A stretch of DNA of 64,000 bases. It comes from Litchfieldia alkalitelluris (GTDB taxonomy: Bacteria; Bacillota; Bacilli; Bacillales; Salisediminibacteriaceae). The DNA lies in assembly GCF_002153425.1 (NCBI RefSeq), contig NZ_KZ119600.1:3461920-3525919 (forward strand), in the 5' to 3' direction. Position numbers and translations under genes: made by a program. Positions 1 through 64,000 of this stretch are shown here, in pieces. Each line of letters starts with the position of its first letter. The stretch's first letter is position 1. The notes under the pieces are model-generated. The model was not told the DNA's origin. It was given only the letters and a program-made list of their open reading frames with translations, and did not search any database.

Positions 1-418
1 GAAGGTTCTTACTAAGCTGCATATATGCTTTTGCGGAAAAATAATAGTTATCCATTTCAACTCCGATATTCCCCTTATCTTTTCCTAGATCAATTAGAAC
101 ATTTGCCATATAATCCATTGGGTGGTTAATTGCTGAGTGTACGTAATAGTCAGGATAAGCATAAATATTTTCCTCATGTAACCAAGTCTTTGTTTTAGCA
201 CCCTTGGAATCTTGATAGCGTCCAATCCAAATGGGTTGTGCTTCATCTATCATAACGACTAAAATTTGATGAACATAAAAGGACCAAGCGTCATAGCCTG
301 TAAGATAGTTCATATTGGCAGGATCCGTTACAAGTAAAACATCTAGACCTTTTTTTTCCATTCGCTGCTTTGTTTCCCGTAGTCTATTCTGATATTCAAA
401 CAAATCAAACGGCAGCAT
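1..418 (-). CDS. M24-family creatinase/ectoine hydrolase-like protein (3' part outside window)
   Basis: This is the N-terminal 139 codons of a gene that continues beyond the left edge. I translated it from ATG at 416-418, preceded by a good AGGAGGAGGAT ribosome-binding site. The protein starts MLPFDLFEYQNRLRET and contains DVLLVTDPANMNYLTGYDAW, the creatinase/prolidase N-terminal domain pattern of the M24 family; the metal-binding catalytic half is not in the window. The YLTGYDAWSFYVHQ stretch and the GVEMDNYYFSAKAY stretch resemble ectoine hydrolase DoeA as I remember it, which opens the ectoine ring to N-acetyl-diaminobutyrate. Creatinase or Xaa-Pro dipeptidase remain possible. A PucR-type regulator lies upstream on the same strand, which fits an inducible catabolic gene. 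Confidence 0.6.
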   Translation of the reverse strand, partial: MLPFDLFEYQNRLRETKQRMEKKGLDVLLVTDPANMNYLTGYDAWSFYVHQILVVMIDEAQPIWIGRYQDSKGAKTKTWLHEENIYAYPDYYVHSAINHPMDYMANVLIDLGKDKGNIGVEMDNYYFSAKAYMQLSKNL

Positions 419-607
419 GGGATCCTCCTCCTTTGTTTTCTTTCGGTGTAATTGTCTGAATATTAAATCTTTTGTTATGTTATATAATATAAAAAAAACA
501 AGTCCGATGTAATGTTCAATCTGTATGAACTTTTCTTAAAATTCGTTATACACATTGATCCGTAAGGGTTATACTGTCTTCAAATGTAAAGAATCGTAAG
601 TGCAACA

Positions 608-648
608 ACAAAAAAATAACCATCATGCGTATGCATAGATAGTTATCT
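608..648 (-). terminator. Rho-independent terminator of the PucR-type gene
   Basis: Read on the minus strand, an imperfect hairpin (arms around GATAACTATC and GATGGTTAT) is followed by a run of seven T. It lies directly after the stop codon of the regulator gene. Confidence 0.6.
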
Positions 649-653
649 TAAGA

Positions 654-2324
654 TCACTCCATATTCTTTTTTAACATCCAAAGGCGAACACTCAACTCCA
701 ACAAAAACAAATCGTCAGAATCTACAAGGGATAATTGTGTTAATGATTCTATGTTCCTTAACCGATGAAGGAGAGATTGCCTGTGCAAATTTAAGGCCCT
801 TGCTGTCTGGCTGACATTACCTTTATATTTGTTGTATATCATAAACGTATAAATAAGATCTGTTTTTCTCTTCTTATCATAATCAATTAATGGTTGAATC
901 GTATCTGTTACAATCTCTTCTATTTCCTTCTTTTGTGACAAAGTCATCAGTAATCTATTAATTCGTGTATCACTGAAAAAAGTACGACTACCTACACCAT
1001 TCTCTTGTATACCAATATCTAAAGCTGTTTTAGCCTCATGATAACTATCGTAGAAAGCATAGTGACCATCTTTATGTGTAGCAATACCCCAAGATAAGTT
1101 TACATTTGTGAGAAGATCTTTCAAGCGTCTCTCTATGACATCTAAAAACTGATTAGCTGTTTCCATATATGGTTTATGATCCGCCTCTAAAAAAACGATA
1201 ACTTCCCCTTCTTCAAAAGTGGCCATTGTACGGCGATGTAACAATTTCCCCGCACTGGTTATTTCCTTTTGCAAATAATAATTCATACTTTGCAAAGAGG
1301 AACTGGCAGGACTATCCTTTGAACCCTTAATCTTTTTTTCAAATAAATCCTGTTCTTGAAACTCTCCTACAATACAAATATAAGGACGAGTCAAATCATA
1401 TCCGAGCAACTGCCCTTTCGAAATCAACTGAGTGGTTACTTCCGTGCTGCTTTTCGTTAAATTTAAAATAAAATTATCCTTTAATCTAACTTCCGTCATT
1501 TCAATCGCGTTTTCTTTCACGAAATAGAGAGCACATGCTGTGAGGGCGTGTTCCAATACGTTCATAACGAACCAAGTGAGATCTTGCCGATCATTTGGTT
1601 GAAATATTAAATAGCCTTGTTTTCGATGATTACTAGAAATAGTCAATCGAAAACACATTTCATGATCAATCATATATTCATCTAAATAGTGGGATAATGG
1701 GTGTTCTGGTAATAAGCCTGATGGAGGAATTTGCTGTAGTTGGCCGTCCTCTTCTTCATTTAAAATGTTCAACATTTTTTTGTTAAAATGACAGTTCGCC
1801 CTTGGTTCACCTAGGAGGTCAGTAATTACAATCGGTATATTAATATGTTTGTACAAAATATTAGAGATATCCTGTAAACCTTTTTCTTGCAGTACACAGT
1901 TAATTAACTCCTGTCTAACACCTTCCGCCTGCTGCCTTTCCCAACGTTTATCCTTATTAATTTCTTGGAAAACTGTATGAAGTATGTCTCCAAATCTTAC
2001 TTCCCAAGGAATCTCGATAATGATAAATTCATAGTGCTCGGCAAGCTGCACTACCCTTTCAGGTATATCATAAATATATCTTCCTGTAGCAAAAGCCAAT
2101 ACTGAAGCACCTGAATCGATAACATCCTTTACAAACTGCTCTAATAAAATGGGGTCATCTTCACACCCGATTCCCGTACTGAGTACCAACTCATTTTTGC
2201 GGACAAAATTTTCAACAGGCACTTCTATCACTGAGATCCAGTCAACCTTTTTATCATTCACTAACTTCTTTCCACACTTCACTTTCGAAGTTTCCATGAT
2301 TGGTAGTTGGATGACATCTTTCAC
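654..2324 (-). CDS. PucR-family transcriptional regulator
   Basis: A 556-aa protein with the PucR architecture. The N-terminal purine-catabolism-regulator-like domain spans about residues 1-125 (KDVIQLPI, ELVLSTG, GASVLAFATGRYI). The middle is a CdaR/GGDEF-like region. The C-terminal PucR helix-turn-helix is at about 500-540 (YNKYKGNVSQTARALNLHRQ). The start used is GTG at 2322-2324 behind GGGGGTGGGG; the conserved LTVKDV motif begins two codons earlier, so an unusual upstream start cannot be excluded. Family members activate catabolic genes for purines, proline, GABA or ectoine-type compounds. The next gene on this strand is the M24 hydrolase, its likely target, but the effector is unknown. 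Confidence 0.8.
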   Translation of the reverse strand: MKDVIQLPIMETSKVKCGKKLVNDKKVDWISVIEVPVENFVRKNELVLSTGIGCEDDPILLEQFVKDVIDSGASVLAFATGRYIYDIPERVVQLAEHYEFIIIEIPWEVRFGDILHTVFQEINKDKRWERQQAEGVRQELINCVLQEKGLQDISNILYKHINIPIVITDLLGEPRANCHFNKKMLNILNEEEDGQLQQIPPSGLLPEHPLSHYLDEYMIDHEMCFRLTISSNHRKQGYLIFQPNDRQDLTWFVMNVLEHALTACALYFVKENAIEMTEVRLKDNFILNLTKSSTEVTTQLISKGQLLGYDLTRPYICIVGEFQEQDLFEKKIKGSKDSPASSSLQSMNYYLQKEITSAGKLLHRRTMATFEEGEVIVFLEADHKPYMETANQFLDVIERRLKDLLTNVNLSWGIATHKDGHYAFYDSYHEAKTALDIGIQENGVGSRTFFSDTRINRLLMTLSQKKEIEEIVTDTIQPLIDYDKKRKTDLIYTFMIYNKYKGNVSQTARALNLHRQSLLHRLRNIESLTQLSLVDSDDLFLLELSVRLWMLKKNME

Positions 2325-2483
2325 CGTTAACCCAATAACCCCACCCCCAAATATCGAACCTTTTTAATTAGTTTAGTTTATGAAGCAGCCTCCTTAAATA
2401 TCCAACTATTAGTAAATATACTAACATTACAATTTTAATTGAAGTAAAGAAACGAGGAAGGGTGTTCAATTGAATAAATAAGG

Positions 2484-2664
2484 GGAGAAATTACGCTTAA
2501 AAAATAAATAGCTCGAAAACAGTCTGAATAGACGGAGAAATTCCGCTTATGAACTCCAATCAATTAAAAAAGGGGAAATTCCCTTTGTAAGCCGGAAAAA
2601 TTCCCCTTATTTGCCACTAAATTAGGTGAAAGTTGATTATAAACGGAATTTCTCCGCTTATTCT
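2484..2664. repeat. short intergenic hairpin-type repeat cluster (family C)
   Basis: Four or five imperfect copies of a motif GGAGAAATTCCGCTTAT lie at about 2484, 2534, 2572, 2594 and, inverted, 2645. The core CGGAGAAATTCCG is itself nearly palindromic. Spacing is irregular (about 20-60 bp). Between the PucR gene start (2324) and the GH27 stop (2775) I see no gene. The CCGCTTAT tail recalls the 52-bp arrays elsewhere in the window. Confidence 0.6.
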
Positions 2665-2774
2665 ATTTCACTGCTAAGGATAGAAATATACTGTCTTGGC
2701 GATACGCTAGTTTTCCTAATTAATCCCCAATAAAACCTCATTTACTACAACAGAAATTACTTTTAGTATAAAGC

Positions 2775-4061
2775 CTAATAGAGTTTTAGAAAAACAGATG
2801 CATGTGGTGCAAGAGTAAAACTTAAATTGTGATGAGTTGACCCTAAATCTAAATCAACTCTTTCCCAAAGATTCCTTACATTTACGTTTGAAGTATATCC
2901 TAACTGCTCTAAATTAACGGTAACATTTTCCTCTGTATCATTTAAATTAAATATAGCTACAAATGTATTTCCATCATCATCTTTAGAAGACCATACGACT
3001 TTATCGTCATCCCTAAAAACTTGCCTAGCACCGTAGCTATGTTGATGAACGTGAAGTACTTCCTCATTTGTTAATAATGATAAAGTCCACTCATCATTAT
3101 CACGTAATTCTCCACCAAACATGAGTGGTGAACGGAAAATCGACCATAGGGTCATCATTGTCCTCTGTTCATCTTTTGTAAATCTAGTAAATCGATCACT
3201 TGCTCCTCCATCCACTGATCGAATTCCAATATGACCTAATGGAAGCATATCTGCATCAGGCCAATGCCCTGGTCCACTATTTTTACTCCATTTATAGCAC
3301 CGCTCAAACATGTTATAGAGTAGTTCCCAATGGTCCCAGAAATCATCAGTCATTCTCCACATATTCGCATTTTCCTCTAGTAAACTTGCATGTTCTAAAG
3401 GAGCAGGACCTGGTGACAAACTTAATACCATCGGTCTACCGCATTTATCAATTGCCTTACGTATCATTTGAATCTCTTCAGTGTGTGTCCCGTATAATCT
3501 TGAGTCTGCAATATCATCAACCTTTACAAAGTCAACTTCCCATTCAGCATATAACTCAAAAAGGGAATCATAATACGCCTGTGCACCATCTTTTGATGAA
3601 TCAATGCCATACATATCAGTGTTCCACGGACAGATGGAATTAGGTTTGGCAATCTCTCTTGCAGTTGCTTTTGAATGTAAGATCGACGTATTTTGATGAA
3701 CAGCTTGTCTTGGAATACCACGCATAATGTGTATACCAAACTTAAGGCCTAGACTATGAATATAGTCAGTTAATGGTTTAAATCCTTTTCCATTTGCGGC
3801 TGAAGGAAAACGATTCGTAGCTGGAATCAAACGTGAATGTTCATCCATATCTAATGGAACGAAAGGTCTATATGCAGAAGAAACAGCCCCTGGCTCGGAC
3901 CATTGTATATCAACGACAACATACTCCCAACCATACATTTTTAAATTTTCAGCCATGTAGTCTGCGTTTCCTTTTACCTCGTCCTCAGTTACAGTAGCTC
4001 CATAACAGTCCCAACTGTTCCAGCCCATTGGTGGTGTTAATGCATATTTGTGATGGTTCAT
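2775..4061 (-). CDS. GH27 alpha-galactosidase / beta-L-arabinopyranosidase-type glycosidase
   Basis: A 428-aa protein with clear glycoside hydrolase family 27 signatures: PPMGWNSWDCYGA near the N-terminus, VVVDIQW, FVKVDD near residue 180 (putative nucleophile Asp) and RMTDDFWDHW near 237 (putative acid/base Asp). The start is the ATG of MNHHKY, eight bases after AAGGAG; an in-frame ATG 24 bases upstream (4085) would precede this RBS and is less likely. No signal peptide is seen, so it should act in the cytoplasm. It follows the GH51 gene by 46 bp on the same strand. Next to an arabinofuranosidase, removal of galactose or beta-L-arabinopyranose from arabinoxylan/arabinogalactan fragments is plausible. 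Substrate specificity cannot be read from sequence. Confidence 0.85.
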   Translation of the reverse strand: MNHHKYALTPPMGWNSWDCYGATVTEDEVKGNADYMAENLKMYGWEYVVVDIQWSEPGAVSSAYRPFVPLDMDEHSRLIPATNRFPSAANGKGFKPLTDYIHSLGLKFGIHIMRGIPRQAVHQNTSILHSKATAREIAKPNSICPWNTDMYGIDSSKDGAQAYYDSLFELYAEWEVDFVKVDDIADSRLYGTHTEEIQMIRKAIDKCGRPMVLSLSPGPAPLEHASLLEENANMWRMTDDFWDHWELLYNMFERCYKWSKNSGPGHWPDADMLPLGHIGIRSVDGGASDRFTRFTKDEQRTMMTLWSIFRSPLMFGGELRDNDEWTLSLLTNEEVLHVHQHSYGARQVFRDDDKVVWSSKDDDGNTFVAIFNLNDTEENVTVNLEQLGYTSNVNVRNLWERVDLDLGSTHHNLSFTLAPHASVFLKLY

Positions 4062-4107
4062 CCTTTCATCTCCTTGAGGATTCATTTATGAATAAGTTCG
4101 ATTAATT

Positions 4108-5646
<1,539 letters not shown>

Positions 5647-5657
5647 TTAATTAAAGA

Positions 5658-5672
5658 TATAAGCGCTTTCAT
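5658..5672 (-). promoter_or_regulatory. cre-like site upstream of abfA
   Basis: Minus-strand ATGAAAGCGCTTATA matches the CcpA consensus WTGNAANCGNWWWCA with one mismatch. It lies about 30 bp upstream of the abfA start, a position suited to catabolite repression. Confidence 0.5.
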
Positions 5673-5755
5673 AAAAAATAAAGTCTATCCTATATTCAAA
5701 GATTATCGCATATCCGTACAAGGGTCAATGACTGAACAACCAACTAGAATTGAAC

Positions 5756-5890
5756 ATATACGTACAATTTGGGGTAACATTAGAGTATTGCTTACTTTCA
5801 ATAATATAAGTAGAATTGGCGGGATGTCTATTTACACTTCTAATAACTCTTCATCTATTTTCGAAATAATATAGAATATGTACGTATACC
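5756..5890 (-). promoter_or_regulatory. two AraR-like operator candidates upstream of abfA
   Basis: Two sequences centred on the palindrome TACGTA (5756-5770 ATATACGTACAATTT and 5875-5890 AATATGTACGTATACC) resemble the AraR box ATTTGTACGTACAAAT. Their cores are 122 bp apart, compatible with cooperative looping. An AraR homologue is encoded at 9647-10762. Confidence 0.45.
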
Positions 5891-6060
5891 ATTACAGCGA
5901 CGATAAATAGGTGCAATTAAGTATTAAAAGACTTAGATTATAAAATAATTACTAAACTATGAATAGAATTGTGAAGATTCATTTTTGCTGTATTGGGAGG
6001 TTTCTCGTTCATTGAGTGACTAAAGATACTTTAAATAATGTTAACAACAAAAGTTAGAAT

Positions 6061-6853
6061 CTCACGTGAGATAGACTGCTTATCGAACGCGAAATTGAAC
6101 AATAGCAAGAAACTCGCGTGAGATAGGCCGCTTATCGAACGTGAAAATGAACAAAAGCAAGAAACTCGCGTGTGATAGGCCGCTTATCGAACGTGAAAAA
6201 GAACAAAAGCAAGAAACTCGCGTGTGATAGGCCGCTTATCGCACGTGAAAATGAACAAAAGCAAGAATCTCACGTGAGATAGGCCGCTTATCGAACGTGA
6301 AAATGAACAAAAGCAAGAAACTCGCGTGTGATAGGCCGCTTATCGAACGTGAAAATGAACAAAAGCAAGAAACTCGCGTGTGATAGGCCGCTTATCGAAC
6401 ACGTAATTGTGCAAAAGCAAGAAACTCGCGTGTGATAGGCCGCTTATCGAACGTGAAAATGAACAAAAGCAAGAATCTCACGTGAGATAGGCCGCTTATC
6501 GAACGTGAAAATGAACAAAAGCAAGAATCTCACGTGAGATAGGCTGCTTATCGAACGCGAAATTGAACAATAGCAAGAAACTCGCGTGAGATAGGCCGCT
6601 TATCGAACGTGAAAATGAACAAAAGCAAGAATCTCACGTGAGATAGGCCGCTAATCGGACGCGAAAATGAACAAAAGCAAGAAACTCGCGTGTGATAGGC
6701 TACTTATCGGACGCGAAAATGAACAAAAGCAAGAAACTCGCGTGAGATAGAGGCCTAATCGGACGCGAAAATGAACAAAAGCAAGAAACTCGCGTGAGAT
6801 AGGCTGCTTATCGAACGCGAAATTGTGCAAAAGTTAGAATCTCGCGTGAGATA
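6061..6853. repeat. 52-bp tandem repeat array, family A, locus 1 (15 full units plus a partial unit)
   Basis: Fifteen consecutive units of exactly 52 bp start at 6061, 6113, 6165 and so on, ending in a 13-base partial unit at 6841. A typical unit begins CTCGCGTGTGATAGGCCGCT, continues TATCGAACGTGAAAATGAAC and ends AAAAGCAAGAAA. Many units begin CTCACGTGAG (a perfect palindrome), and the arms CGCGTGAGATA and TATCG..CGCGA form an imperfect hairpin. Both ends of the array use a variant linker, AAAAGTTAGAA. There are no unique spacers, and 52 is not a multiple of three, so it is neither CRISPR nor a coding repeat. The array separates the abfA promoter from the tkt terminator. Confidence 0.95.
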
Positions 6854-6997
6854 CCAAGCTAGTAAATATATTAAATCTTCAATCTAGTGAGTAAAGTGCC
6901 ATGGAAAACGACCTTGTAATGCATAACTAATATTTTTACAATAGTTCGTCCACTTTTCTCCTCCCACACCATATTTTTATACAAGGAAGCATGAAAG

Positions 6998-7157
6998 TTT
7001 TAGTTTCTAAGTTGATGTGTACGGGTAAAATTAAATGTTCTTTTAATACCTTTATAATCACTCCACTACTATACTTCACCACGATCCCCCCTCCCCATAT
7101 ATAAATCAATGAGTTATCCACAGGTCGATTATTTTATAATTTCCTGCTAAACAACAA
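6998..7157. repeat. ~160-bp element duplicated near 55.2 kb, with a perfect DnaA box
   Basis: From TTTAGTTTCTAAGTTG to ATTTTATAATTTCCTG and AACAACAA this segment matches 55214-55375, with substitutions spread evenly. It contains TTATCCACA (7114-7122), a perfect DnaA box. Shared blocks include ATCACTCCACTACTAT and CTTCACCACGATC. Substitutions between the copies fall at all three positions of the minus-strand reading frame, so it is not a conserved protein. In both loci it sits between a 52-bp family-A array and a gene terminator, in the same orientation. Confidence 0.8.
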
Positions 7158-7198
7158 AAAAAACTGCCCCTAAAGTAAACCAACTTTAAAGGGCAGTC
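7156..7198 (-). terminator. tkt terminator
   Basis: The minus strand reads ACTGCCCTTTAAAGT, loop, ACTTTAGGGGCAGT and then seven T: a strong hairpin just after the transketolase stop codon. Confidence 0.85.
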
Positions 7199-7222
7199 TG
7201 TCTTTTATTTCGCTTAAATATA

Positions 7223-9229
7223 TTACTTCACTGTCACAGCAGCAAGTACTTTATCTACGTTTGCTACTACATTTTCAACTGTGAATCCGTACTCTTTCAT
7301 TACGATATCTCCTGGTGCAGATGCTCCAAATGTTGAAATACCAATGATTGAACCTTGATCTCCAACATATTTTTCCCAACCTTGTGGGTAAGCCATTTCA
7401 ATCGCAACACGTGCTTTGATGTTAGAAGGGATGACAGACTCCTTGTACTCATCAGATTGTTGCTCGAATAGCTCCCAGCTCGGCATACTAACTACGCGAA
7501 CTGCTACACCTTTTTTAGTTAATTCCTCTTTTGCTTCAACAGCAAGACTTACTTCTGAACCTGTAGCAAGTAAGATTACGTCTGCTTCTTTATCTGAATC
7601 AGATAAAACATAAGCACCTTTTCTTACGCCGTCATAAGCAAGTTCAGCAGATCCTTTTAATACAGGTAATTTTTGTCTAGTAAGCACCATTGCAACAGGA
7701 GCTTCACGTTGTTCAAATGCATAACGATATGCTTCTAACGTTTCATTTCCATCAGCAGGACGCATTACAGTTAAACCTGGAATTACTCTTAGTGCAGGTA
7801 ATTGCTCTACTGGCTCATGTGTTGGGCCATCTTCCCCTACAGCAATACTGTCATGAGTAAGAACATATACAACTGGTTGATTCATCATAGCAGCTAGACG
7901 GATAGATGGACGTAAGTAATCAGAGAATACGAAGAACGTACCACCGTATGGACGAACACCACCGTGAAGAGCTAATCCGTTTAGTGCCGCTCCCATTGCA
8001 TGTTCACGTACACCGAACCAAATGTTTCTTCCAGCAAAATCTTCTTTACTGAAGATTGGTAATCCTTTTAATGTCGTATTGTTTGAACCAGCTAAGTCTG
8101 CAGATCCACCAAATACTGTTGGAAGGTTTTTCGCAATTGCATTTAATGCATGACCTGAAGATTCACGAGTAGCCATCTTAGGTGCATCTAATGGGTAGTG
8201 CTCAAGATCCTTGTCCCAACCTTCTGGTAATTGATTATTGATCGCTTGTTCGAATTGTAGAGCAAGCTCAGGATGTGCTTTTTTATAGTCTTCGAATTGT
8301 GCATTCCATTCAGCTTCTGCTTTTTCACCAGCTACTTTTATTTTTGCATAGTGATCACGTACAGATGTAGGAATTTCAAATGGCTCATGCTCCCAGCCGT
8401 AGCTTGCTTTCGTTAAAGCTACTTCTTCCGCTCCAAGTGGGGCACCATGGGAAGCAGATTTACCTGATTTATTTGGGCTACCGTGACCAATAATTGTACG
8501 TACTTCAATTAATGTCGGTTTGTCAGTAACACTTTTTGCTTCTTCAATTGCTTTACCAATTGCAGCAATATCTGTACCGTCTTCAACGCGTACATAGTGC
8601 CATTGGTAAGATTCAAAACGCTTTTGCACACTTTCAGAGAAAGACATATTTAAATCTCCGTCTAAAGAGATATCATTTGAATCATATAAAACTACAAGTT
8701 TTCCAAGACCCATATGTCCTGCCATAGAAGCTGCTTCAGAAGAGATACCTTCCATTAAGTCTCCATCACCACAAATTGTGTAAGTATAGTGATCAACAAT
8801 GTCAAATCCCTCTTTATTGTATGTTGCTGCTAAATGAGCTTCACCCATTGCCATACCTACTGCAGTAGAGATACCTTGCCCTAGTGGTCCAGTAGTCGCT
8901 TCAACACCAACTGTGTGACCAAACTCTGGGTGACCAGGTGTTTTACTTCCATGTTGACGGAAGTTTTTAAGCTCTTCAATTGGAAGATCATATCCAGTTA
9001 AGTGGAGTAAGCTGTACAGTAGGGCAGATCCGTGACCAGCAGATAAAACAAAGCGGTCTCTGTCAAAGAATGATGGATTTGCTGGATTGTGCTTCATGTG
9101 GTTAGCCCAAAGCTCATAAGCCATTGGAGCAGCCCCCATCGGCATACCTGGATGTCCAGAATTTGCTTTCTCTACCATATCAATAGATAAGGTTCTTAAA
9201 CTATTAATTGCTTGTTGTTCAATCGTCAT
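7223..9229 (-). CDS. tkt: transketolase
   Basis: A 668-aa thiamine-diphosphate enzyme of the non-oxidative pentose phosphate pathway. It moves two-carbon units between xylulose-5-P, ribose-5-P and erythrose-4-P. Visible signatures are [18 protein letters not shown] near the N-terminus, the TPP motif [13 protein letters not shown], and [18 protein letters not shown] in the pyrimidine domain. The length is typical of bacterial Tkt. The start is ATG at 9227-9229, seven bases after GGAGG; the 14-codon upstream extension runs through this RBS. It is monocistronic, with its own terminator. Its place here suits channelling of xylose and arabinose carbon from XylA/XylB and the ara route. One isolated CTATAGTTTG box lies about 110 bp upstream. 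Confidence 0.97.
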
Positions 9230-9551
9230 TACATTACCTCCATGTGTATAATTAAAAATTATTACCAACATAAAAACCTGTAGGGAAAATACACTGATAA
9301 GACTATTAAATTAAAGTTATGTATTAAAACAACCCTACAAACTATAGTTCAGCCCGTGTTTTCTTAATAATAATTTAAACATTCTATTATAACATTAAAT
9401 CACACGAACATACACTATTAATCTTATATGTTACGACATTAATTGACAAGAGATTTCTTTGAATATTTCATGTCATTCACAGAATGAAGTCCACTTAAAA
9501 TCATACAGATATGTCGTGGAATTTATGCCAATTTGATTATTTCCATAAAAC

Positions 9552-9586
9552 AAAAAAACCTGATCTAAAATTAAACCAGGTTTTTC
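9552..9586 (-). terminator. terminator after araR
   Basis: Inverted repeat AACCTGGTTTA / TAGATCAGGTT followed by a T run on the minus strand and an A run before it, so it may work in both directions. The rest of 9230-9646 is AT-rich tkt leader with no gene that I can see. Confidence 0.75.
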
Positions 9587-9646
9587 CTTATACTACTTAA
9601 TTTGCCAATTAATGAATGTTTTGAGCGTTAATATAGAATAAGTCCC

Positions 9647-10762
9647 TTATTTATCTTCAATTTTCCTTGTGGATTGACGAATGACTAATTTCGGTTCATA
9701 AAGCACGTTTTCATACTTAGGAGATGCTTTCCTAGATGGAGAATGGTTTTCCTCCACTAAGTTCACGATCATTCTCGCCGCTTCTTCTCCCATCTCCATT
9801 TTAGGGTGCTTCACTGTAGTGAGCTTCACTTCTGTTGCCTCAGCTAAAAATGAATCATCATACCCTACGATAGATATATCTTTTGGAATATTGAGCTTTC
9901 TGTTTCTTGTTATATCAAGGAGCGATACGGCAAGCTCATCATTATAACAAACAATAGCCGTTGGTACATCAGCAGAAGCCGAAAGAAGCTTTTCTAACTC
10001 CTCATGAGGCTTTGTTTTTTTCTCCTCAGAAAAGAAACTAATAATATAATTTGGATTAATTGGAACTTGATGTTTCCGGTGTGCTTTAATGTAGCCCTTC
10101 ATCCTTTTGACCCCTTGCGTATCATCCGTTTGGAAGAATCCTACGATGTTTTTATGACCAAGTTCAATTAAGTGCTCAGTTTGGGCATATCCACCCTTTT
10201 CATCGTCCATGACTAAACATAATGGCTCCAATTCTTCGTAAAATGCATTAATCATGATATAAGGAATGTTCATTCTTTCCAAATTAAAATAATAGTTAAT
10301 ATTTGGATTGGTAAAAGCACTCTTTGTTGGCTCTACTATAACGCCATCCACGTCTTGAGAAAGAATACTTTCCAGAACACGCTTTTCACTATCAATATTA
10401 TTGTTTGTACTATAAATACTAACGTTATAGCCACGCTCACTCAAATAGGATTCTGCACCACGTATAATCGACGGGAAAATATAATCAGAAATAAACGTCG
10501 TAATGATTGCGATATTTTTCTTATTGGTTTTAGGTTTTTTTTCATTTGTTTTTCGGTCTGCGCAAAAAGTACCTGCACCTTGTTCACGATACAACCAGCC
10601 TTCATTTACAAGTTCCCCAACTGCAACACGAATAGTATGCCTACTTACGCCAAATTCCTTCATTAACTCATTTTCAGAATTAATTTTTTGATTGGGAACA
10701 TAAGTACCATCTAATATTCTCGTCTTTATTTCTTGTTTCACCTTATTATATTTTGTCTGCAT
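9647..10762 (-). CDS. araR: AraR-type repressor (GntR DNA-binding domain fused to LacI-type sensor)
   Basis: A 371-aa regulator. Residues 1-70 are a GntR winged helix (KVKQEIKTRILDGTY, SENELMKEFGVSRHTIRVAV, EGWLYREQGAGTFC). The rest is a LacI/periplasmic-binding-like effector domain (NIAIITTFISDYIFPSIIRG, GVIVEPTKSA, DISIVGYDDSFLAEATEVKLTTV). This chimeric layout and length are those of B. subtilis AraR, which represses arabinose genes until L-arabinose binds. Candidate AraR boxes occur upstream of abfA and at the start of the two-GH10 xylanase transcript. It lies 32 bp downstream of the mutarotase gene, probably co-transcribed. Confidence 0.9.
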   Translation of the reverse strand: MQTKYNKVKQEIKTRILDGTYVPNQKINSENELMKEFGVSRHTIRVAVGELVNEGWLYREQGAGTFCADRKTNEKKPKTNKKNIAIITTFISDYIFPSIIRGAESYLSERGYNVSIYSTNNNIDSEKRVLESILSQDVDGVIVEPTKSAFTNPNINYYFNLERMNIPYIMINAFYEELEPLCLVMDDEKGGYAQTEHLIELGHKNIVGFFQTDDTQGVKRMKGYIKAHRKHQVPINPNYIISFFSEEKKTKPHEELEKLLSASADVPTAIVCYNDELAVSLLDITRNRKLNIPKDISIVGYDDSFLAEATEVKLTTVKHPKMEMGEEAARMIVNLVEENHSPSRKASPKYENVLYEPKLVIRQSTRKIEDK

Positions 10763-10794
10763 CTTATTAACCTCAATTCCACGTTAACTTCATT

Positions 10795-11844
10795 TTATTT
10801 TTTCACATTAAAAGAGTATGTTGTTTGTGAAACATAAGTTTCTTCAGGTGATAAAACGATAGATGCAAAATTAGGGTGATTAATAGCATCGGGATGTTTC
10901 TGAGTTTCTAAGCAAAGTGCAAGGTTTTTCTCCGCCTTTTTACCCCCAATATTAAAGTCACCGTTTAACATGTTTCCTGAGTAAAAGACGACACAAGGTT
11001 CATCAGTTTCAATCAACAAGTTACGACCACTTTGAGTATCCTCTAAGAAAATCTCCCTAGCATTGTTTTCGTCTAGTACAAAAGGATGATCATACCCATT
11101 TCCTGCAAGAACATTTTGATCGTGCTCAGAAGTCATTCCTTCACCAACTTTTCTCCCATTTCGGAAGTCAAATGGTGTACCATCAACATTTGCATACTCA
11201 CCTGTTGGAATAAGCTCCTTATTTAATGGAATGAATTTGCTGCTTTTTAAAGTAAGTTCATGATCCTTAATATCCCTTTTAAGATTACCACTTAAATTGA
11301 AGTATGTATGATTCGTTAAATTTAAGATAGTTTTCTTATTCGTTTTTCCATTGTATTTAATAATTAATTCATTATCGTTGTTTACTATATATGTTACTTC
11401 TATATTAACTTCACCAGGGTAACCTTCTTCTCCGTCAAGGCTTACATATGTGAAAACGACGCCAACTTGATCAGGATCCTCGATGGTTTTTACATCCCAT
11501 AACACTTTATCAAACCCCGTAATACCACCATGCAAGTGATTGTTCCCATCATTTATTGGCAGTTGATAAGTTTTTCCATCCAATTCGAATTTCCCTTTAG
11601 CAATTCTCCCAGCTACCCGACCAATAGTTGCACCAAAGAATGGTGAATGCTTCTGGTAATCTTCCATGTTATCAAAACCTAAAACTACATTCTCCACATT
11701 TCCTTTGTTGTCTGGAACCAATAATTCTGTGATGATACAGCCATAGTTAATACATGTTAATTCAAAGTTATGATCGTTTTTTAGAGTATAGGCATGTACG
11801 TCCTTTCCCTCTAATTGTCCGAACTTCTGCTGTGTAATATTCAT
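10795..11844 (-). CDS. galM: aldose 1-epimerase (mutarotase)
   Basis: A 349-aa GalM-family protein that interconverts alpha and beta anomers of free sugars, so that isomerases and kinases receive the right form. Motifs seen: INYGCIITELLVPD and VVLGFDNMEDY at the N-terminus, catalytic-His regions HLHGGITGFDKVLWD and NLTNHTYFNLSG, and the catalytic Glu region CLETQKHPDAIN near the C-terminus. Start ATG lies behind AAGGAG. It precedes araR on the same strand and probably handles arabinose, xylose or galactose released by the neighbouring hydrolases. A MITE-like insertion separates it from the upstream HAD gene. Confidence 0.92.
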   Translation of the reverse strand: MNITQQKFGQLEGKDVHAYTLKNDHNFELTCINYGCIITELLVPDNKGNVENVVLGFDNMEDYQKHSPFFGATIGRVAGRIAKGKFELDGKTYQLPINDGNNHLHGGITGFDKVLWDVKTIEDPDQVGVVFTYVSLDGEEGYPGEVNIEVTYIVNNDNELIIKYNGKTNKKTILNLTNHTYFNLSGNLKRDIKDHELTLKSSKFIPLNKELIPTGEYANVDGTPFDFRNGRKVGEGMTSEHDQNVLAGNGYDHPFVLDENNAREIFLEDTQSGRNLLIETDEPCVVFYSGNMLNGDFNIGGKKAEKNLALCLETQKHPDAINHPNFASIVLSPEETYVSQTTYSFNVKK

Positions 11845-11875
11845 CTTCTGTTTGCACTCCTTTAGTTTATTTAAA

Positions 11876-12193
11876 GGCTCTCTTAAACTTAGTTGTTGAT
11901 TTTTTGTTACAGGTACTCGCTTTCCGCGGGCGGCTGGTAAGCCTCCTCCAAATTCCGCCTAAGTACATGCCCACGTCCTGTGGGCAACGGCGTAATGTCG
12001 GCGTCCTGCCTCCTGCATCTGCGGGGTCTTACCCCTGCCTTTAATCCCGCAGGAACGAGCATAAACATCACGAGTATGCTGCGAGTTGTCTCGACGGATA
12101 TACTACATAGCATTTGCTTGTAGAGGAAGAGACAGGCATACCTTCCACAAAAAATCAAAAGTGTTAAATATCAACATTATCCTTTAACAGAGC
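11876..12193. mobile_element. MITE-like element with terminal inverted repeats and target-site duplication
   Basis: About 318 bp, unusually GC-rich inside. The left end GGCTCTCTTAAAC and the inverted right end GCTCTGTTAAAGG match over about 11 bp, with further similarity inward (GTTGATTTTTTG type). The element is flanked on both sides by TTATTTAAA (11867-11875 and 12194-12202), a likely 9-bp target duplication. It carries no transposase; open frames inside are not convincing. A 34-bp internal block (11925-11958) is identical, inverted, to 18039-18072. This is a non-autonomous insertion between galM and the HAD gene. Confidence 0.75.
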
Positions 12194-12220
12194 TTATTTA
12201 AAAATTAATCTCATCGTACA

Positions 12221-12943
12221 CTATTGAAATGTTTCAAATCCATTTACTTCTATGTAATTACGTATTTCCCTATATCCATTAAAATCTGATAAAGGTTTTC
12301 GTTTTCTAAAATTAAACCAAACACTATTCCACCCAGCGTGGTGTGAAGGAATCACATCATTAACCCATGAGTCCCCAACATAAAAACAGTTTTCTGGAGA
12401 GAGCCCTAGTTTCTCTTGTACATAGATGAAAATCCCTTTATCAGGCTTTGCAATTCCTACTCCATCTGACACAAAAATAAAATCTTCTGGAATAATATCT
12501 ACAATGTGTAGCGTTTTCAACTTACTCAACTGATGATCCACAGGACCGTTTGATAAGATTCCAACTAAATAACCTTCCTGTTGAAGAGACTTCATAAGAC
12601 TTACAACCCCTGCAAAAGGTATAATTCTTTGTTGATAATCTAAATAAATCTGTTGTAGCTTTTCAGCATTATCCTCACTTAATTTAATATCAAAATCATG
12701 AAATGCCCTAACTAATCTCTGAACTCGTAACTCCTGAAGACTCATTTCCCCAGTGCAATATGCTTCTTTCCATAGTGTATCACTATAATGTCTAACTGTC
12801 TTAAACAGTTTTCCATAATTAATGTCATTTAATATTCCTATTGATTTTGCAGCATTCTTAAATGGAACTAATTGGTCATATAACGTGTCATCTAAATCAA
12901 AAAAACACGCTTTTATTTCTCTTCTTTCCTTTACACCTATCAT
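12221..12943 (-). CDS. HAD-superfamily hydrolase (YjjG/PSP-like sugar or nucleotide phosphatase)
   Basis: A 240-aa haloacid-dehalogenase-type hydrolase. Motif I is CFFDLDDTLYD (nucleophile Asp). Motif II is GILSNGPVDHQ, motif III Lys is in IAKPDKGIF, and motif IV is YVGDSWVNDVIPSHHAGW. The cap is helical (class C1), so it differs from the NagD-type AraL of B. subtilis. Even so, it occupies an AraL-like position, 17 bp downstream of araM. By position it may dephosphorylate a glycerol- or sugar-phosphate. RBS GGAGATG precedes the ATG. The true substrate is not deducible. Confidence 0.85.
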   Translation of the reverse strand: MIGVKERREIKACFFDLDDTLYDQLVPFKNAAKSIGILNDINYGKLFKTVRHYSDTLWKEAYCTGEMSLQELRVQRLVRAFHDFDIKLSEDNAEKLQQIYLDYQQRIIPFAGVVSLMKSLQQEGYLVGILSNGPVDHQLSKLKTLHIVDIIPEDFIFVSDGVGIAKPDKGIFIYVQEKLGLSPENCFYVGDSWVNDVIPSHHAGWNSVWFNFRKRKPLSDFNGYREIRNYIEVNGFETFQ

Positions 12944-12960
12944 TTATGCATCTCCATTTT

Positions 12961-14118
12961 CTATTCATTATGACGAAAATATTTATTATAGAAAGCTAAC
13001 ATTGTTAAACGATCGCGAATTAAATGTGCTTCTTTTAAGCTAGCGTTTACAAGTCCTTCACTTATCCCAAGACTAGAAGGAGACGTTTCCCCTCCCACTT
13101 TTCTAACTAGACTTTTTAAGAAAGTATGGTCAGGAATTTCATCTATGATTTGAAAAACTTTGTCTTTTTTGTCCACCAAATCTGTTTCATTTATTCTGTC
13201 CTTGAAGGTAGATTTATATAATGTTGCCACCAAGCCACACGCAACTGCAACTTTTTCTCCATGAAGCTTCTGAGGTTTATGTTTCTGAATAAAATCCATT
13301 TCCCAATAGTGTGAAACATGATGCTCTGCTCCAGATGCTGGAAAAGATTGTCCAATTATGAGCATGGCAAGTCCTGAATGAACAAGTGCTTCCATCAGTG
13401 TTTTAATGCCATCTTCGTCTTTGGTCGCAATTAAATCTACATTTAATATACAAGAATCTAGCGCTTTTTTTGTTAAATCATAGGCAGTTGGACAGAATGG
13501 TTTCTCAGTCATTAGGTGATCAAATTTCCAATCAGCAAGTGACGTTGCCTTTCCTAATATATCCCCAAAACCTGCAGCAATCATTCTTGTAGGGGCTTCC
13601 ATTAAAATTTTTAGATCTGCAAACATCGCGATCGGCGCATGAGTTTGAAAAGTTATTTTCTTTTCCTTCACAATTAATGGTGCACCCATACTTGTATATC
13701 CATCTACTGACGGAGCTGTTGGGACTGAAAGAAATGGCTTCCCCATTTTAAAACTAACGAACCTTGTAATATCATGGATGGTCCCTGCACCTGCAGCGAT
13801 AAAGATATCTGTTTCGCTTGGACTCTCAATCATTAGTTGTATTAGGGATCTTTCATCTGCCACTACGTCACCTAAATCATTAGGCTCAATAATGACATGC
13901 TTACTTTCAAAATGAGTTTTTTCTCTTATCTCAATAGATAACTTTTTACCTATAACAGAAGAAGTGATATCGTCTGATACAATAACTGCATTTTTAAAAC
14001 CCTTCTCCATTATATAGGTAATAATATGATCAAGTGTGTTGTTTCCAATATGTATTTTCTCTATTTCAATGGGATAATGTTGATTCCCACAGCTACAATC
14101 GAAATGATCGATATGCAC
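12961..14118 (-). CDS. araM: glycerol-1-phosphate dehydrogenase, AraM type
   Basis: A 385-aa member of the iron/zinc alcohol dehydrogenase superfamily resembling AraM/EgsA, which reduces dihydroxyacetone phosphate to sn-glycerol-1-phosphate. Seen: GAGTIHDITRFVSFKMGKPF (dinucleotide-binding region), SVPTAPSVDGYTSMGAP, and metal-ligand His regions SGAEHHVSHYWEMDF and LHGEKVAVACG. The start is GTG at 14116-14118 behind GGGAGTGG. In B. subtilis araM lies in the arabinose operon and G1P feeds heptaprenylglyceryl phosphate; here it also neighbours arabinose genes but with a different phosphatase. It is probably co-transcribed with the HAD gene. Confidence 0.88.
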   Translation of the reverse strand: MHIDHFDCSCGNQHYPIEIEKIHIGNNTLDHIITYIMEKGFKNAVIVSDDITSSVIGKKLSIEIREKTHFESKHVIIEPNDLGDVVADERSLIQLMIESPSETDIFIAAGAGTIHDITRFVSFKMGKPFLSVPTAPSVDGYTSMGAPLIVKEKKITFQTHAPIAMFADLKILMEAPTRMIAAGFGDILGKATSLADWKFDHLMTEKPFCPTAYDLTKKALDSCILNVDLIATKDEDGIKTLMEALVHSGLAMLIIGQSFPASGAEHHVSHYWEMDFIQKHKPQKLHGEKVAVACGLVATLYKSTFKDRINETDLVDKKDKVFQIIDEIPDHTFLKSLVRKVGGETSPSSLGISEGLVNASLKEAHLIRDRLTMLAFYNKYFRHNE

Positions 14119-14213
14119 AATGATTCCACTCCCTTCTTTTGCACCAGTATTTACACATATCCGTATGGCTTTATCCTTATATCATTATAAATCAATTTAA
14201 TGGCAAACTAAAA

Positions 14214-14243
14214 GGGTTTATCCACATTCCAGTGAATAAACCC
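14214..14243 (-). terminator. terminator after the 110-aa gene
   Basis: Hairpin GGGTTTATTCAC / GTGGATAAACCC followed by TTTTAG on the minus strand. It contains an incidental DnaA-like TTATCCACA. Confidence 0.7.
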
Positions 14244-14256
14244 AATTCATTTCAAA

Positions 14257-14589
14257 TTACTTGTTGCCAATAAAGCTTCCATCTACGTAAGCCTCTTCTT
14301 CTTGTAAGATAAGAAAAGCTTTTTCTAGATCCTCTTCCTCCACCTCAAACTCCAATAAATGGGTTAATTCTACTTGGCTCTCTTCCATGGATAAATCAGG
14401 TAACTTGCTTGGAATGATAGGCTTCATGGACCCAGACAAAGGTTGGTAATGGGAGGAAGGTATAAATAACGTGTAATCTTTTCCTTCTGGAATTTCATCG
14501 ATTCGGTCATTAGATACTCTCAATTTCTTTAACCTGACAGAAGTGGAGAAAGCATCATTTTCATTTTTAAAATACGCCTGTAGTTTCAT
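14257..14589 (-). CDS. conserved-type small soluble protein, function unknown
   Basis: A 110-aa acidic protein that I do not recognise. It starts MKLQAYFKNENDAFSTSVRL and ends with a Glu-rich helix-like stretch (FEVEEEDLEKAFLILQEEEA). No signal peptide or membrane segment is seen. The alternating pattern of the first 40 residues (AYFKNENDAFSTSVRLKKL) resembles small two-strand/one-helix domains that pair with stress proteins, but this is not a firm assignment. It stands alone, with its own RBS and terminator, between uxaC and araM, and may not belong to the sugar pathway. Confidence 0.75.
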   Translation of the reverse strand: MKLQAYFKNENDAFSTSVRLKKLRVSNDRIDEIPEGKDYTLFIPSSHYQPLSGSMKPIIPSKLPDLSMEESQVELTHLLEFEVEEEDLEKAFLILQEEEAYVDGSFIGNK

Positions 14590-14660
14590 TTTCCCAACAC
14601 CTTTCTGTCTCGTATTACTATCACTTTACCCAGCCTCGTCCATTTGAAACATTCCCTATG

Positions 14661-14693
14661 AAAAAAGGCCGCTGAGTATTTACTCAACAGCCC
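14661..14693 (-). terminator. uxaC terminator
   Basis: The minus strand reads GGGCTGTTGAGTA, AA, TACTCAGCGGCC, then TTTTTT. Confidence 0.85.
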
Positions 14694-14722
14694 GAGTCTA
14701 ACAACCATATTTGAAAAGATCC

Positions 14723-16132
14723 TTACTTTCCATTCACATCAAAATAATTCACTGCATTGTTATAACAAATATCTTGAATCATTTTACCTAAGAAAGCGTA
14801 ATCCCTCGGCGCTTCTCCGGCTTCGACCCAACCACCGACTAATTGACATAGCAAGCGTCGGAAATATTCATGTCGAGTATATGATAGGAAGCTTCTAGAA
14901 TCAGTCAGCATTCCAATAAAGGTACTTAATAACCCAAGGTTCGATAAATCTGTCATCTGACGAAGCATGCCATCCTTCTGATCATTAAACCACCAACCAG
15001 AACCAAACTGCACCTTCCCCTTTTGTCCTTCACCTTGGAAATTACCACAAGCGGTCGCTATCACGTAGTTATGATTTGGGTTTAAAGAATAGATGATCGT
15101 CTTAGGAAGCTCATTCGTTATATCTAATGCATTTAAAAAGCCATTCAACTGTTTGGCTAAGTTGAAATCATTTATCGAATCAAACCCTGTGTTAGCTCCA
15201 ACCTTATTAAACATTCTCTCACTATTATCCCTTAACGGACCAACATGCAACTGCATCGCCCAACCTAATGAATGGTAAAGTCGCCCTAAGAATAATAGTG
15301 TATGTGTTTTATACTTTTCTTCCTCAACCGGTGCAATAGCTTCTCCCTGTCTTGCTTTAGAAAAAATATCAGCTGCCTCTTTCTCCGTACAAGGTTCATA
15401 TGGTAGCGTTTCTAGCCCATGATCTGAAATTCTACATCCAACCTCATGGAAGTAATTTGCTCGTTTTTCAATTGCCTTAAGAAAGTCCCCATAAGAATTA
15501 ATCGAAACTTCACTAACGTTTGCAAGCTTTTCAACATACTCATTAAAACCTGGCTTCGCTAGTTCAACTGCCATGTCTGGTCGGAAGGAAGGTAACACTT
15601 TGCAAGAAATATTTTCATTATTCTTGATTTGTTTATGATAGTTTAAGTCATCAATAGGATCATCCGTTGTTCCAATCAATTCAACGTTAGACTTTTCAAT
15701 GATTTTTTGCGCCGAAAACTCAGGTTTTTGAAGCAACTCATTACAATGATTCCAAAGCTCATCACCAGTTTCCTCACTTAATAGAATATCTGTATCAAAG
15801 TATCTCTTCAATTCTAAATGAGTCCAATGGTATAGGGGATTACCCATTGTATAAGGAACTGTCTTTGCCCATTGTTGGAATTTATCATAATCACTGGCAT
15901 CACCAGTAATATATTTTTCTTCCACCCCTAAAGCACGTAATGCTCTCCACTTATAATGGTCTCCATCAAGCCAGATCTCCGTCATATTCTTAAAAAATTT
16001 ATTTTCAGCAATTTCTTGAGGACTCAAATGACAGTGATAATCATATATCGGCATATCCTTTGCATAACCATGGTATAGCGTTCGTGAGGCTTCGTTTGGT
16101 AGTAGAAAGTCATCATGAATAAAAGGTTTCAT
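14723..16132 (-). CDS. uxaC: glucuronate/galacturonate isomerase
   Basis: A 469-aa uronate isomerase converting D-glucuronate to D-fructuronate. Family features: MKPFIHDDFLLPNEASRTLYH start, the metal-site motif YDYHCHLSPQEIAENK, TDDPIDDL, SFRPDMAVELAKPGF, LHVGPLRDN, and the C-terminal LGKMIQDICYNNAVNYF. Length is typical. It follows kdgA, kdgK and uxuA on the same strand and completes the first intracellular step for glucuronate freed by the GH67 enzyme. The next enzyme, fructuronate reductase (uxuB), is not in this window. A strong hairpin separates it from kdgA, so its level may differ from the upstream genes. Confidence 0.96.
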   Translation of the reverse strand: MKPFIHDDFLLPNEASRTLYHGYAKDMPIYDYHCHLSPQEIAENKFFKNMTEIWLDGDHYKWRALRALGVEEKYITGDASDYDKFQQWAKTVPYTMGNPLYHWTHLELKRYFDTDILLSEETGDELWNHCNELLQKPEFSAQKIIEKSNVELIGTTDDPIDDLNYHKQIKNNENISCKVLPSFRPDMAVELAKPGFNEYVEKLANVSEVSINSYGDFLKAIEKRANYFHEVGCRISDHGLETLPYEPCTEKEAADIFSKARQGEAIAPVEEEKYKTHTLLFLGRLYHSLGWAMQLHVGPLRDNSERMFNKVGANTGFDSINDFNLAKQLNGFLNALDITNELPKTIIYSLNPNHNYVIATACGNFQGEGQKGKVQFGSGWWFNDQKDGMLRQMTDLSNLGLLSTFIGMLTDSRSFLSYTRHEYFRRLLCQLVGGWVEAGEAPRDYAFLGKMIQDICYNNAVNYFDVNGK

Positions 16133-16189
16133 TTACCTATTCACTCCTTTTTTCCTATGTTATGAATACGTATTTCCATTTTCATAATA

Positions 16190-16242
16190 GAAATAGCTGG
16201 CACGGAGGAATTTCCTCCTCCCTGTACGCCAGCTTCTATTTC
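16190..16242 (-). terminator. long hairpin between kdgA and uxaC
   Basis: Arms AGAAATAGAAGCTGGC and GCCAGCTATTTCT enclose a nested GGAGGAAATTCCTCC stem, giving more than 20 paired bases. It reaches the kdgA stop codon. The T tract after it is poor, so it may be a partial terminator or an mRNA processing/stability stem rather than an absolute stop. Confidence 0.7.
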
Positions 16243-16880
16243 TAACCTCTTGCTTTCTTTACTTCATTTACAAACTGACTTGCTGTTTTTGTTAAGTTCT
16301 CCAAGTATTCTTCCGTAATCTCTACTTTCGTGTTCACTAAAGTACTTCCCACACCTGCAGCAACAGCCCCAGCTTTGATGTAAGAACCAACATTATCTAC
16401 ATTAATTCCACCTGTAGGCATCAGTGGGATATGCGGCATTGGTCCATGAACATCTTTAAAGTAACCAGGTCCCATTATGTTTGCTGGGAAAACTTTTATG
16501 ATGTCTGCCCCATGCTCATATGCAGTTAAAATTTCTGTTGGTGTCATTGCCCCAGGTACACTTAAAACGCCATATCTCTTTGTCATTTTAATAGTTTCCG
16601 GATTAACGACTGGCGAAAAAACAAATTTAGCGCCAGCCATAATGGAAGCTCTTGCAGTTTCTGGGTCTAGTACAGTCCCCACTCCCACAACTGCTTCATC
16701 TTTTAATTCATCTACAGCCATTTCGACTAATGATAAAATTTTTGGGGTTTCCACCGTTAACTCTAGTGCCTTTACACCACCAGCACTCAAAGCCTTTGCA
16801 ATTGGAATAATATTATCTTTGTTTGCACCACGTATAACTGCAACAATTCCACTGTCTTTAATTTGATCTATTAAAGTCAT
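16242..16880 (-). CDS. kdgA: bifunctional KHG/KDPG aldolase
   Basis: A 212-aa class I aldolase that splits 2-keto-3-deoxy-6-phosphogluconate into pyruvate and glyceraldehyde-3-phosphate. Seen: SGIVAVIRGANKDN, catalytic-Glu region GVKALELTVETP, VVGVGTVLD, Schiff-base Lys region ADIIKVFPANIMGPGY, and MPTGGINVDNVGSYIKAGA. Start is the ATG of MTLIDQ, behind GGAGGAAAG; the upstream ATG (16898) reads through this RBS. The gene begins about 20 bp after kdgK and is surely co-transcribed with it. Confidence 0.96.
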   Translation of the reverse strand: MTLIDQIKDSGIVAVIRGANKDNIIPIAKALSAGGVKALELTVETPKILSLVEMAVDELKDEAVVGVGTVLDPETARASIMAGAKFVFSPVVNPETIKMTKRYGVLSVPGAMTPTEILTAYEHGADIIKVFPANIMGPGYFKDVHGPMPHIPLMPTGGINVDNVGSYIKAGAVAAGVGSTLVNTKVEITEEYLENLTKTASQFVNEVKKARG

Positions 16881-16900
16881 ATTCTTTCCTCCATTCAACC

Positions 16901-17854
16901 TTATCTATCAACGTCGTCTCCGTCTGTACCTGCCATTAGTCTTTCTAACTCTTCCCGATCAGCTAATCCTTCAAAGTCACCTTCTACCTGTGTTGCCAAG
17001 GCACCGACAGCATTCGCTCTCCTCACTGCCTCATTTAATGGAAGCTCATCCAAAAGCCCTGATATAAATCCAGCTGCGAACCCATCACCAGCGCCCACTG
17101 GATCTACTACCGTTTTCATCGGAAAACCAGGTACTAGTGCATGGGCGTCTTTAGTGAAGTAATAAGCCCCACGAGGACCATCTTTCAGAATAACAACACT
17201 AGCCCCTTCTTTTAAGAAAAGCTCTCCTAATTTTTCTGGGTCCTTTTCATCAAACATGAATTTACCTTCCTCAAAACCTGGTAAAATGATATCTGACAAA
17301 CCAGCAAGCTCCAATAAAACTCTCCTTGCTTTCTCTTCACTCCACAGTTTTTTCCTTAAATTAGGATCAAAAATCACTTTTATGTTATTTTCCTTTGCAA
17401 TATTTACAGCTCTAAGAACAGTTTCATAGCAACTGTCACTAAGGGCAGGGGTAATCCCTGTTATATGTAAATACTTTGCCTTTTTTATATATGATTCATC
17501 AATATCATCAGGTGTCATTTGGCTTGCTGCCGACCCTTTACGATAATATTGCACTTTCACATTATCCCCACTACGAACTTCCTTAAAGTATAGGCCAGTT
17601 GGGGCAGTTTCATCTGTCTTCACTTGACTAACGTCTACACCTTCGCCTCTAACAAAGGCAAGCATCGCTTTTCCAAACTCATCCTTACCAACCCGACTAA
17701 TCCAACCTGCTTGATGACCAAGGCGAGTTAATCCAATGGCAACATTCGTTTCTGCCCCACCGAATTTTCTTGAAAAAGTGTGTGAGTATTTAATTAAAGA
17801 AGAGGATTCTGGTGTAAATAAAACCATCGTTTCTCCTAATGTAACAACATCCAT
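16901..17854 (-). CDS. kdgK: 2-keto-3-deoxygluconate kinase
   Basis: A 317-aa PfkB-family sugar kinase phosphorylating KDG to KDPG. Seen: VVTLGETMVLFTPE at the N-terminus, GGAETNVAIGLTRLGHQAGW, IFDPNLRKKLW, and the PfkB signature DPVGAGDGFAAGFISGL near residue 250. The ATG is eight bases after AGGAGG; a TTG codon immediately before it is the alternative. It precedes kdgA closely. The acidic C-terminal tail (MAGTDGDDVDR) is a little longer than usual. Confidence 0.95.
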   Translation of the reverse strand: MDVVTLGETMVLFTPESSSLIKYSHTFSRKFGGAETNVAIGLTRLGHQAGWISRVGKDEFGKAMLAFVRGEGVDVSQVKTDETAPTGLYFKEVRSGDNVKVQYYRKGSAASQMTPDDIDESYIKKAKYLHITGITPALSDSCYETVLRAVNIAKENNIKVIFDPNLRKKLWSEEKARRVLLELAGLSDIILPGFEEGKFMFDEKDPEKLGELFLKEGASVVILKDGPRGAYYFTKDAHALVPGFPMKTVVDPVGAGDGFAAGFISGLLDELPLNEAVRRANAVGALATQVEGDFEGLADREELERLMAGTDGDDVDR

Positions 17855-17960
17855 CAACGATCCCTCCTATATAATATGCTACCCTGTAAATTGATAACTT
17901 CTAGTGCCAATTCACACTTTTCTTTATAATTAGGTATCATGAATGATAATTTGCATTCTT

Positions 17961-18096
17961 TGGTAAGTGAATGATTGGAAGTCTACGAGACTCCTGCGGG
18001 ATTGAAGGCAAGGGTAAGACCCCGCAGAGCGAAAGCACGAGGAGGCTTACCAGCCGCCCGCGGAAAGCGAGTAGGCTGAAAAGAATTCATTTACCA
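17961..18096. mobile_element. small MITE-like dispersed repeat
   Basis: About 136 bp, with terminal inverted repeats TGGTAAGTGAAT and ATTCATTTACCA (one mismatch) around a GC-rich core. Imperfect 8-bp flanking repeats TTGCATTC / TTGCACTC suggest a decayed target duplication. The core contains GAGGAGGCTTACCAGCCGCC, shared exactly with the element at 11.9 kb, and a second block (about 17990-18025) nearly identical to 12017-12050. It is non-coding and lies between kdgK and uxuA. Confidence 0.65.
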
Positions 18097-18138
18097 TTGC
18101 ACTCCCCTATTGATCAGGGTGCCTATTTATAAAGAAAA

Positions 18139-18162
18139 GGTTGACATCCTTTCATGTCAACC
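18139..18162 (-). terminator. uxuA terminator
   Basis: GGTTGACATGAAAGGATGTCAACC hairpin (24 bases) followed by TTTTCTTT on the minus strand. It indicates that kdgK-kdgA is transcribed from its own promoter further downstream. Confidence 0.75.
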
Positions 18163-18198
18163 TTCTTAAGGAATTTATCATACTAATAAAATGTCCGT

Positions 18199-19269
18199 TT
18201 AGTTGTTTTCCTTATATCTGTTTAAACTATCCCATACGCCCCACATGTACATGATTCCCATACCTCTATCGTAAAGGCCATATCCTGGGCGACATTTCTC
18301 ATCCCAAATGTGTCTTCCATGGTCAGGACGTGCATATCCAGTAAAGCCGATATCATGGTAAGCTTTCATTATTTCTAAAATATCAACGGAACCATCTTCA
18401 CTTCTATGGGAAGTTTCAATAAAGTCTCCGTTATCGTAGCGCTTTAAGTTACGGATATGTGCAAATGGAATTCGATCCGCAAATTCCCTTACCATTTCTG
18501 CAACGTTGTTATTTGGGTTAGCACCTAAGGAACCACTACAGAGGGTAATTCCGTTATATGGACTGTCCACAAGCTTAACAAATCTTCTTAAGTTTTCTTT
18601 ACCAGTAATGATTCGTGGTAAACCAAAGATTGGCCATGGTGGATCATCCGGGTGAATTGCCATTTTAATATCATTTTCTGCAGCAACTGGAATGATTTGC
18701 TCTAAGAAATATTGAAGGTTGTTCCATAGATCCTCTTCAGAAACTTCTTTGTATGCATCAAATAGTTTAGAAAGCTGCGCTAATCGCTCTGGCTCCCATC
18801 CTGGCATTGTAAAATCAGGGTTATCATTAATTGTATTAACTAAATCCATTGGATCCATGTCATCTACGATTGCTTTTTCATAAAATAAGGCTGTTGAACC
18901 GTCTTCTAACTCTTTAAAGAGATCCGTTCTTGTCCAATCGAAAACAGGCATAAAGTTATAACAAATTACTTTAACTCCTACTTTACCTAGTTTCTCAATT
19001 GTTTTTTTGTAGTTTTCAATATACTTGTCTCTAGTTGGAAGTCCAAGCTTGATATCTTCATGGATATTAACGCTTTCAACAACATCAATATTTAAACCAT
19101 GCTCATCTGCTTGTTTTTTCACTTCTTCAATACGGTCCATTGGCCATTCAACACCTGCAGCCATATCATGTAAAGACCAAACAATTCCCTCTACACCAGG
19201 AATTTGTTTAATATGCCTTAGGTCTACCGTATCATTCCCTTCACCAAACCATCTAAATGTCATTCTCAA
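18199..19269 (-). CDS. uxuA: mannonate dehydratase
   Basis: A 356-aa UxuA-type enzyme that dehydrates D-mannonate to 2-keto-3-deoxygluconate. Seen: MRMTFRWFGEGNDTV, IPGVEGIVWSLHD, VICYNFMPVFDWTRTDL, MAIHPDDPPWPIFGLPRI, TLCSGSLGANP and RPDHGRHIWDE, the conserved metal-binding and active-site segments. It is about the usual family length. It lies downstream of the GH67 gene across a 278-bp gap that carries a 14-bp palindrome but no gene. It provides the KDG consumed by kdgK. Confidence 0.95.
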   Translation of the reverse strand: MRMTFRWFGEGNDTVDLRHIKQIPGVEGIVWSLHDMAAGVEWPMDRIEEVKKQADEHGLNIDVVESVNIHEDIKLGLPTRDKYIENYKKTIEKLGKVGVKVICYNFMPVFDWTRTDLFKELEDGSTALFYEKAIVDDMDPMDLVNTINDNPDFTMPGWEPERLAQLSKLFDAYKEVSEEDLWNNLQYFLEQIIPVAAENDIKMAIHPDDPPWPIFGLPRIITGKENLRRFVKLVDSPYNGITLCSGSLGANPNNNVAEMVREFADRIPFAHIRNLKRYDNGDFIETSHRSEDGSVDILEIMKAYHDIGFTGYARPDHGRHIWDEKCRPGYGLYDRGMGIMYMWGVWDSLNRYKENN

Positions 19270-19410
19270 ACTGAATCACCTCATGACTGATATTTATACT
19301 ACATTTCATATTCCAATGATATTATATCGTTTTTCTAGAATAAATACATCTTTTACTGATAATTTAAAAGCTTATGTCTATAAAAACAAGAGAGCCTAGA
19401 ACAAAATGTT

Positions 19411-19424
19411 TTAACATACGTTAA
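19411..19424. promoter_or_regulatory. palindrome in the aguA-uxuA gap
   Basis: TTAACATACGTTAA is an inverted repeat (TTAAC-ATAC-GTTAA) about 145 bp upstream of uxuA. It could be an operator for a uronate regulator not encoded in this window. This is speculative. Nothing else is recognisable in 19270-19547. Confidence 0.25.
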
Positions 19425-19547
19425 CTTGAACTTTCGCTTAGGAATTACTTCGCATTGGTTGTAAAAAAGTTCGTATTCTTGTTAAACAGTTTACTAATGT
19501 CCCAGCCTCTTCTGTTTTTTGATAAGGTTTGGATCATCTATTATAAA

Positions 19548-21620
19548 TTAATAGATTTTGCGATTCTTTTCGTCAGCAATACCAGACTTACGGTAGAAAT
19601 ACGTGTTGATAATATCTCTCCACTCTTTAGAGTGTTCAACCTGATGTTCAAATCTTTCTAGTACTCCTTGGAAGATCATCGGCGGAATTTTCCCTTCAAG
19701 TGATGACCAACGGGATTTTAATTCCTCCGCCTCTTCTACACCTTCAAAGTGAGTATCATAAATATGCTGAATAACTGTCTTTCCAGATTTCAACTTATGA
19801 GTGTATGGTACATGATGGAAGAATAAAAGCAATTCATCTGGACATGTATCAACATTTTCATACATCTCTGCATTTTCAGGGAAATATTGACCGGCATAAC
19901 CTGTACCTGTTGCAACGGTACGGTCAACACCGATCCCTTTCCAATCAGCAAAGTGATACGTTCCCCATCTGTCATATTCATAGCCATCTACATTTGGACC
20001 ATAGTGATGGTTTGGATTTACCATCCAGCCTACACCTAATGGAGAAGTATAGTTTTCATATGTTCTCCATGATCCAAGAAGCATTTCTGATACTTCTTTA
20101 ACAACTACTGGGTCTGTACCGAAAGTCATTTTTACCCACTCATCCGTAATTTCCTCGGAAGATAATTCAGGATTCCACGTAAGACGTCCATACCCGTATA
20201 AGTTAGCTTGTGCCAACGTATGACCAGTCCAGTTTTCATCATTTCCACTGTTTGAAACTGCAGTAATTCCGCAATATGTATAAGGGAATTTACTACCATC
20301 AACAACAGATTTAATTGGAGTACCTTCTCCCTGAGCATACGTATCAAAATCTAAAATTTCTTTCCATTGCGGAATAAGATAACATAGATGTCTTTGTTGA
20401 CCTGTATACTCTTGTGCAACTTGGAACTCCAACACTTGATTTGTTTTTGGCATAGCACCAAATAAAGGAGAAACACCTTCCCTTACTTGGAAATCCATTG
20501 GGCCATTTTTAATTTGAAGAACAACGTTGTCATTAAATTCACCATCAAGTGGCTTGAAGTGATCGTAAGCTGCTCTAGCACGGTCAGTAGATCGATCACG
20601 CCAGTCCTGTAGACAGTTGTATACAAAACATCTCCAGAATACAATTCCACCAAATGGCTCGAATGCTTCTGCAAGCATATTGGAACCATCAGCATGATTT
20701 CGTCCATAAGTAAATGGGCCAGGGCGATGCTCAGAGTCTGCTTTTACTACAACTCCACCGAAATCAGGGATATATTCGTAAATTTCCTTTACTTTCTCTT
20801 TCCACCAGTTACGAACATTTTCATCTAATGGATCTGCAGTATCTAATCCGCCTAATTCAATTGGACTCGCATAATTGATACTTAAGTAAGTTTTAATTCC
20901 ATAAGCTCTGAATATATCCGCCACTTTTGCTACATCTGGTAAGAATTCTGGAGTAATTAACTTTGATTCTACTTCGTGTACATTCACGTTATTAAATGCA
21001 ACAGCATTTAGTCCAGATGAGGATAGCATTCTAGCATAATCTTTAATTCTATCCCAATCACGAACAAAACGGTTATCTTCAAAAAATAGAGAGTTACCTG
21101 AATATCCACGTTCAACGCTTCCATCCATGTTATCCCATTCATTAAGCATTCTAATTTGGTTTCGTGGATTTTCCACAATATCTATGTTCTGCAAACTAGA
21201 TTCAGTTTGTAGTAATCGAAGTAAATGGAATGTTCCATATAAAATACCTTTGTCTGTTTTACCAAGAATAATGATACTATCACTCTCTGGAACAGACTTC
21301 ATTAAGTAACCCTCTGAGTTTAACTGTGCTACTTTATCAGTGTCAATGAGGCCGTCAACTTGCTCTAAATCATCTGCAGTGGCTAAAACTATGTTAGATG
21401 TTCCTTCAAACACAGTGGAAATAGTTAATTCAACCTGAAACATTGAAGAAATTCCACGAAGAAGTTCCTCTTTAGATGAATTGACAACTACAGAATCCTT
21501 CTTAGGTAGTACGATGTTTTTTAAGAATGGTTTATAATTACTCTTCGTTACTTCACTCTTTGGGAGATATGCTAACCAGCTTTCATACCCATTTTCTTTT
21601 CTATTTAAGATGTCTGTCAC
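19548..21620 (-). CDS. aguA: GH67 alpha-glucuronidase
   Basis: A 690-aa intracellular family-67 enzyme that removes (4-O-methyl-)glucuronic acid from the non-reducing end of aldouronic acids. Key segments: [14 protein letters not shown] near residue 295 (putative acid Glu), [11 protein letters not shown] near 370 and [11 protein letters not shown] near 400 (the Asp/Glu pair assigned as base), and [13 protein letters not shown]. No signal peptide. I chose GTG at 21620 because GGAGG sits seven bases before it; ATG at 21638 would lie upstream of the RBS. It follows the intracellular GH10 gene closely in the aldouronate operon, as in Geobacillus and Paenibacillus clusters. Confidence 0.95.
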
Positions 21621-21703
21621 GATGCTGCCTCCAATCATTTTGATGTAATGTAATTAGAAGGTGAATACAATCATCTTTAAGTTACATTACATCAAAGCAT
21701 AGT

Positions 21704-22705
21704 CTAAAAGTTTACGAGCTTCCAAAAAGACTCTTTAGGGTTTTGATCTACATCAAATACAAATGGCCAGTTTTTTCTACCTCTTACTGGGAAGTCACTT
21801 AACCAAGTATACCTGTCACTTACACCCCAGAATGTTACTCCCGTGATAACATCACGATATTCCCTAAGTAGTTTAAAGAATTCATCGTAACGTTTCTCTT
21901 GAAGTTCTAAAAGTTCTTCTGTTGGTTCTGTAAGGTCAGTACGTTTGTCACCGTGCTCAAACACAGATACATCAAGTTCTGTAAGTTGTAGTTGTAGACC
22001 GAGTGACGAATAACGCTCAATTGCAGCTCTAATATCATCAATAGTTGGACCATAAATATTCCAATGGGCTTGTAAACCAACACCGTGAATTGGAACACCT
22101 TTATCCTTGAGAGATTTTACTAATCTATAAATCTTCTCTCGTTTTTCAGGGTCCGACTCATTGTAATCATTATAGAATAATGATGCTTCTGGATCCGCTT
22201 TATGGGCAATTTCAAAGGCTATCGAAATAAAGTCTTCACCTAGAATGTCAAGCCACTTTGATTTACGTAAGTACTCTCCTTCATGATCAGAGATCACTTC
22301 ATTAACAACGTCCCAAGCATAGACACGCCCTTTATAACGGGACACTACCGTTGTAATATGTGTTTCCATTCTTTCAATCAGCTTTTCTCTACTTACTTGA
22401 GTACCATCCTCATTTTCAAAAAACCAATCTGGTGTTTGGTTATGCCATACTAGCGTATGACCACGAACCATCTTATTATTTGCTTCTGCAAACGCAAACA
22501 TTTCATCGGATTTTTCAAATGTAAATATGCCCTCTTGTGGCTGTAGAAGAATTGGCTTCATTTCATTTTCTGCAGTAATACTATTAAAGTGTTTCTTTAA
22601 TAATTCTTGTTCAGAATGAAGTGTTTTTGAATTCACTGCAGCTCCGATAGGAAAATAATCTTTATATTTGGCATACAGTGAAGGGGGCATTGACTTGTTT
22701 TCCAT
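21704..22705 (-). CDS. xynA2: intracellular GH10 endo-1,4-beta-xylanase
   Basis: A 333-aa single-domain GH10 enzyme. Seen: ITAENEMKPILLQPQEG, GHTLVWHNQTPDWFF, acid/base Glu in WDVVNEVISDHEGEY near residue 135, LFYNDYNESDPEKR, nucleophile Glu in QLTELDVSVFEHGD near 241, and TFWGVSDRYTWLSDFPV. There is no signal peptide or binding module, unlike the two large GH10 proteins further right, so it should act on imported aldouronates and xylo-oligomers after AguA. It lies between the ABC importer and aguA. Confidence 0.95.
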   Translation of the reverse strand: MENKSMPPSLYAKYKDYFPIGAAVNSKTLHSEQELLKKHFNSITAENEMKPILLQPQEGIFTFEKSDEMFAFAEANNKMVRGHTLVWHNQTPDWFFENEDGTQVSREKLIERMETHITTVVSRYKGRVYAWDVVNEVISDHEGEYLRKSKWLDILGEDFISIAFEIAHKADPEASLFYNDYNESDPEKREKIYRLVKSLKDKGVPIHGVGLQAHWNIYGPTIDDIRAAIERYSSLGLQLQLTELDVSVFEHGDKRTDLTEPTEELLELQEKRYDEFFKLLREYRDVITGVTFWGVSDRYTWLSDFPVRGRKNWPFVFDVDQNPKESFWKLVNF

Positions 22706-22761
22706 GCTTTGCCTCCATTTTTATTATATTAATATCTCTTTAACGATAAAAGTCTGGATGA

Positions 22762-22805
22762 ATGCCATTGCTTTAATGAATAAGATTCACCTTCGCTAAT
22801 GGCAT
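22762..22805 (-). promoter_or_regulatory. large hairpin in the ytcP-xynA2 intergenic RNA
   Basis: Arms ATGCCATTAGC..TGAAT and ATTCA..GCAATGGCAT pair over about 20 imperfect positions. There is no T tract, so an mRNA processing or stability stem between importer and hydrolase genes is more likely than a terminator. The rest of 22706-22996 shows no gene. Confidence 0.45.
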
Positions 22806-22996
22806 CACCAGAGAGATTAGATTAATATAATAGATTTATTTTTTGAATCATATAACAGTGCATATTCTAGAAGAAATGAACATCATATAAAGAATTAAAT
22901 TATGTTTCTATATAGTATAAACAAGACTACAAATAGTTTCTTAAGCGCAAACTCAAATCAACCGTTTTTATAATATATTAGGTTTGAAGTGGACTA

Positions 22997-23926
22997 TTAA
23001 CCTTTAACTCCACCAAGAGTTAGACCTTTAACAAAGTATTTTTGTAGGAATGGATATACACAGATGATCGGAACACTTACTACAATTGTCATCGCTGCAC
23101 GAACTGCCTGTGGTGTTACTGTTTGAACAACCCCACCTTGCGAAGCTGCGAAGGCACCTGCTGCAGAACCAGAACCTAGTGATGCGTTAGAGTTTTGAAG
23201 TACTTTCATCAACTCATACTGTAATACACTTAAGTTTGGATATGATGAGTTGTAGATGAACACATCAAACCATTGGTTCCATTGGAATACTGCAAAGAAT
23301 AATGCAATTGTTGCAATTACCGGTAAACTTAGTGGTAAAGCAATTTTTATAAATTGAGTCCATTCACCCGCACCATCAATACGTGCTGATTCGAAAATCG
23401 TCTCTGGTAATCCTTCAATAAAGGAACGCGTAACGATTAATTGGAAGATACCAACAATATGTGGAATAACATAAATCCAGAATGTACCGATTAAAGAAAG
23501 CTCTCTCATTAATAGGTAAGTTGGGATAAGACCACCATTGATGTACATTGTTAATACGAAAATTAAAGTTGTAAATTTACGTAGTACGAAGTATTGTCTA
23601 CTAATAGTATAAGCTACCATTGCTGTACAGAATACTGATAGTGACGTACCAATTACTGTACGTAAAATCGAAATAATACCTGCTTGTAAAACTTGTGCTT
23701 CACCAAAAACGTGCTCAAAGTTGTATGTTGTCCATTCCCTTGGTAATAAGTGAATACCACCACGTACTGTATCAGTAGCATCGTTAAAGGAAATTGCCAA
23801 CGTATTTATCATTGGGTAAAGCATTACTACGACTAGCAATACCATGAAAATAACGTTAAGTGTATCGAATACAAGGTCATCTACACCACGACGACGGCCT
23901 GTAAACTTAGATAAAAATTTCTTCAT
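22997..23926 (-). CDS. carbohydrate ABC transporter permease (YtcP/LplC type)
   Basis: A 309-aa inner-membrane permease of the MalG/YtcP group with about six membrane segments. N-terminal RRRGVDDLVFDTLNVIFM, then VVMLYPMINTLAISFND. The EAA-type loop contacting the ATPase is LPETIFESARIDGAGEWTQFIKIALPLSLP. The end PFLQKYFVKGLTLGGVKG is typical. It starts 12 bp after the other permease gene, behind GAGGAGGG. No ATPase gene is nearby; such importers often borrow a shared MsmX-type ATPase encoded elsewhere. Predicted substrate: aldouronates/xylo-oligosaccharides, from context. Confidence 0.92.
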   Translation of the reverse strand: MKKFLSKFTGRRRGVDDLVFDTLNVIFMVLLVVVMLYPMINTLAISFNDATDTVRGGIHLLPREWTTYNFEHVFGEAQVLQAGIISILRTVIGTSLSVFCTAMVAYTISRQYFVLRKFTTLIFVLTMYINGGLIPTYLLMRELSLIGTFWIYVIPHIVGIFQLIVTRSFIEGLPETIFESARIDGAGEWTQFIKIALPLSLPVIATIALFFAVFQWNQWFDVFIYNSSYPNLSVLQYELMKVLQNSNASLGSGSAAGAFAASQGGVVQTVTPQAVRAAMTIVVSVPIICVYPFLQKYFVKGLTLGGVKG

Positions 23927-23938
23927 GATGTCCCTCCT

Positions 23939-24925
23939 CTAGAATAATCTCGCTTCGCCAAGTTTCTTCGCTATTGAGTTTGCTGAGAATAGGAAGATGA
24001 AGCTGACTACTGTTTTAAACATACCTGCTGCTGTTGCTAAGGAGAAGTTCCCCATATTAATACCGTATCTTAAAACGAATATATCCAAGTTCTCCGCATA
24101 ATCCATGTTCATTGGGTTCATTAATAGATATTGTGCTTCAAAACCAGACTCTAAAATATAACCAATGTTCATGATTAGTAGGATAACGATTACTGGTCTC
24201 ATACCAGGTAAAGTAATGTGCCAGATTCTTTGTAGACGGGACGCTCCATCAATTTCTGCTGCTTCATATTGTTCTGTATCGATCATTGTAATTGCAGCTA
24301 AGTAAATAATTGAGTTCCAACCTACGTTTTTCCAAACATCAGAGAGCCCGATAATTCCCCAGAAATACTCTCCAATACCTAAGAACATAACTGGTCTATC
24401 AATAATTCCAATATTTGTAAGGATGATATTAATAATACCATTTTCCATTGACAATGCTGCTGATACTAAACCAGCTGCTACTACCCATGATAAGAAGTGA
24501 GGCATGTAACTAATTGTTTGTACAATTCGCTTAAATGTTACGTTACGTAATTCATTTAATAATATGGCTAAAGAGATAGCTGTCACAAAGCCTAAAATGA
24601 GGTTAATGAAACTCATTGCAAGGGTGTTACGCATTACTTCCATAAATCTCGGATCTGTAAATAAGAACTCAAAGTGCTTAAATCCAGCCCAATCTTGTTC
24701 AAACATTGGTCTAGCCGGTCTAAAATCTTGGAACGCCATTACCCAACCAGCTACTGGTAAATATCTGAAAATAATTAACCAGATAATAAACGGGATACTC
24801 ATATAAAGTAATACTCTTTGTTCTTTACATCTTCTTAAGAATAATTTAAAACCAGTCGGATTTTTAACTGAACCCTTTGGGCTCGGATTTGGCGCCGTTG
24901 GCGTTGGTGTTTGTTGTAATGACAC
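23939..24925 (-). CDS. carbohydrate ABC transporter permease (LplB type)
   Basis: A 328-aa permease of the MalF/LplB group. A cytoplasmic Pro/Thr-rich N-terminus (QQTPTPTAPNPSPKG) precedes six membrane segments beginning LLYMSIPFIIWLIIFRYLPVAG. ISYMPHFLSWVVAAGL and the EAA loop QYEAAEIDGASRLQRIWHITLPGMRPV are diagnostic. Start is GTG at 24923-24925 behind GAGGAGGGAG. It pairs with the YtcP-type permease downstream and the lipoprotein upstream as one importer. Confidence 0.92.
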   Translation of the reverse strand: MSLQQTPTPTAPNPSPKGSVKNPTGFKLFLRRCKEQRVLLYMSIPFIIWLIIFRYLPVAGWVMAFQDFRPARPMFEQDWAGFKHFEFLFTDPRFMEVMRNTLAMSFINLILGFVTAISLAILLNELRNVTFKRIVQTISYMPHFLSWVVAAGLVSAALSMENGIINIILTNIGIIDRPVMFLGIGEYFWGIIGLSDVWKNVGWNSIIYLAAITMIDTEQYEAAEIDGASRLQRIWHITLPGMRPVIVILLIMNIGYILESGFEAQYLLMNPMNMDYAENLDIFVLRYGINMGNFSLATAAGMFKTVVSFIFLFSANSIAKKLGEARLF

Positions 24926-24956
24926 TGGTCTCCCTCCTCGTTATGCACCTTAAAAG

Positions 24957-25008
24957 GTAAAAAAGGGAAGCTATGACATCCCTTCTATTCGGTTTGTCAC
25001 AGCCCCTT
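24957..25008 (-). terminator. attenuator-like hairpin between binding protein and permease genes
   Basis: AAGGGGCTGTGACA and TGTCATAGCTTCCC pair and are followed by TTTTTT on the minus strand. Such partial terminators after the binding-protein gene commonly keep permease expression below that of the lipoprotein. Confidence 0.65.
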
Positions 25009-25032
25009 GATACCATCAATCAATCGTTCAGA

Positions 25033-26736
25033 TTACCATTCGCCTCTTAGACGTTGTTCAACAACTTCTGTAAAGAAGTTCTCAAAAGCATCTACGTCAA
25101 GTGAACGATAAGCTTCTACAAAGTCATTCCACTCTTTTTCGAAGTCAGCTGGGTCAGCTAATACGATACGAGCAAAGTGACGCTTTTTCATTTCTTCAGA
25201 ACGCTCTTCAAAGATCTGTACATCAGAACCTTGTTCAATGTTTGCACTCCATGCAGGGTACCATGGACGATCTTGTGGTTGTGCGAATAATTCAGCAAAA
25301 GTTTCAATACCATAAGCTTCTAGATATTCTCTATCAGCTTCGCTGTAATCAGCTAAAGCAACTTCTGCTTGTCTACGTGGTTCAACTGCATTTCCATCAG
25401 AGAATGAACCGTTGATTCGCGGCCAGTTCCATTCGAACACAGACATTCCAACTCTATCTCTTTCAGACTGTTCTGCTGTAAGAACTAGTTGCTCATCAGT
25501 ACGATAGAACATACCATCTTCATCTACTTCGTAATGCTCACCTTCAAAGCCCCACATAATAAGTCTTTGGTTTTCTTCTTTTACAAGGTTATCCCAGAAT
25601 TGAATAATACGTTCTGGATTTTCTGCATTAACAGTGATCGCTGCACCACGGTTTTGTGTGAATGCTGGTGGCTCAATATACTGATCTACAATATCTTCGT
25701 CAAATACGATTGGTAATGCCATAAATTCTTTATCTGGATCTCCAGCGTCTCTTAATGCATCACGTGCATTACCCCACTGCCATCCATAGTCAAAGAATCC
25801 AAGTACACGACCAGAAGTTAATTTTGCTAAATACTCATCATAGTTCATTACGAACATTTCTTGATCTAAATAACCTTCAGCGTTAAGTTCGTTTAATTTT
25901 TGTAAGTAACGCTTAGTGTGCTCAGAATCAGCATAAACTGAAGCTTCATAAGTTTCCATATCAACCATAACGTCTCCATCGTTAGGGAAACCAGCTAAGT
26001 GGTTAGGAGCGTTAGCAAAAGCAAAGAATCTCCAGTCATACGTTAATCCAGTAAATGGAATCGTTCTCATACCATCAATTTCAGGATTTTCATCTGCATA
26101 CTGTGTAATAAGATCAAAGTACTCATCTAAAGTTGTTACTTCTGGGAAGCCATTTTCTTTTAGTACTCCTCGTTGAATCCAGAATGCACCTTGGTCGATA
26201 TTAGCCATAGGTTTGAATTCGTTTACAGTTGCACCAAATGGGATCCAATAGATGTTTCCGTCTTCCATTGTGAAGCGGTCGATATACTCGTCATACATTT
26301 CAAGGATATTAGGACCGTGCTCTTCAAGTAAATCATTCAATGGAATGAATGCACCTGCATCTAACAATGTGTCAATTGCAGCATCTGGAACGATTACATC
26401 TGGGTAATCTCCACTAGCTACCATTACACCAATACGTTGGTTAATGTCACCAACAATGTGCTCAAGGTCAAAGTTAACACCTGTTTGCTCTTCAAAAAGC
26501 TGACCTAGAACCGTTTCGTTTGTGTTAATGTCACGACCTGAATCAGCAGCGTTAAAGAATGAATAAGTTACAACCGGCTCTGTTTGATATTCGCCTGTAG
26601 CTTCTCCTGAATCAGTAGTTTCTTGATCTTGCCCTTCAGCTGCATCTGCTGGAGTATCATCGTCGCTTGAACAAGCAGCGAATACTAGAAGCAAAGACAA
26701 CGCTAACATTAATAATAAATTACTTTTCTTAAACAT
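25033..26736 (-). CDS. extracellular solute-binding lipoprotein of the aldouronate importer (LplA/YtcQ type)
   Basis: A 567-aa lipoprotein. The signal MFKKSNLLLMLALSLLLVFA ends in lipobox FAAC with Cys22, followed by an acidic linker. The mature part has family-1 large binding-protein features (MVASGDYPDVIVPD, IPLNDLLEEHGPNILEMYDEY, YWIPFGATVNE, NPERIIQFWDNLVKEENQRLIMWG). It heads the importer operon with two permeases, then the GH10 and GH67 genes. It probably captures aldouronic acids. Its promoter has the 65-bp two-box layout shared with both secreted xylanases and xynB, plus cre-like sequence over the -10. Confidence 0.93.
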   Translation of the reverse strand: MFKKSNLLLMLALSLLLVFAACSSDDDTPADAAEGQDQETTDSGEATGEYQTEPVVTYSFFNAADSGRDINTNETVLGQLFEEQTGVNFDLEHIVGDINQRIGVMVASGDYPDVIVPDAAIDTLLDAGAFIPLNDLLEEHGPNILEMYDEYIDRFTMEDGNIYWIPFGATVNEFKPMANIDQGAFWIQRGVLKENGFPEVTTLDEYFDLITQYADENPEIDGMRTIPFTGLTYDWRFFAFANAPNHLAGFPNDGDVMVDMETYEASVYADSEHTKRYLQKLNELNAEGYLDQEMFVMNYDEYLAKLTSGRVLGFFDYGWQWGNARDALRDAGDPDKEFMALPIVFDEDIVDQYIEPPAFTQNRGAAITVNAENPERIIQFWDNLVKEENQRLIMWGFEGEHYEVDEDGMFYRTDEQLVLTAEQSERDRVGMSVFEWNWPRINGSFSDGNAVEPRRQAEVALADYSEADREYLEAYGIETFAELFAQPQDRPWYPAWSANIEQGSDVQIFEERSEEMKKRHFARIVLADPADFEKEWNDFVEAYRSLDVDAFENFFTEVVEQRLRGEW

Positions 26737-26782
26737 GTGACAGCCCCTCTCGCTATTTTAAAAGTTCGCTTCCTTCTGTGAA

Positions 26783-26805
26783 AGCACTTTCATTATAGCG
26801 CTTAC
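26783..26805 (-). promoter_or_regulatory. cre-like sequences over the importer -10 region
   Basis: The minus strand reads TGTAAGCGCTATAAT overlapping the -10, then ATGAAAGTGCTTTCA immediately after. The latter is a near-perfect cre palindrome except for the central CG. Their position would allow CcpA to block initiation. Confidence 0.5.
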
Positions 26806-26856
26806 AGGAGACTTTCTTCACCCACCAAACTATAGTTTAGACTTCGAAAAATATAG
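26792..26856 (-). promoter_or_regulatory. importer operon promoter with 21-bp direct-repeat operator
   Basis: Distal box CTATATTTTT (26847-26856) and proximal box CTATAGTTTG (26826-26835) are 21 bp apart. The -10 TATAAT (26792-26797) lies 34 bp from the fifth base of the proximal box. The -35 position (TGAAGA) is poor, as expected of an activator-dependent promoter. The whole unit spans 65 bp, exactly as at 36.8, 41.1 and 43.1 kb. Confidence 0.7.
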
Positions 26857-27228
26857 ATTCCTAAACTAAATATGTATAAAACCTTATAAAACTAGCATTT
26901 TCTGTACAAAAAAAACTTCATTTGTCCAAGAAAAATCACTTGAAACGTGCGAAAAATGTCTAATTTTGTCACTAACCGGTGTCGAATCTGGAATGATTTG
27001 GAATTAAATTTGATAGGTTAATATAGTTTTTCATCGTTTAGTGAGCTTAATCTTTATTTTACTCAGCACATTTAATACATTATTCGATGGATTTCTCACC
27101 TCCAGAAAGTACTATTTTCATATAAAATGATCACGATGATTTTATTAAATCATAAAATTTGATTATGGGCCTTTCAATATGTGAATAATTTTAAAACTTT
27201 GATCATATAGCTTTTATTCTTTAATAGA

Positions 27229-27356
27229 AAGCTCTGTTAAAATGGTAATGTTCATTTTTTGTTACAGGTACACACTTTCACGCAAGGTACAAGTGCGACA
27301 TCCGCTCAACTTTCGCAGTGTCTTCTTTGCCGCGTACGTCTGGTAAGCTTTCCAAA
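27229..27356. repeat. dispersed repeat remnant
   Basis: It starts AGCTCTGTTAAAATGG..TTTTTTGTTACAGGTAC, matching the left end of the element at 11876. It contains a 34-bp block (27274-27307) shared, inverted and with one mismatch, with 63267-63300. No right-hand inverted repeat is visible. Apart from this, the promoter and the terminator, 26737-27391 holds no gene. Confidence 0.6.
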
Positions 27357-27363
27357 TAGAAAA

Positions 27364-27385
27364 GAGATTGGGCAAATGCCCAACC
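27364..27385 (-). terminator. terminator of the two-component operon
   Basis: TTGGGCATTTGCCCAA hairpin followed by TCTCTTTTC on the minus strand, just after the histidine kinase stop. Confidence 0.7.
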
Positions 27386-27391
27386 TCAATT

Positions 27392-29143
27392 TTAATTAAT
27401 ATATTCACGCTCAGATTTTAGTCTAATCTCTACCGTCGTTCCTTTTCCTGGAGTGCTTTTTATACTAAAACCAAAATCTGTCTTATAGTATAGTTTCAAA
27501 CGATAATAAACATTTTTAATACCTATGGATTCTCCCATACTTTCTTCATTCTTTAAGCTATCTAGCATTTTATCTAGCTTGTCTTTTTCAAAACCAGAAC
27601 CATCATCTTGTACAGTAAACACCACTTCATCATTTACTTTCTTTATTTTAATTTGGATGAGTCCCGTATCTTTTACAGATTCTATACCATGAATACTTGC
27701 ATTTTCCACAAACGGAAGAAATGCCATATTCGGGATAAGACTGTCATAGACGTTTTCGTCAATATCAATTGAATACTCTAGCTTATCACCAAACCGGTAC
27801 TTTTGAATTTCAAGAAAACAGAGGATGAGGGTTAGTTCTTCTTTGACGGTTACCCATTCCTTCCCCCAGGTCAAGGAGTTCCTAAATATTTTTGCCATGT
27901 TCTGAATGATCTTAGCTGTTTCCTTTTCCCCTTTAATTAGACTTCTCATTCTAATAGTTTCAAGGGCGTTAAATAAGAAATGTGGATTGATCTGACTCTG
28001 TAGTGCACTTAACTGGGCTTGCTTTTCTTTTAGCTCTAAATCTTTCTTATCAATATTTGCAACATATACTTCATTTATTAGCGTTCTAATCGTTCGAGTC
28101 ATCTTGTTGAATTCGATTGTTAATTCACCTATTTCATCCTTTGCTTCTTGTGAGTCAATTGTTTCAAAATCTTGCTCTTTCATTTTTTTCATATATTTAA
28201 GTATTCTTGCTAGCCTCACATGTAGTGATCTCGATATTAGAATAATGATAATAGTAGGTATTGTAAAATTTAATAATGCAAAAAATAGAATAAATTGGAC
28301 TGATTGATGTAATTCTTCTAGAATGTCAGACTCAGAAATAACCCCTACCATACGCCAACCCTCTATATAACTTTGAGGAAGGACCTTTTCGTCCAACAAA
28401 ATAGTATCTTCATTCAGAGAGATTGAGTTAAATGAAACCGTTTCACTACGCCAATTAATAGAGTAGTCATTTGAGAATTCAATTTCACCTTCATTATTTA
28501 ATAAGTAAACATTTCCCGGGAAGGTAACATTATTAAATATTTGTCTAAGGGACAATGGATTAATATCAATACGAATAAATTTTTCATTAGCACTATATGC
28601 ACGAAAATAATCTAAAGATCGTATAACACTAAATAGGTCCCCCTCTTCCTGGGGATCAGGTTTGACAAAAACCGGGTGTGACCCAGGAGCCGATCCATCA
28701 TACCATCCCTCTTCAAATGCCTCCTCTAATGTACGAATTCCCCCTGCATATATCACAGTCGGGTTGTTCGTATAGTAGGATATATCTTGAATGGAATAAT
28801 ATAGAGGACTATAAACATTATAATGGCTGATGAAATCTTCAAATGCTTCAATGTATTGAATAGAGTTCTCGTAATCAGTGTCCAAAAATTCATACAGCCT
28901 TGTATTGGAATAAAAACCAGCTGAAATCCCCATTGCTTGATCAACAACATTCAAAAATTCATTCGTAATTTGTTCTAGTACTAAATCCACATCGTCCATT
29001 TTTTGATTTTTAATGTTATTGGTCGTTACACTATAAAACGTCACATTTGTAACGACAATCGGAATAAATACACACAATAAATAAAGGATCAGCAGCTTAC
29101 TTCTCAGTTTTAAATTATTAAAAAATCTTATAGGAGATTGCAT
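27392..29143 (-). CDS. YesM-type sensor histidine kinase
   Basis: A 583-aa membrane sensor. One membrane segment at about 15-37 (LLILYLLCVFIPIVVTNVTF), a ~240-residue extracellular Cache-like region, a second segment near 285-306 (FILFFALLNFTIPTIIIILI), a HAMP domain to about 360, then the His_kinase domain with phospho-acceptor His in QINPHFLFNALETIRMRSL near 388. The C-terminal HATPase has NASIHGIESV and QDDGSGFEKDK. It belongs to the LytS/YesM histidine-kinase group typical of oligosaccharide sensing. It follows the response regulator gene by 18 bp. It probably senses xylan fragments, perhaps together with the neighbouring binding lipoprotein. Confidence 0.93.
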   Translation of the reverse strand: MQSPIRFFNNLKLRSKLLILYLLCVFIPIVVTNVTFYSVTTNNIKNQKMDDVDLVLEQITNEFLNVVDQAMGISAGFYSNTRLYEFLDTDYENSIQYIEAFEDFISHYNVYSPLYYSIQDISYYTNNPTVIYAGGIRTLEEAFEEGWYDGSAPGSHPVFVKPDPQEEGDLFSVIRSLDYFRAYSANEKFIRIDINPLSLRQIFNNVTFPGNVYLLNNEGEIEFSNDYSINWRSETVSFNSISLNEDTILLDEKVLPQSYIEGWRMVGVISESDILEELHQSVQFILFFALLNFTIPTIIIILISRSLHVRLARILKYMKKMKEQDFETIDSQEAKDEIGELTIEFNKMTRTIRTLINEVYVANIDKKDLELKEKQAQLSALQSQINPHFLFNALETIRMRSLIKGEKETAKIIQNMAKIFRNSLTWGKEWVTVKEELTLILCFLEIQKYRFGDKLEYSIDIDENVYDSLIPNMAFLPFVENASIHGIESVKDTGLIQIKIKKVNDEVVFTVQDDGSGFEKDKLDKMLDSLKNEESMGESIGIKNVYYRLKLYYKTDFGFSIKSTPGKGTTVEIRLKSEREYIN

Positions 29144-29161
29144 CGGAATAATCCTTTGTTT

Positions 29162-30742
29162 TTATTTTTTTAGTAATTCGTTTCGATATTCTGTTGGTGT
29201 TAATTTATTTATTTTTTCGAACTGGGTCACAAAGTAGTCTGTACTACCAAATCCAACTTTTTCAGCGACTTCGTACACTCGCATGTCCGTCTGCCTCAAC
29301 AACCTTCTCGCTTCATCAATTCTCAGTTGAAGTAAATATTCCTTAAAGTACATGCCAAAGGTCTTCTTAAATAACTGCCCCATATACACAGGGTTCATAT
29401 AGTACTTACTTGCAATACTCTTCAAACTAATATTCTCATGAAAGTTCTTTTCCATATAAGATTTAACTTTATAAATATCGCCTTTCATGTTTTCTTTTCG
29501 TAATTCTTGAATATATGTGGCACTATCCAGGATAAATGCAGTGAAAAGTTTTCTTAGCTCTCCGTATGTCAAATTATACTTCTCCCAGTGCATCATAGGT
29601 GTGAGGGAGGACAATTCTTGTTCATTCCCTTCCATAGTATTAATTCTTTCAATAACACCATGTATGCAACGATTGATCGTCGTACGAATCGCCTTAGGAG
29701 CAAAACTTTTATCTTGAAACTCCTTAAATATTTTTTCTATTGTTTCGTTAACTTCATCCTTGCTGTTTTCCTCTAATTGCTCCATAAATGAAACGAATAG
29801 CTCATTCCGCAATTCATTATAGATTACTGGAATAACCTTCACGTCTTCATAACATATAGAAGATTGATCTAATAAAACATATTTAAATCCTCGAATGCTA
29901 TTTGCCGTTTCATAGGAATCCTTCAAATATTTAAGATTATCTATTTTTTTACCAGCAAATGCTGTTATTATTTTATTACTTTTTCGTGATGCCTCTTTCG
30001 CCAGCTTCTCCCCTAATGGAACAATCTCGCCATCGAATTTTTTCAAATCATCTGATGCGATGAGCAACCCAATCGCGTTGTCTTGCTGCTCGTACATCAT
30101 TAAATGATCATCATTACTAGTGATCCTATACATAGTATTTTTGATCACTTCTTTGAGGTCTTCTCCATCGCCATCTTCACTTAATCCAGCATCAATGTTG
30201 AGGTTATTTATCTCTAATAATAAGTAATGATAGAAATCACTTTTTTCCACTTTTAAAGCCTTTGACCATTCAAACATATCCTCATCGTCTACATTTCCCT
30301 CTAAGGATTGGACAAATATTTGATTAACCATATACTTTTTTCTCGTAGTATTCTCGCGCTTTTCCCCATCTAGCTTTTCCTTCAGCTTTTGAAGTGTCTC
30401 TTCCAATTCTTCCTGATCTATCGGCTTTAAAATAAAGTCTAATACCCCAAACCTGACTGCTTTTTGAGCGTAGGAAAAATCATTATAGCCACTTACAATA
30501 ATGAATTTTTGATCACTATTTAAATTTTTATGCACATTTTTAATTAACTCAAGTCCATCAACAACAGGCATTCTAATATCTGTTATGACAAGGTCTGGAG
30601 AATGCTCTTCAATAAGCTCAAATGCATCTTCACCATTCCCAGCTTCTGCAATTACTTCAAATCCAAACTCTTCCCAGCTAATTAAGCTTAATAAGCCTTG
30701 TCGTACAAAAACCTCGTCGTCCACTAATAAAACTTTATACAT
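29162..30742 (-). CDS. YesN-type response regulator with AraC DNA-binding domain
   Basis: A 526-aa regulator. Receiver domain 1-120 with VLLVDDEVFVRQG, phospho-acceptor Asp55 in DLVITDIRMPVVDG, and Lys in DFILKPIDQEE. A linker of about 300 residues follows. The C-terminal AraC-type double helix-turn-helix is at about 425-525 (SLKSIASKYYMNPVYMGQLF, RRLLRQTDMRVYEVAEKVGF, DYFVTQFEKINKLTPTEYR). AraC-family proteins commonly bind direct repeats two helical turns apart. Exactly such a 21-bp repeat occurs at four promoters of this cluster, so this is the best candidate for their activator. RBS AAGGGAG precedes the ATG. Confidence 0.93.
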   Translation of the reverse strand: MYKVLLVDDEVFVRQGLLSLISWEEFGFEVIAEAGNGEDAFELIEEHSPDLVITDIRMPVVDGLELIKNVHKNLNSDQKFIIVSGYNDFSYAQKAVRFGVLDFILKPIDQEELEETLQKLKEKLDGEKRENTTRKKYMVNQIFVQSLEGNVDDEDMFEWSKALKVEKSDFYHYLLLEINNLNIDAGLSEDGDGEDLKEVIKNTMYRITSNDDHLMMYEQQDNAIGLLIASDDLKKFDGEIVPLGEKLAKEASRKSNKIITAFAGKKIDNLKYLKDSYETANSIRGFKYVLLDQSSICYEDVKVIPVIYNELRNELFVSFMEQLEENSKDEVNETIEKIFKEFQDKSFAPKAIRTTINRCIHGVIERINTMEGNEQELSSLTPMMHWEKYNLTYGELRKLFTAFILDSATYIQELRKENMKGDIYKVKSYMEKNFHENISLKSIASKYYMNPVYMGQLFKKTFGMYFKEYLLQLRIDEARRLLRQTDMRVYEVAEKVGFGSTDYFVTQFEKINKLTPTEYRNELLKK

Positions 30743-31235
30743 CAGCCCACTCCCTTATATTGATGTATTTATATGACAATTTCCCCTATAAAAAATAAGT
30801 CCGTGTCCATATAAAATTCCTATATTATCCCCCTATTATACAACATGAGCCTCTCTCATTTCACCTAATATGGCGAAGGGTGTCGAAGAGGCGTGTGGAT
30901 TACTTAATTGTTTATTATAACGGTGGACTTATTGATATTAAGATATGTGGCGAGAGTAGGTGGGGTGTTTTGTGAGTTTGTTGATGAAAAAATTGGGGTC
31001 ATATATATATACGGTTATTCCTAGGTGGTTGGGACAGTGCCACAAGTAAGGAAGACGCGACGAAGTAGCTTCGGTGAAAGGCCCTAGGGTGAAGTACACC
31101 TTGAATTCGATTCAGATAGTATATTGTTGGAAAACTCTCATCGAGCACTTGGAATAAGGATTACTACTATTAATGATAAAGTCATACATCACAAATGGCT
31201 TAATTGATTCGTGAATATTGAGAAGAAAATGAAAA
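30743..31235. other. 546-bp gap without a gene; GC-richer island
   Basis: The left end holds the two-component promoter region. About 31018-31100 is richer in GC than its surroundings (CCTAGG at both borders, GACGCGACGAAG, AGCTTCGG) and may be a decayed dispersed repeat; similarity to 27.3 kb (GAAGAC followed by GCGA) is slight. I see no open frame or recognised RNA. Confidence 0.4.
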
Positions 31236-31237
31236 AA

Positions 31238-31282
31238 GAAGAAGCTCCCAAAGCCTGCTTGGCATTGGAAGCTTCCATTTAA
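31238..31282 (-). terminator. terminator of the wall-anchored xylanase gene
   Basis: GGAAGCTTCCAATGCC pairs with GGGAGCTTC and is followed by a T-rich tail (TTCTTTTTTC) on the minus strand. Confidence 0.75.
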
Positions 31283-31288
31283 TAATTA

Positions 31289-34200
31289 TTAGTTAATCAG
31301 TTTTTCACGACGATTAACGATTACTAAGAAGATTGCTCCAGCAAGTAAAGTAAGGAAACCAATCAACAGCATAGTAAAGTTGTTCGTTGCTGTGTCAGGA
31401 AGTTTCTCTCCGTCTTTCTCATCTTTGGCTGTTTCTTTGTCATCTTTAGGAGCATCTTTCTTTTCTTCTTCACCATCTTTTGAGTCTTTTTCGAGTTCTT
31501 CAATTAATTTCTTTAGTGCTGCTACTTCATCACTTAATTCTTGATTAGATTCTTCAAGTGATTTTAGTTGAGCTTCTAACTCAGAAACCCTAGTTTTCAA
31601 CTCATCTAATTCAGCATCGGAAGTATTTTTTATATCTTTAATTAAATTTCTCAACTCGTCAATTTGTTTTTCGAGTTCTTTAACCGGGTCTACTGGGTCT
31701 ACTGGATCTACCGGATCTACTGGATCTACTGGATCTACTGGATCTACTGGATCTACTGGATCTACTGGATCTGGATCTACTGGATCTACCGGATCTACTG
31801 GATCTGGATCTACTGGATCTGGATCTACTGGATCTACCGGATCTACTGGATCTACCGGATCTACTGGATCTACTGGATCTGGATCTACTGGGGCCACTGT
31901 AAAGACTCCATATGTTGAGAATTCAGTCACACTTAGACGAATAACATGTCTCTCTTCATCCATTGTTCCTTCTTCACGATACTCCCAAACATTATCACCT
32001 AGATAGTAGTAGATAGCAGCCTCCTCAAATTCTGGGTTATAAGCTAACTCTAAAGTAAAGTCGCCTGTGTAGTCTTCATATCCCTCAGGGAATGTTAGAT
32101 TAACAGTTATTACTTCACCAGCAAGCTTAAGAACTACATCATCAGTTGTTGTATAGTTTTCACTGTCAAACGCTTCAACTTCAATCCTTGTACCTAGTGG
32201 TAAATCAGCTGGCATTGTGACTGATGAATTTTTATCTTTTACAACCACCTTCTGTGAAGGGAATACAGTAACTTCATTACCAACTTCTATCTCAACAGGA
32301 TTTGATCCTAGTAAAGCCAATAATTGCTCTACTAATGCTCTCAAAGCTAAAAGTTTGTTGTTCAACCTCTCAATCTCTTCATTAAGATCAGATATATCGC
32401 CTTCCAAATCAACTTTTAGTTTTGCAATATCTTCTTCTAATTTATTTACTTGGGAAGTTAGTTCACTTATTTCATCATGATGTGATTCACTATCTTCTTC
32501 AAGTACAGAAATTCTTCTGTTTAACTCTTCTACTAACTGCTGTAGCTCATAGATTTGAATCTCTTCATCTGTTGCTTCTAAAACAGCGAATGTACTAAAG
32601 TGAGACGTTTTAGCAACAATAACTCCTTTTACTTCATCATATTCGGAGTCACCAATAATTTCCCACTTTTTAGTGCCTTCATTGTAATAGAACGCTCGTA
32701 AGTTACTAACTTTAGTATCATCACTAATAACCACTGGTAACTCAAGAGTAACTTTTTCATTAAACTTAGTAGTATCAACTCCATCAAGTTCAAACTTATA
32801 AATTGAACTCTTAGCTCTTTCACCATTTACTACTTCACTCACTCCACGAGTGGTTACCGTTAAGATAACGTTCTCATCTTCTGTGTCTACCTTTTCAAAT
32901 ACACTAATTGGGAAGACGATATTTACAGACTTATCATTTATTTTAGAAGTAAAATTCAATGATGTTGATTCAGCAATTCGTGGGTTAAACTTCACAGGCT
33001 CTTCTGTAATAACTATTTTTTCATCAGTATACCCACTTAAGTCAACAACACCATTTACTGGTTCATATGCTCTACCTCTAAGAGTAAGATTACCAAATAC
33101 AGATGGATCAGACCACCCCATACCAGTTGTATCACTCCAAGCCATAGCCCCTCTTCTTCCACCAACCTCTGCATCATTTACTTGGAAGTCAAATCCAAGA
33201 ACATGTCCATTAACTGGTTCGATTGCATAAAGCGGGATTTTCATTTCAACAACGTAACTAGTTCCGTTAACATTTGTTGCTGTTTTAACATCTGTATAAG
33301 GACCACCATCACCATGTGTAAACACATTATTAAAGTTCACTCGATATTGCCCAAATCCATCATTCTGAATATAACTTGGAAGTTTTGTATTTTTTTGATC
33401 TAAGAATACTTCAACTGAATCTTGTTCCCAAGGATTAGAATTAGAGTCCACTAACTGTGTAGCTGCTACCTCCAATAACAAGTATAAAAAGTCTTCATCC
33501 CATAACGCACGAGTATTAGCTTCAGCAGTTTGCCATGCCTGTTGCGCACGATTGGCTGTCATGACAGGAGCTTCATTCCATACATCATCAATTTCACCAT
33601 TAATTGTTGGCGCTTGATCTGTATAAATAGCTTGACCTTGTCTAGGTGGAATTACAGTTTCTTCGTACTCTTCTAGGAAACCAATCGGATCAACTACAGC
33701 ATAGAAAGCTGGCTTTGCTTGAAGTCTACGGTCAAAAATTAGAGGGTTTTGCTCACCTCTCCAACTATTTGCGTCACTAATTCCCCAAAACGTTACACGT
33801 GAGATATGCTCACTTCGATCCAAATAAATTTCAAAAAGTCTTGCATAAATCCAAGCTTGCTGGTTAGCTTCATCTTCGGTTAATTGATGATTGTCGCCCG
33901 CTGTAACATCTAATTCTGTTACACCAATCTCAACACCTAGGCTAATAAAACGATCCATTGAAAGCGCAACATTATCTGGATTTAGATTAATGTTGTAATG
34001 CGCCTGCATACCTACACCTTCAATTAGAAGGTCATCTGTTTCGTTTTTCTCTTGATAATTTTCGTTTATTTCTTTTACCATGTAGTAAATAATCTGAGCT
34101 TTCGATTGGATATGATCATTGTAATCATTATAGAAAAGAGTTACATCTAGATCTAATTCTTCTTTCCAATGTTTAGTTATTTCAAAGATCATCTGAACAT

Positions 34201-36727
34201 ACTCAGGTCCGAATACTTGAAGTGCTCTCGTATTACGTAAATGTTCTCTCCACTCTGTATATGGCTTACTATTATCTACAACAATTACTTCATTTAATAC
34301 GTCCCATGATATTAACTCGCCGTCATATTTTGCATAGTTTCTCATAACGGCTTCAATGTAATCTTCTAAATTTTTGAGGGCATCTTCTTCGCTTATTCCT
34401 TGTGGGAATAACCTATCATAGTTTGATTGTGAATGCCAAGCAATCGCATGACCATGGACTTTATAACCTTCTTCGATTGCTTTCTCAACAAACTCATTTT
34501 GGCTATCAAAGTTTAAGTTTCCATCAGCATCATAGAGATACTGAGGTTTCATAGCATTCTCAGCAGTCACTAAATTGAAATGCTTATCAAGTAACTCTAA
34601 ATTTACCCCTTCAAAATCACTCATGTTAACTGCACTACCAATTAAGAAATGTTCAGCATAAACATCTTTAATTGAAGGAAGCTCAGGTTGTATTTCAATC
34701 GGAGCTGATTCCAATTTGACAAAACTAAAATCATCAATGTAAAACGATTCATTAGCTCTCGGAGTTTCTAGGTATATAGAGATATTTCCTCCACCAGAAC
34801 TGCGGAATGTATAAGTACCTTTTAGATTTACCCACCCATCAGCAGTTACTGTTGCATTAGTAATTTCCGGATAACTTGCATTATCACCAGAACCCATTTG
34901 CACTTTTAATTGAACGTTAGAACTTGCAGGTTCTTTCATTTTCACCCATACGGATACTTCATACTCACTACCTAAATCAACATAATCAAATACATCGATC
35001 ATCGGTCCGTTCCATTCTTGAGTTCGATTTTCTGTAAGTAATGAGTAGTTACCATCCTCAGTACGGTTAACCCCTTCAACGATTGTTAACTCTTCTACTC
35101 CGCCACGACCTACAAAACCAGCATTAAACTCGTCTGATTCTTCATCTCGATATTCAGGCTTTTCGAAAGTGATTTTTTCCATTACCTGAGCTGGTGCATC
35201 ATCTAAATCTTCAGGTGGTGCAACCATTTCAACTGTTATTGAATCAAGGTAATAACCTGAAGTAACATTACTAGATTCAAAATATACGTCAATTGAATCT
35301 TCACCGAGTCTTGTTTGATATTCACCAGTGAATTCAGTCCAATCGCCAGTAGTAATTTCTTTTTCTGCGAATGTAGACCATTCACCATTGTCTAGCGTCG
35401 CTTTAAATGTTTCATTACCATCAAAATTAATGATCTTAACATACCCAGTAATTCGGTACGTTGCAGTAGGGTATATACCTTCACTTAAAGTAACAATTGT
35501 TCCATGCCAATCTACTGTACGTCCTGTTACTTTTAAACTATAGTCACCGTCGTAACTAGCTTCGCTCGAACGCTGGGCTCTTGCATCCCCACGGTCACGG
35601 AACCCATGTGCATTTTCTTCGAAATCAAATGACGCAATAGTTTGTGGTTCAAATGGTTCTTCTGGAGTTTCTGGTGCTCCTGAGTCTTCACCATCAACTA
35701 AAACTTCAACTTTAATACTCAATACATAATATTGAAGTCCAGCAGCATTCCATGTTTGAAATCGGATCTGGTTTTCTTGTTCATTCTCTAATAGACCATT
35801 AAAAGTAACTTCAACTATTTCGCCTGCTACAATTGACTTGTGAACATCAATTTCTTGATTACTGCCGGCATTCGTGGTTAATTGGTAATTCCCATCAGAA
35901 TCTGTGTCAGTATAGAGCTCCGCAGTAATTCTATATGTTTCTCCATATTCTATACCTGCATCACTATAAGATAAAGTTGGAGAGTTCCATTCTCCATCTG
36001 GACGATTACTCATAAAAAAGCCATTATAAGTTTGGCCATCAATTGTAACCTCTTCTACATCTCCAGTACCTCCAGCATCTGTTCTTACATTATGATCATT
36101 TGAACTAAAATCTGTTTCGTAAACTGTTCTATGAGTTGGCCTTTCTTCACCTTCACCTTCACTTTCATCATCAGCTAAAACTTCAACCTTAATACTCAAT
36201 ACATAATATTGAAGTCCAGCAGCATTCCATGTTTGAAATCGGATCTGGTTTTCTTGTTCATTCTCTAATTTACCATTAAAAGTAACTTCAACTATTTCGC
36301 CTGCCACAATTGACTTGTGAACATCAATTTCTTGATTACTGCCGGCATTCGTGGTTAATTGGTAATTCCCATCAGAATCTGTGTCAGTATAGAGCTCCGC
36401 AGTAATTCTATATGTTTCTCCATATTCTATACCTGCATCACTATAAGATAAAGTTGGAGAGTTCCATTCTCCATCTGGACGATTACTCATAAAAAAGCCA
36501 TTATAAGTTTGGCCATCAATTGTAACCTCTTCTACATCTCCAGTACCTCCAGCATCTGTTCTTACATTATGATCATTTGAACTAAAATCTGTTTCATAAA
36601 CTGTTTGATATGATTGACCTACTTCATCCGCACTAGCAGTTGCCGAGAAGTTAAACAACCCTGGTGGTAAAACTAGCATAATAACTAAAAGTTTAATAAT
36701 GAATGCTTTTAAACGTCGTTTCCTCAA
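31289..36727 (-). CDS. giant modular GH10 xylanase with LPXTG-type cell-wall anchor
   Basis: An 1812-aa secreted enzyme. Signal peptide 1-32. Two nearly identical ~140-aa modules (about 42-182 and 201-341; DNA unit 477 bp). Two CBM22-like modules (about 362-504 and 514-672). GH10 domain about 681-1012 with acid/base Glu in [12 protein letters not shown] and nucleophile Glu in [15 protein letters not shown]9-like module about 1029-1215 ([14 protein letters not shown]). A beta-rich domain, a coiled coil (about 1390-1476), a second related beta domain, a VDP/DP repeat (about 1612-1682), a second coiled coil, and the sorting signal LPDTA at 1776 followed by a membrane segment and the basic tail NRREKLIN. 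It should be displayed on the cell wall through a sortase. The promoter has the shared 65-bp layout. Confidence 0.93.
31681..31893. repeat. in-frame VDP minisatellite within the xylanase gene
   Basis: About two dozen copies of a 9-base unit (GTAGATCCA on the minus strand, coding VDP), some followed by an extra 6 bases (DP). Every unit length is a multiple of three, so gain or loss of units would alter spacer length without a frameshift. Confidence 0.9.
35703..36597. repeat. 477-bp tandem duplication coding two xylan-binding-type modules
   Basis: 35703-36120 and 36180-36597 are almost identical at DNA level with an offset of 477 bp (159 codons). Near-identity at third codon positions means a recent duplication or continuing gene conversion. 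Confidence 0.9.
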
Positions 36728-36813
36728 TTTACTAGCCTCCTATGTAATATATTTTGTGAAAATATAAGCAAAAACTACTAATCCCTCCTTCCTAAATATC
36801 GACATCTATCACA

Positions 36814-36878
36814 ACTATATAAAACGCTTTCATAACTAGAAACCCTATAAACTTTATATCAAACCTCATAAACTATAG
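36814..36878 (-). promoter_or_regulatory. promoter of the wall-anchored xylanase with 21-bp direct-repeat operator
   Basis: Boxes CTATAGTTTA (36869-36878) and ATAAAGTTTA (36848-36857) are 21 bp apart, with -10 TATAGT (36814-36819) 34 bp from the proximal box reference base. Cre-like sequences lie over the -10 (ATGAAAGCGTTTTAT) and just upstream (TTGTAAACGCTTAAC). The other sequence in 36728-37081 is leader and terminator. Confidence 0.7.
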
Positions 36879-37007
36879 TTAGTTAAGCGTTTACAAGTCT
36901 GAACATTTTAAAAAGTGTTTTTGTATTGTAGTATTAGTAGTCTATTATCAGATAGTACTATTTTACTGTTTAAAATAGTACTTTCTAAATATACTAAATT
37001 CTTCATA

Positions 37008-37054
37008 TAAAAAAGGTACCTCCAAAGTTCTATATACTTTGAAGATACCTTTAT
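37008..37054 (-). terminator. terminator of the two-GH10 xylanase gene
   Basis: AAAGGTATCTTCAAAGT and ACTTTGGAGGTACCTTT pair, followed by TTTTAT on the minus strand. Confidence 0.85.
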
Positions 37055-37081
37055 AAATTCTTCAGTTCAGCTATTTATCTT

Positions 37082-40000
37082 TTATTTTCTTTGTCCAGGA
37101 GGTCCGTCAGGATGTTTTCCTGGAGGACCTTCCCCTCTATGTCCAGGAGGTCCATCTGGGTGTTTTCCTGGTGGTCCATCATCCCTATGTCCCGGAGGTC
37201 CATCTGGGTGACGTCCAGGAGGTCCATTATATTCGGAGTCATCATCTTCATCAACTGAATAAACAAGGGTCAGATTACCGAATACGGAAGGATCGCTCCA
37301 GCCACTTCCTTGGAGGTCATTCCACGTTGCAACACTTCGACGGGTTCCATCTTCTGCATCATTGATTTGAAGGTCGAAACCAATTTCCGTGTTGTTCTCT
37401 GGCGTGATTTCAGTGAAAGGTATTTTTATCTCCACTGTATATCCTTCGCCTGATTCATGAATGTGGGTTGCAGATTCAAATCCTTCCCCAATACTTCCTG
37501 GGTTAAAACTAGTTTCATTATCAAAGTTCACTCTGTATTGTCCATGGCCGTCTTCGTAGAATACTGATTTAGAATTTAGTTGATCTAAGAACACTTCTAC
37601 AGAGTCTTGCTCATGGGCCTCAGGAGAGGATTTATCGAGCTCAGGATCATTTACTTCAACGAGCACATACAAGTTTTCATAATCCCAAAGGACTCTACCT
37701 TCACCAGTTGCTCCTTCCCATGCAGACTGATAACGGTTAATTGGTAAAACTGGAGCATCGTTCCACACATCGTCTATTTCACCATCAATAACTGGTGTTC
37801 CAAAGACACCATTACCTTCTCTAGTTGGATCTATTTCGTCCTCGTCATAATTCTCAATATATGTTTCAGGATCGATGACAGCATAATATGCTTCTTTTGC
37901 TTGCATATTGTGATCGAACAAAGTAGGATTTCTATCCCCTCTCCAACTTTGTGAGTCTGCTAATCCCCAGAATGTTACACGGGAGATATGGTCAGCATGC
38001 TCTTTATAAAGTTCGAACAACTGAGCAAACAGGTAAGCTTGCGCCCTCTCCTCTTGCTCCGTCAATTCGTCATCTGAACCAGCCATGATATCCAATTCAG
38101 TAACTCCAATTTCTACTCCTAGTGAAATGAAACGCTCTAACGACATTCTTACTCTTTCAGCAACATTCGACTCATCGATAGAGTAATGACCTTGCATGCC
38201 GACACCACCGATGAGAAGTTCTCCATCGTTTTCTGCAGCATACCTTTCATTAATATCCTTTACCATATAATAAATCACTTGTGCTTTGTCTTGTACATGA
38301 TCATTGTAGTCATTGTAATAGAGTGTGATATCCAAATCATTTTCATCAATGACACGTTTTGTAATTCGGAAAGCCTGTTCTACATAATCATCACCGATTG
38401 CGCGTAACCAACCAGTGTCACGTAATGAAGCTTGCCAATCTTCTAAGTTTGAACTATTCACTACGATTGCTTCATTTACAACATCCCACGACGTGATAGA
38501 ATCGCCATAATTCAGAATGTTTGTTTCTATATGCTCTTCCATATTGGCAAGGGCCTCTTCACGGCTTAGAGGTTCACCATCTTCGTCCTGCCACAACCAA
38601 TCACGTGACTGATTATGCCAAACAAGGACGTGTCCGTGAATATCAAAACCTTCCTCAAGCGCTTGATCTACTAATGTATTTTGATCAGCAAAATCAAATT
38701 CACCATCATCATTATAAGCGTATTCTGGCTTCATCGCATTTTCAGCCGTAACAAGATTATAATGCAGATTAAGAAGGTCTAGACTTACTCCTTCAAAGGT
38801 AAAGTCAGAGATAATATTCCCGATCATGAAGTAGTCTTCATATACTTCTTTGATTGGTGTTAAATCTCTTTCGATATCATCAGGGTCTGGATCACTTTCC
38901 TCATACCCTTCAATAATTGCCCAATAAGCAGGTTTCGATTGTAAGTTATGGTCAAATACAAATGGTGCATTTGTACGACCGCTCACTGGGAAGTCATGTA
39001 ACCAAGTATGGTCATCTCCAATACCCCAGAATACTACACTACTAATGTAATCTTCTAATCTTCTAAACTCGTTAAATAGATCTTCATATCGATCTGCCTG
39101 CGTTTCAAAGACTTCATCTGGAATATTATCGAAACCATCATAGTTTTGGTTGTCATTTGTGTAAATGCTTACATCTAATTCCGTAATTTCATTATCTAAA
39201 CCAATTTCACCGAACATTTCAATAGAATCTGTAATTTGTTCCATCGGTGGATACTCAATATTAATATGTGTTTGATGTCCAATCCCATCAATTAACCCAT
39301 CTTCAACTAAATCCAATTCATGGATCATGTCAAAAATGTAGTCTCTCTTTTGAGGACTATGGGTACTATAATCATTATAATAGAGCTTCCCACTAGCGTT
39401 ATGAGTTTCTAATTCTCTTTTCGTGATTTCAAAAGCATGGCGAATGAAATCTGTACCAGTGATTAGATAGTACTCACTTCTACGGTACCCGTCATCTTCA
39501 TGAGCAACGATAACTTCATTGACAACATCCCAAGAATCGATGCGATCATGATATCTACCAACAACTGCAACAATATGATCCTCAATTCGATCCAAAAGCA
39601 ATTGTTTGTTCGCTTCAATATTATCTGGATCAGTAACTTCTCCATTCACTACCATCGGGTTACCTTCTGCATCTTCAAACATCCAGTTAGGTGATTGACT
39701 ATGCCACACCAACGTATGGAATCTAGTTTTCATACCGTTTTCTTCGGCAAAGTCTAGCATTGCATCAGCTCTTGACCAGCTAAATTGGCCTTCTTCTGGT
39801 TGAATCGCTTCTGGCTTCATCACATTTTCAGCCACAAGCATATTATAATGCTTCTTCAGCATTTCACCATGACGTCCAAACATTTGGTCACGTTCAATTG
39901 CAGCTCCAATATCGAAGTAATCTGCAAACACTTCTCTTAGCTCAGGAATGTCTTCAATTTCCTCAGAAACTTGTGCTTCTGCCTTGAAATCATCTAAGTA

Positions 40001-41044
40001 GAATGAAACTCCAGAATCTTGGTCTTCGTCATACGGTTCTTCTACATAAAAGAATAAGTCCGTTACACCAGCGGTTAGTGTGTAAGTCCCTTCTAATAAC
40101 ACCCATTCCTCATCCGTAACTACTCGTGGCGTTACAACAGGTGGCCAATAGTTAGTACCATCAGAATCTGTTTCAGCTCTTGAAACTTGTAGTTCTGTCG
40201 GCTCTTCACCCTCAGCTAACTTCACCCAAACACTAATGTCATAGGTAAAACCTTCATGCATATTATCTAGAAAATCTAACATCGCACTGTAAAAAGAGCC
40301 TTGTCGATTTTCAATTAATAGGCTGTACTCACTATCTCGTCCAGTTCCTGGATTTACTGACAATTCTTCTGGACCTTCACGGGGCTCCCAGCCTTGTAAT
40401 GTACCATCTTCAAAATCAGTAAAGACTGCAATTTCTTCCCCATCTGGTATTTCATTATCATTTGAGGAAGTGCTCTTTGTAATTAATATATCGCCTAGAT
40501 AAAAATCAACTTCTTGTCCTTCCTCATTTGACTGAACACGAAGCGCAATATCTTCAGAAGCATCAACTGTATATTCACCACTAAGGGTAAAAGCCTCACC
40601 AGCAACATAGTCTGCTGACTCATAAAACCCTTCATAACTTTCTATATTTTGAAATAATGCTTGTCCTCCCTCAGGTACCTCTACATCTTCGTCGATATAC
40701 CCTTTGACAGTAACTGTATACGTATTACCGTCTTCCATCCCTACTGCACTAAATGGAATATCTACTCCATGCCAACCATCACTTCTCCCAGTAACGTGAA
40801 TTCCTTGTCCATTATCATTCCCATCAAAAATCAAATCAGAAACATGGTCCAATTGTGCAGGTCCACTAGGTTCTACGATACCTGTACCTTCGTCAAAACT
40901 CTCATGGTAAACGGTTTCAATATTTTCGTCGGAACTATCACCTTCAGCTAAAGCATTAGTCTCAAAGTGAAATAAACCTGGTGGTAAAACTAGCATAATT
41001 ACTAACAGCTTAATCAAAAATGACTTTACGTGCTTATTCCTCAT
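37082..41044 (-). CDS. secreted xylanase with two GH10 catalytic domains and a basic GPPG-repeat tail
   Basis: A 1320-aa protein. Signal peptide 1-32, almost the same as in the wall-anchored xylanase ([16 protein letters not shown]). Two CBM22-like modules (about 44-192 and 207-355). GH10 domain 1 (about 361-713) has catalytic regions SWDVVNEVIVAHED and NEITELDVSIYTN. GH10 domain 2 (about 725-1060) has SWDVVNEAIVVNSS and GVTELDIMAGSDD. Both domains keep both Glu residues. A CBM9-like module (about 1076-1258) follows. The tail from about 1262 repeats GPPG(R/K/H)HPD six times and is Pro/Gly-rich and basic, possibly for wall or polyanion adhesion. There is no LPXTG motif. The start site carries an AraR-like box beside the -10. 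Confidence 0.93.
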   Translation of the reverse strand: MRNKHVKSFLIKLLVIMLVLPPGLFHFETNALAEGDSSDENIETVYHESFDEGTGIVEPSGPAQLDHVSDLIFDGNDNGQGIHVTGRSDGWHGVDIPFSAVGMEDGNTYTVTVKGYIDEDVEVPEGGQALFQNIESYEGFYESADYVAGEAFTLSGEYTVDASEDIALRVQSNEEGQEVDFYLGDILITKSTSSNDNEIPDGEEIAVFTDFEDGTLQGWEPREGPEELSVNPGTGRDSEYSLLIENRQGSFYSAMLDFLDNMHEGFTYDISVWVKLAEGEEPTELQVSRAETDSDGTNYWPPVVTPRVVTDEEWVLLEGTYTLTAGVTDLFFYVEEPYDEDQDSGVSFYLDDFKAEAQVSEEIEDIPELREVFADYFDIGAAIERDQMFGRHGEMLKKHYNMLVAENVMKPEAIQPEEGQFSWSRADAMLDFAEENGMKTRFHTLVWHSQSPNWMFEDAEGNPMVVNGEVTDPDNIEANKQLLLDRIEDHIVAVVGRYHDRIDSWDVVNEVIVAHEDDGYRRSEYYLITGTDFIRHAFEITKRELETHNASGKLYYNDYSTHSPQKRDYIFDMIHELDLVEDGLIDGIGHQTHINIEYPPMEQITDSIEMFGEIGLDNEITELDVSIYTNDNQNYDGFDNIPDEVFETQADRYEDLFNEFRRLEDYISSVVFWGIGDDHTWLHDFPVSGRTNAPFVFDHNLQSKPAYWAIIEGYEESDPDPDDIERDLTPIKEVYEDYFMIGNIISDFTFEGVSLDLLNLHYNLVTAENAMKPEYAYNDDGEFDFADQNTLVDQALEEGFDIHGHVLVWHNQSRDWLWQDEDGEPLSREEALANMEEHIETNILNYGDSITSWDVVNEAIVVNSSNLEDWQASLRDTGWLRAIGDDYVEQAFRITKRVIDENDLDITLYYNDYNDHVQDKAQVIYYMVKDINERYAAENDGELLIGGVGMQGHYSIDESNVAERVRMSLERFISLGVEIGVTELDIMAGSDDELTEQEERAQAYLFAQLFELYKEHADHISRVTFWGLADSQSWRGDRNPTLFDHNMQAKEAYYAVIDPETYIENYDEDEIDPTREGNGVFGTPVIDGEIDDVWNDAPVLPINRYQSAWEGATGEGRVLWDYENLYVLVEVNDPELDKSSPEAHEQDSVEVFLDQLNSKSVFYEDGHGQYRVNFDNETSFNPGSIGEGFESATHIHESGEGYTVEIKIPFTEITPENNTEIGFDLQINDAEDGTRRSVATWNDLQGSGWSDPSVFGNLTLVYSVDEDDDSEYNGPPGRHPDGPPGHRDDGPPGKHPDGPPGHRGEGPPGKHPDGPPGQRK

Positions 41045-41119
41045 TTACAAACCTCCTGTGTGTATTTGAGTCATAAATCTATGAAGCTTCTATTTCTACC
41101 CTCCTCCCTTGAACAGACA

Positions 41120-41131
41120 TTGTACGTACAA
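41120..41131. promoter_or_regulatory. AraR-like box at the transcription start of the two-GH10 xylanase
   Basis: TTGTACGTACAA is a perfect 12-bp palindrome matching the centre of the AraR box. It abuts the -10 (41131-41136) on its downstream side, where a bound repressor would block the polymerase. Confidence 0.6.
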
Positions 41132-41195
41132 CTATATATAACATTACGTCTTTTATAAACCTAAAAAACTTTATGTCAACCATTACAAACTAAAG
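41131..41195 (-). promoter_or_regulatory. promoter of the two-GH10 xylanase with 21-bp direct-repeat operator
   Basis: Boxes CTTTAGTTTG (41186-41195) and ATAAAGTTTT (41165-41174) are 21 bp apart, with -10 TATAGT (41131-41136) 34 bp from the proximal reference base. A cre-like site ATGTAAGCGTTTTAA (one mismatch) lies just upstream at about 41200-41214. Confidence 0.7.
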
Positions 41196-41389
41196 ATAAT
41201 TAAAACGCTTACATTTTTATGGTTATATCGTATTTTGCACTATTATCCAGTAAATATCACTAATATAATACTTTTCTCACACCATGACCAAAGTATTATA
41301 TTGTGACTGAAATTTGAACATTTCGACCATTTACAACAAGATACCCATAAACTCCCCTATTTTTTGGTACTTTTTTCATAGGATAAACG

Positions 41390-41424
41390 TACAAGTTAAC
41401 TACAATATACAGTGTTAACTTGTA
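41390..41424. promoter_or_regulatory. inverted repeat, possible operator
   Basis: TACAAGTTAAC (41390-41400) and GTTAACTTGTA (41414-41424) are perfect 11-bp inverted arms with a 13-bp spacer. No T run follows, so a terminator is unlikely. It lies about 340 bp upstream of the xylanase start. The remainder of 41225-41526 shows no gene. Confidence 0.4.
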
Positions 41425-41528
41425 TGGAAACTGATCAAATACATAGTGAATTAGTCCTTGAAGTCCCATAAGTAAAAAGTACTCCCTCTAAAATTGTCAC
41501 GATGACAGACGCCTTAATTAATTTTCAC

Positions 41529-41560
41529 AAAAAAAGACCTAGGGATTTCACCCTAGGTCT
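41529..41560 (-). terminator. terminator of the DUF624 gene
   Basis: AGACCTAGGGTGAAATCCCT AGGTCT hairpin followed by TTTTTTT on the minus strand. Confidence 0.9.
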
Positions 41561-41587
41561 GATCATGCATGATTATTTCATTTTCAT

Positions 41588-42241
41588 TTAGTTTTCCTCA
41601 GAATTACCAGCATTCGCCATCTCAATCTTCTCTTTTTTCCTATCAATTCGGTTGAATGACAAGTATGCTGCCCACATTATCAAGAACCCAACTAAACTCG
41701 GTCCGAAGAATGGAATGATTCCTGGAATTACATATAGGATATAAACTGTTAATGCTATGCTAATAATGAGGGAAAGGATCGCTAATGGATTCACTACCCC
41801 TACTATAAACGCCGTTTTAATGTATTGCATGAGTTTTAAATCAAAATGAACATATACTGGAAAAATATAAAGGAGCGTAATCACATAGACAAATAGCCCT
41901 GTGTACCAGCCAATTGACATTACTGTATGTTGCACACCCTCGATTACTCCTAAATAGTGATAGTTAAAAAAGAGGATATAGCCTAAAACTGCAAAGATAA
42001 TTCCTAGAATGTTTACTTTCAGAAAATCCTTCTTTAGAGAACCAATATATGTTTTAAAAATACTAATTTCCGTATCACCCATTAACCATTTTCTAAAAAC
42101 GGTTAGCATTGCTACTGTAGCTGGAATTACCCCTAGAAAGAAAAGTCCCAGGGCAGTTGTTAGTAGCCACAGCAGATTAACATAAGCTAATCTCCATATC
42201 CATTCAGTCGTACGATAAAATTTTCCACCCATCCAGCTCAT
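41588..42241 (-). CDS. DUF624 (YesL-family) membrane protein
   Basis: A 217-aa protein with about five membrane segments, starting MSWMGGKFYRTTEWIWRLAYVNLLWLL, the typical opening of DUF624/YesL proteins. The FRKWLMGDTEISIFKTYIGSLKKDF loop is also typical. The end is a charged cytoplasmic tail. Family members sit in carbohydrate ABC importer and YesMN operons; their biochemical role is unknown. Here it follows the small lipoprotein gene by about 50 bp. RBS AAGGTGAT. Confidence 0.88.
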   Translation of the reverse strand: MSWMGGKFYRTTEWIWRLAYVNLLWLLTTALGLFFLGVIPATVAMLTVFRKWLMGDTEISIFKTYIGSLKKDFLKVNILGIIFAVLGYILFFNYHYLGVIEGVQHTVMSIGWYTGLFVYVITLLYIFPVYVHFDLKLMQYIKTAFIVGVVNPLAILSLIISIALTVYILYVIPGIIPFFGPSLVGFLIMWAAYLSFNRIDRKKEKIEMANAGNSEEN

Positions 42242-42291
42242 TTATATCACCTTTCATTTACAAGAGATCATCCAAAGTAATTAGAAGAATT

Positions 42292-42843
42292 TTAAATAAA
42301 CTCTTTTAGTAGTTTAATACCTATTTCTTTATGTGGGCTTGTTTGAACGACAACAGCCATTAAATTTGATGAAAAAGAAAGCCCCATATCTTGAACTAAG
42401 GTCGAGTCATTATCTAGTGGAATAGCATACAAATGATGTTTTCCTGTATCCTCATCTTGCATGATGTATTCATCATAAGATGGTGTATCAGGTAAATCGT
42501 CAATTAAATCATCTAATGGCGTTAAACCATAAGGGTCCAATATAACATGCATCAAAGCCTCGTCCACAATAAAGATATCCACTTCTCTCTCAACAATAGC
42601 AATTGTGAGCATGTCATGGGAAACTTGAGATATTCGCGTATTAAAGGCTAAGTCCCCTACCAAATCATCTCCAAGAATCTCCCTGAAGTAAGGTTCAAAG
42701 GAATCCTCATATCTCGGTGGCACATCTGCTAAAAACATTACATTCACTTGTGAACTATCATGATGCCCTTCTGGATCAAGACTACATGCTGTGAATGCCA
42801 ATATACTTACGGATATAATAAACATTTTTAATATCGTTCTCAT
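42292..42843 (-). CDS. small lipoprotein, possibly a shortened solute-binding protein
   Basis: A 183-aa lipoprotein with signal MRTILKMFIISVSILAFTA and lipobox Cys20. The mature part (VNVMFLADVPPRYEDSFEPY, MLTIAIVEREVDIFIVDEAL, DPYGLTPLDDLIDDLPDTPS, YAIPLDNDSTLVQDMGL) reads like the first lobe of a family-1 binding protein, but it is far shorter than the 400-570 residues expected. It may be an accessory sensor lipoprotein. It precedes the DUF624 gene, and both may belong to the same regulon as the importer. Function is inferred only. Confidence 0.75.
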   Translation of the reverse strand: MRTILKMFIISVSILAFTACSLDPEGHHDSSQVNVMFLADVPPRYEDSFEPYFREILGDDLVGDLAFNTRISQVSHDMLTIAIVEREVDIFIVDEALMHVILDPYGLTPLDDLIDDLPDTPSYDEYIMQDEDTGKHHLYAIPLDNDSTLVQDMGLSFSSNLMAVVVQTSPHKEIGIKLLKEFI

Positions 42844-42878
42844 GATTCAACCAACCCTTCACGCTTGAGCGGTATTTT

Positions 42879-42970
42879 TTGAAAGCGCTTAATATAAAAA
42901 CAAGTTAAGATATAAAAACACCTACTATCTTAACATGAATTTCCTATAAGAAAAAAGTGTCAAACTATAG
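42879..42970 (-). promoter_or_regulatory. degenerate member of the two-box promoter class, with cre-like site
   Basis: A CTATAGTTTG box (42961-42970) has TAAGAT (42927-42932) at the same 34-bp distance seen at the four strong promoters. The distal box (AATAGTTTTG) is 18 rather than 21 bp away. TTGAAAGCGCTTAAT (42879-42893) is cre-like. Confidence 0.45.
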
Positions 42971-43092
42971 AGAATACCAAAACTATTTAATATGTATTCC
43001 CTAACCTATGAGTGTTTTTGCAGGTTGGTCAAACTCCAAGACCTAAACCTGCACAACACTCACACCAGCGTACTACTACCAAAGTAAACATA

Positions 43093-43157
43093 CTATAGTT
43101 TTCCACGGTTGATCTTTAGTTTGGTTCATATGACTATTTTTAAATATTTGATATAAT
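43093..43157 (+). promoter_or_regulatory. xynB promoter with 21-bp direct-repeat operator
   Basis: Boxes CTATAGTTTT (43093-43102) and CTTTAGTTTG (43114-43123) are 21 bp apart, and -10 TATAAT (43152-43157) lies 34 bp from the proximal reference base. No usable -35 is seen. Total span is 65 bp, as at the other three promoters, but on the opposite strand. Confidence 0.72.
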
Positions 43158-43185
43158 TTGACATAAAAAGAAAAGGAGGTTTGAT

Positions 43186-44703
43186 ATGGAAAAAGTAACC
43201 ATTCTGCAGCAAGCAGAAGCAGCGTTTAGGGACAATTGGAAGTTTTGCATTGGAACTGGTAGACTGGGTCTTGCTTTACAGAAGGAATACATTGACCATT
43301 TGAAGCTCATACAAGAGGATATTCATTTTGACTATATACGCGGTCATGGCTTACTGCATGATGACATTGGCATATATCGTGAATTAACCTTAGAAGATGG
43401 CTCTGTACAGCCATTCTATAATTTCACTTATATCGATCGGATTTTTGACACGTATATGGAATTGGGAATTCGACCTTTCATTGAATTTGGTTTCATGCCA
43501 AGGCTACTAGCTTCTAGCGATGAAACTGTCTTTAGTTGGAACGGTAATGTTACTCCTCCAAATGATTATGACAAATGGTACGATCTTATCCAGGCAGTAG
43601 TGAGTCACTTCATTGAGAGATACGGCTTGGAAGAAGTTCTGAAGTGGCCATTCGAAGTATGGAATGAACCTAATTTAACTAACTTCTGGAAGGACGCAGA
43701 CAAAGAAGAATACTTTAAGCTATACAAGATTACTGCTATTGCAGTTAAAGATGTTCACCCTGATTTACAAGTCGGTGGCCCGGCCATTTCCGGAGGGGCA
43801 GATCATTGGATTAAAGACTTTCTTGATTTTTGCGAAAATGAAAGCGCTCCCGTAGATTTCGTAACAAGACATATGTATGCGTCAAATAAGGCGAAGAAGG
43901 TCACACCTGAGCTGTGTTATCAAGATTTATTTGAAAACACTATGATGCTTGATGAGTTAAAAACTGTTCGGGAAATGATTAACGCGTCACCATTCCCTGA
44001 CTTGCCGTTTCATATCACTGAATATAATACGTCATACAGTCCAATCAATCCAGTTCACGACACACCATTAAATGCTGCATATCTAGCAAGGACTTTAAGT
44101 GAGGCTGGAGATTATGTCGATTCATTCTCTTACTGGACCTTCAGTGATGTTTTCGAGGAGACAGATGTTCCAAAAGCACAATTCCACGGCGGATTTGGTT
44201 TGATAGCACTCAACGGCATTTATAAACCTACCTATCACCTATTTTCGTTTTTCAATAAATTAGGTAGTGAGCAGTTGCACCGTGACGAGAATATGCTTGT
44301 AACTAGACGTGAAGATGGCTCTATCGCCATTGCACTCTGGAATCTGGTCATGGACAAAGGAGAAGGCTTTGAGAAAGAGTTCGAGTTAGACCTCCCTGTT
44401 CAATTTAAAGATGTATTTTTAAAGCGTCAAACCATTGATGAGGATCATGCAAACCCATGGAATGTTTGGAAACAGATGGGACGACCTAGATTCCCTGACA
44501 AAACACAAGTGGCAACGTTAAAGGATATGGCCCAACCGCTTCGTAGAACAGCACGATTAGCAAGTAATAATGGACGGTTAAAGCTATCCTTTACAATAAC
44601 GAAAAACGAAGTCAGCCTTGTTGAACTTATCCCAGTCAAAGACGAAACATCAACTTATATCGGAATAGACGATAGTCTCATTCCATCTTATTCAAGAGAC
44701 TAA
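43186..44703 (+). CDS. xynB: GH39 beta-xylosidase
   Basis: A 505-aa family-39 beta-xylosidase that releases xylose from the non-reducing end of xylo-oligosaccharides. Seen: [19 protein letters not shown], acid/base Glu in [18 protein letters not shown] near residue 162, [10 protein letters not shown], nucleophile Glu in [15 protein letters not shown] near 277, and [12 protein letters not shown]. The length is that of Geobacillus XynB1. There is no signal peptide, so it acts on imported oligomers. RBS AAAAGGAGG precedes the ATG. It is the first plus-strand gene of the region and is followed by the GH8 gene after 147 bp. Confidence 0.95.
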
Positions 44704-44850
44704 AGAAAACATTTATTTTAAATAATGATTTTGCACTTATTTGATTAGATAGGCTGTTTTATATGTTTCTATTGTTGCTTATCACTATTAGCGACTTTTT
44801 CAAATACGGCCTATTTTAATACACTATTAAACAAAAAAGGGGATTTTATC

Positions 44851-45996
44851 ATGACCAAAAAAGAAGGCGCTTTCTTTACTGGAAATTACCGAAATCTATT
44901 TAAAGAATTAGGACATTCAGAAGCTGAAATCGACGCACGAGTTGAAGACACTTGGAATCAGCTATTCTTCGGAGACAGTGAAATGAAGATTTATTTTGAA
45001 GAAGGCGACGACATGGGGTATATGGTTGACACAGGTAACACGGATGTAAGAACAGAAGGTCAATCTTACGGCATGATGATGGCTGTTCAAATGGACAACA
45101 AAGAGGTATTTGACCGCATCTGGACTTGGACAATGAAGCATATGTACATGACTGAAGGAAAGCACGCTGGTTACTTTGCATGGTCTTGTCAGCTTGATGG
45201 TAAAAAGAATGCATATGGTCCTGCTCCAGATGGAGAAGAGTACTTTGTTTTAGCTCTATTCTTCGCTTCAAACCGCTGGGGAGATGGAGAAGGTATCTAT
45301 GAATACAGCAAATGGGCTAAAGACATTCTTCGTTCCATGATACATAACGGAGAAAATGGTGAAGGCTTCCCTATGTTTAACCCAGAAAACAAACTAATTA
45401 AATTTATTCCTGATTGCGAATTCTCTGATCCCTCCTACCATCTGCCTCATTTCTATGAGCTGATGAGTCTTTGGACGTATCCAGAGGATCAACAATTCAT
45501 TAAGGAAGCTGCTGCAGCAAGTCGCGAATACTTGAAAACAGCTTGCCACCCTGAAACTGGTCTAGCTGCAGAGTATGCACACTATGATGGATCACCAAAT
45601 CATATTCGCGGATTCGGCCATTTCTTTAGTGACTCTTATCGTGTAGCTGCAAATATTGGTCTTGATTGGGAATGGTTCCGTGGCGATGAGTGGGAAATTG
45701 AAAATGCTAATAAGATCCAAGCTTTCTTTGCAGATAAAGAGATGGAAGACTACCGCCGTTATAAAGTTGACGGAGAGCCTTTTGAAGAAAAAGCTTTACA
45801 TCCAGTAGGTTTGTTGGCAACGAACGCAATGGCATCTCTAGCAGCTGATGGCCCACATTCTAAAGAGTTTGTAGAGAAGTTCTGGAATACGCCATTGCGT
45901 GACGGAGACCGTCGCTATTATGACAACTGCTTGTATTTGTTCGCAATGCTTGCATTGAGTGGTAAGTTCCGAATCTGGTTTCCTGAAGGGGAATAA
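44851..45996 (+). CDS. rex: GH8 reducing-end xylose-releasing exo-oligoxylanase
   Basis: A 381-aa family-8 enzyme close to Rex of alkaliphilic bacilli, which removes single xylose units from the reducing end of xylotriose and longer oligomers. Seen: acid Glu in VRTEGQSYGMMMAV near residue 70, YFAWSCQLDGKKNAYGPAPD, and the base Asp region FGHFFSDSYRVAANIGLD near 263. No signal peptide. RBS AAGGGGA. Downstream of xynB, probably in one transcript; the gap contains a weak long-range inverted repeat (ATAGGC / GCCTAT). It complements XynB, which works from the other end. Confidence 0.95.
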   Translation: MTKKEGAFFTGNYRNLFKELGHSEAEIDARVEDTWNQLFFGDSEMKIYFEEGDDMGYMVDTGNTDVRTEGQSYGMMMAVQMDNKEVFDRIWTWTMKHMYMTEGKHAGYFAWSCQLDGKKNAYGPAPDGEEYFVLALFFASNRWGDGEGIYEYSKWAKDILRSMIHNGENGEGFPMFNPENKLIKFIPDCEFSDPSYHLPHFYELMSLWTYPEDQQFIKEAAAASREYLKTACHPETGLAAEYAHYDGSPNHIRGFGHFFSDSYRVAANIGLDWEWFRGDEWEIENANKIQAFFADKEMEDYRRYKVDGEPFEEKALHPVGLLATNAMASLAADGPHSKEFVEKFWNTPLRDGDRRYYDNCLYLFAMLALSGKFRIWFPEGE

Positions 45997-46024
45997 TTAG
46001 TTTTATTTGTATATGTTTTTTTGG

Positions 46025-46104
46025 AAATATGGTTTATTGTAAATATGTTTTATGGGGAAATCGTTTTACGGTAAATATGGTTTAGGGTAATATGTTTTAT
46101 TGGC
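46025..46104. repeat. short imperfect direct repeats after rex
   Basis: Five imperfect copies of AAATATGGTTTAttGT start at 46025, 46041, 46058, 46073 and 46089, a period of 15-17 bp. They lie between the rex stop and its terminator. Confidence 0.6.
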
Positions 46105-46105
46105 G

Positions 46106-46152
46106 AAAACTGCCTTTGCTAGCTTTTAGAAGCTGGTGAAGGTAGTTTTTCT
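46106..46152 (+). terminator. rex terminator
   Basis: AAAACTGCCTT..AGCTT and AAGCT..AAGGTAGTTTTT form a long stem followed by T-rich sequence on the plus strand. Confidence 0.8.
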
Positions 46153-46174
46153 ATTTGGGGAGGCTTGGTTGGCT

Positions 46175-46745
46175 TCTAACGACAGAACTTCGTTAGTTCT
46201 TTATTGTTTTGTCGTTAGTTGCTTATTCTAACGACAGTACTCCGTTACTCCCTCATCGTTTTGTCGTTAGTTTGCTATTCTAACGACAAATATCCGCTAC
46301 TCCCTCATCGTTTTGTCGTTAGTTGCTTATTCTAACGACAGTACTCCGTTACTCCCTCATCGTTTTGTCGTTAGTTGCTTATTCTAACGCATATCTCCGC
46401 TACTCCCTCATCGTTTTGTCGTTAGTTTGCAACTCTAACGACAAATCTACTCTGCTCCTTCTTCGTTTTGTCGTTAGTTCCTTATTCTAACGACAAATAT
46501 CCGCTACTCCTACACCGTTTTGTCGTTAATTGCTTATTCTAACGACAAATCTTCGCTACTCCCTCAACGTTTTGTCGCCAATTATTAATTTTAACGACAA
46601 ATCTCTGCTGCTCCTCTAGCGTTTTGTCGTTAGTTTCCTATTCTAACGACACTACTCTGCTACTCCCTCATTGTTTTGTCGTAAGTTCCAATTTCTAACG
46701 ACAAATCTTCGCCAACTCTCCTCCTACTGTCGTCAAATCCTTTAT
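46175..46745. repeat. 52-bp tandem repeat array, family B (11 units)
   Basis: Units beginning TCTAACGACA start at 46175, 46227, 46279, 46331, 46383, 46434, 46486, 46538, 46590, 46642 and 46694; every step is 52 bp except one of 51. Each unit has arms TAACGACAAA and TTTTGTCGTTA around a ~20-bp loop (typically TATCCGCTACTCCCTCATCG), then a linker such as GTTGCTTATTC. The sequence is unrelated to the family-A arrays, yet it has the same period and the same hairpin-plus-linker design. It lies between convergent rex and xylB. Confidence 0.92.
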
Positions 46746-46785
46746 CAAGTGCTCTAGACACTATTTCAAATCTTGAAAAATTAAC

Positions 46786-46847
46786 AACAAAAAAGCCATC
46801 TCACAAACGCACCCAGCATCAATCTGGTACGCCTATGAGATAGCTTA
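46786..46847 (-). terminator. xylB terminator
   Basis: AGCTATCTCATAGGCG and CGTTTGTGAGATGGCT form a long stem followed by TTTTTTG on the minus strand. Confidence 0.85.
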
Positions 46848-46866
46848 CAAATCAAAAAAACTAATA

Positions 46867-48369
46867 TTAGCTCTTACGGAACTTCTTCAGTCCTTCGTTT
46901 AAGCCTTTTGTTTGTACATATACATCTTTGTATAACTTGAATAATTCTTTATACTTCTCTACGTTTTCAGGAATTGGTTCGTAGGAAACATCTTCTGCAG
47001 TGAATACATCTGCACATTCCTGTAATGAACCGAACCAGCCACATCCGTAAGCTGCTAACATCGTTGCACCAACAGCTGGACCTTGCTCACTGGAAAGCTT
47101 CACGATTTTTGCATTGAAAACATCAGCTTGGATTTGAAGCCAAGTTTCATTTTTCGCACCGCCACCAATTGAAATAATTGTGTCAATCGTTTTGCCACTC
47201 TCTCTAAAAATCTCGATAGATTCGTTTAGGGAGAATGTGATTCCCTCAATAACTGCACGAGCAAAATCGATACGGTCATGAGAACCGTCCATACCAATGA
47301 AGCTAGCACGGATTACTGCATCTGCATAAGGAGTTCTTTCCCCAACTAAGTAAGGAGTGAACAGAAGTCCATTCGCACCAATTGGAACATCACCAAGACC
47401 CTCTAGTAAAGACTCGAAGCTCTCTTCCTTCGCGAATGTATCTTTAAACCAGCTTAAGCTGTATCCAGCAGCTAATGTAACACCCATTGTGTAGAAAGCA
47501 TCTTCTTGACCATGGTTAAAGTAGTGAACTTTTCCATCAAAGTCACGATCTTTTGTTTCCTCGTAAGAAAGGACAACACCAGATGTACCGATACTGCACA
47601 TGCTTTTTCCATCTTGAAGAATGCCAGATCCAATCGCTCCACAAGCATTATCAGCGCCACCTGCGAAAACTTTAGTAGATTCTGCTAATCCTGTTTCAGC
47701 TGCGAACTCAGGAGTTAATGTACCTGCTAAACCGTGAGATGGAAGAAGTGGTGGACATAAGGAACTCTCTATACCAACTAGGTCACAAATTTCCTTACTC
47801 CACTCTTGCTCCCCAACATTTAATAACAATGTACCAGCAGCATCAGAGTACTCACTATGGATTTGACCAGTCATTTTATAACGTAAGTAATCTTTAGGAA
47901 GCATAAAAACAGAAGCTTTTTCTAAAATCTCAGGTTCATATTGTTTTACCCAAAGAATCTTAGGAAGTGTAAACCCTTCTAATGCAGGGTTCTTCGTAAT
48001 TTCAAGCAACTTCTTTTCGCCAACAATGTCATAAATTTGCTTACATTGTTCAGTTGTACGCGTATCATTCCAAAGAATAGCATTGCGTAACACTTCATTA
48101 TTTTCATCAAGTAAAACAAGTCCGTGCATTTGCCCGGAATAACTAATTCCTTCGATGTCTGCAACATCACCGTCAAATTGTGCAACAAGCTCTTTTAGGG
48201 CCTCAGTCGTCTTCTCAACCCACTCCCTTGGCTCTTGCTCACTGTAACCGGATTTTTCTTGAATTAGTGGATATGCTTTAGAAACTTCGTTAACTACTTC
48301 ACCTTTTTGATTCATCATCAAAACTTTTACAGCACTAGTTCCTAAATCCACTCCAATTGCGTATTTCAT
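46867..48369 (-). CDS. xylB: xylulokinase
   Basis: A 500-aa FGGY-family kinase phosphorylating D-xylulose to xylulose-5-phosphate. Seen: YAIGVDLGTSAVKVLMM (phosphate-binding 1), SYSGQMHGLVLLDE, LWNDTRTTEQC, FAGGADNACGAIGSGI, and IISIGGGAKNETWLQIQADV (phosphate-binding 2). Length is typical. It lies about 150 bp downstream of xylA, which ends in its own hairpin, so xylB may be expressed by read-through. Its product feeds the transketolase encoded at 7.2 kb. Confidence 0.97.
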   Translation of the reverse strand: MKYAIGVDLGTSAVKVLMMNQKGEVVNEVSKAYPLIQEKSGYSEQEPREWVEKTTEALKELVAQFDGDVADIEGISYSGQMHGLVLLDENNEVLRNAILWNDTRTTEQCKQIYDIVGEKKLLEITKNPALEGFTLPKILWVKQYEPEILEKASVFMLPKDYLRYKMTGQIHSEYSDAAGTLLLNVGEQEWSKEICDLVGIESSLCPPLLPSHGLAGTLTPEFAAETGLAESTKVFAGGADNACGAIGSGILQDGKSMCSIGTSGVVLSYEETKDRDFDGKVHYFNHGQEDAFYTMGVTLAAGYSLSWFKDTFAKEESFESLLEGLGDVPIGANGLLFTPYLVGERTPYADAVIRASFIGMDGSHDRIDFARAVIEGITFSLNESIEIFRESGKTIDTIISIGGGAKNETWLQIQADVFNAKIVKLSSEQGPAVGATMLAAYGCGWFGSLQECADVFTAEDVSYEPIPENVEKYKELFKLYKDVYVQTKGLNEGLKKFRKS

Positions 48370-48450
48370 ATGATTTATTCCCCTTTTATAAACTTTTTTT
48401 CACTTGTAATACTAACACGCCAAGCGACAAGCTAGCTAAAAAACCTTAAA

Positions 48451-48487
48451 AAATATGCTGGAAAACGAAGTGTAATCCAGCATATTT
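48451..48487 (-). terminator. hairpin terminator/attenuator between xylA and xylB
   Basis: AAATATGCTGGA and TCCAGCATATTT arms followed by TTTTAAGG on the minus strand. Confidence 0.75.
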
Positions 48488-48519
48488 AAATATTTAATTA
48501 GTCTGTGACTTTAAAGGAA

Positions 48520-49848
48520 TTATCCTTGTTGTAGTGCTTCAAGAATGTATTTGTTAAGTGTTTGCTTAAGGTACTCTTGACGACCAGACTTGTTGTTGCT
48601 GATTACATCTACTTTTAATGCATGGTCAGCAAGCTTGTGGAAGTCAGTGTTTCCTTCAACGATGTCTTTACCAATTCCTTCATTGTAGCTGCTGTAACGA
48701 TCAGCGATGAAGTCTTCAAGAACACGGTCATCTAGTAAACGCTTCGCTACTTTAGTACCGATAGCAAATGAGTCCATACCAGCAATATGAGCGTGGAATA
48801 GGTCATCAGTGTCGAAAGATCCACGACGTACTTTTGCGTCGAAGTTCAAACCACCAGTTCCAAGACCGTCGTTTTTAAGGATTTCGTACATAGCAAGTGT
48901 TGTGCTGTAAAGGTCAGTAGGGAATTCGTCAGTATCCCAGCCAAGTAAAGTATCACCTTGGTTAGCATCAACAGAACCAAGCATACCGTTGATACGCGCT
49001 AAGTGTAGCTCATGCTCAAATGTATGACCAGCTAAAGTAGCGTGGTTAGCTTCAATGTTGAACTTGAATACATCTTCTAAACCATAAGTACGTAAGAAAG
49101 CAATACCAGTTGCTACGTCGAAGTCATATTGGTGCTTCGTTGGCTCTTTTGGTTTTGGCTCGATTAAGAATTGAGCATCGAAGCCGATTTCTTTAGCATA
49201 GCTTTTCGCCATGTGGAAGAAACGTGCAAGGTTGTCTTGCTCAAGCTTCATGTCAGTGTTTAATAAAGTTTCGTAACCTTCACGGCCACCCCAGAATACA
49301 TAGTTTTCTGCACCTAGCTCTTTACCAACTTCTAAACCTTTTTTAACGCGAGCTGCTGCATAAGCAAATACATCAGCGTTAGGAGCAGTTGCTGCACCAA
49401 ACAACCAACGTGGGTGTGTGAATGCGTTAGCAGTGTTCCAAAGAAGTTTAACTTTACTAGTTTTCATGTATTCTTTAATCATTGCAACGATTTCGTCTAG
49501 GTTATTGAATGTTTCAGATAAGCTATCAGTCTCAGGAGCAATATCGATATCATGGAAACAGAAGTAAGGAACGTCCATTTTTTCAAAAAACTCAAATGAA
49601 GCTTCTACACGCGCTTTCGCAAGGTCCATTCCAGAGAACTTGTCATACGGACGTACAGCTGTTCCTGCTCCAAATGGATCAGTACCTTCTCCAACAAACG
49701 TATGCCAGTAAGATACACCGAAGCGTAGGAAATCTTCCATTGATTTTCCGTTGATTTGTTCTTCTGGGTTATAGTATTTAAACGCGAATGGGTTTGATGA
49801 ATTAGCACCTTCGAACTTAACTTTACCTACATTTTGAAAATAACTCAT
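48520..49848 (-). CDS. xylA: xylose isomerase
   Basis: A 442-aa class II xylose isomerase interconverting xylose and xylulose. Metal- and substrate-site segments seen: [14 protein letters not shown] (catalytic His/Asp), [65 protein letters not shown] and [11 protein letters not shown]. The start is the second of two close ATGs (MSYFQN), seven bases after GGAGG; the first ATG (49854) touches the RBS. It is expressed from a XylR-controlled promoter about 270 bp upstream, with a perfect cre in the leader. Confidence 0.97.
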
Positions 49849-50045
49849 TTTCATTCCTCCAATAATATTAAAATGAATTTATATTAAAAATGACAAGCTA
49901 ACCAATTTATCTCTATCGCCTTAGCCTATCACCTTTTACCAAGGGAAGCCCTTAGTCTCTCGTAATGTATCATACCCTTTTCTCATTAGATTATGGGTAA
50001 AAATGAATAAATTTTTATAAAATTCACCATAAATCTTCTTAATTT

Positions 50046-50060
50046 TGATAACGATTACAT
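50046..50060 (-). promoter_or_regulatory. cre site in the xylA leader
   Basis: Minus-strand ATGTAATCGTTATCA matches WTGNAANCGNWWWCA at every position. It lies about 50 bp downstream of the predicted -10, a roadblock position for CcpA. Confidence 0.7.
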
Positions 50061-50077
50061 TAGGGAGAGGTAAATAC

Positions 50078-50096
50078 TTCAGACACAAAGTCTGAA
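50078..50096 (-). promoter_or_regulatory. 5' hairpin of the xylA transcript
   Basis: TTCAGAC-ACAAA-GTCTGAA is a perfect 7-bp stem close to the predicted transcript start. It may stabilise the mRNA 5' end. Confidence 0.45.
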
Positions 50097-50111
50097 TCAA
50101 TATCTATACAG

Positions 50112-50157
50112 ATTGTAACCTACGAAACTTAGTTTGTCTATCGAATAAACTAAGTTT
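50112..50157 (-). promoter_or_regulatory. xylA promoter with XylR operator
   Basis: Minus-strand -35 TAGACA (50135-50140), 17-bp spacer, -10 TACAAT (50112-50117). The -35 lies inside the palindrome AAACTTAGTTTAT..AGACAAACTAAGTTT (50125-50157), which resembles the B. subtilis xyl operator TTAGTTTG..CAAACTAA. The xylR gene is at 52784. Confidence 0.8.
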
Positions 50158-50229
50158 TTTCAAAAAAATATTTCGCACCTTCACAATTTAATCAAATTCA
50201 TTGATTAACCCTATAAAGGCTTGTACAAA

Positions 50230-50264
50230 AGGAAAGAGGGAGATTCTACACTCTCCCTCTAAGC
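50230..50264 (-). terminator. terminator of the chemoreceptor gene
   Basis: AGAGGGAGAGTGTAGAATCT CCCTCT hairpin followed by TTCCTTTTG on the minus strand. Confidence 0.7.
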
Positions 50265-50301
50265 TTGTATTAGTTTTACTACAAAAATATCAGGTAATCG
50301 A

Positions 50302-52452
50302 TTAAACTTTAAATTTATTGATCATTGCTTCTAGTTCTCTCATTGAACCAACTAGGCTTTCAGAAAGATGATCAAGCTGTTCTGCAGATGCGGCTTGTTC
50401 CTCTGTCGTTGCGGTAATTTCTTCTGTTGTAGAGGACGATTGCTCCGCCAACATAACCATTTCAGAAATCGCATTTTCCACCTGGTCCTTCGCTTTGTTC
50501 ATTTTTTCAATAGAAGCTTCTACCATCGACATTTCGTCAATCATAGATCCAGTCGTCTCGGCAATATTTTTGAATGAGCTACTAGTTGTATGAATAACCT
50601 CGGTTTGTTCGTCAAAAACATTTAAGGATTCTTTTACTAATCCAACGGACGTTTCTGTTTGCCCAAGTATATTATTGATAACATTTTCAATTTTTAATGT
50701 AGCACCTTTTGACTCTTCTGCTAATTTCCGTACCTCACCAGCAACAACGGAGAATCCACGACCTGCCTCACCTGCTCTGGCCGCCTCAATACTTGCATTA
50801 AGAGATAAGAGATTCGTTTGATCACTAATATCTTTGATCATTTTAACAATGCCCTTTATCTCAGCCACTTCTTGATTTAACCTCAGAATAGTTTGATCTA
50901 CAAGCTTAAGTTTTTCACCCACATCTTCATTCTTAGTGGTTAAATCCGTAACATGCTGAATGGAGGAACTACTTAATTCTCTCGTATTAGACATTGCTTC
51001 TGATACATGGGACACATTACTTGATACAACAGTGATCTCCTCAGATAAGCCATGCATCACTTTATTAGTCTTTTCTGCGTAATCAACTTGCTCCACTGCA
51101 CCTTTAGCAACCTCTTCAATCGCCGTTGCGATTTGCTCTGCTGTATAAGTGGAATCTAATGATATACGTTTAAGATCTTCTGCACTTTGAACAGCTTGTT
51201 CAGAAGCCTTTTTGTTACCTTCAATAATTTGTTTAATATTTCTTAGCATAGCGTTAAAACTATAACCAAGTTGTCCAATTTCATTATTATTCACATAGTC
51301 TGATCTAACAATAAGATTTCCTTTTTCCGCTTCCTTCATCAAACCTACCATTTTATTAATAGGTCTCGTTACACTTAATGTAATAATGAATCCACCAACT
51401 ACTGCAATAACAATAAATACAATAACAACTAAAATGATAAATGGTACAACAGCGTTAATCTCTGACATTAAGTATGATCTTGACGTAGCAATTACAACAT
51501 TCCAGCCATTTGAAGTCTCATTAATAGAAAGGATATTCTCCCTATCTCCTTCTTGACTAGAAACAACGTACTCCATACCTTCTTCTTCTGGATTATTACT
51601 GGATACAATCGTATTATTCTGGTCTACAACAAAAATCGTTGACTCTGAATCTGATAAGTTGAAAACGGTATCAAAAGCAGCCTCACTAAAGGTTAATACA
51701 AGGACACCTATATCTACCCCTGATGTATTTCGTAATTCTCTTAAAACATAAATATTTTCAAAATCACCTTCTAGTCCACCTAACCAAAGGGACCCACTTA
51801 CTTGCTTTAAATCTTCCATTATTTCAGTCCCTATGAAAAACTCTGTTTGAACTTCACTATTATTATTCCCATAGATACTGCCGTCATTTCTTACAAAGAA
51901 TAAATTATTCACAAGTGGACTGTTTGATACTTGCGCGTTCATATAACTTCCAACTTCTTGCCTTAACTCTAGGAAATCCGTGCTTGATAATGTACTTGGA
52001 TCAACACTTAAGCTATCTAGTATATCCCTGTTTGAGTACGGAGAAGATAAAACGTTCTCAGCATCATCTAAAATATTATTAATATTATGTGTAAGCTGAG
52101 CTCCAACCTCAAGACTCATCTCCGACACTCTATCTTCAATCGCATTTCTTGAAACTCCGAATACGATACTTGCAACAATAACAGATGGGATAACGGCATA
52201 TAGAATAAAGGACCCTACAAGCTTTGTTTTCAGCTTCATTTTTTTCTTAATCTTGTCATCTTGACTATTATCATCAAGAATACCTTCTAAAACAACATCC
52301 TCAGCACTTGTATCTGCCTCCGAGTTATTCTTATCCCAAAACTTCCAATCTATATTTTTCACTTTCGTCCACACTGTATTCTTTACTTTTATAGATCCGT
52401 CTTTTATTTTCACAACATTTTGTCTGAGTTTCTCTTTAATCCCCAATGTCAT
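50302..52452 (-). CDS. methyl-accepting chemotaxis protein
   Basis: A 716-aa chemoreceptor. It has an unusually long charged cytoplasmic N-terminus of about 75 residues before the first membrane segment (LVGSFILYAVIPSVIVASIVFG). A dCache-type extracellular region spans about 110-340, with a second membrane segment near 345-370 (VPFIILVVIVFIVIAVVGGFIITL). HAMP follows, then the signalling coiled coil with tip DQTNLLSLNASIEAARAGEA and GRGFSVVAGEVRKLAEES. I used ATG at 52452; an in-frame TTG at 52464 is possible. Lying between xylA and xylR, it may sense xylose or xylo-oligomers, but only position suggests this. Confidence 0.92.
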   Translation of the reverse strand: MTLGIKEKLRQNVVKIKDGSIKVKNTVWTKVKNIDWKFWDKNNSEADTSAEDVVLEGILDDNSQDDKIKKKMKLKTKLVGSFILYAVIPSVIVASIVFGVSRNAIEDRVSEMSLEVGAQLTHNINNILDDAENVLSSPYSNRDILDSLSVDPSTLSSTDFLELRQEVGSYMNAQVSNSPLVNNLFFVRNDGSIYGNNNSEVQTEFFIGTEIMEDLKQVSGSLWLGGLEGDFENIYVLRELRNTSGVDIGVLVLTFSEAAFDTVFNLSDSESTIFVVDQNNTIVSSNNPEEEGMEYVVSSQEGDRENILSINETSNGWNVVIATSRSYLMSEINAVVPFIILVVIVFIVIAVVGGFIITLSVTRPINKMVGLMKEAEKGNLIVRSDYVNNNEIGQLGYSFNAMLRNIKQIIEGNKKASEQAVQSAEDLKRISLDSTYTAEQIATAIEEVAKGAVEQVDYAEKTNKVMHGLSEEITVVSSNVSHVSEAMSNTRELSSSSIQHVTDLTTKNEDVGEKLKLVDQTILRLNQEVAEIKGIVKMIKDISDQTNLLSLNASIEAARAGEAGRGFSVVAGEVRKLAEESKGATLKIENVINNILGQTETSVGLVKESLNVFDEQTEVIHTTSSSFKNIAETTGSMIDEMSMVEASIEKMNKAKDQVENAISEMVMLAEQSSSTTEEITATTEEQAASAEQLDHLSESLVGSMRELEAMINKFKV

Positions 52453-52783
52453 ATCCCCATTCAACTATATTTTGTGTTAATCTATGGTCTCCATCCTCTT
52501 CTTCTAGTTAACATTAAAAGGTGATATAAACTTACATAATTCCCCTTTTTCCTCCCATCAACCTCCTTCTTTTTTAGGAATAAAGTCACAATAATTAATA
52601 GATATAATTGCTTATAATTGTAATAATTTTATCATTCTTTGTTTACTTTGTATATCGGACTTACTAAGATTTATTTTTAGTTTTATTTATGATATAACTA
52701 TGGAAGAACTAATAACGTTCCATAATATAGTAACTAATACTATTTTACGTCATAAGAAGTACATAATAGAGGAGATTTTATTC
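52453..52783. other. divergent intergenic region, chemoreceptor / xylR
   Basis: AT-rich, about 330 bp. It must contain promoters in both directions; TATAAC at 52692 with no clear -35 is one candidate for xylR. No convincing xyl operator half-site, no RNA and no small gene are seen. Confidence 0.4.
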
Positions 52784-53977
52784 ATGCGTTGGAACCAGCA
52801 CATTGTCAAGGTTAATAATAAATCCTTGGTTTTACATACAATTAAACAGCATGCCCCCTTGTCACGCGCGGACATTGCGAATAAATTAGGTCTAACAAAG
52901 GGGACAGTGTCTACTTTAGTTAATGAATTACTTGAGGAAAAACTATGTTATGAAACTGGTCCAGGAGAATCGAGTGGTGGACGACCACCAGTGATGCTTT
53001 TATTTAATCAAACTGCCGGCTACTCCATAGGGATTGATCTTGGTGTTAACTATATTTTAGGTGTATTAACAGATTTAGACGGAAATATAATAGACGAAAA
53101 AATGATCAATTTTAATCAGCTTACCTATGATGAAACTCTAAGCTTAATTAAAGAAACCATTCATTTTTTAATAAATAGTGCACCGAAAAGTCATTATGGT
53201 GTAATTGGAATAGGGGTCGGTGTACCAGGGATCATCAATAAGTCTGGGGATATATTACTTGCCCCAAACTTAGGGTGGAAAAATATTAATCTACAAAGGG
53301 AAATTGAAGTGGAATTTCAGCTTCCTACAATTATTGAAAACGAAGCAAATGCTGGAGCCTATGGTGAAAAATGCTTTGGTGCTGGTAAAGAAATTGAAGA
53401 TCTTATATATATTAGTGCTGGTATTGGTATAGGTGTCGGTTTCATTTTAAATGATGAACTTTACCGTGGTGGAAATGGTTTTTCTGGAGAGTTAGGACAT
53501 ATGATTATTGAGATTGATGGAAAACAATGTAGTTGCGGTAGCAAAGGGTGCTGGGAATTATATGCATCTGAGAAATCAATATTAAAAGAAGCTGAAAAAT
53601 ACATAGACGGTGAATGTGCTATATCTGAAAAACATCACAAATTAGAAACATTGATCGATGAAACAAAGAAATCAGAGCACTTTGTGCCAGTATTTGAACA
53701 AGCAGGATACTATTTAGGAATTGGAATTAATAATATTATTAATACCTTTAACCCAAAGCAGATCATCATTGGAAATCGTTTGGCTATGGCTAAAGAGTGG
53801 TTGGAAGATCCTTTGAAGGAAGTAATTGAAAACTACACACTAAAGCAACACCAAACAAATCTACAAATTACGTTTGCTGAGCTATCGATATACTCAGCAG
53901 CATTAGGGGTTTCAGCCTATGCTACTGAAAATTTCTTGAAAACAGATGTGTTGAAGCAACAAGAAGGACAAAACTAA
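52784..53977 (+). CDS. xylR: xylose operon repressor, ROK family
   Basis: A 397-aa ROK-family repressor. An N-terminal MarR-like winged helix (SRADIANKLGLTKGTVSTLV, SGGRPPVMLLF) is followed by the sugar-kinase-like fold: YSIGIDLGVNYILGVLTDLDG, GIGVGVPGIINKSGD, ENEANAGAYGEKCFGAG. The ROK zinc motif is CSCGSKGCWELYAS. The start is ATG at 52784 behind GAGGAGA; the ATG at 52700 has no RBS and adds 28 residues absent from the family. It should bind the xyl operator before xylA and release it with xylose. Confidence 0.95.
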   Translation: MRWNQHIVKVNNKSLVLHTIKQHAPLSRADIANKLGLTKGTVSTLVNELLEEKLCYETGPGESSGGRPPVMLLFNQTAGYSIGIDLGVNYILGVLTDLDGNIIDEKMINFNQLTYDETLSLIKETIHFLINSAPKSHYGVIGIGVGVPGIINKSGDILLAPNLGWKNINLQREIEVEFQLPTIIENEANAGAYGEKCFGAGKEIEDLIYISAGIGIGVGFILNDELYRGGNGFSGELGHMIIEIDGKQCSCGSKGCWELYASEKSILKEAEKYIDGECAISEKHHKLETLIDETKKSEHFVPVFEQAGYYLGIGINNIINTFNPKQIIIGNRLAMAKEWLEDPLKEVIENYTLKQHQTNLQITFAELSIYSAALGVSAYATENFLKTDVLKQQEGQN

Positions 53978-53982
53978 CATCA

Positions 53983-54035
53983 GTGTTTAACAAAGCCCCC
54001 GATTCGCCCGCGGAAATCGAGTAGACTGTAGGTTG
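53983..54035. repeat. dispersed repeat fragment
   Basis: TTTAACAAAGC resembles the right end of the 11.9-kb element, and CGCCCGCGGAAATCGAGTAG matches its GC-rich core. It is a short remnant just after xylR. Confidence 0.5.
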
Positions 54036-54065
54036 TTCCAACATGACCTATTTTCACGGTAACCT

Positions 54066-54120
54066 AAAAAAGGATATCTATATAAGGAATGCAGCAGTTC
54101 CTTATAAGATATCCTTTTTA
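54066..54120. terminator. bidirectional terminator, xylR / small lipoprotein gene
   Basis: AAAAAAGGATATCT..AAGGAA and TTCCTT..AGATATCCTTTTT form a long stem with T/A runs on both sides, between convergent genes. Confidence 0.9.
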
Positions 54121-54123
54121 ATT

Positions 54124-54537
54124 CTATTGATTATTAATAGCTTCAACAAGTTCTTCCGCTAATTCTTCTGAAAAACCACCGTCTATGACTACTACACCAT
54201 TTGTAATCTCTTTCGTTACAAACGGCGACGCCAATAATTCCTCCCCAAAATAAAAGTCTATCGATTCATTGAGGTTATCTTTCGTGATTTGTTCTAGCTT
54301 CTTTGGATCAGTAAATTCAGCTTCAATGGCAAGAAATCTTATACCTGCTTCAAAAGTGACTTCTGCTGAACCAGGAATAAAATCCTCCGTTGTTGCAAGG
54401 ATATTACCATCTTCATCCTTCAAAACGATTTCCGTACTAGTACGCTCTGAATCATTGGCACTTGCCGTATCTTCGCTACAACCTAATAATGCTAATGGTA
54501 TGACGGTCAAAAATAATAAAATAATAAATCTTTTCAT
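54124..54537 (-). CDS. small lipoprotein of unknown function
   Basis: A 137-aa lipoprotein: signal MKRFIILLFLTVIPLALLG with lipobox Cys20 (LLGCSEDTA), then a mature part of about 118 residues (TEIVLKDEDGNILATTEDFI, AEVTFEAGIRFLAIEAEFTD, GVVVIDGGFSEELAEELVEA). The DEDGN and alternating beta pattern suggest a small beta-rich export domain, but I do not recognise the family. The start is the ATG after GGGGAGAATGTG; the ATG at 54555 is upstream of that RBS. A cre-like site (about 54603-54617, ATGTAAGCGTTTTCT, one mismatch) precedes it. Confidence 0.8.
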   Translation of the reverse strand: MKRFIILLFLTVIPLALLGCSEDTASANDSERTSTEIVLKDEDGNILATTEDFIPGSAEVTFEAGIRFLAIEAEFTDPKKLEQITKDNLNESIDFYFGEELLASPFVTKEITNGVVVIDGGFSEELAEELVEAINNQ

Positions 54538-54602
54538 CACATTCTCCCCTTCCATTTTTATTTCTTGCCTTTAGCTATAAATACTGTTCCCCCCCCCTCC
54601 AA

Positions 54603-54617
54603 ATGTAAGCGTTTTCT
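54603..54617 (+). promoter_or_regulatory. cre-like site upstream of the small lipoprotein gene
   Basis: ATGTAAGCGTTTTCT matches WTGNAANCGNWWWCA with one mismatch, about 66 bp upstream of the start codon. Confidence 0.4.
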
Positions 54618-54781
54618 ATACTTTCATTTTACTCACGGATTTATTGGTCTGTCATTGAGTTTTCTATATGTTTCACTTCAATTACTATAGGTGTTTGAAT
54701 GTTCTAACTATTTTTAAACTCAGTAATCGTATATTGTATGTGAATTCGCTACAGTCTTTGATCAAGAACAAAAGTTAGAAA

Positions 54782-55213
54782 CTCGCGTGTGATAGACTGC
54801 TTATCGAACACGAAAATGAACAAATTTAGGAAACTCGCGTGTGATAGACTACGTATCGAACGCGAAATTGAACAAATTCAGGAAACTCGCGTGAGATAGA
54901 CTGCTTATCGAACACGAAAATGAGCAAAATCATGAATCTCGCGTGAGATAGGCCGTTAATCTCACGCGAAATTGAGAAAATGTAAGAATCTCGCGTGTGA
55001 TAGGCCGCTTATCGAACGCGAAATTGAACAAATTCATGAATCTCGCGTGAGATAGACTGCTTATCGAACACGAAAATAAGTAAAATCTTGAATTTCGCGT
55101 GAGATAGGCCGTTAATCTCACGCAAAATTGAGCTAAATCATGAATCTCACGTGAGATAGACTGCTTATCGAACACGAAAATGAGAAAATGTAAGAAACTC
55201 GCGTGAGATAGAC
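54782..55213. repeat. 52-bp tandem repeat array, family A, locus 2 (8 full units plus a partial unit)
   Basis: Units start at 54782, 54834, 54886, 54938, 54990, 55042, 55094 and 55146, with a partial unit at 55198. The sequence family is the same as at 6.06-6.85 kb but with more divergence between units. Unit 54938 shows the likely ancestral form: TCGCGTGAGAT..ATCTCACGCGA, perfect 11-bp inverted arms around a 9-base loop. The array is again entered through AACAAAAGTTAGAA. Confidence 0.93.
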
Positions 55214-55375
55214 TTTAGTTTCTAAGTTGGTGTGAACCGTTTAAAATCAAAATGATCTTTTAGTATCTTTTTAATCACTCCACTACTATGCTTCACCACG
55301 ATCACCGCTACACATATATTAATCCATGAGTTATCCACAGTTCGAGAATTTTATAATTTCCTGGTAAGCAACAAG
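55214..55375. repeat. second copy of the ~160-bp DnaA-box element
   Basis: It matches 6998-7157. It contains TTATCCACA (55331-55339) and the same blocks (TTTAGTTTCTAAGTTG, ATCACTCCACTACTAT, CTTCACCACGATC, ATTTTATAATTTCCTG). Here it abuts the 52-bp array directly; at locus 1 about 145 bp intervene. Confidence 0.8.
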
Positions 55376-55376
55376 A

Positions 55377-55408
55377 AAAAGCTTAGGGAAAACTCCCCAA
55401 GCTTCTAA
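55377..55408 (-). terminator. terminator of the 83-aa membrane protein gene
   Basis: AAGCTTGGGGAGTTTTCCCT AAGCTT hairpin followed by TTTTC on the minus strand. Confidence 0.75.
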
Positions 55409-55432
55409 CGTGCGATAATTATTATGTTAATT

Positions 55433-55684
55433 CTATGAAAAGAAAGGGATAACATACCACATAAAAAGGGTCGCCAGGATAATTAAACTTACAAAGAGTG
55501 TAATTGTAGCCTGTGTTTTCTTTTTATTAGTAGTAAGAGTTTTATAGCGAAATGCCATTACTCCAAAAATGGTACTCCCTAATAAAAAGTGTATTAAACC
55601 TCTTTCCTCTTCAAAGAAATAGAGACGTAAAACAAATATCCAAAATATTAAAAAGATAATCATTGCTACTCTGTTTTGGTACAT
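55433..55684 (-). CDS. small membrane protein, unknown function
   Basis: An 83-aa protein with about three membrane segments (VAMIIFLIFWIFVLRLYFF, HFLLGSTIFGVMAFRY, ATITLFVSLIILATLFMWYV) and a basic loop (TTNKKKTQ). The start is the ATG of MYQNRV behind AAAGGAATCG; the longer frame to 55726 lacks an RBS. I do not recognise the family. It stands alone with its own terminator. Confidence 0.7.
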   Translation of the reverse strand: MYQNRVAMIIFLIFWIFVLRLYFFEEERGLIHFLLGSTIFGVMAFRYKTLTTNKKKTQATITLFVSLIILATLFMWYVIPFFS

Positions 55685-55820
55685 TGTATCGATTCCTTTC
55701 AAGCATTCTATTGTACTAGTGTACAATTAATATGATGGAAAAACAATAACCCTTACGAAGCGCAATGAACAGGTATAATAAAAAATGATTGCATTAATAA
55801 TTTTTGTCTATAATACTTAC

Positions 55821-56174
55821 TTATGAAACTTTCTCTAACGCTTCAGAGATTCGGTCTTGATTAAATGGTTTAACAATAAAATCTTTAGCACCATTCTGAA
55901 TTGCTTCTAATACCATTCCTTGTTGCCCCATTGCTGAACACATAATAACTCGTGCATGTGGGTCAAAACTTTTAATTTCTTTTAATGCATTAATTCCATC
56001 TAATTCAGGCATGGTTATATCCATTGTAACTAGATCTGGCATTAATTTTTTATATTGTTCAATGGCATCTTTACCGTTTTCTGCTTCACCTACAACTTCA
56101 TGTCCCAATTTAGATATAATATCCTTTAATTGCATACGCATGAATGCAGCATCATCTGTAACTAATACCCTCAT
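55821..56174 (-). CDS. cheY: CheY-like single-domain response regulator
   Basis: A 117-aa receiver domain without an output domain. VLVTDDAAFMRMQLKDII holds the acidic pair, LVTMDITMPELDG holds the phospho-acceptor Asp54, VIMCSAMGQQ gives the conserved Ser, and DFIVKPFNQDR gives the Lys. It resembles CheY, which on phosphorylation binds the flagellar switch. Its start overlaps the stop of the CheX-like gene by one base (TAATG), so the two are translationally coupled, and both lie behind a predicted c-di-GMP riboswitch. B. subtilis cheY sits in the fla/che operon; this would be an additional paralogue. Confidence 0.92.
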   Translation of the reverse strand: MRVLVTDDAAFMRMQLKDIISKLGHEVVGEAENGKDAIEQYKKLMPDLVTMDITMPELDGINALKEIKSFDPHARVIMCSAMGQQGMVLEAIQNGAKDFIVKPFNQDRISEALEKVS

Positions 56175-56656
56175 TATTCTGACTCCTTCTTCATCATCAT
56201 AATAATATTTATTACTTTGTCTGTATTGAAGGTTACAGACATCTTTATCCCTTTTTCAAACGCAGTGAACTTTGATCCACCAACAACAACCGTCGGCGGG
56301 GAAATATTTAGAATGATGTCACTGTTGGATATATGAGTAGCCATGTTTCCTGATACCATATTCCCAAATTCACCTACAAATGACTCAAGCATTTCACCTT
56401 CAACTTTCATCCCAAACATCACTTCTGCAACAGAACTGAATGCATCCAAGTCTCCTTCGATTAAAACTTGTCCACCTAAATCACCAGTAAGTCCTATTAG
56501 TACACCAATATCTCGTTGGTGAAAGGCACTTTGGATTAAAGATGGTGGTCCAAAGGATATTTCTATCGGAATAATCCCCTTAATACTTGCCATCATACCG
56601 TTAATACTTTCTTTTACTGCATAATTTTGTGAACTTTTTAAAGCTGGTTCCCCCAT
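56174..56656 (-). CDS. cheX: CheX-family chemotaxis phosphatase
   Basis: A 160-aa protein of the CheX/CheC-like family, dephosphorylating CheY-P. It contains DIGVLIGLTGDLGGQVLIEG and the active-site helix ESFVGEFGNMVSGNMAT with the E..N pair, then PPTVVVGG. ATG follows a weak RBS (GGGATAGG). Directly upstream are a terminator hairpin and a c-di-GMP-I aptamer. The pairing with its CheY suggests a unit that links c-di-GMP levels to motility output. Confidence 0.88.
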   Translation of the reverse strand: MGEPALKSSQNYAVKESINGMMASIKGIIPIEISFGPPSLIQSAFHQRDIGVLIGLTGDLGGQVLIEGDLDAFSSVAEVMFGMKVEGEMLESFVGEFGNMVSGNMATHISNSDIILNISPPTVVVGGSKFTAFEKGIKMSVTFNTDKVINIIMMMKKESE

Positions 56657-56682
56657 TTTGTCACCATCCTATCCCTTTTTTT

Positions 56683-56726
56683 AAAAAATAAAAAGTAGTA
56701 TCCCCCAAAAACAGGCATACTACTTT
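56683..56726 (-). terminator. expression-platform terminator of the riboswitch
   Basis: AAAGTAGTAT and ATACTACTTTT arms followed by a T-rich run on the minus strand, between the aptamer and cheX. Confidence 0.75.
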
Positions 56727-56727
56727 A

Positions 56728-56815
56728 GCACCAGTCTTCGGCAACTCGACCACCATAGTGTAGTACCTTAGGCTCGAAGCTTTGCGTCCTCCCCTTTCGG
56801 AAAGTTTGCCTTTAT
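56728..56815 (-). ncRNA. c-di-GMP-I (GEMM) riboswitch
   Basis: Read on the minus strand it has GGCAAAC, the tetraloop CCGAAAGG, the invariant GGACGCAAAGC, GAGCCTAAGG, and the closing GTTGCCGAAG. These are the P1a/P1b hallmarks of the GEMM aptamer in the right order. A terminator stem and cheX-cheY follow. A c-di-GMP-dependent change in read-through is expected; its direction cannot be read. Confidence 0.85.
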
Positions 56816-56913
56816 CTTATTTTAGTATTTATTTAATGGTATAATAGTCCCTTACAAAAGTCTACTAGTTTCTACACAATTTATCCATTAATATTTGTTA
56901 AACTTTTGAGCTA

Positions 56914-56960
56914 TAAAAAAACGACACAACTCCTCGCTTAAGCGAAAAACTGCGTCGTTA
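56914..56960 (-). terminator. terminator after tRNA-Ala
   Basis: AACGACGCAGTTTTTCGC and GCGAGGAGTTGTGTCGTT pair and are followed by TTTTTT on the minus strand. Confidence 0.8.
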
Positions 56961-57039
56961 TACACAATATGTAAGGCAAAACACGGTTGTGAGTTTGTAC
57001 TCACTAAAGTAAAGTTTTCACTAGTACCTAAGTATATAT

Positions 57040-57115
57040 TGGTGGAGCATAGCGGGCTCGAACCGCTGACCTCTACGCTGCCAGCGTAGCGCTCTCCCAA
57101 CTGAGCTAATGCCCC
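57040..57115 (-). tRNA. tRNA-Ala (anticodon GGC)
   Basis: A 76-base cloverleaf: acceptor GGGGCAT / ATGCTCC, D-arm GCTC..GAGC, anticodon stem CTACG / CGTAG with loop CTGGCAG (anticodon GGC, reading GCC), T-arm AGCGG TTCGAGC CCGCT, and an encoded 3' ACCA. It has its own terminator, with no other tRNA beside it. Confidence 0.96.
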
Positions 57116-57280
57116 GTAGCTTAATTCAATGATGATGAACCATGATGCTTACGGACGATGTGTTGCTTTACTCATGAATTGAATTATAACCACTTAAGAT
57201 GCGTAAATCAAGACTTTTTAAATAAAAATATATATTAATTTGTGAAAAATCGATCAATCTCACAATATATCCCATTATGG

Positions 57281-57439
57281 TTAAAAAATGATAAATAAAA
57301 TATACCAGAAAACTCCAGCAATAATAGCTGCAACTAAACCTGCCCAAACATTTTCAATAATGATTTTTTTATGCTTAATTCCATCGAAAATAACCCAGCC
57401 AATAAAAATCGTAATCGCAAATATAAGCGCTTGGAACAT
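57281..57439 (-). CDS. 52-aa two-segment membrane protein
   Basis: A short gene that I translated directly. ATG at 57437-57439 lies behind GGAAAGGGGCGGGGGAT, and TAA is at 57281-57283. The protein starts MFQALIFAITIFIGWVIFDG, has a basic loop HKKI, then a second segment around GLVAAIIAGVFWYILFIIF. Two hydrophobic helices, a good RBS and the lack of stops support a real gene. I recognise it only as a small conserved-type Bacillaceae membrane protein with no known role. Confidence 0.7.
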   Translation of the reverse strand: MFQALIFAITIFIGWVIFDGIKHKKIIIENVWAGLVAAIIAGVFWYILFIIF

Positions 57440-57558
57440 ATCCCCCGCCCCTTTCCTATTTCACTATCGTAACAAAAAAACATAAACGATGCATCATGTT
57501 TGTTAAACAAGCATTACGTCCATAATGGTTTTATATAGAGAAATAAGGGGAGGATCTC

Positions 57559-58566
57559 ATGTACCGGTTTGATTTCATCGTACAATCTTACGCAAAATTC
57601 CATAATTTATTGCGCATGACAGGAATTGTTTTCTTATTCACATTGATCATAGGAACGATTATTCACTTACTTGAGCCAGAAGCATTCCCTTCTGTATTCG
57701 ACGGACTATGGTGGGCAGTCGTGTCCATTTCCACAGTGGGTTACGGTGATTTTGTACCAGAGACAATCATTGGTCGAATCCTCGGAATTATACTCATTAT
57801 ATCTGGAATTGCTATTTTCTCATTTTTTATTACAAACCTAGCAAGTTCAACAGTTCTTTCAAGACAGGAAAAAGAAAAGGGGAGAGTCAGTCATCAAAAG
57901 GAAGGGCATTACATTATAGTTGGCTGGAACGAGCGAAGTCATGAGTTAATTAAACAACTTCAAAAAATTCATCCTGGGCTAGAAATTGTTCTTATAGATG
58001 AAACACTACAGAAAAAGCCAGATCAATGCCCGAAAGTTATCTTCATTAAAGGCTCACCTACAGTGGATGAGACTTTTGAACGGGCAAACGCAATGAAGGC
58101 ACATACCATTATTATTACATCAAACTTGCACATAGACGAAAAGGCTGCGGACGCCAATACGGTTTTGACCCTATTAACCGTAAAGGGAATCCACCAAAAT
58201 ATATACGCTATCGTTGAACTAGTGACAAAAAATCAAGTGAAGAATGCAGAACGAGCAGGGGCAGATGAAATCATACTGAGTTCAAATCACCTTAGTTTAC
58301 TTATGATTAATGGCATACTATTTCACGGAATGACAAGTGTTATAGAAGAAATGCTAACACACGGAGAAAAGGATCAGTTAGCTTTTAAAGAATTGCCAAT
58401 TGAATTAATCGATAAAAACTTTGGTGAAGCTATAGAAACTTGCCAAACAGAAAATTCCTTTTTAATTGGTATTAGGCGCGAAAATGAGACGATTTTACAC
58501 CCTAGTAGAGGCTCCAATCTTCTCAAAGGAGATAAACTCATATTTTTTAACCGATTGTCTCACTGA
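57559..58566 (+). CDS. yugO: two-TM potassium channel with RCK domain (YugO type)
   Basis: A 335-aa potassium channel. Membrane segment TGIVFLFTLIIGTIIHLL, pore helix with selectivity filter SISTVGYGDF near residues 57-64, second segment ILGIILIISGIAIFSFFITN, then a cytosolic RCK/TrkA-N domain beginning HYIIVGWNERSHELI. It matches B. subtilis YugO in length and in its neighbour YugN. YugO is linked to potassium release and biofilm signalling there. RBS GGGGAGGATC before the ATG. It is convergent with yugN. Confidence 0.93.
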   Translation: MYRFDFIVQSYAKFHNLLRMTGIVFLFTLIIGTIIHLLEPEAFPSVFDGLWWAVVSISTVGYGDFVPETIIGRILGIILIISGIAIFSFFITNLASSTVLSRQEKEKGRVSHQKEGHYIIVGWNERSHELIKQLQKIHPGLEIVLIDETLQKKPDQCPKVIFIKGSPTVDETFERANAMKAHTIIITSNLHIDEKAADANTVLTLLTVKGIHQNIYAIVELVTKNQVKNAERAGADEIILSSNHLSLLMINGILFHGMTSVIEEMLTHGEKDQLAFKELPIELIDKNFGEAIETCQTENSFLIGIRRENETILHPSRGSNLLKGDKLIFFNRLSH

Positions 58567-58567
58567 C

Positions 58568-58612
58568 CAGAAATGATGGCACATTACAGTGACTTTTTGC
58601 GCCATCATTTTC
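58568..58612 (+). terminator. yugO terminator
   Basis: AATGATGGCACA and TGCGCCATCATT arms followed by TTCAT, between the convergent yugO and yugN. Confidence 0.6.
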
Positions 58613-58634
58613 ATCAGCTCAGTACACTCTTCCG

Positions 58635-59036
58635 TTAATCCAATAAAACTGCTTCTAATTCGTGAATATATTTTTGCCCAGTTGCAATCCATTCAGCTGG
58701 AAAAGGCGCGTCTGGATCATGAGGTGCAGAAAACTGGTTTGTTAATGGATTGGGGTCCGCGACATTATCGTGGTCTAATCCACCTTCATAATCATGTGCG
58801 AGTAGAAATGGTCTCCCTAACTTCACATGCACGCCCTTAGTATCAAGTTCTCCATCTACAGCTGTAAATGGAAGTCGAACAAATAGATAGGCACCATTGT
58901 CTTCCATTTTATAATCAAAGTATCCGTGATCGTACTCCCAACCACCGCCAATTACATATCCAAGGGGCTTTAATTTATCTTCTAAGTCCTGTAATTTGTA
59001 CTCTTTATTTTCTATCAGTGATTGTACTGCATACAT
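58635..59036 (-). CDS. yugN: YugN-like family protein
   Basis: A 133-aa protein matching YugN: LKPLGYVIGGGWEYDHGYFDY, YLFVRLPFTAVDG, LGRPFLLAHDYEGGLDHD and FPAEWIATGQKYIHELE. The function is unknown. It is cytoplasmic by sequence. It keeps its B. subtilis position between yugO and pgi. A hairpin (59061-59094, CTGTCTTTA / TAAAGACAG type) lies in the leader just before the RBS CTGGAGGG and could affect translation. Confidence 0.88.
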   Translation of the reverse strand: MYAVQSLIENKEYKLQDLEDKLKPLGYVIGGGWEYDHGYFDYKMEDNGAYLFVRLPFTAVDGELDTKGVHVKLGRPFLLAHDYEGGLDHDNVADPNPLTNQFSAPHDPDAPFPAEWIATGQKYIHELEAVLLD

Positions 59037-59060
59037 GTGCTATCCCTCCAGCGAAACTAT

Positions 59061-59094
59061 GCTGTCTTTAGCTTGTCCTTAAAGACAGTTTCAT
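59061..59094 (-). promoter_or_regulatory. leader hairpin upstream of yugN
   Basis: Minus strand AAACTGTCTTTAAGG..CTAAAGACAGCAT forms a 9-bp stem ending about 15 bp before the ribosome-binding site. No T run follows. Confidence 0.4.
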
Positions 59095-59169
59095 ATGAAA
59101 AAAATCCAGCACCGGGAGCCAGATTATTTAAATAGCGCGTAAACCAGCTCTCCCAACTTTCCCAATGTA

Positions 59170-59204
59170 AAAAACAGGACGCCGCTTCATGCAACGTCCT
59201 GTTA
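59170..59204 (-). terminator. pgi terminator
   Basis: AACAGGACGTTGC and GCGGCGTCCTGTT arms followed by TTTTAC on the minus strand. Confidence 0.85.
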
Positions 59205-59216
59205 TCACTAATTAAA

Positions 59217-60575
59217 TTACTTCTCATTCAAACGCTTTTCTAAAGCTGCTTTTTCTTCCTCAAAGCCTGGCTTTCCAAGAAGTGCAAACATGTTCTTCTT
59301 ATATGCTTCTACACCTGGTTGATCAAACGGATTTACTCCTAGTAAATATCCGCTGATGGCACACGCCTTTTCAAAGAAATACACGAGATAACCAAAGTGA
59401 TATTCATTCATTTCAGGTATATTTAAAATGAGGTTAGGAACATTGCCATCAATGTGAGCAAGAAGTGTTCCTTCAAAAGCTTTCTTGTTAACAAAATCCA
59501 TCGATTTACCAGCTAGATAGTTTAATCCATCTAAGTCAGATTCCGCTTCCTCAATTAAAATTTCTTCCTTCACGTTTTCCACGTTAATGACTGTTTCAAA
59601 TAGATCTCTACGACCTTCTTGAACATATTGCCCCATAGAATGAAGGTCAGTGGAGAAATCAACTGCTGCTGGAAAAATTCCCTTGTTATCTTTCCCTTCA
59701 CTTTCTCCGTAAAGCTGCTTCCACCATTCAGATACGAAATGTAGTGATGGCTCATAGTTAACAAGTAGTTCAATTGTTTTTCCTTTATTATAGAGAGCAT
59801 TACGAACTGCGGCGTATTGATAAGCTTCGTTCTCCGATAAGTTGGGGTTATCATAGGCTTCTCTCGCATCTGCAGCCCCATTCATCATTGCATCAATGTC
59901 TAGCCCACTGACTGCAATTGGCAATAAACCTACTGCTGTTAAGATGGAATATCTGCCACCTACATCATCAGGAATAACGAATGATTCATATCCTTCCGTA
60001 GTAGCTAATTCCTTTAAAGCGCCTCGTGCTTTATCCGTTGTTGCATAAATTCTTTTTCTTGCTTCTTCCACACCGTATTTTTTCTCTAAATAATCACGGA
60101 AAATGCGGAATGCAATTGCAGGTTCAGTAGTTGTCCCTGATTTGGAAATCACATTAACGGATACATCTTTTCCTTCAATCACCTCTAATAGATGACGAAC
60201 ATATGTAGAACTAATATTTTGTCCAACAAAGAACACTTGAGGCGTTTTACGACCATCTTTTTCTAGTGTATTGTAAAAAGAATGTTGCAGGGCTTCTATT
60301 GCTGCACGTGCACCTAAGTAAGATCCCCCAATTCCGATTACAAGTAGTACATCAGAATCAGATTTTATTTTTTCTGCTGCTTTTTTAATACGTGCAAACT
60401 CTTCTTTGTCATAATCTACTGGTAAATCTACCCATCCAAGAAAGTCGTTACCTGGACCTGTTTTATTATGAACGGCCTCATGCGCTGCTTTAATAGCATC
60501 CTGCATATAGTTAACCTCATGTTGAGATAAAAAATCGGTTGCTTTTGAATAGTCAAACGATATTGTTTTTCCCAT
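59217..60575 (-). CDS. pgi: glucose-6-phosphate isomerase
   Basis: A 452-aa Firmicutes-type phosphoglucose isomerase. Seen: [36 protein letters not shown] (phosphate-binding), [20 protein letters not shown], catalytic Glu in [30 protein letters not shown], and the C-terminal Lys/Gln region [16 protein letters not shown]. Length is typical. It corresponds to YugL in B. subtilis and keeps the yugN-pgi-yugJ order. It links xylose-derived fructose-6-phosphate to glucose-6-phosphate. Confidence 0.98.
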
Positions 60576-60742
60576 TTCTTAAACCCCTTTTCCAAATTAA
60601 ATCGTTCCAACTTTAACTTTATTAGATTGTGAAGTAATAATCAAGCCATTATCATAATTAGATTTCCCATTCCTGAACAAATCATGTTCTTAAGTAAGAT
60701 ATTTTGCGCAGATCACTGTAACAATGAACAGTAGCCTAGGGA

Positions 60743-60782
60743 TAAAAAAGAAAGTGCCGCAATTTGGAATTGCAGCACCGCG
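60743..60782 (-). terminator. terminator of the iron alcohol dehydrogenase gene
   Basis: CGGTGCTGCAATT and AATTGCGGCAC arms followed by TTTCTTTTTT on the minus strand. Confidence 0.85.
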
Positions 60783-60787
60783 ATTTT

Positions 60788-61954
60788 CTATAAACACTCT
60801 TTTAGAATGGATAGCACATCTTCTTTTTGCAATCGATTAAAGTTTCCAAATGGTCCACGTACCATCGTTTTATCTGCAATCTCATCAAGCCTGCTATCAT
60901 CAATGTCATAATCAGCTAAACGGCTTGGAGCCCCAAGACTAGTCCAGAAGTTTTCAAGACGTTTTATTCCTTCTTCTGCAATATCTTGCTTTGTCTTACC
61001 ATCAGGATTAACTCCCCATACATTGACAGCTAAGTTTACAAGCTTTCTTTCTCCAAGCGTCTTGTGGTGACGAAGCCATCTTGGAAAAATGATAGCTAAT
61101 CCACCTGCATGTGGAATATCATACACGGCAGAAACTGCGTGCTCTATATTGTGAGAAGCCCAATCTCCCCTTGTTCCCATTTGTAGCATTCCGTTAAGGG
61201 CGATTGTCCCTGCATATAAAATCGTTTCCCTTAGCTCAACATTCTCTAAGTCCCCCACTAATTCTGGACCAGCTTCAATAACCGTTTTTAACACTGATTC
61301 ACACATATTTTCTTGCAATGGTGTATTCGTTTGTTGGTGAAAATATTGCTCTAGTACATGTGACATCATGTCAACAATACCATAGATTGTATGATCTTTT
61401 GGAACGGTCACTGTATTTTTTGGATCTAATATAGAAAATTTAGGAAAAACAAGGGGACTGCCCCAACCATATTTTTCATGCGTCTCCCAGTTAGTAATAA
61501 CGGATCCTGAATTCATTTCAGATCCAGTAGCAGCTAAAGTAAGGATAGTACCGAATGGTAATGCCTCATTCACAGAAGCTTTACGAGTGACTAGGTCCCA
61601 AGCATCTCCATCATATTTCGCCCCAGCAGCGATTGCTTTCGTACAGTCAATGACACTCCCGCCGCCAACAGCAAGGAGCACATCAATATTATTTTCTTTA
61701 CAGAGGGCTACCCCTTTATGTACTGTACTTAAACGTGGATTCGGTTCCACGTCAGAAAGCTCAGTAACCATAAATTCCCCTTCATTGAGTATGGATAGTA
61801 CCTCATCATACAATCCGTTTCGCTTAATACTTCCGCCACCATATACGACAAGAACATTTTTCCCATAGTTCCCTAATTGTTTTGCAAGCTGTTCTTTTAC
61901 TTGGCCTTCACCAAAAATCAGCTTTGTAGGATTATGAAAGATAAAATTCTCCAC
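60788..61954 (-). CDS. yugJ: iron-containing alcohol dehydrogenase (YugJ/BdhA type)
   Basis: A 388-aa group III alcohol dehydrogenase, probably NAD(P)H-dependent butanol/aldehyde dehydrogenase. Seen: [40 protein letters not shown] (cofactor), [18 protein letters not shown], and metal-ligand segments [38 protein letters not shown]. It keeps the B. subtilis yugJ position next to pgi and yuzA. The physiological substrate is not known. Confidence 0.93.
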
Positions 61955-62165
61955 AATATCACCTCTTCTATAATAGTCATTTTTGAGTAATCCTCATCCA
62001 TCAAATATTATCTCTCACAACTTTGTTGAAAAGCAAATGATAAAGAAATTAAAGTTTTTTTCAAGTTAATGCATAAATGAGGGCATCTTTAATCATTCTA
62101 TAGGCAGGAGCATAGTAATAGCTTCTGCAACTCGATTTTACCCCTAATAAGGAGGTGAGGAGCGC

Positions 62166-62393
62166 ATGAGCGGTATTCAGCGTACAGCATTGACGTTAGC
62201 GATTATAGGTGCAGTGAACTGGGGATTAATTGGTTTCTTCCGATTTGACCTAGTTGCAGCTATTTTCGGTGGTCAAGCGGCTGGTTTCTCCCGCTTCATA
62301 TATGCCCTCGTAGGTTTGGCAGGGTTATATTGTATTTCAATTCTGTTTAAACCCGATGAAGAGTTGGAGCGTAGTCCGGAACCACAAAGATAA
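62166..62393 (+). CDS. yuzA: DUF378 family membrane protein (YuzA)
   Basis: A 75-aa protein with two membrane segments, opening IQRTALTLAIIGAVNWGLIG, the hallmark of DUF378. Second segment FSRFIYALVGLAGLYCISIL, charged tail. ATG follows AAGGAGGTGAGGAGC. It lies between yugJ and yugI, as in B. subtilis. Function unknown. Confidence 0.9.
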   Translation: MSGIQRTALTLAIIGAVNWGLIGFFRFDLVAAIFGGQAAGFSRFIYALVGLAGLYCISILFKPDEELERSPEPQR

Positions 62394-62450
62394 GATGTTC
62401 ATGTCACTTGCCTAATCGTTTGTTATTATTCGGATGAACACTTTTCATTC

Positions 62451-62490
62451 GAAAAAAGAGGTAGCTCTATTACAGAGCTACCTCTTTACG
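62451..62490. terminator. bidirectional terminator, yuzA / yugI
   Basis: AAAAGAGGTAGCTCT and AGAGCTACCTCTTT form a 13-bp stem with A/T runs on both sides, between convergent genes. Confidence 0.9.
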
Positions 62491-62505
62491 TTTATGATGT
62501 GACTG

Positions 62506-62940
62506 TTATTTTTTAATACGTTTGTTTAAATCAGCTTGAATTTCGTTTGACTCTTTAAGCCATGTTTTAAGTTTTTCTTCAAGAGTATTAAATCCTTGAG
62601 CAGATTGCTGGCTTTGGTTTTGACGATTACCGCCACGACCTCCACCGCTTCCACCAGCTGGACGTTTTGGACGCTCAGGGCGTTCTTCTCTTTCTGGCTT
62701 TGGCTGTGTTTCACGAATAGATAAGGAGATTTTTCCACTTTCCTCATCAACAGATAAAATTTTCACCTTTACTTCATCCCCAACAGATAGGTGATCATTA
62801 ATATCTTTAACAAAACCGTGTGCAATGTGCGAAATGTGTACAAGACCTTGTTTTTGGTCATCTAATGCTATAAAAGCACCAAATGGTTTAATACCAGTCA
62901 CTTTACCTTCAACGATACTTCCTACTTCATAACTTGACAT
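62506..62940 (-). CDS. yugI: S1-domain RNA-binding general stress protein (YugI)
   Basis: A 144-aa protein. One S1 domain covers about residues 5-78 (VGSIVEGKVTGIKPFGAFIA, GLVHISHIAHGFVKDINDHL, GDEVKVKILSVDEESGKISL). It is followed by a basic, low-complexity Arg/Pro/Gly/Gln linker and a short C-terminal helix (LEEKLKTWLKESNEIQADLN). This is the layout of general stress protein 13/YugI, which associates with ribosomes. It keeps the yug-region synteny. Confidence 0.92.
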   Translation of the reverse strand: MSSYEVGSIVEGKVTGIKPFGAFIALDDQKQGLVHISHIAHGFVKDINDHLSVGDEVKVKILSVDEESGKISLSIRETQPKPEREERPERPKRPAGGSGGGRGGNRQNQSQQSAQGFNTLEEKLKTWLKESNEIQADLNKRIKK

Positions 62941-63189
62941 GAAAACAACTCCTAATTATTTATTAACTGGTTAATTATATCACAATTTTTTCTCTCTGAC
63001 AAAACCATAAGAGATTCAACAACTTTTCATCAATATACGAAAAGGGTTTGACAACCATCAACACTTTCAAATATAGTGAAAAAATGCATCTCATTTGCAG
63101 ATTTAGGACTAGCTTATACAGTCTTAGTTTGCAGTTTTGATGAAGGCAATATTCTTTAGAAATACTTCCTGTGAACACTTATTTTATGA

Positions 63190-63310
63190 GAAATGGGCAA
63201 AACCCCGCAGGTACTAGGAAGACAAGCGGCTTGCCCTGAGGTAAAAAAATTCCCTGTGCTAACAAAGAGCAGATGTCGCACTTGTACCTTGCGTGAAAGT
63301 GAGTATAGCA
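63190..63310. repeat. dispersed GC-rich repeat remnant upstream of the NSS transporter
   Basis: CCCCGCAGGTACTAGGAAGA and the 34-bp block at 63267-63300 (GATGTCGCACTTGTACCTTG core) match the repeat at 27.3 kb in inverted orientation. Other parts of 62941-63350 hold AT-rich sequence with no gene that I can support. Confidence 0.55.
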
Positions 63311-63350
63311 TAGGTATTTCCAACAACCGATTTTTAAAGGAGATGATATT

Positions 63351-64000
63351 TTGGAAAATAAACAAGAACAATGGACTTCTAAGTTAGGTTTTATACTGGC
63401 TGCAGCTGGTTCAGCTATAGGACTAGGAGCAATATGGAAGCTTCCATACGTTGCAGGAACAAGCGGTGGTGGTGCATTTTTCCTTATTTTTATACTATTT
63501 ACCATATTTATTGGTTTACCATTGCTGCTTGCAGAATTTACGATAGGACGTCACACACAAAAGGAAGCAATAAGCGCTTATAAAACTTTAGCTCCAGGTA
63601 CACAATGGCATTGGATAGGGAAACTAGGTGTTGGCACCTCCTTCCTCCTATTATCCTTTTATAGTGTTGTGGGAGGATGGATTGTCATCTATCTGTTCCG
63701 CTCACTTACTGGTGGATTAAGGGGTATGAAGGCCGAACAGTTTGGTCAGTTATTTGATAGTACAATATCAAACCCAACCTTAGTGATATTTGCCCACTTT
63801 ATTTTTATGCTAATGACAGTACTAGTTGTTCAAGGTGGCGTTCAAAAAGGGATTGAGCGTTCATCTAAATTCATGATGCCCGCACTATTTTTGTTATTCT
63901 TACTTATTGTTTTTAGATCCGTAACATTAGATGGTGCATCAGAGGGAATTCGATTTTTCTTAATGCCGGACATTAGCTTATTAACTGGAGAAACGATCCT
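63351..64000 (+). CDS. sodium-dependent transporter of the NSS/SNF family (3' part outside window)
   Basis: The first 216 codons of a sodium-coupled amino-acid/neurotransmitter-type symporter. TTG start at 63351 lies behind AAAGGAGATGATATT. Segment 1 carries the sodium/substrate motif [20 protein letters not shown], followed by [20 protein letters not shown] and [15 protein letters not shown]. Four to five membrane segments are visible. Substrate unknown. It is the only gene of its type here and is unrelated to the xylan genes. Confidence 0.9.

Follow-up and report, generated by a model that had tools for sequence, protein, structure and literature searches.

The DNA analysed here, called the window throughout, is a 64,000-nt stretch of Litchfieldia alkalitelluris (GCF_002153425.1, NZ_KZ119600.1, positions 3,461,920–3,525,919 of the forward strand). 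It holds a xylan-degradation cluster in which genes for a two-component system, a transporter and glycoside hydrolases are accompanied by four 65-bp promoter modules, S1 to S4:

19548–21638 (–): GH67 alpha-glucuronidase, behind S1, a presumed member of the S1 transcript
21704–22705 (–): GH10 xylanase, no signal peptide by eye, behind S1, likewise a presumed member of the S1 transcript
22997–23926 (–): probable ABC transporter permease (translation judged by eye), behind S1
23939–24925 (–): probable ABC transporter permease (translation judged by eye), behind S1
25033–26736 (–): XynE-like solute-binding protein (domain search), first gene behind S1
26792–26856 (–): module S1, promoter of the xynE-like solute-binding protein gene; half-site 1 box 26848–26856, half-site 2 box 26827–26835, –10 TATAAT 26792–26797
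27392–29143 (–): sensor histidine kinase, proposed partner of the regulator (His_kinase, HATPase_c, HAMP just under the curated cut-off; synteny)
29162–30742 (–): YesN-type response regulator, XynC-like, proposed binder of the module (Response_reg, HTH_18, HTH_AraC)
31289–36727 (–): multidomain GH10 xylanase with CBM_4_9 and CBM9_1, secreted by eye, behind S2
36814–36878 (–): module S2, promoter of the GH10 xylanase gene 31289–36727; boxes 36870–36878 and 36849–36857, –10 TATAGT 36814–36819
37082–41044 (–): xylanase with two GH10 stretches, CBM_4_9 and CBM9_1, secreted by eye, behind S3
41131–41195 (–): module S3, promoter of the double-GH10 xylanase gene 37082–41044; boxes 41187–41195 and 41166–41174, –10 TATAGT 41131–41136
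43093–43157 (+): module S4, promoter of the GH39 gene 43186–44703, followed by the GH8 gene; boxes 43093–43101 and 43114–43122, –10 TATAAT 43152–43157
43186–44703 (+): GH39 glycosidase, behind S4
44851–45996 (+): GH8 enzyme, co-directional, behind S4

The regulator measures 526 aa, with Response_reg at residues 4–117, HTH_18 at 444–521 and HTH_AraC in two stretches. It thus combines an N-terminal receiver with a C-terminal AraC-type double helix-turn-helix, the arrangement that defines the YesN type.

The first-pass annotation had described four modules of fixed geometry, and their coordinates and strands were all confirmed in the sequence. Box 1 occupies offsets 0–8, box 2 offsets 21–29 and the –10 hexamer offsets 59–64 in 4/4 modules. 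In S1, box 2 is a perfect CTATAGTTT and box 1 reads CTATATTTT, with its deviant base at position 5, an unconstrained position of half-site 1 across the 51 sites collected from this and related loci. The half-sites span 16–17 bp each, read about CTWWANTTTNNNRRGT and follow one another head to tail, 21 bp or two helical turns apart. Half-site 2 abuts the –35 place, and the –10 begins 38 bp after the start of half-site 2. Both the sequence and the geometry of the module are established; the half-site consensus and the matrices used below are drawn from the same family of loci.

The modules had also been said to lack a good –35, and this holds for the whole collection. With spacers of 16–18, none of the 51 sites matches TTGACA at 5/6 positions or better, and 4/6 matches occur in 16 of them, with about 6 expected at random. 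The –10 lies outside the scoring matrix; at least 5/6 matches to TATAAT fall at offset 59 in 27/36 non-training sites, and no other offset between 42 and 77 has more than 4.

Scanning the 4.88 Mb genome with the strict pattern CTWTAGTTT-N12-MTWWAGTTT-N29-TATART returned four sites with at most one mismatch, all of them in the xylan cluster, none with two mismatches, and three other places with three. A composition model expects 0.0019, 0.048 and 0.76 sites in the genome at up to one, two and three mismatches, respectively. As a control, the pattern read backwards matched twice at up to two mismatches in the same genome, which indicates that the composition model understates chance at two mismatches; over 35 family genomes this control gave 4 such matches, compared with 13 real sites. 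A looser form, CTWTAGTTT-N11..13-TWWAGTTT, had three genome matches, all in the cluster, and none in its control. Whereas the genome beyond the cluster was scanned by pattern only, the window was also scanned with a matrix built from nine training sites in four sister genomes only, the window's own sites being excluded. On this sister-genome matrix, S1–S4 took ranks 1–4 in the window (41.6, 24.8, 24.0 and 19.9 bits), followed by a place at 14.5 bits; the top of 50 dinucleotide shuffles reached 19.3 bits, so that the weakest module lies only just above the shuffles. Specificity of the module for this cluster within the genome is established.

These scans bear on whether the module might be nothing more than an A/T-rich promoter of a general kind, or a duplicated repeat, with no dedicated binding protein. 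The boxes are indeed A/T-rich, and S2 and S3 precede genes of one family and have 44/65 core positions in common. However, the four sites in 4.88 Mb sit in a single cluster, the flanks of the modules are dissimilar, distant loci keep the boxes while the spacers vary, and the module was not found where the regulator is missing. We regard this explanation as extremely improbable. The earlier statement that simple duplication does not account for the modules was borne out, as local alignments of the flanks scored below the best of 200 shuffles in 6/6 module pairs. S2 and S3 may share an old common origin, given that the genes behind both encode GH10 xylanases with N-termini similar by eye and that their cores agree to the extent noted above.

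The proposed link to the regulator at 29162–30742 gained support from the regulator's AraC-type domain, from the co-occurrence of the module with regulator orthologs, from its absence where they are lacking or beside paralogs, and from the distinctive 21-bp spacing. A regulator ortholog (E≤1e-60) is present in five of the 35 family genomes, and the module at up to two mismatches occurs in the same five (13 sites), which all belong to one genus and hence are not five independent events. None of the 30 family genomes without an ortholog has a module at this threshold. Among 398 class genomes, a longer form of the module (up to three mismatches) occurs in six, all among the 21 with a regulator at E≤1e-90; it is absent from 15 of these 21, and its control pattern had no match in any of the 398. 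Using a matrix of 13 genus sites, scores of at least 20 bits were obtained in 23/34 ortholog loci (22/33 without a duplicate) versus 0/61 paralog loci, and the best score topped all of 10 shuffles in 31/34 versus 11/61. The duplicate, L063, lies on the same contig as L083; it is counted in this 34-locus test (33 distinct) and dropped from the spacing, –10-offset, synteny and behind-kinase counts. Half-site pairs lie 21 bp apart 34 times in 38 loci, with no other spacing between 5 and 60 seen more than 3 times, and in the 61 paralog loci the 21-bp spacing occurs at most once. Co-occurrence of module and regulator is established, and the module very probably serves the adjacent xylan-linked two-component regulator as its site, as judged by sequence comparison.

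The same separation of orthologs from paralogs weighs against assigning the module to the xylose repressor XylR, or to another local regulator, rather than to the response regulator. XylR operators are inverted repeats and also contain AGTTTG, and a ROK-family protein with a MarR-like part is encoded at 52700–53977, near xylose isomerase-like and FGGY kinase genes. The module, however, consists of directly repeated boxes that precede the –10, and an inverted-repeat XylR consensus has no match at up to three mismatches in the window. An assignment to XylR or another local regulator is very unlikely.

Behind the kinase gene, the module was detected at p≤0.01 in 29/35 loci and at p≤0.05 in 31/35 (200 base shuffles). 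Within these 31 loci, the best –10 among offsets 57–61 has offset 59 in 29 loci and offset 60 in the other 2. Nothing was found behind the kinase gene in 4/35 anchored loci (L059, L072, L078 and L088), two of which, L072 and L078, have a module at another place in the locus. L081, whose 41% ortholog has no adjacent kinase, was excluded from this test and reaches 2.9 bits with the 13-site genus matrix. The more distant loci with a module include Geobacillus-type ones. Among these, L159 has the module at its xynE-like gene, and since its xylanase matches PDB 1hiz, presumably the T-6 xylanase, we take this locus as T-6-like. Deep conservation of the module is established. At other targets, the 15 genes scanned across loci are GH10 (9), GH8 (4) and GH39 (2); these are 15 of 18 downstream genes, the remaining three being a pair of lipoprotein genes and the L090 regulator gene. 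Weak sites at other targets are L079:7646 (15.3 bits), L046:13702 (17.6 bits) and L073:2039 (18.1 bits).

We consider it highly likely that the 65-bp module is the predicted operator and core promoter of a XynC-type two-component activator. The kinase (27392–29143) would sense extracellular xylan fragments and phosphorylate the regulator (29162–30742), a dimer of which would occupy the tandem half-sites through its AraC-type domain, each protein contributing two helix-turn-helix units and covering one half-site. Once bound, the regulator would recruit sigma-A polymerase to a promoter that lacks a good –35, for which the two half-sites would substitute. Putative targets are xylo-oligosaccharide-type transporter genes, secreted GH10 xylanases and GH39/GH8. 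Within this explanation, we infer the binding, the phosphorylation, the activation and the ligand. The arrangement suggests that secreted xylanases and an oligosaccharide importer stand under one extracellular sensor. As for autoregulation, no place above –2.3 bits was found in 30743–31288 with the sister-genome matrix.

A cre-like site for CcpA at the –10 of many behind-kinase promoters could add glucose repression to this scheme. The CcpA cre consensus is WTGNNARCGNWWWCAW. With each site counted once despite palindromic matches, cre-like sequences with at most one mismatch to this consensus lie at offset 63 or 64 in 22/51 sites, none of them S1–S4, compared with a background of 0.00026 per base; two of the 22, in L158 and L159, are perfect. 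Cre-like elements at the modules of the window are the following:

26778–26793 (no strand): at the end of the S1 –10, 2 mismatches by eye
41173–41188: second cre-like match, inside S3, 1 mismatch
41199–41214 (no strand): beside S3, 1 mismatch

The layout of the module is reminiscent of E. coli AraC at araI1–araI2, where two 17-bp half-sites are placed head to tail, 21 bp apart, with the second overlapping the –35 region. The modules have the same 21-bp head-to-tail arrangement, with the proximal half-site at –35 and a fixed –10 distance, and would accordingly be classed as AraC-type class II sites. In contrast to the present system, AraC is a one-component, sugar-binding regulator with no kinase, and the letters of the half-sites differ.

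For Geobacillus stearothermophilus T-6, Shulami et al. 2007 are said to have reported that XynC activates xynE and that direct repeats lie at the xynE promoter. The XynC footprint reportedly runs from about –53 to +34 over GAAA-like repeats. With the transcription start inferred from the –10, half-site 1 would lie upstream of this footprint, which counts against our preferred explanation. The footprint, starting as it does at about half-site 2, would better suit a variant in which the regulator occupies the module but activation comes from half-site 2 alone, half-site 1 being auxiliary, or in which extra downstream half-sites join. The transketolase promoter at 9368 (–), which has a single good, half-site-2-like box, points in the same direction, at 15.5 bits, or 14.1 bits with the sister-genome matrix, both within the shuffle range of up to 19.3 bits, and is kept as a lead. 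Yet the 21-bp pairing of the two half-sites persists in most loci, and across the 51 sites, themselves picked by a matrix of both half-sites, conservation of half-site 1 roughly equals that of half-site 2. We therefore judge the variant unlikely, and retain activation through both half-sites as the preferred reading.

At the level of gene content, the set is the same as in the Geobacillus XynDC–XynEFG system. L158 and L159 hold the regulator, the kinase and the solute-binding protein, with the module before the xynE-like gene at a –10 offset of 59. Between the window and L159, identities are 39% for the regulator, 41% for the kinase and 53% over the match for the solute-binding protein, in the same order. 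Regulator and kinase genes lie directly before transporter genes, homologous to the Geobacillus set. However, whereas the Geobacillus repeats are reportedly GAAA-like and extend from about –53 to +34, the half-sites here are 21 bp apart at a fixed –10 distance. Unlike in Geobacillus XynDC–XynEFG, the putative targets here extend beyond the transporter to GH10, GH39 and GH8. XynDC and XynEFG of Geobacillus are also described in two further papers (PMC4194401, PMC10269863).

The first-pass annotation knew of no described operator of this form, a claim that was not supported. Caldicellulosiruptor bescii belongs to a distant lineage. A study on this organism, which searched with 21- or 32-bp periodicity, predicts tandem-repeat sites upstream of promoter elements for its AraC-type regulators, among them two-component ones (PMC8579813). 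These AraC-type regulators (e.g. BxgRS) likewise lie beside CUT1 transporters and their tandem sites are read as activator sites; the genes are others, however, and the likeness is one of site layout (PMC8579813). XydR of Clostridium cellulolyticum is an AraC-type response regulator of xylan-degradation genes, and its effector domain shifts DNA upstream of two targets in mobility shifts; that paper names short shared sequences without defining one operator (PMC3572039). The kind of regulator is thus already known, and a description of this operator for XynC-type regulators was not found in the open literature searched, outside which Shulami et al. 2007 lies.

A loose first look gave 191 to 269 YesN-type candidates in most genomes of family f20 with a match. 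Such regulators are numerous in soil Bacilli, and to our knowledge few have a defined operator. Here, one of them is tied by comparison to one operator of fixed geometry and to a list of targets, and its regulon thereby becomes readable in new genomes. It appears fairly probable that XynC-type regulators across the class Bacilli generally use this module as their operator. In that case, a rigid layout of half-sites and –10 would replace the –35 all the way from Geobacillus-type and Paenibacillus loci to this genome, and the regulon would include secreted xylanases, GH39 and GH8 in addition to the transporter. If true, this would provide a worked key to the operators of many YesN-type regulators.

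Two further candidates were set aside. The 12-bp palindrome AAACTATAGTTT in S1, which would give an inverted-repeat reading, is present in only 5/51 sites, all from this genus, and was dropped as a general signal. The stretch 42927–42970, previously listed as a weaker fifth member, was rejected as a site: its second box is poor, and it scores –5.8 bits, with 242 places in the window scoring higher. In one sister genome, a gene 40% identical to the one that this stretch would serve carries a good module (L049:6752, 33 bits); in another, a module (L048:6244, 23.7 bits) accompanies a lipoprotein gene of similar appearance by eye.

The window sequence carries the four 65-bp stretches described in the first-pass annotation, at the coordinates and on the strands claimed for them. 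Counted from the start of box 1, this CTWTAGTTT-like box occupies offset 0–8 in each, a similar box 21–29 and a −10 hexamer 59–64; this arrangement is referred to here as the module.

26792–26856 (−), module S1
36814–36878 (−), module S2
41131–41195 (−), module S3
43093–43157 (+), module S4
25033–26736 (−), xynE-like solute-binding protein gene
27392–29143 (−), histidine kinase gene
29162–30742 (−), YesN-type, XynC-like response regulator gene

The genome scan suggested by the first-pass annotation, run over 4.88 Mb with the pattern CTWTAGTTT-N12-MTWWAGTTT-N29-TATART, recovered three modules exactly and one with one mismatch. No place in the genome matches with exactly two mismatches, and three further places match with three. 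A composition model predicts 0.048 sites with ≤2 mismatches and 0.76 with ≤3. The backward-read control pattern finds two matches with ≤2 mismatches in the same genome; chance at two mismatches therefore exceeds the composition-model figure, and the case for the four sites rests on ≤1 mismatch. A looser two-box pattern has three genome matches, all in this cluster, and its control has none in the genome. Scored with a matrix of nine sites from four sister genomes (window excluded), the window modules rank 1–4 at 41.6, 24.8, 24.0 and 19.9 bits, the top score over 50 shuffles being 19.3 bits. A weaker fifth member, claimed at 42927–42970, fails as a module in matrix scoring. The observation of four modules thus holds, and the comparative data strengthen it considerably.

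The regulator combines a receiver with an AraC-type DNA-binding domain, and a histidine kinase adjoins it. Among 40 ortholog loci compared, a full-length kinase match lies beside the regulator in 39 and a solute-binding protein match is found in 36. At L159, a related locus in another genome, the xylanase aligns over 377 residues with PDB 1hiz, which we take to be the Geobacillus T-6 enzyme. Identity to the window proteins is 39% for the L159 regulator, 41% for its kinase and 53% for its binding protein, and the xynE-like promoter of L159 carries a module whose −10 sits at offset 59. Together, these likenesses and this promoter indicate that the window system is XynDC-like. Two reports describe XynDC as the two-component system adjoining XynEFG in Geobacillus and Paenibacillus (PMC4194401, PMC10269863).

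An alignment of 13 regulators, used as the query against named genomes, yielded 80 loci. Regulator identity is about 37–45% in 19 of them (Lederbergia, Neobacillus, Anoxybacillus, Paenibacillus, Cohnella, Thermobacillus and a strain named Bacillus sp.), and the 61 at ≤32% served as paralog controls. Comparison of orthologous promoters, also proposed at first pass, bore the module out: a matrix built from 13 sites of the genus gives at least 20 bits in 23 of 34 ortholog loci (22 of 33 without one duplicate locus) and in none of the 61 paralog loci. The score lies above all of 10 shuffles in 31/34 ortholog and 11/61 paralog loci.

Within the family, five of 35 genomes hold a regulator ortholog at E≤1e-60, and the same five contain modules at ≤2 mismatches (13 sites, none farther than about 13 kb from the regulator gene); the backward control matches four times across the 35. 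Because the five genomes all belong to one genus, they are not independent events. A sample of 398 genomes from the class includes 21 with the regulator at E≤1e-90. An extended pattern, designed after the promoter that lies behind the kinase gene, matches with ≤3 mismatches in six of the 398, all six among the 21 carriers and all at the regulator locus; its control has no match in the 398. At this threshold the pattern is absent from 15 of the 21 carriers. In one of the six (G061, P. pabuli, contig L083), a GH10 xylanase gene instead of a solute-binding protein gene follows the match.

Half-sites were counted at 10 of 13 letters with spacing left free, using a consensus derived from these same loci. 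The 38 ortholog loci contain 34 pairs at 21 bp, and no other spacing between 5 and 60 occurs more than three times; in the 61 paralog loci the top spacing is 22 (n=4). With the −10 left out of the scoring matrix, TATAAT matches at ≥5/6 at offset 59 in 27 of 36 non-training sites, and at other offsets from 42 to 77 in at most four. Behind the kinase gene, a module is found at p≤0.01 in 29/35 loci and at p≤0.05 in 31/35 (200 base shuffles each). Offset 59 gives the best −10 (offsets 57–61) in 29 of those 31, and offset 60 in the other two. Within these 35 loci, the stretch lacks a module in L059, L072, L078 and L088. Over 51 sites the half-site reads about CTWWANTTT, three free bases, RRGT. The remark that no good −35 exists holds throughout, with 0/51 sites reaching ≥5/6 matches; 16/51 show a 4/6 match, against a random expectation of about 6.

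AraC, in its class II activator arrangement, offers a comparison. A dimer of an AraC-type protein, working as a class II activator, would fit tandem half-sites of 16–17 bp that are offset by two helical turns and of which the second occupies the −35 position. The CTWWA and RRGT of each half-site lie about one turn apart and may be read by two helix-turn-helix units of one protein. We infer phosphorylation, binding, activation and signal alike for the regulator, and the first interpretation was probably right to name it as the module's predicted binder.

A 2007 paper reportedly found that XynC binds and activates xynE, and the regulator–promoter pair would therefore already be known. Its footprint is said to comprise GAAA-like direct repeats from about −53 to +34 (Geobacillus); if that footprint is right, half-site 1 here falls upstream of it, a conflict. 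In Caldicellulosiruptor bescii, AraC-type regulators, among them three of five two-component regulators, are predicted as activators with tandem-repeat sites upstream of promoter elements, from a site search using 21- or 32-bp periodicity (PMC8579813). Given those sites and the XynC–xynE pair, the earlier statement of knowing no described operator of this form was too strong. Judged by sequence, the module is a well-defined new example within a known operator type; added here are defined half-sites, their fixed place and a wider target set.

The sites were also compared with the cre consensus of CcpA. At offset 63 or 64, 22 of the 51 sites have ≤1 mismatch to it, with perfect matches in L158 and L159; S1–S4 are not among the 22, the S1 copy having two mismatches by eye. 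As far as gene assignments show, 21 of the 22 precede solute-binding protein genes and one (L083) a GH10 gene. Although this element could possibly be an additional regulator contact instead of a CcpA site, we read it as suggesting glucose repression by CcpA.

Of 18 other genes listed behind modules, 15 were scanned (nine GH10, four GH8, two GH39), and some of their sites are weak (15–18 bits). A single CTATAGTTTGTAGGGTT half-site lies at 9347–9368 (−), upstream of the transketolase gene 7223–9271; the rest of the module there is weak (15.5 and 14.1 bits in two scorings), within shuffle range. An aldose-epimerase gene and a transketolase gene neighbour a regulator gene at 9647–10762 (−), whose weak NCBIfam matches point to a GntR-type N-terminus and a ligand domain of LacI/GalR type. 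Beside a DUF624 gene, 42292–42843 (−) encodes a 183-aa lipoprotein-like product with no Pfam match; a gene with 40% identity to it in a sister genome (L049) likewise has a module of its own. In that sister genome, back-to-back divergent modules lie between a lipoprotein gene and a GH39 gene (L049:6745–6752). In Paenibacillus glycanilyticus, a module-like site of 18.5 bits upstream of the regulator gene (L090:9740) gives a hint of autoregulation.
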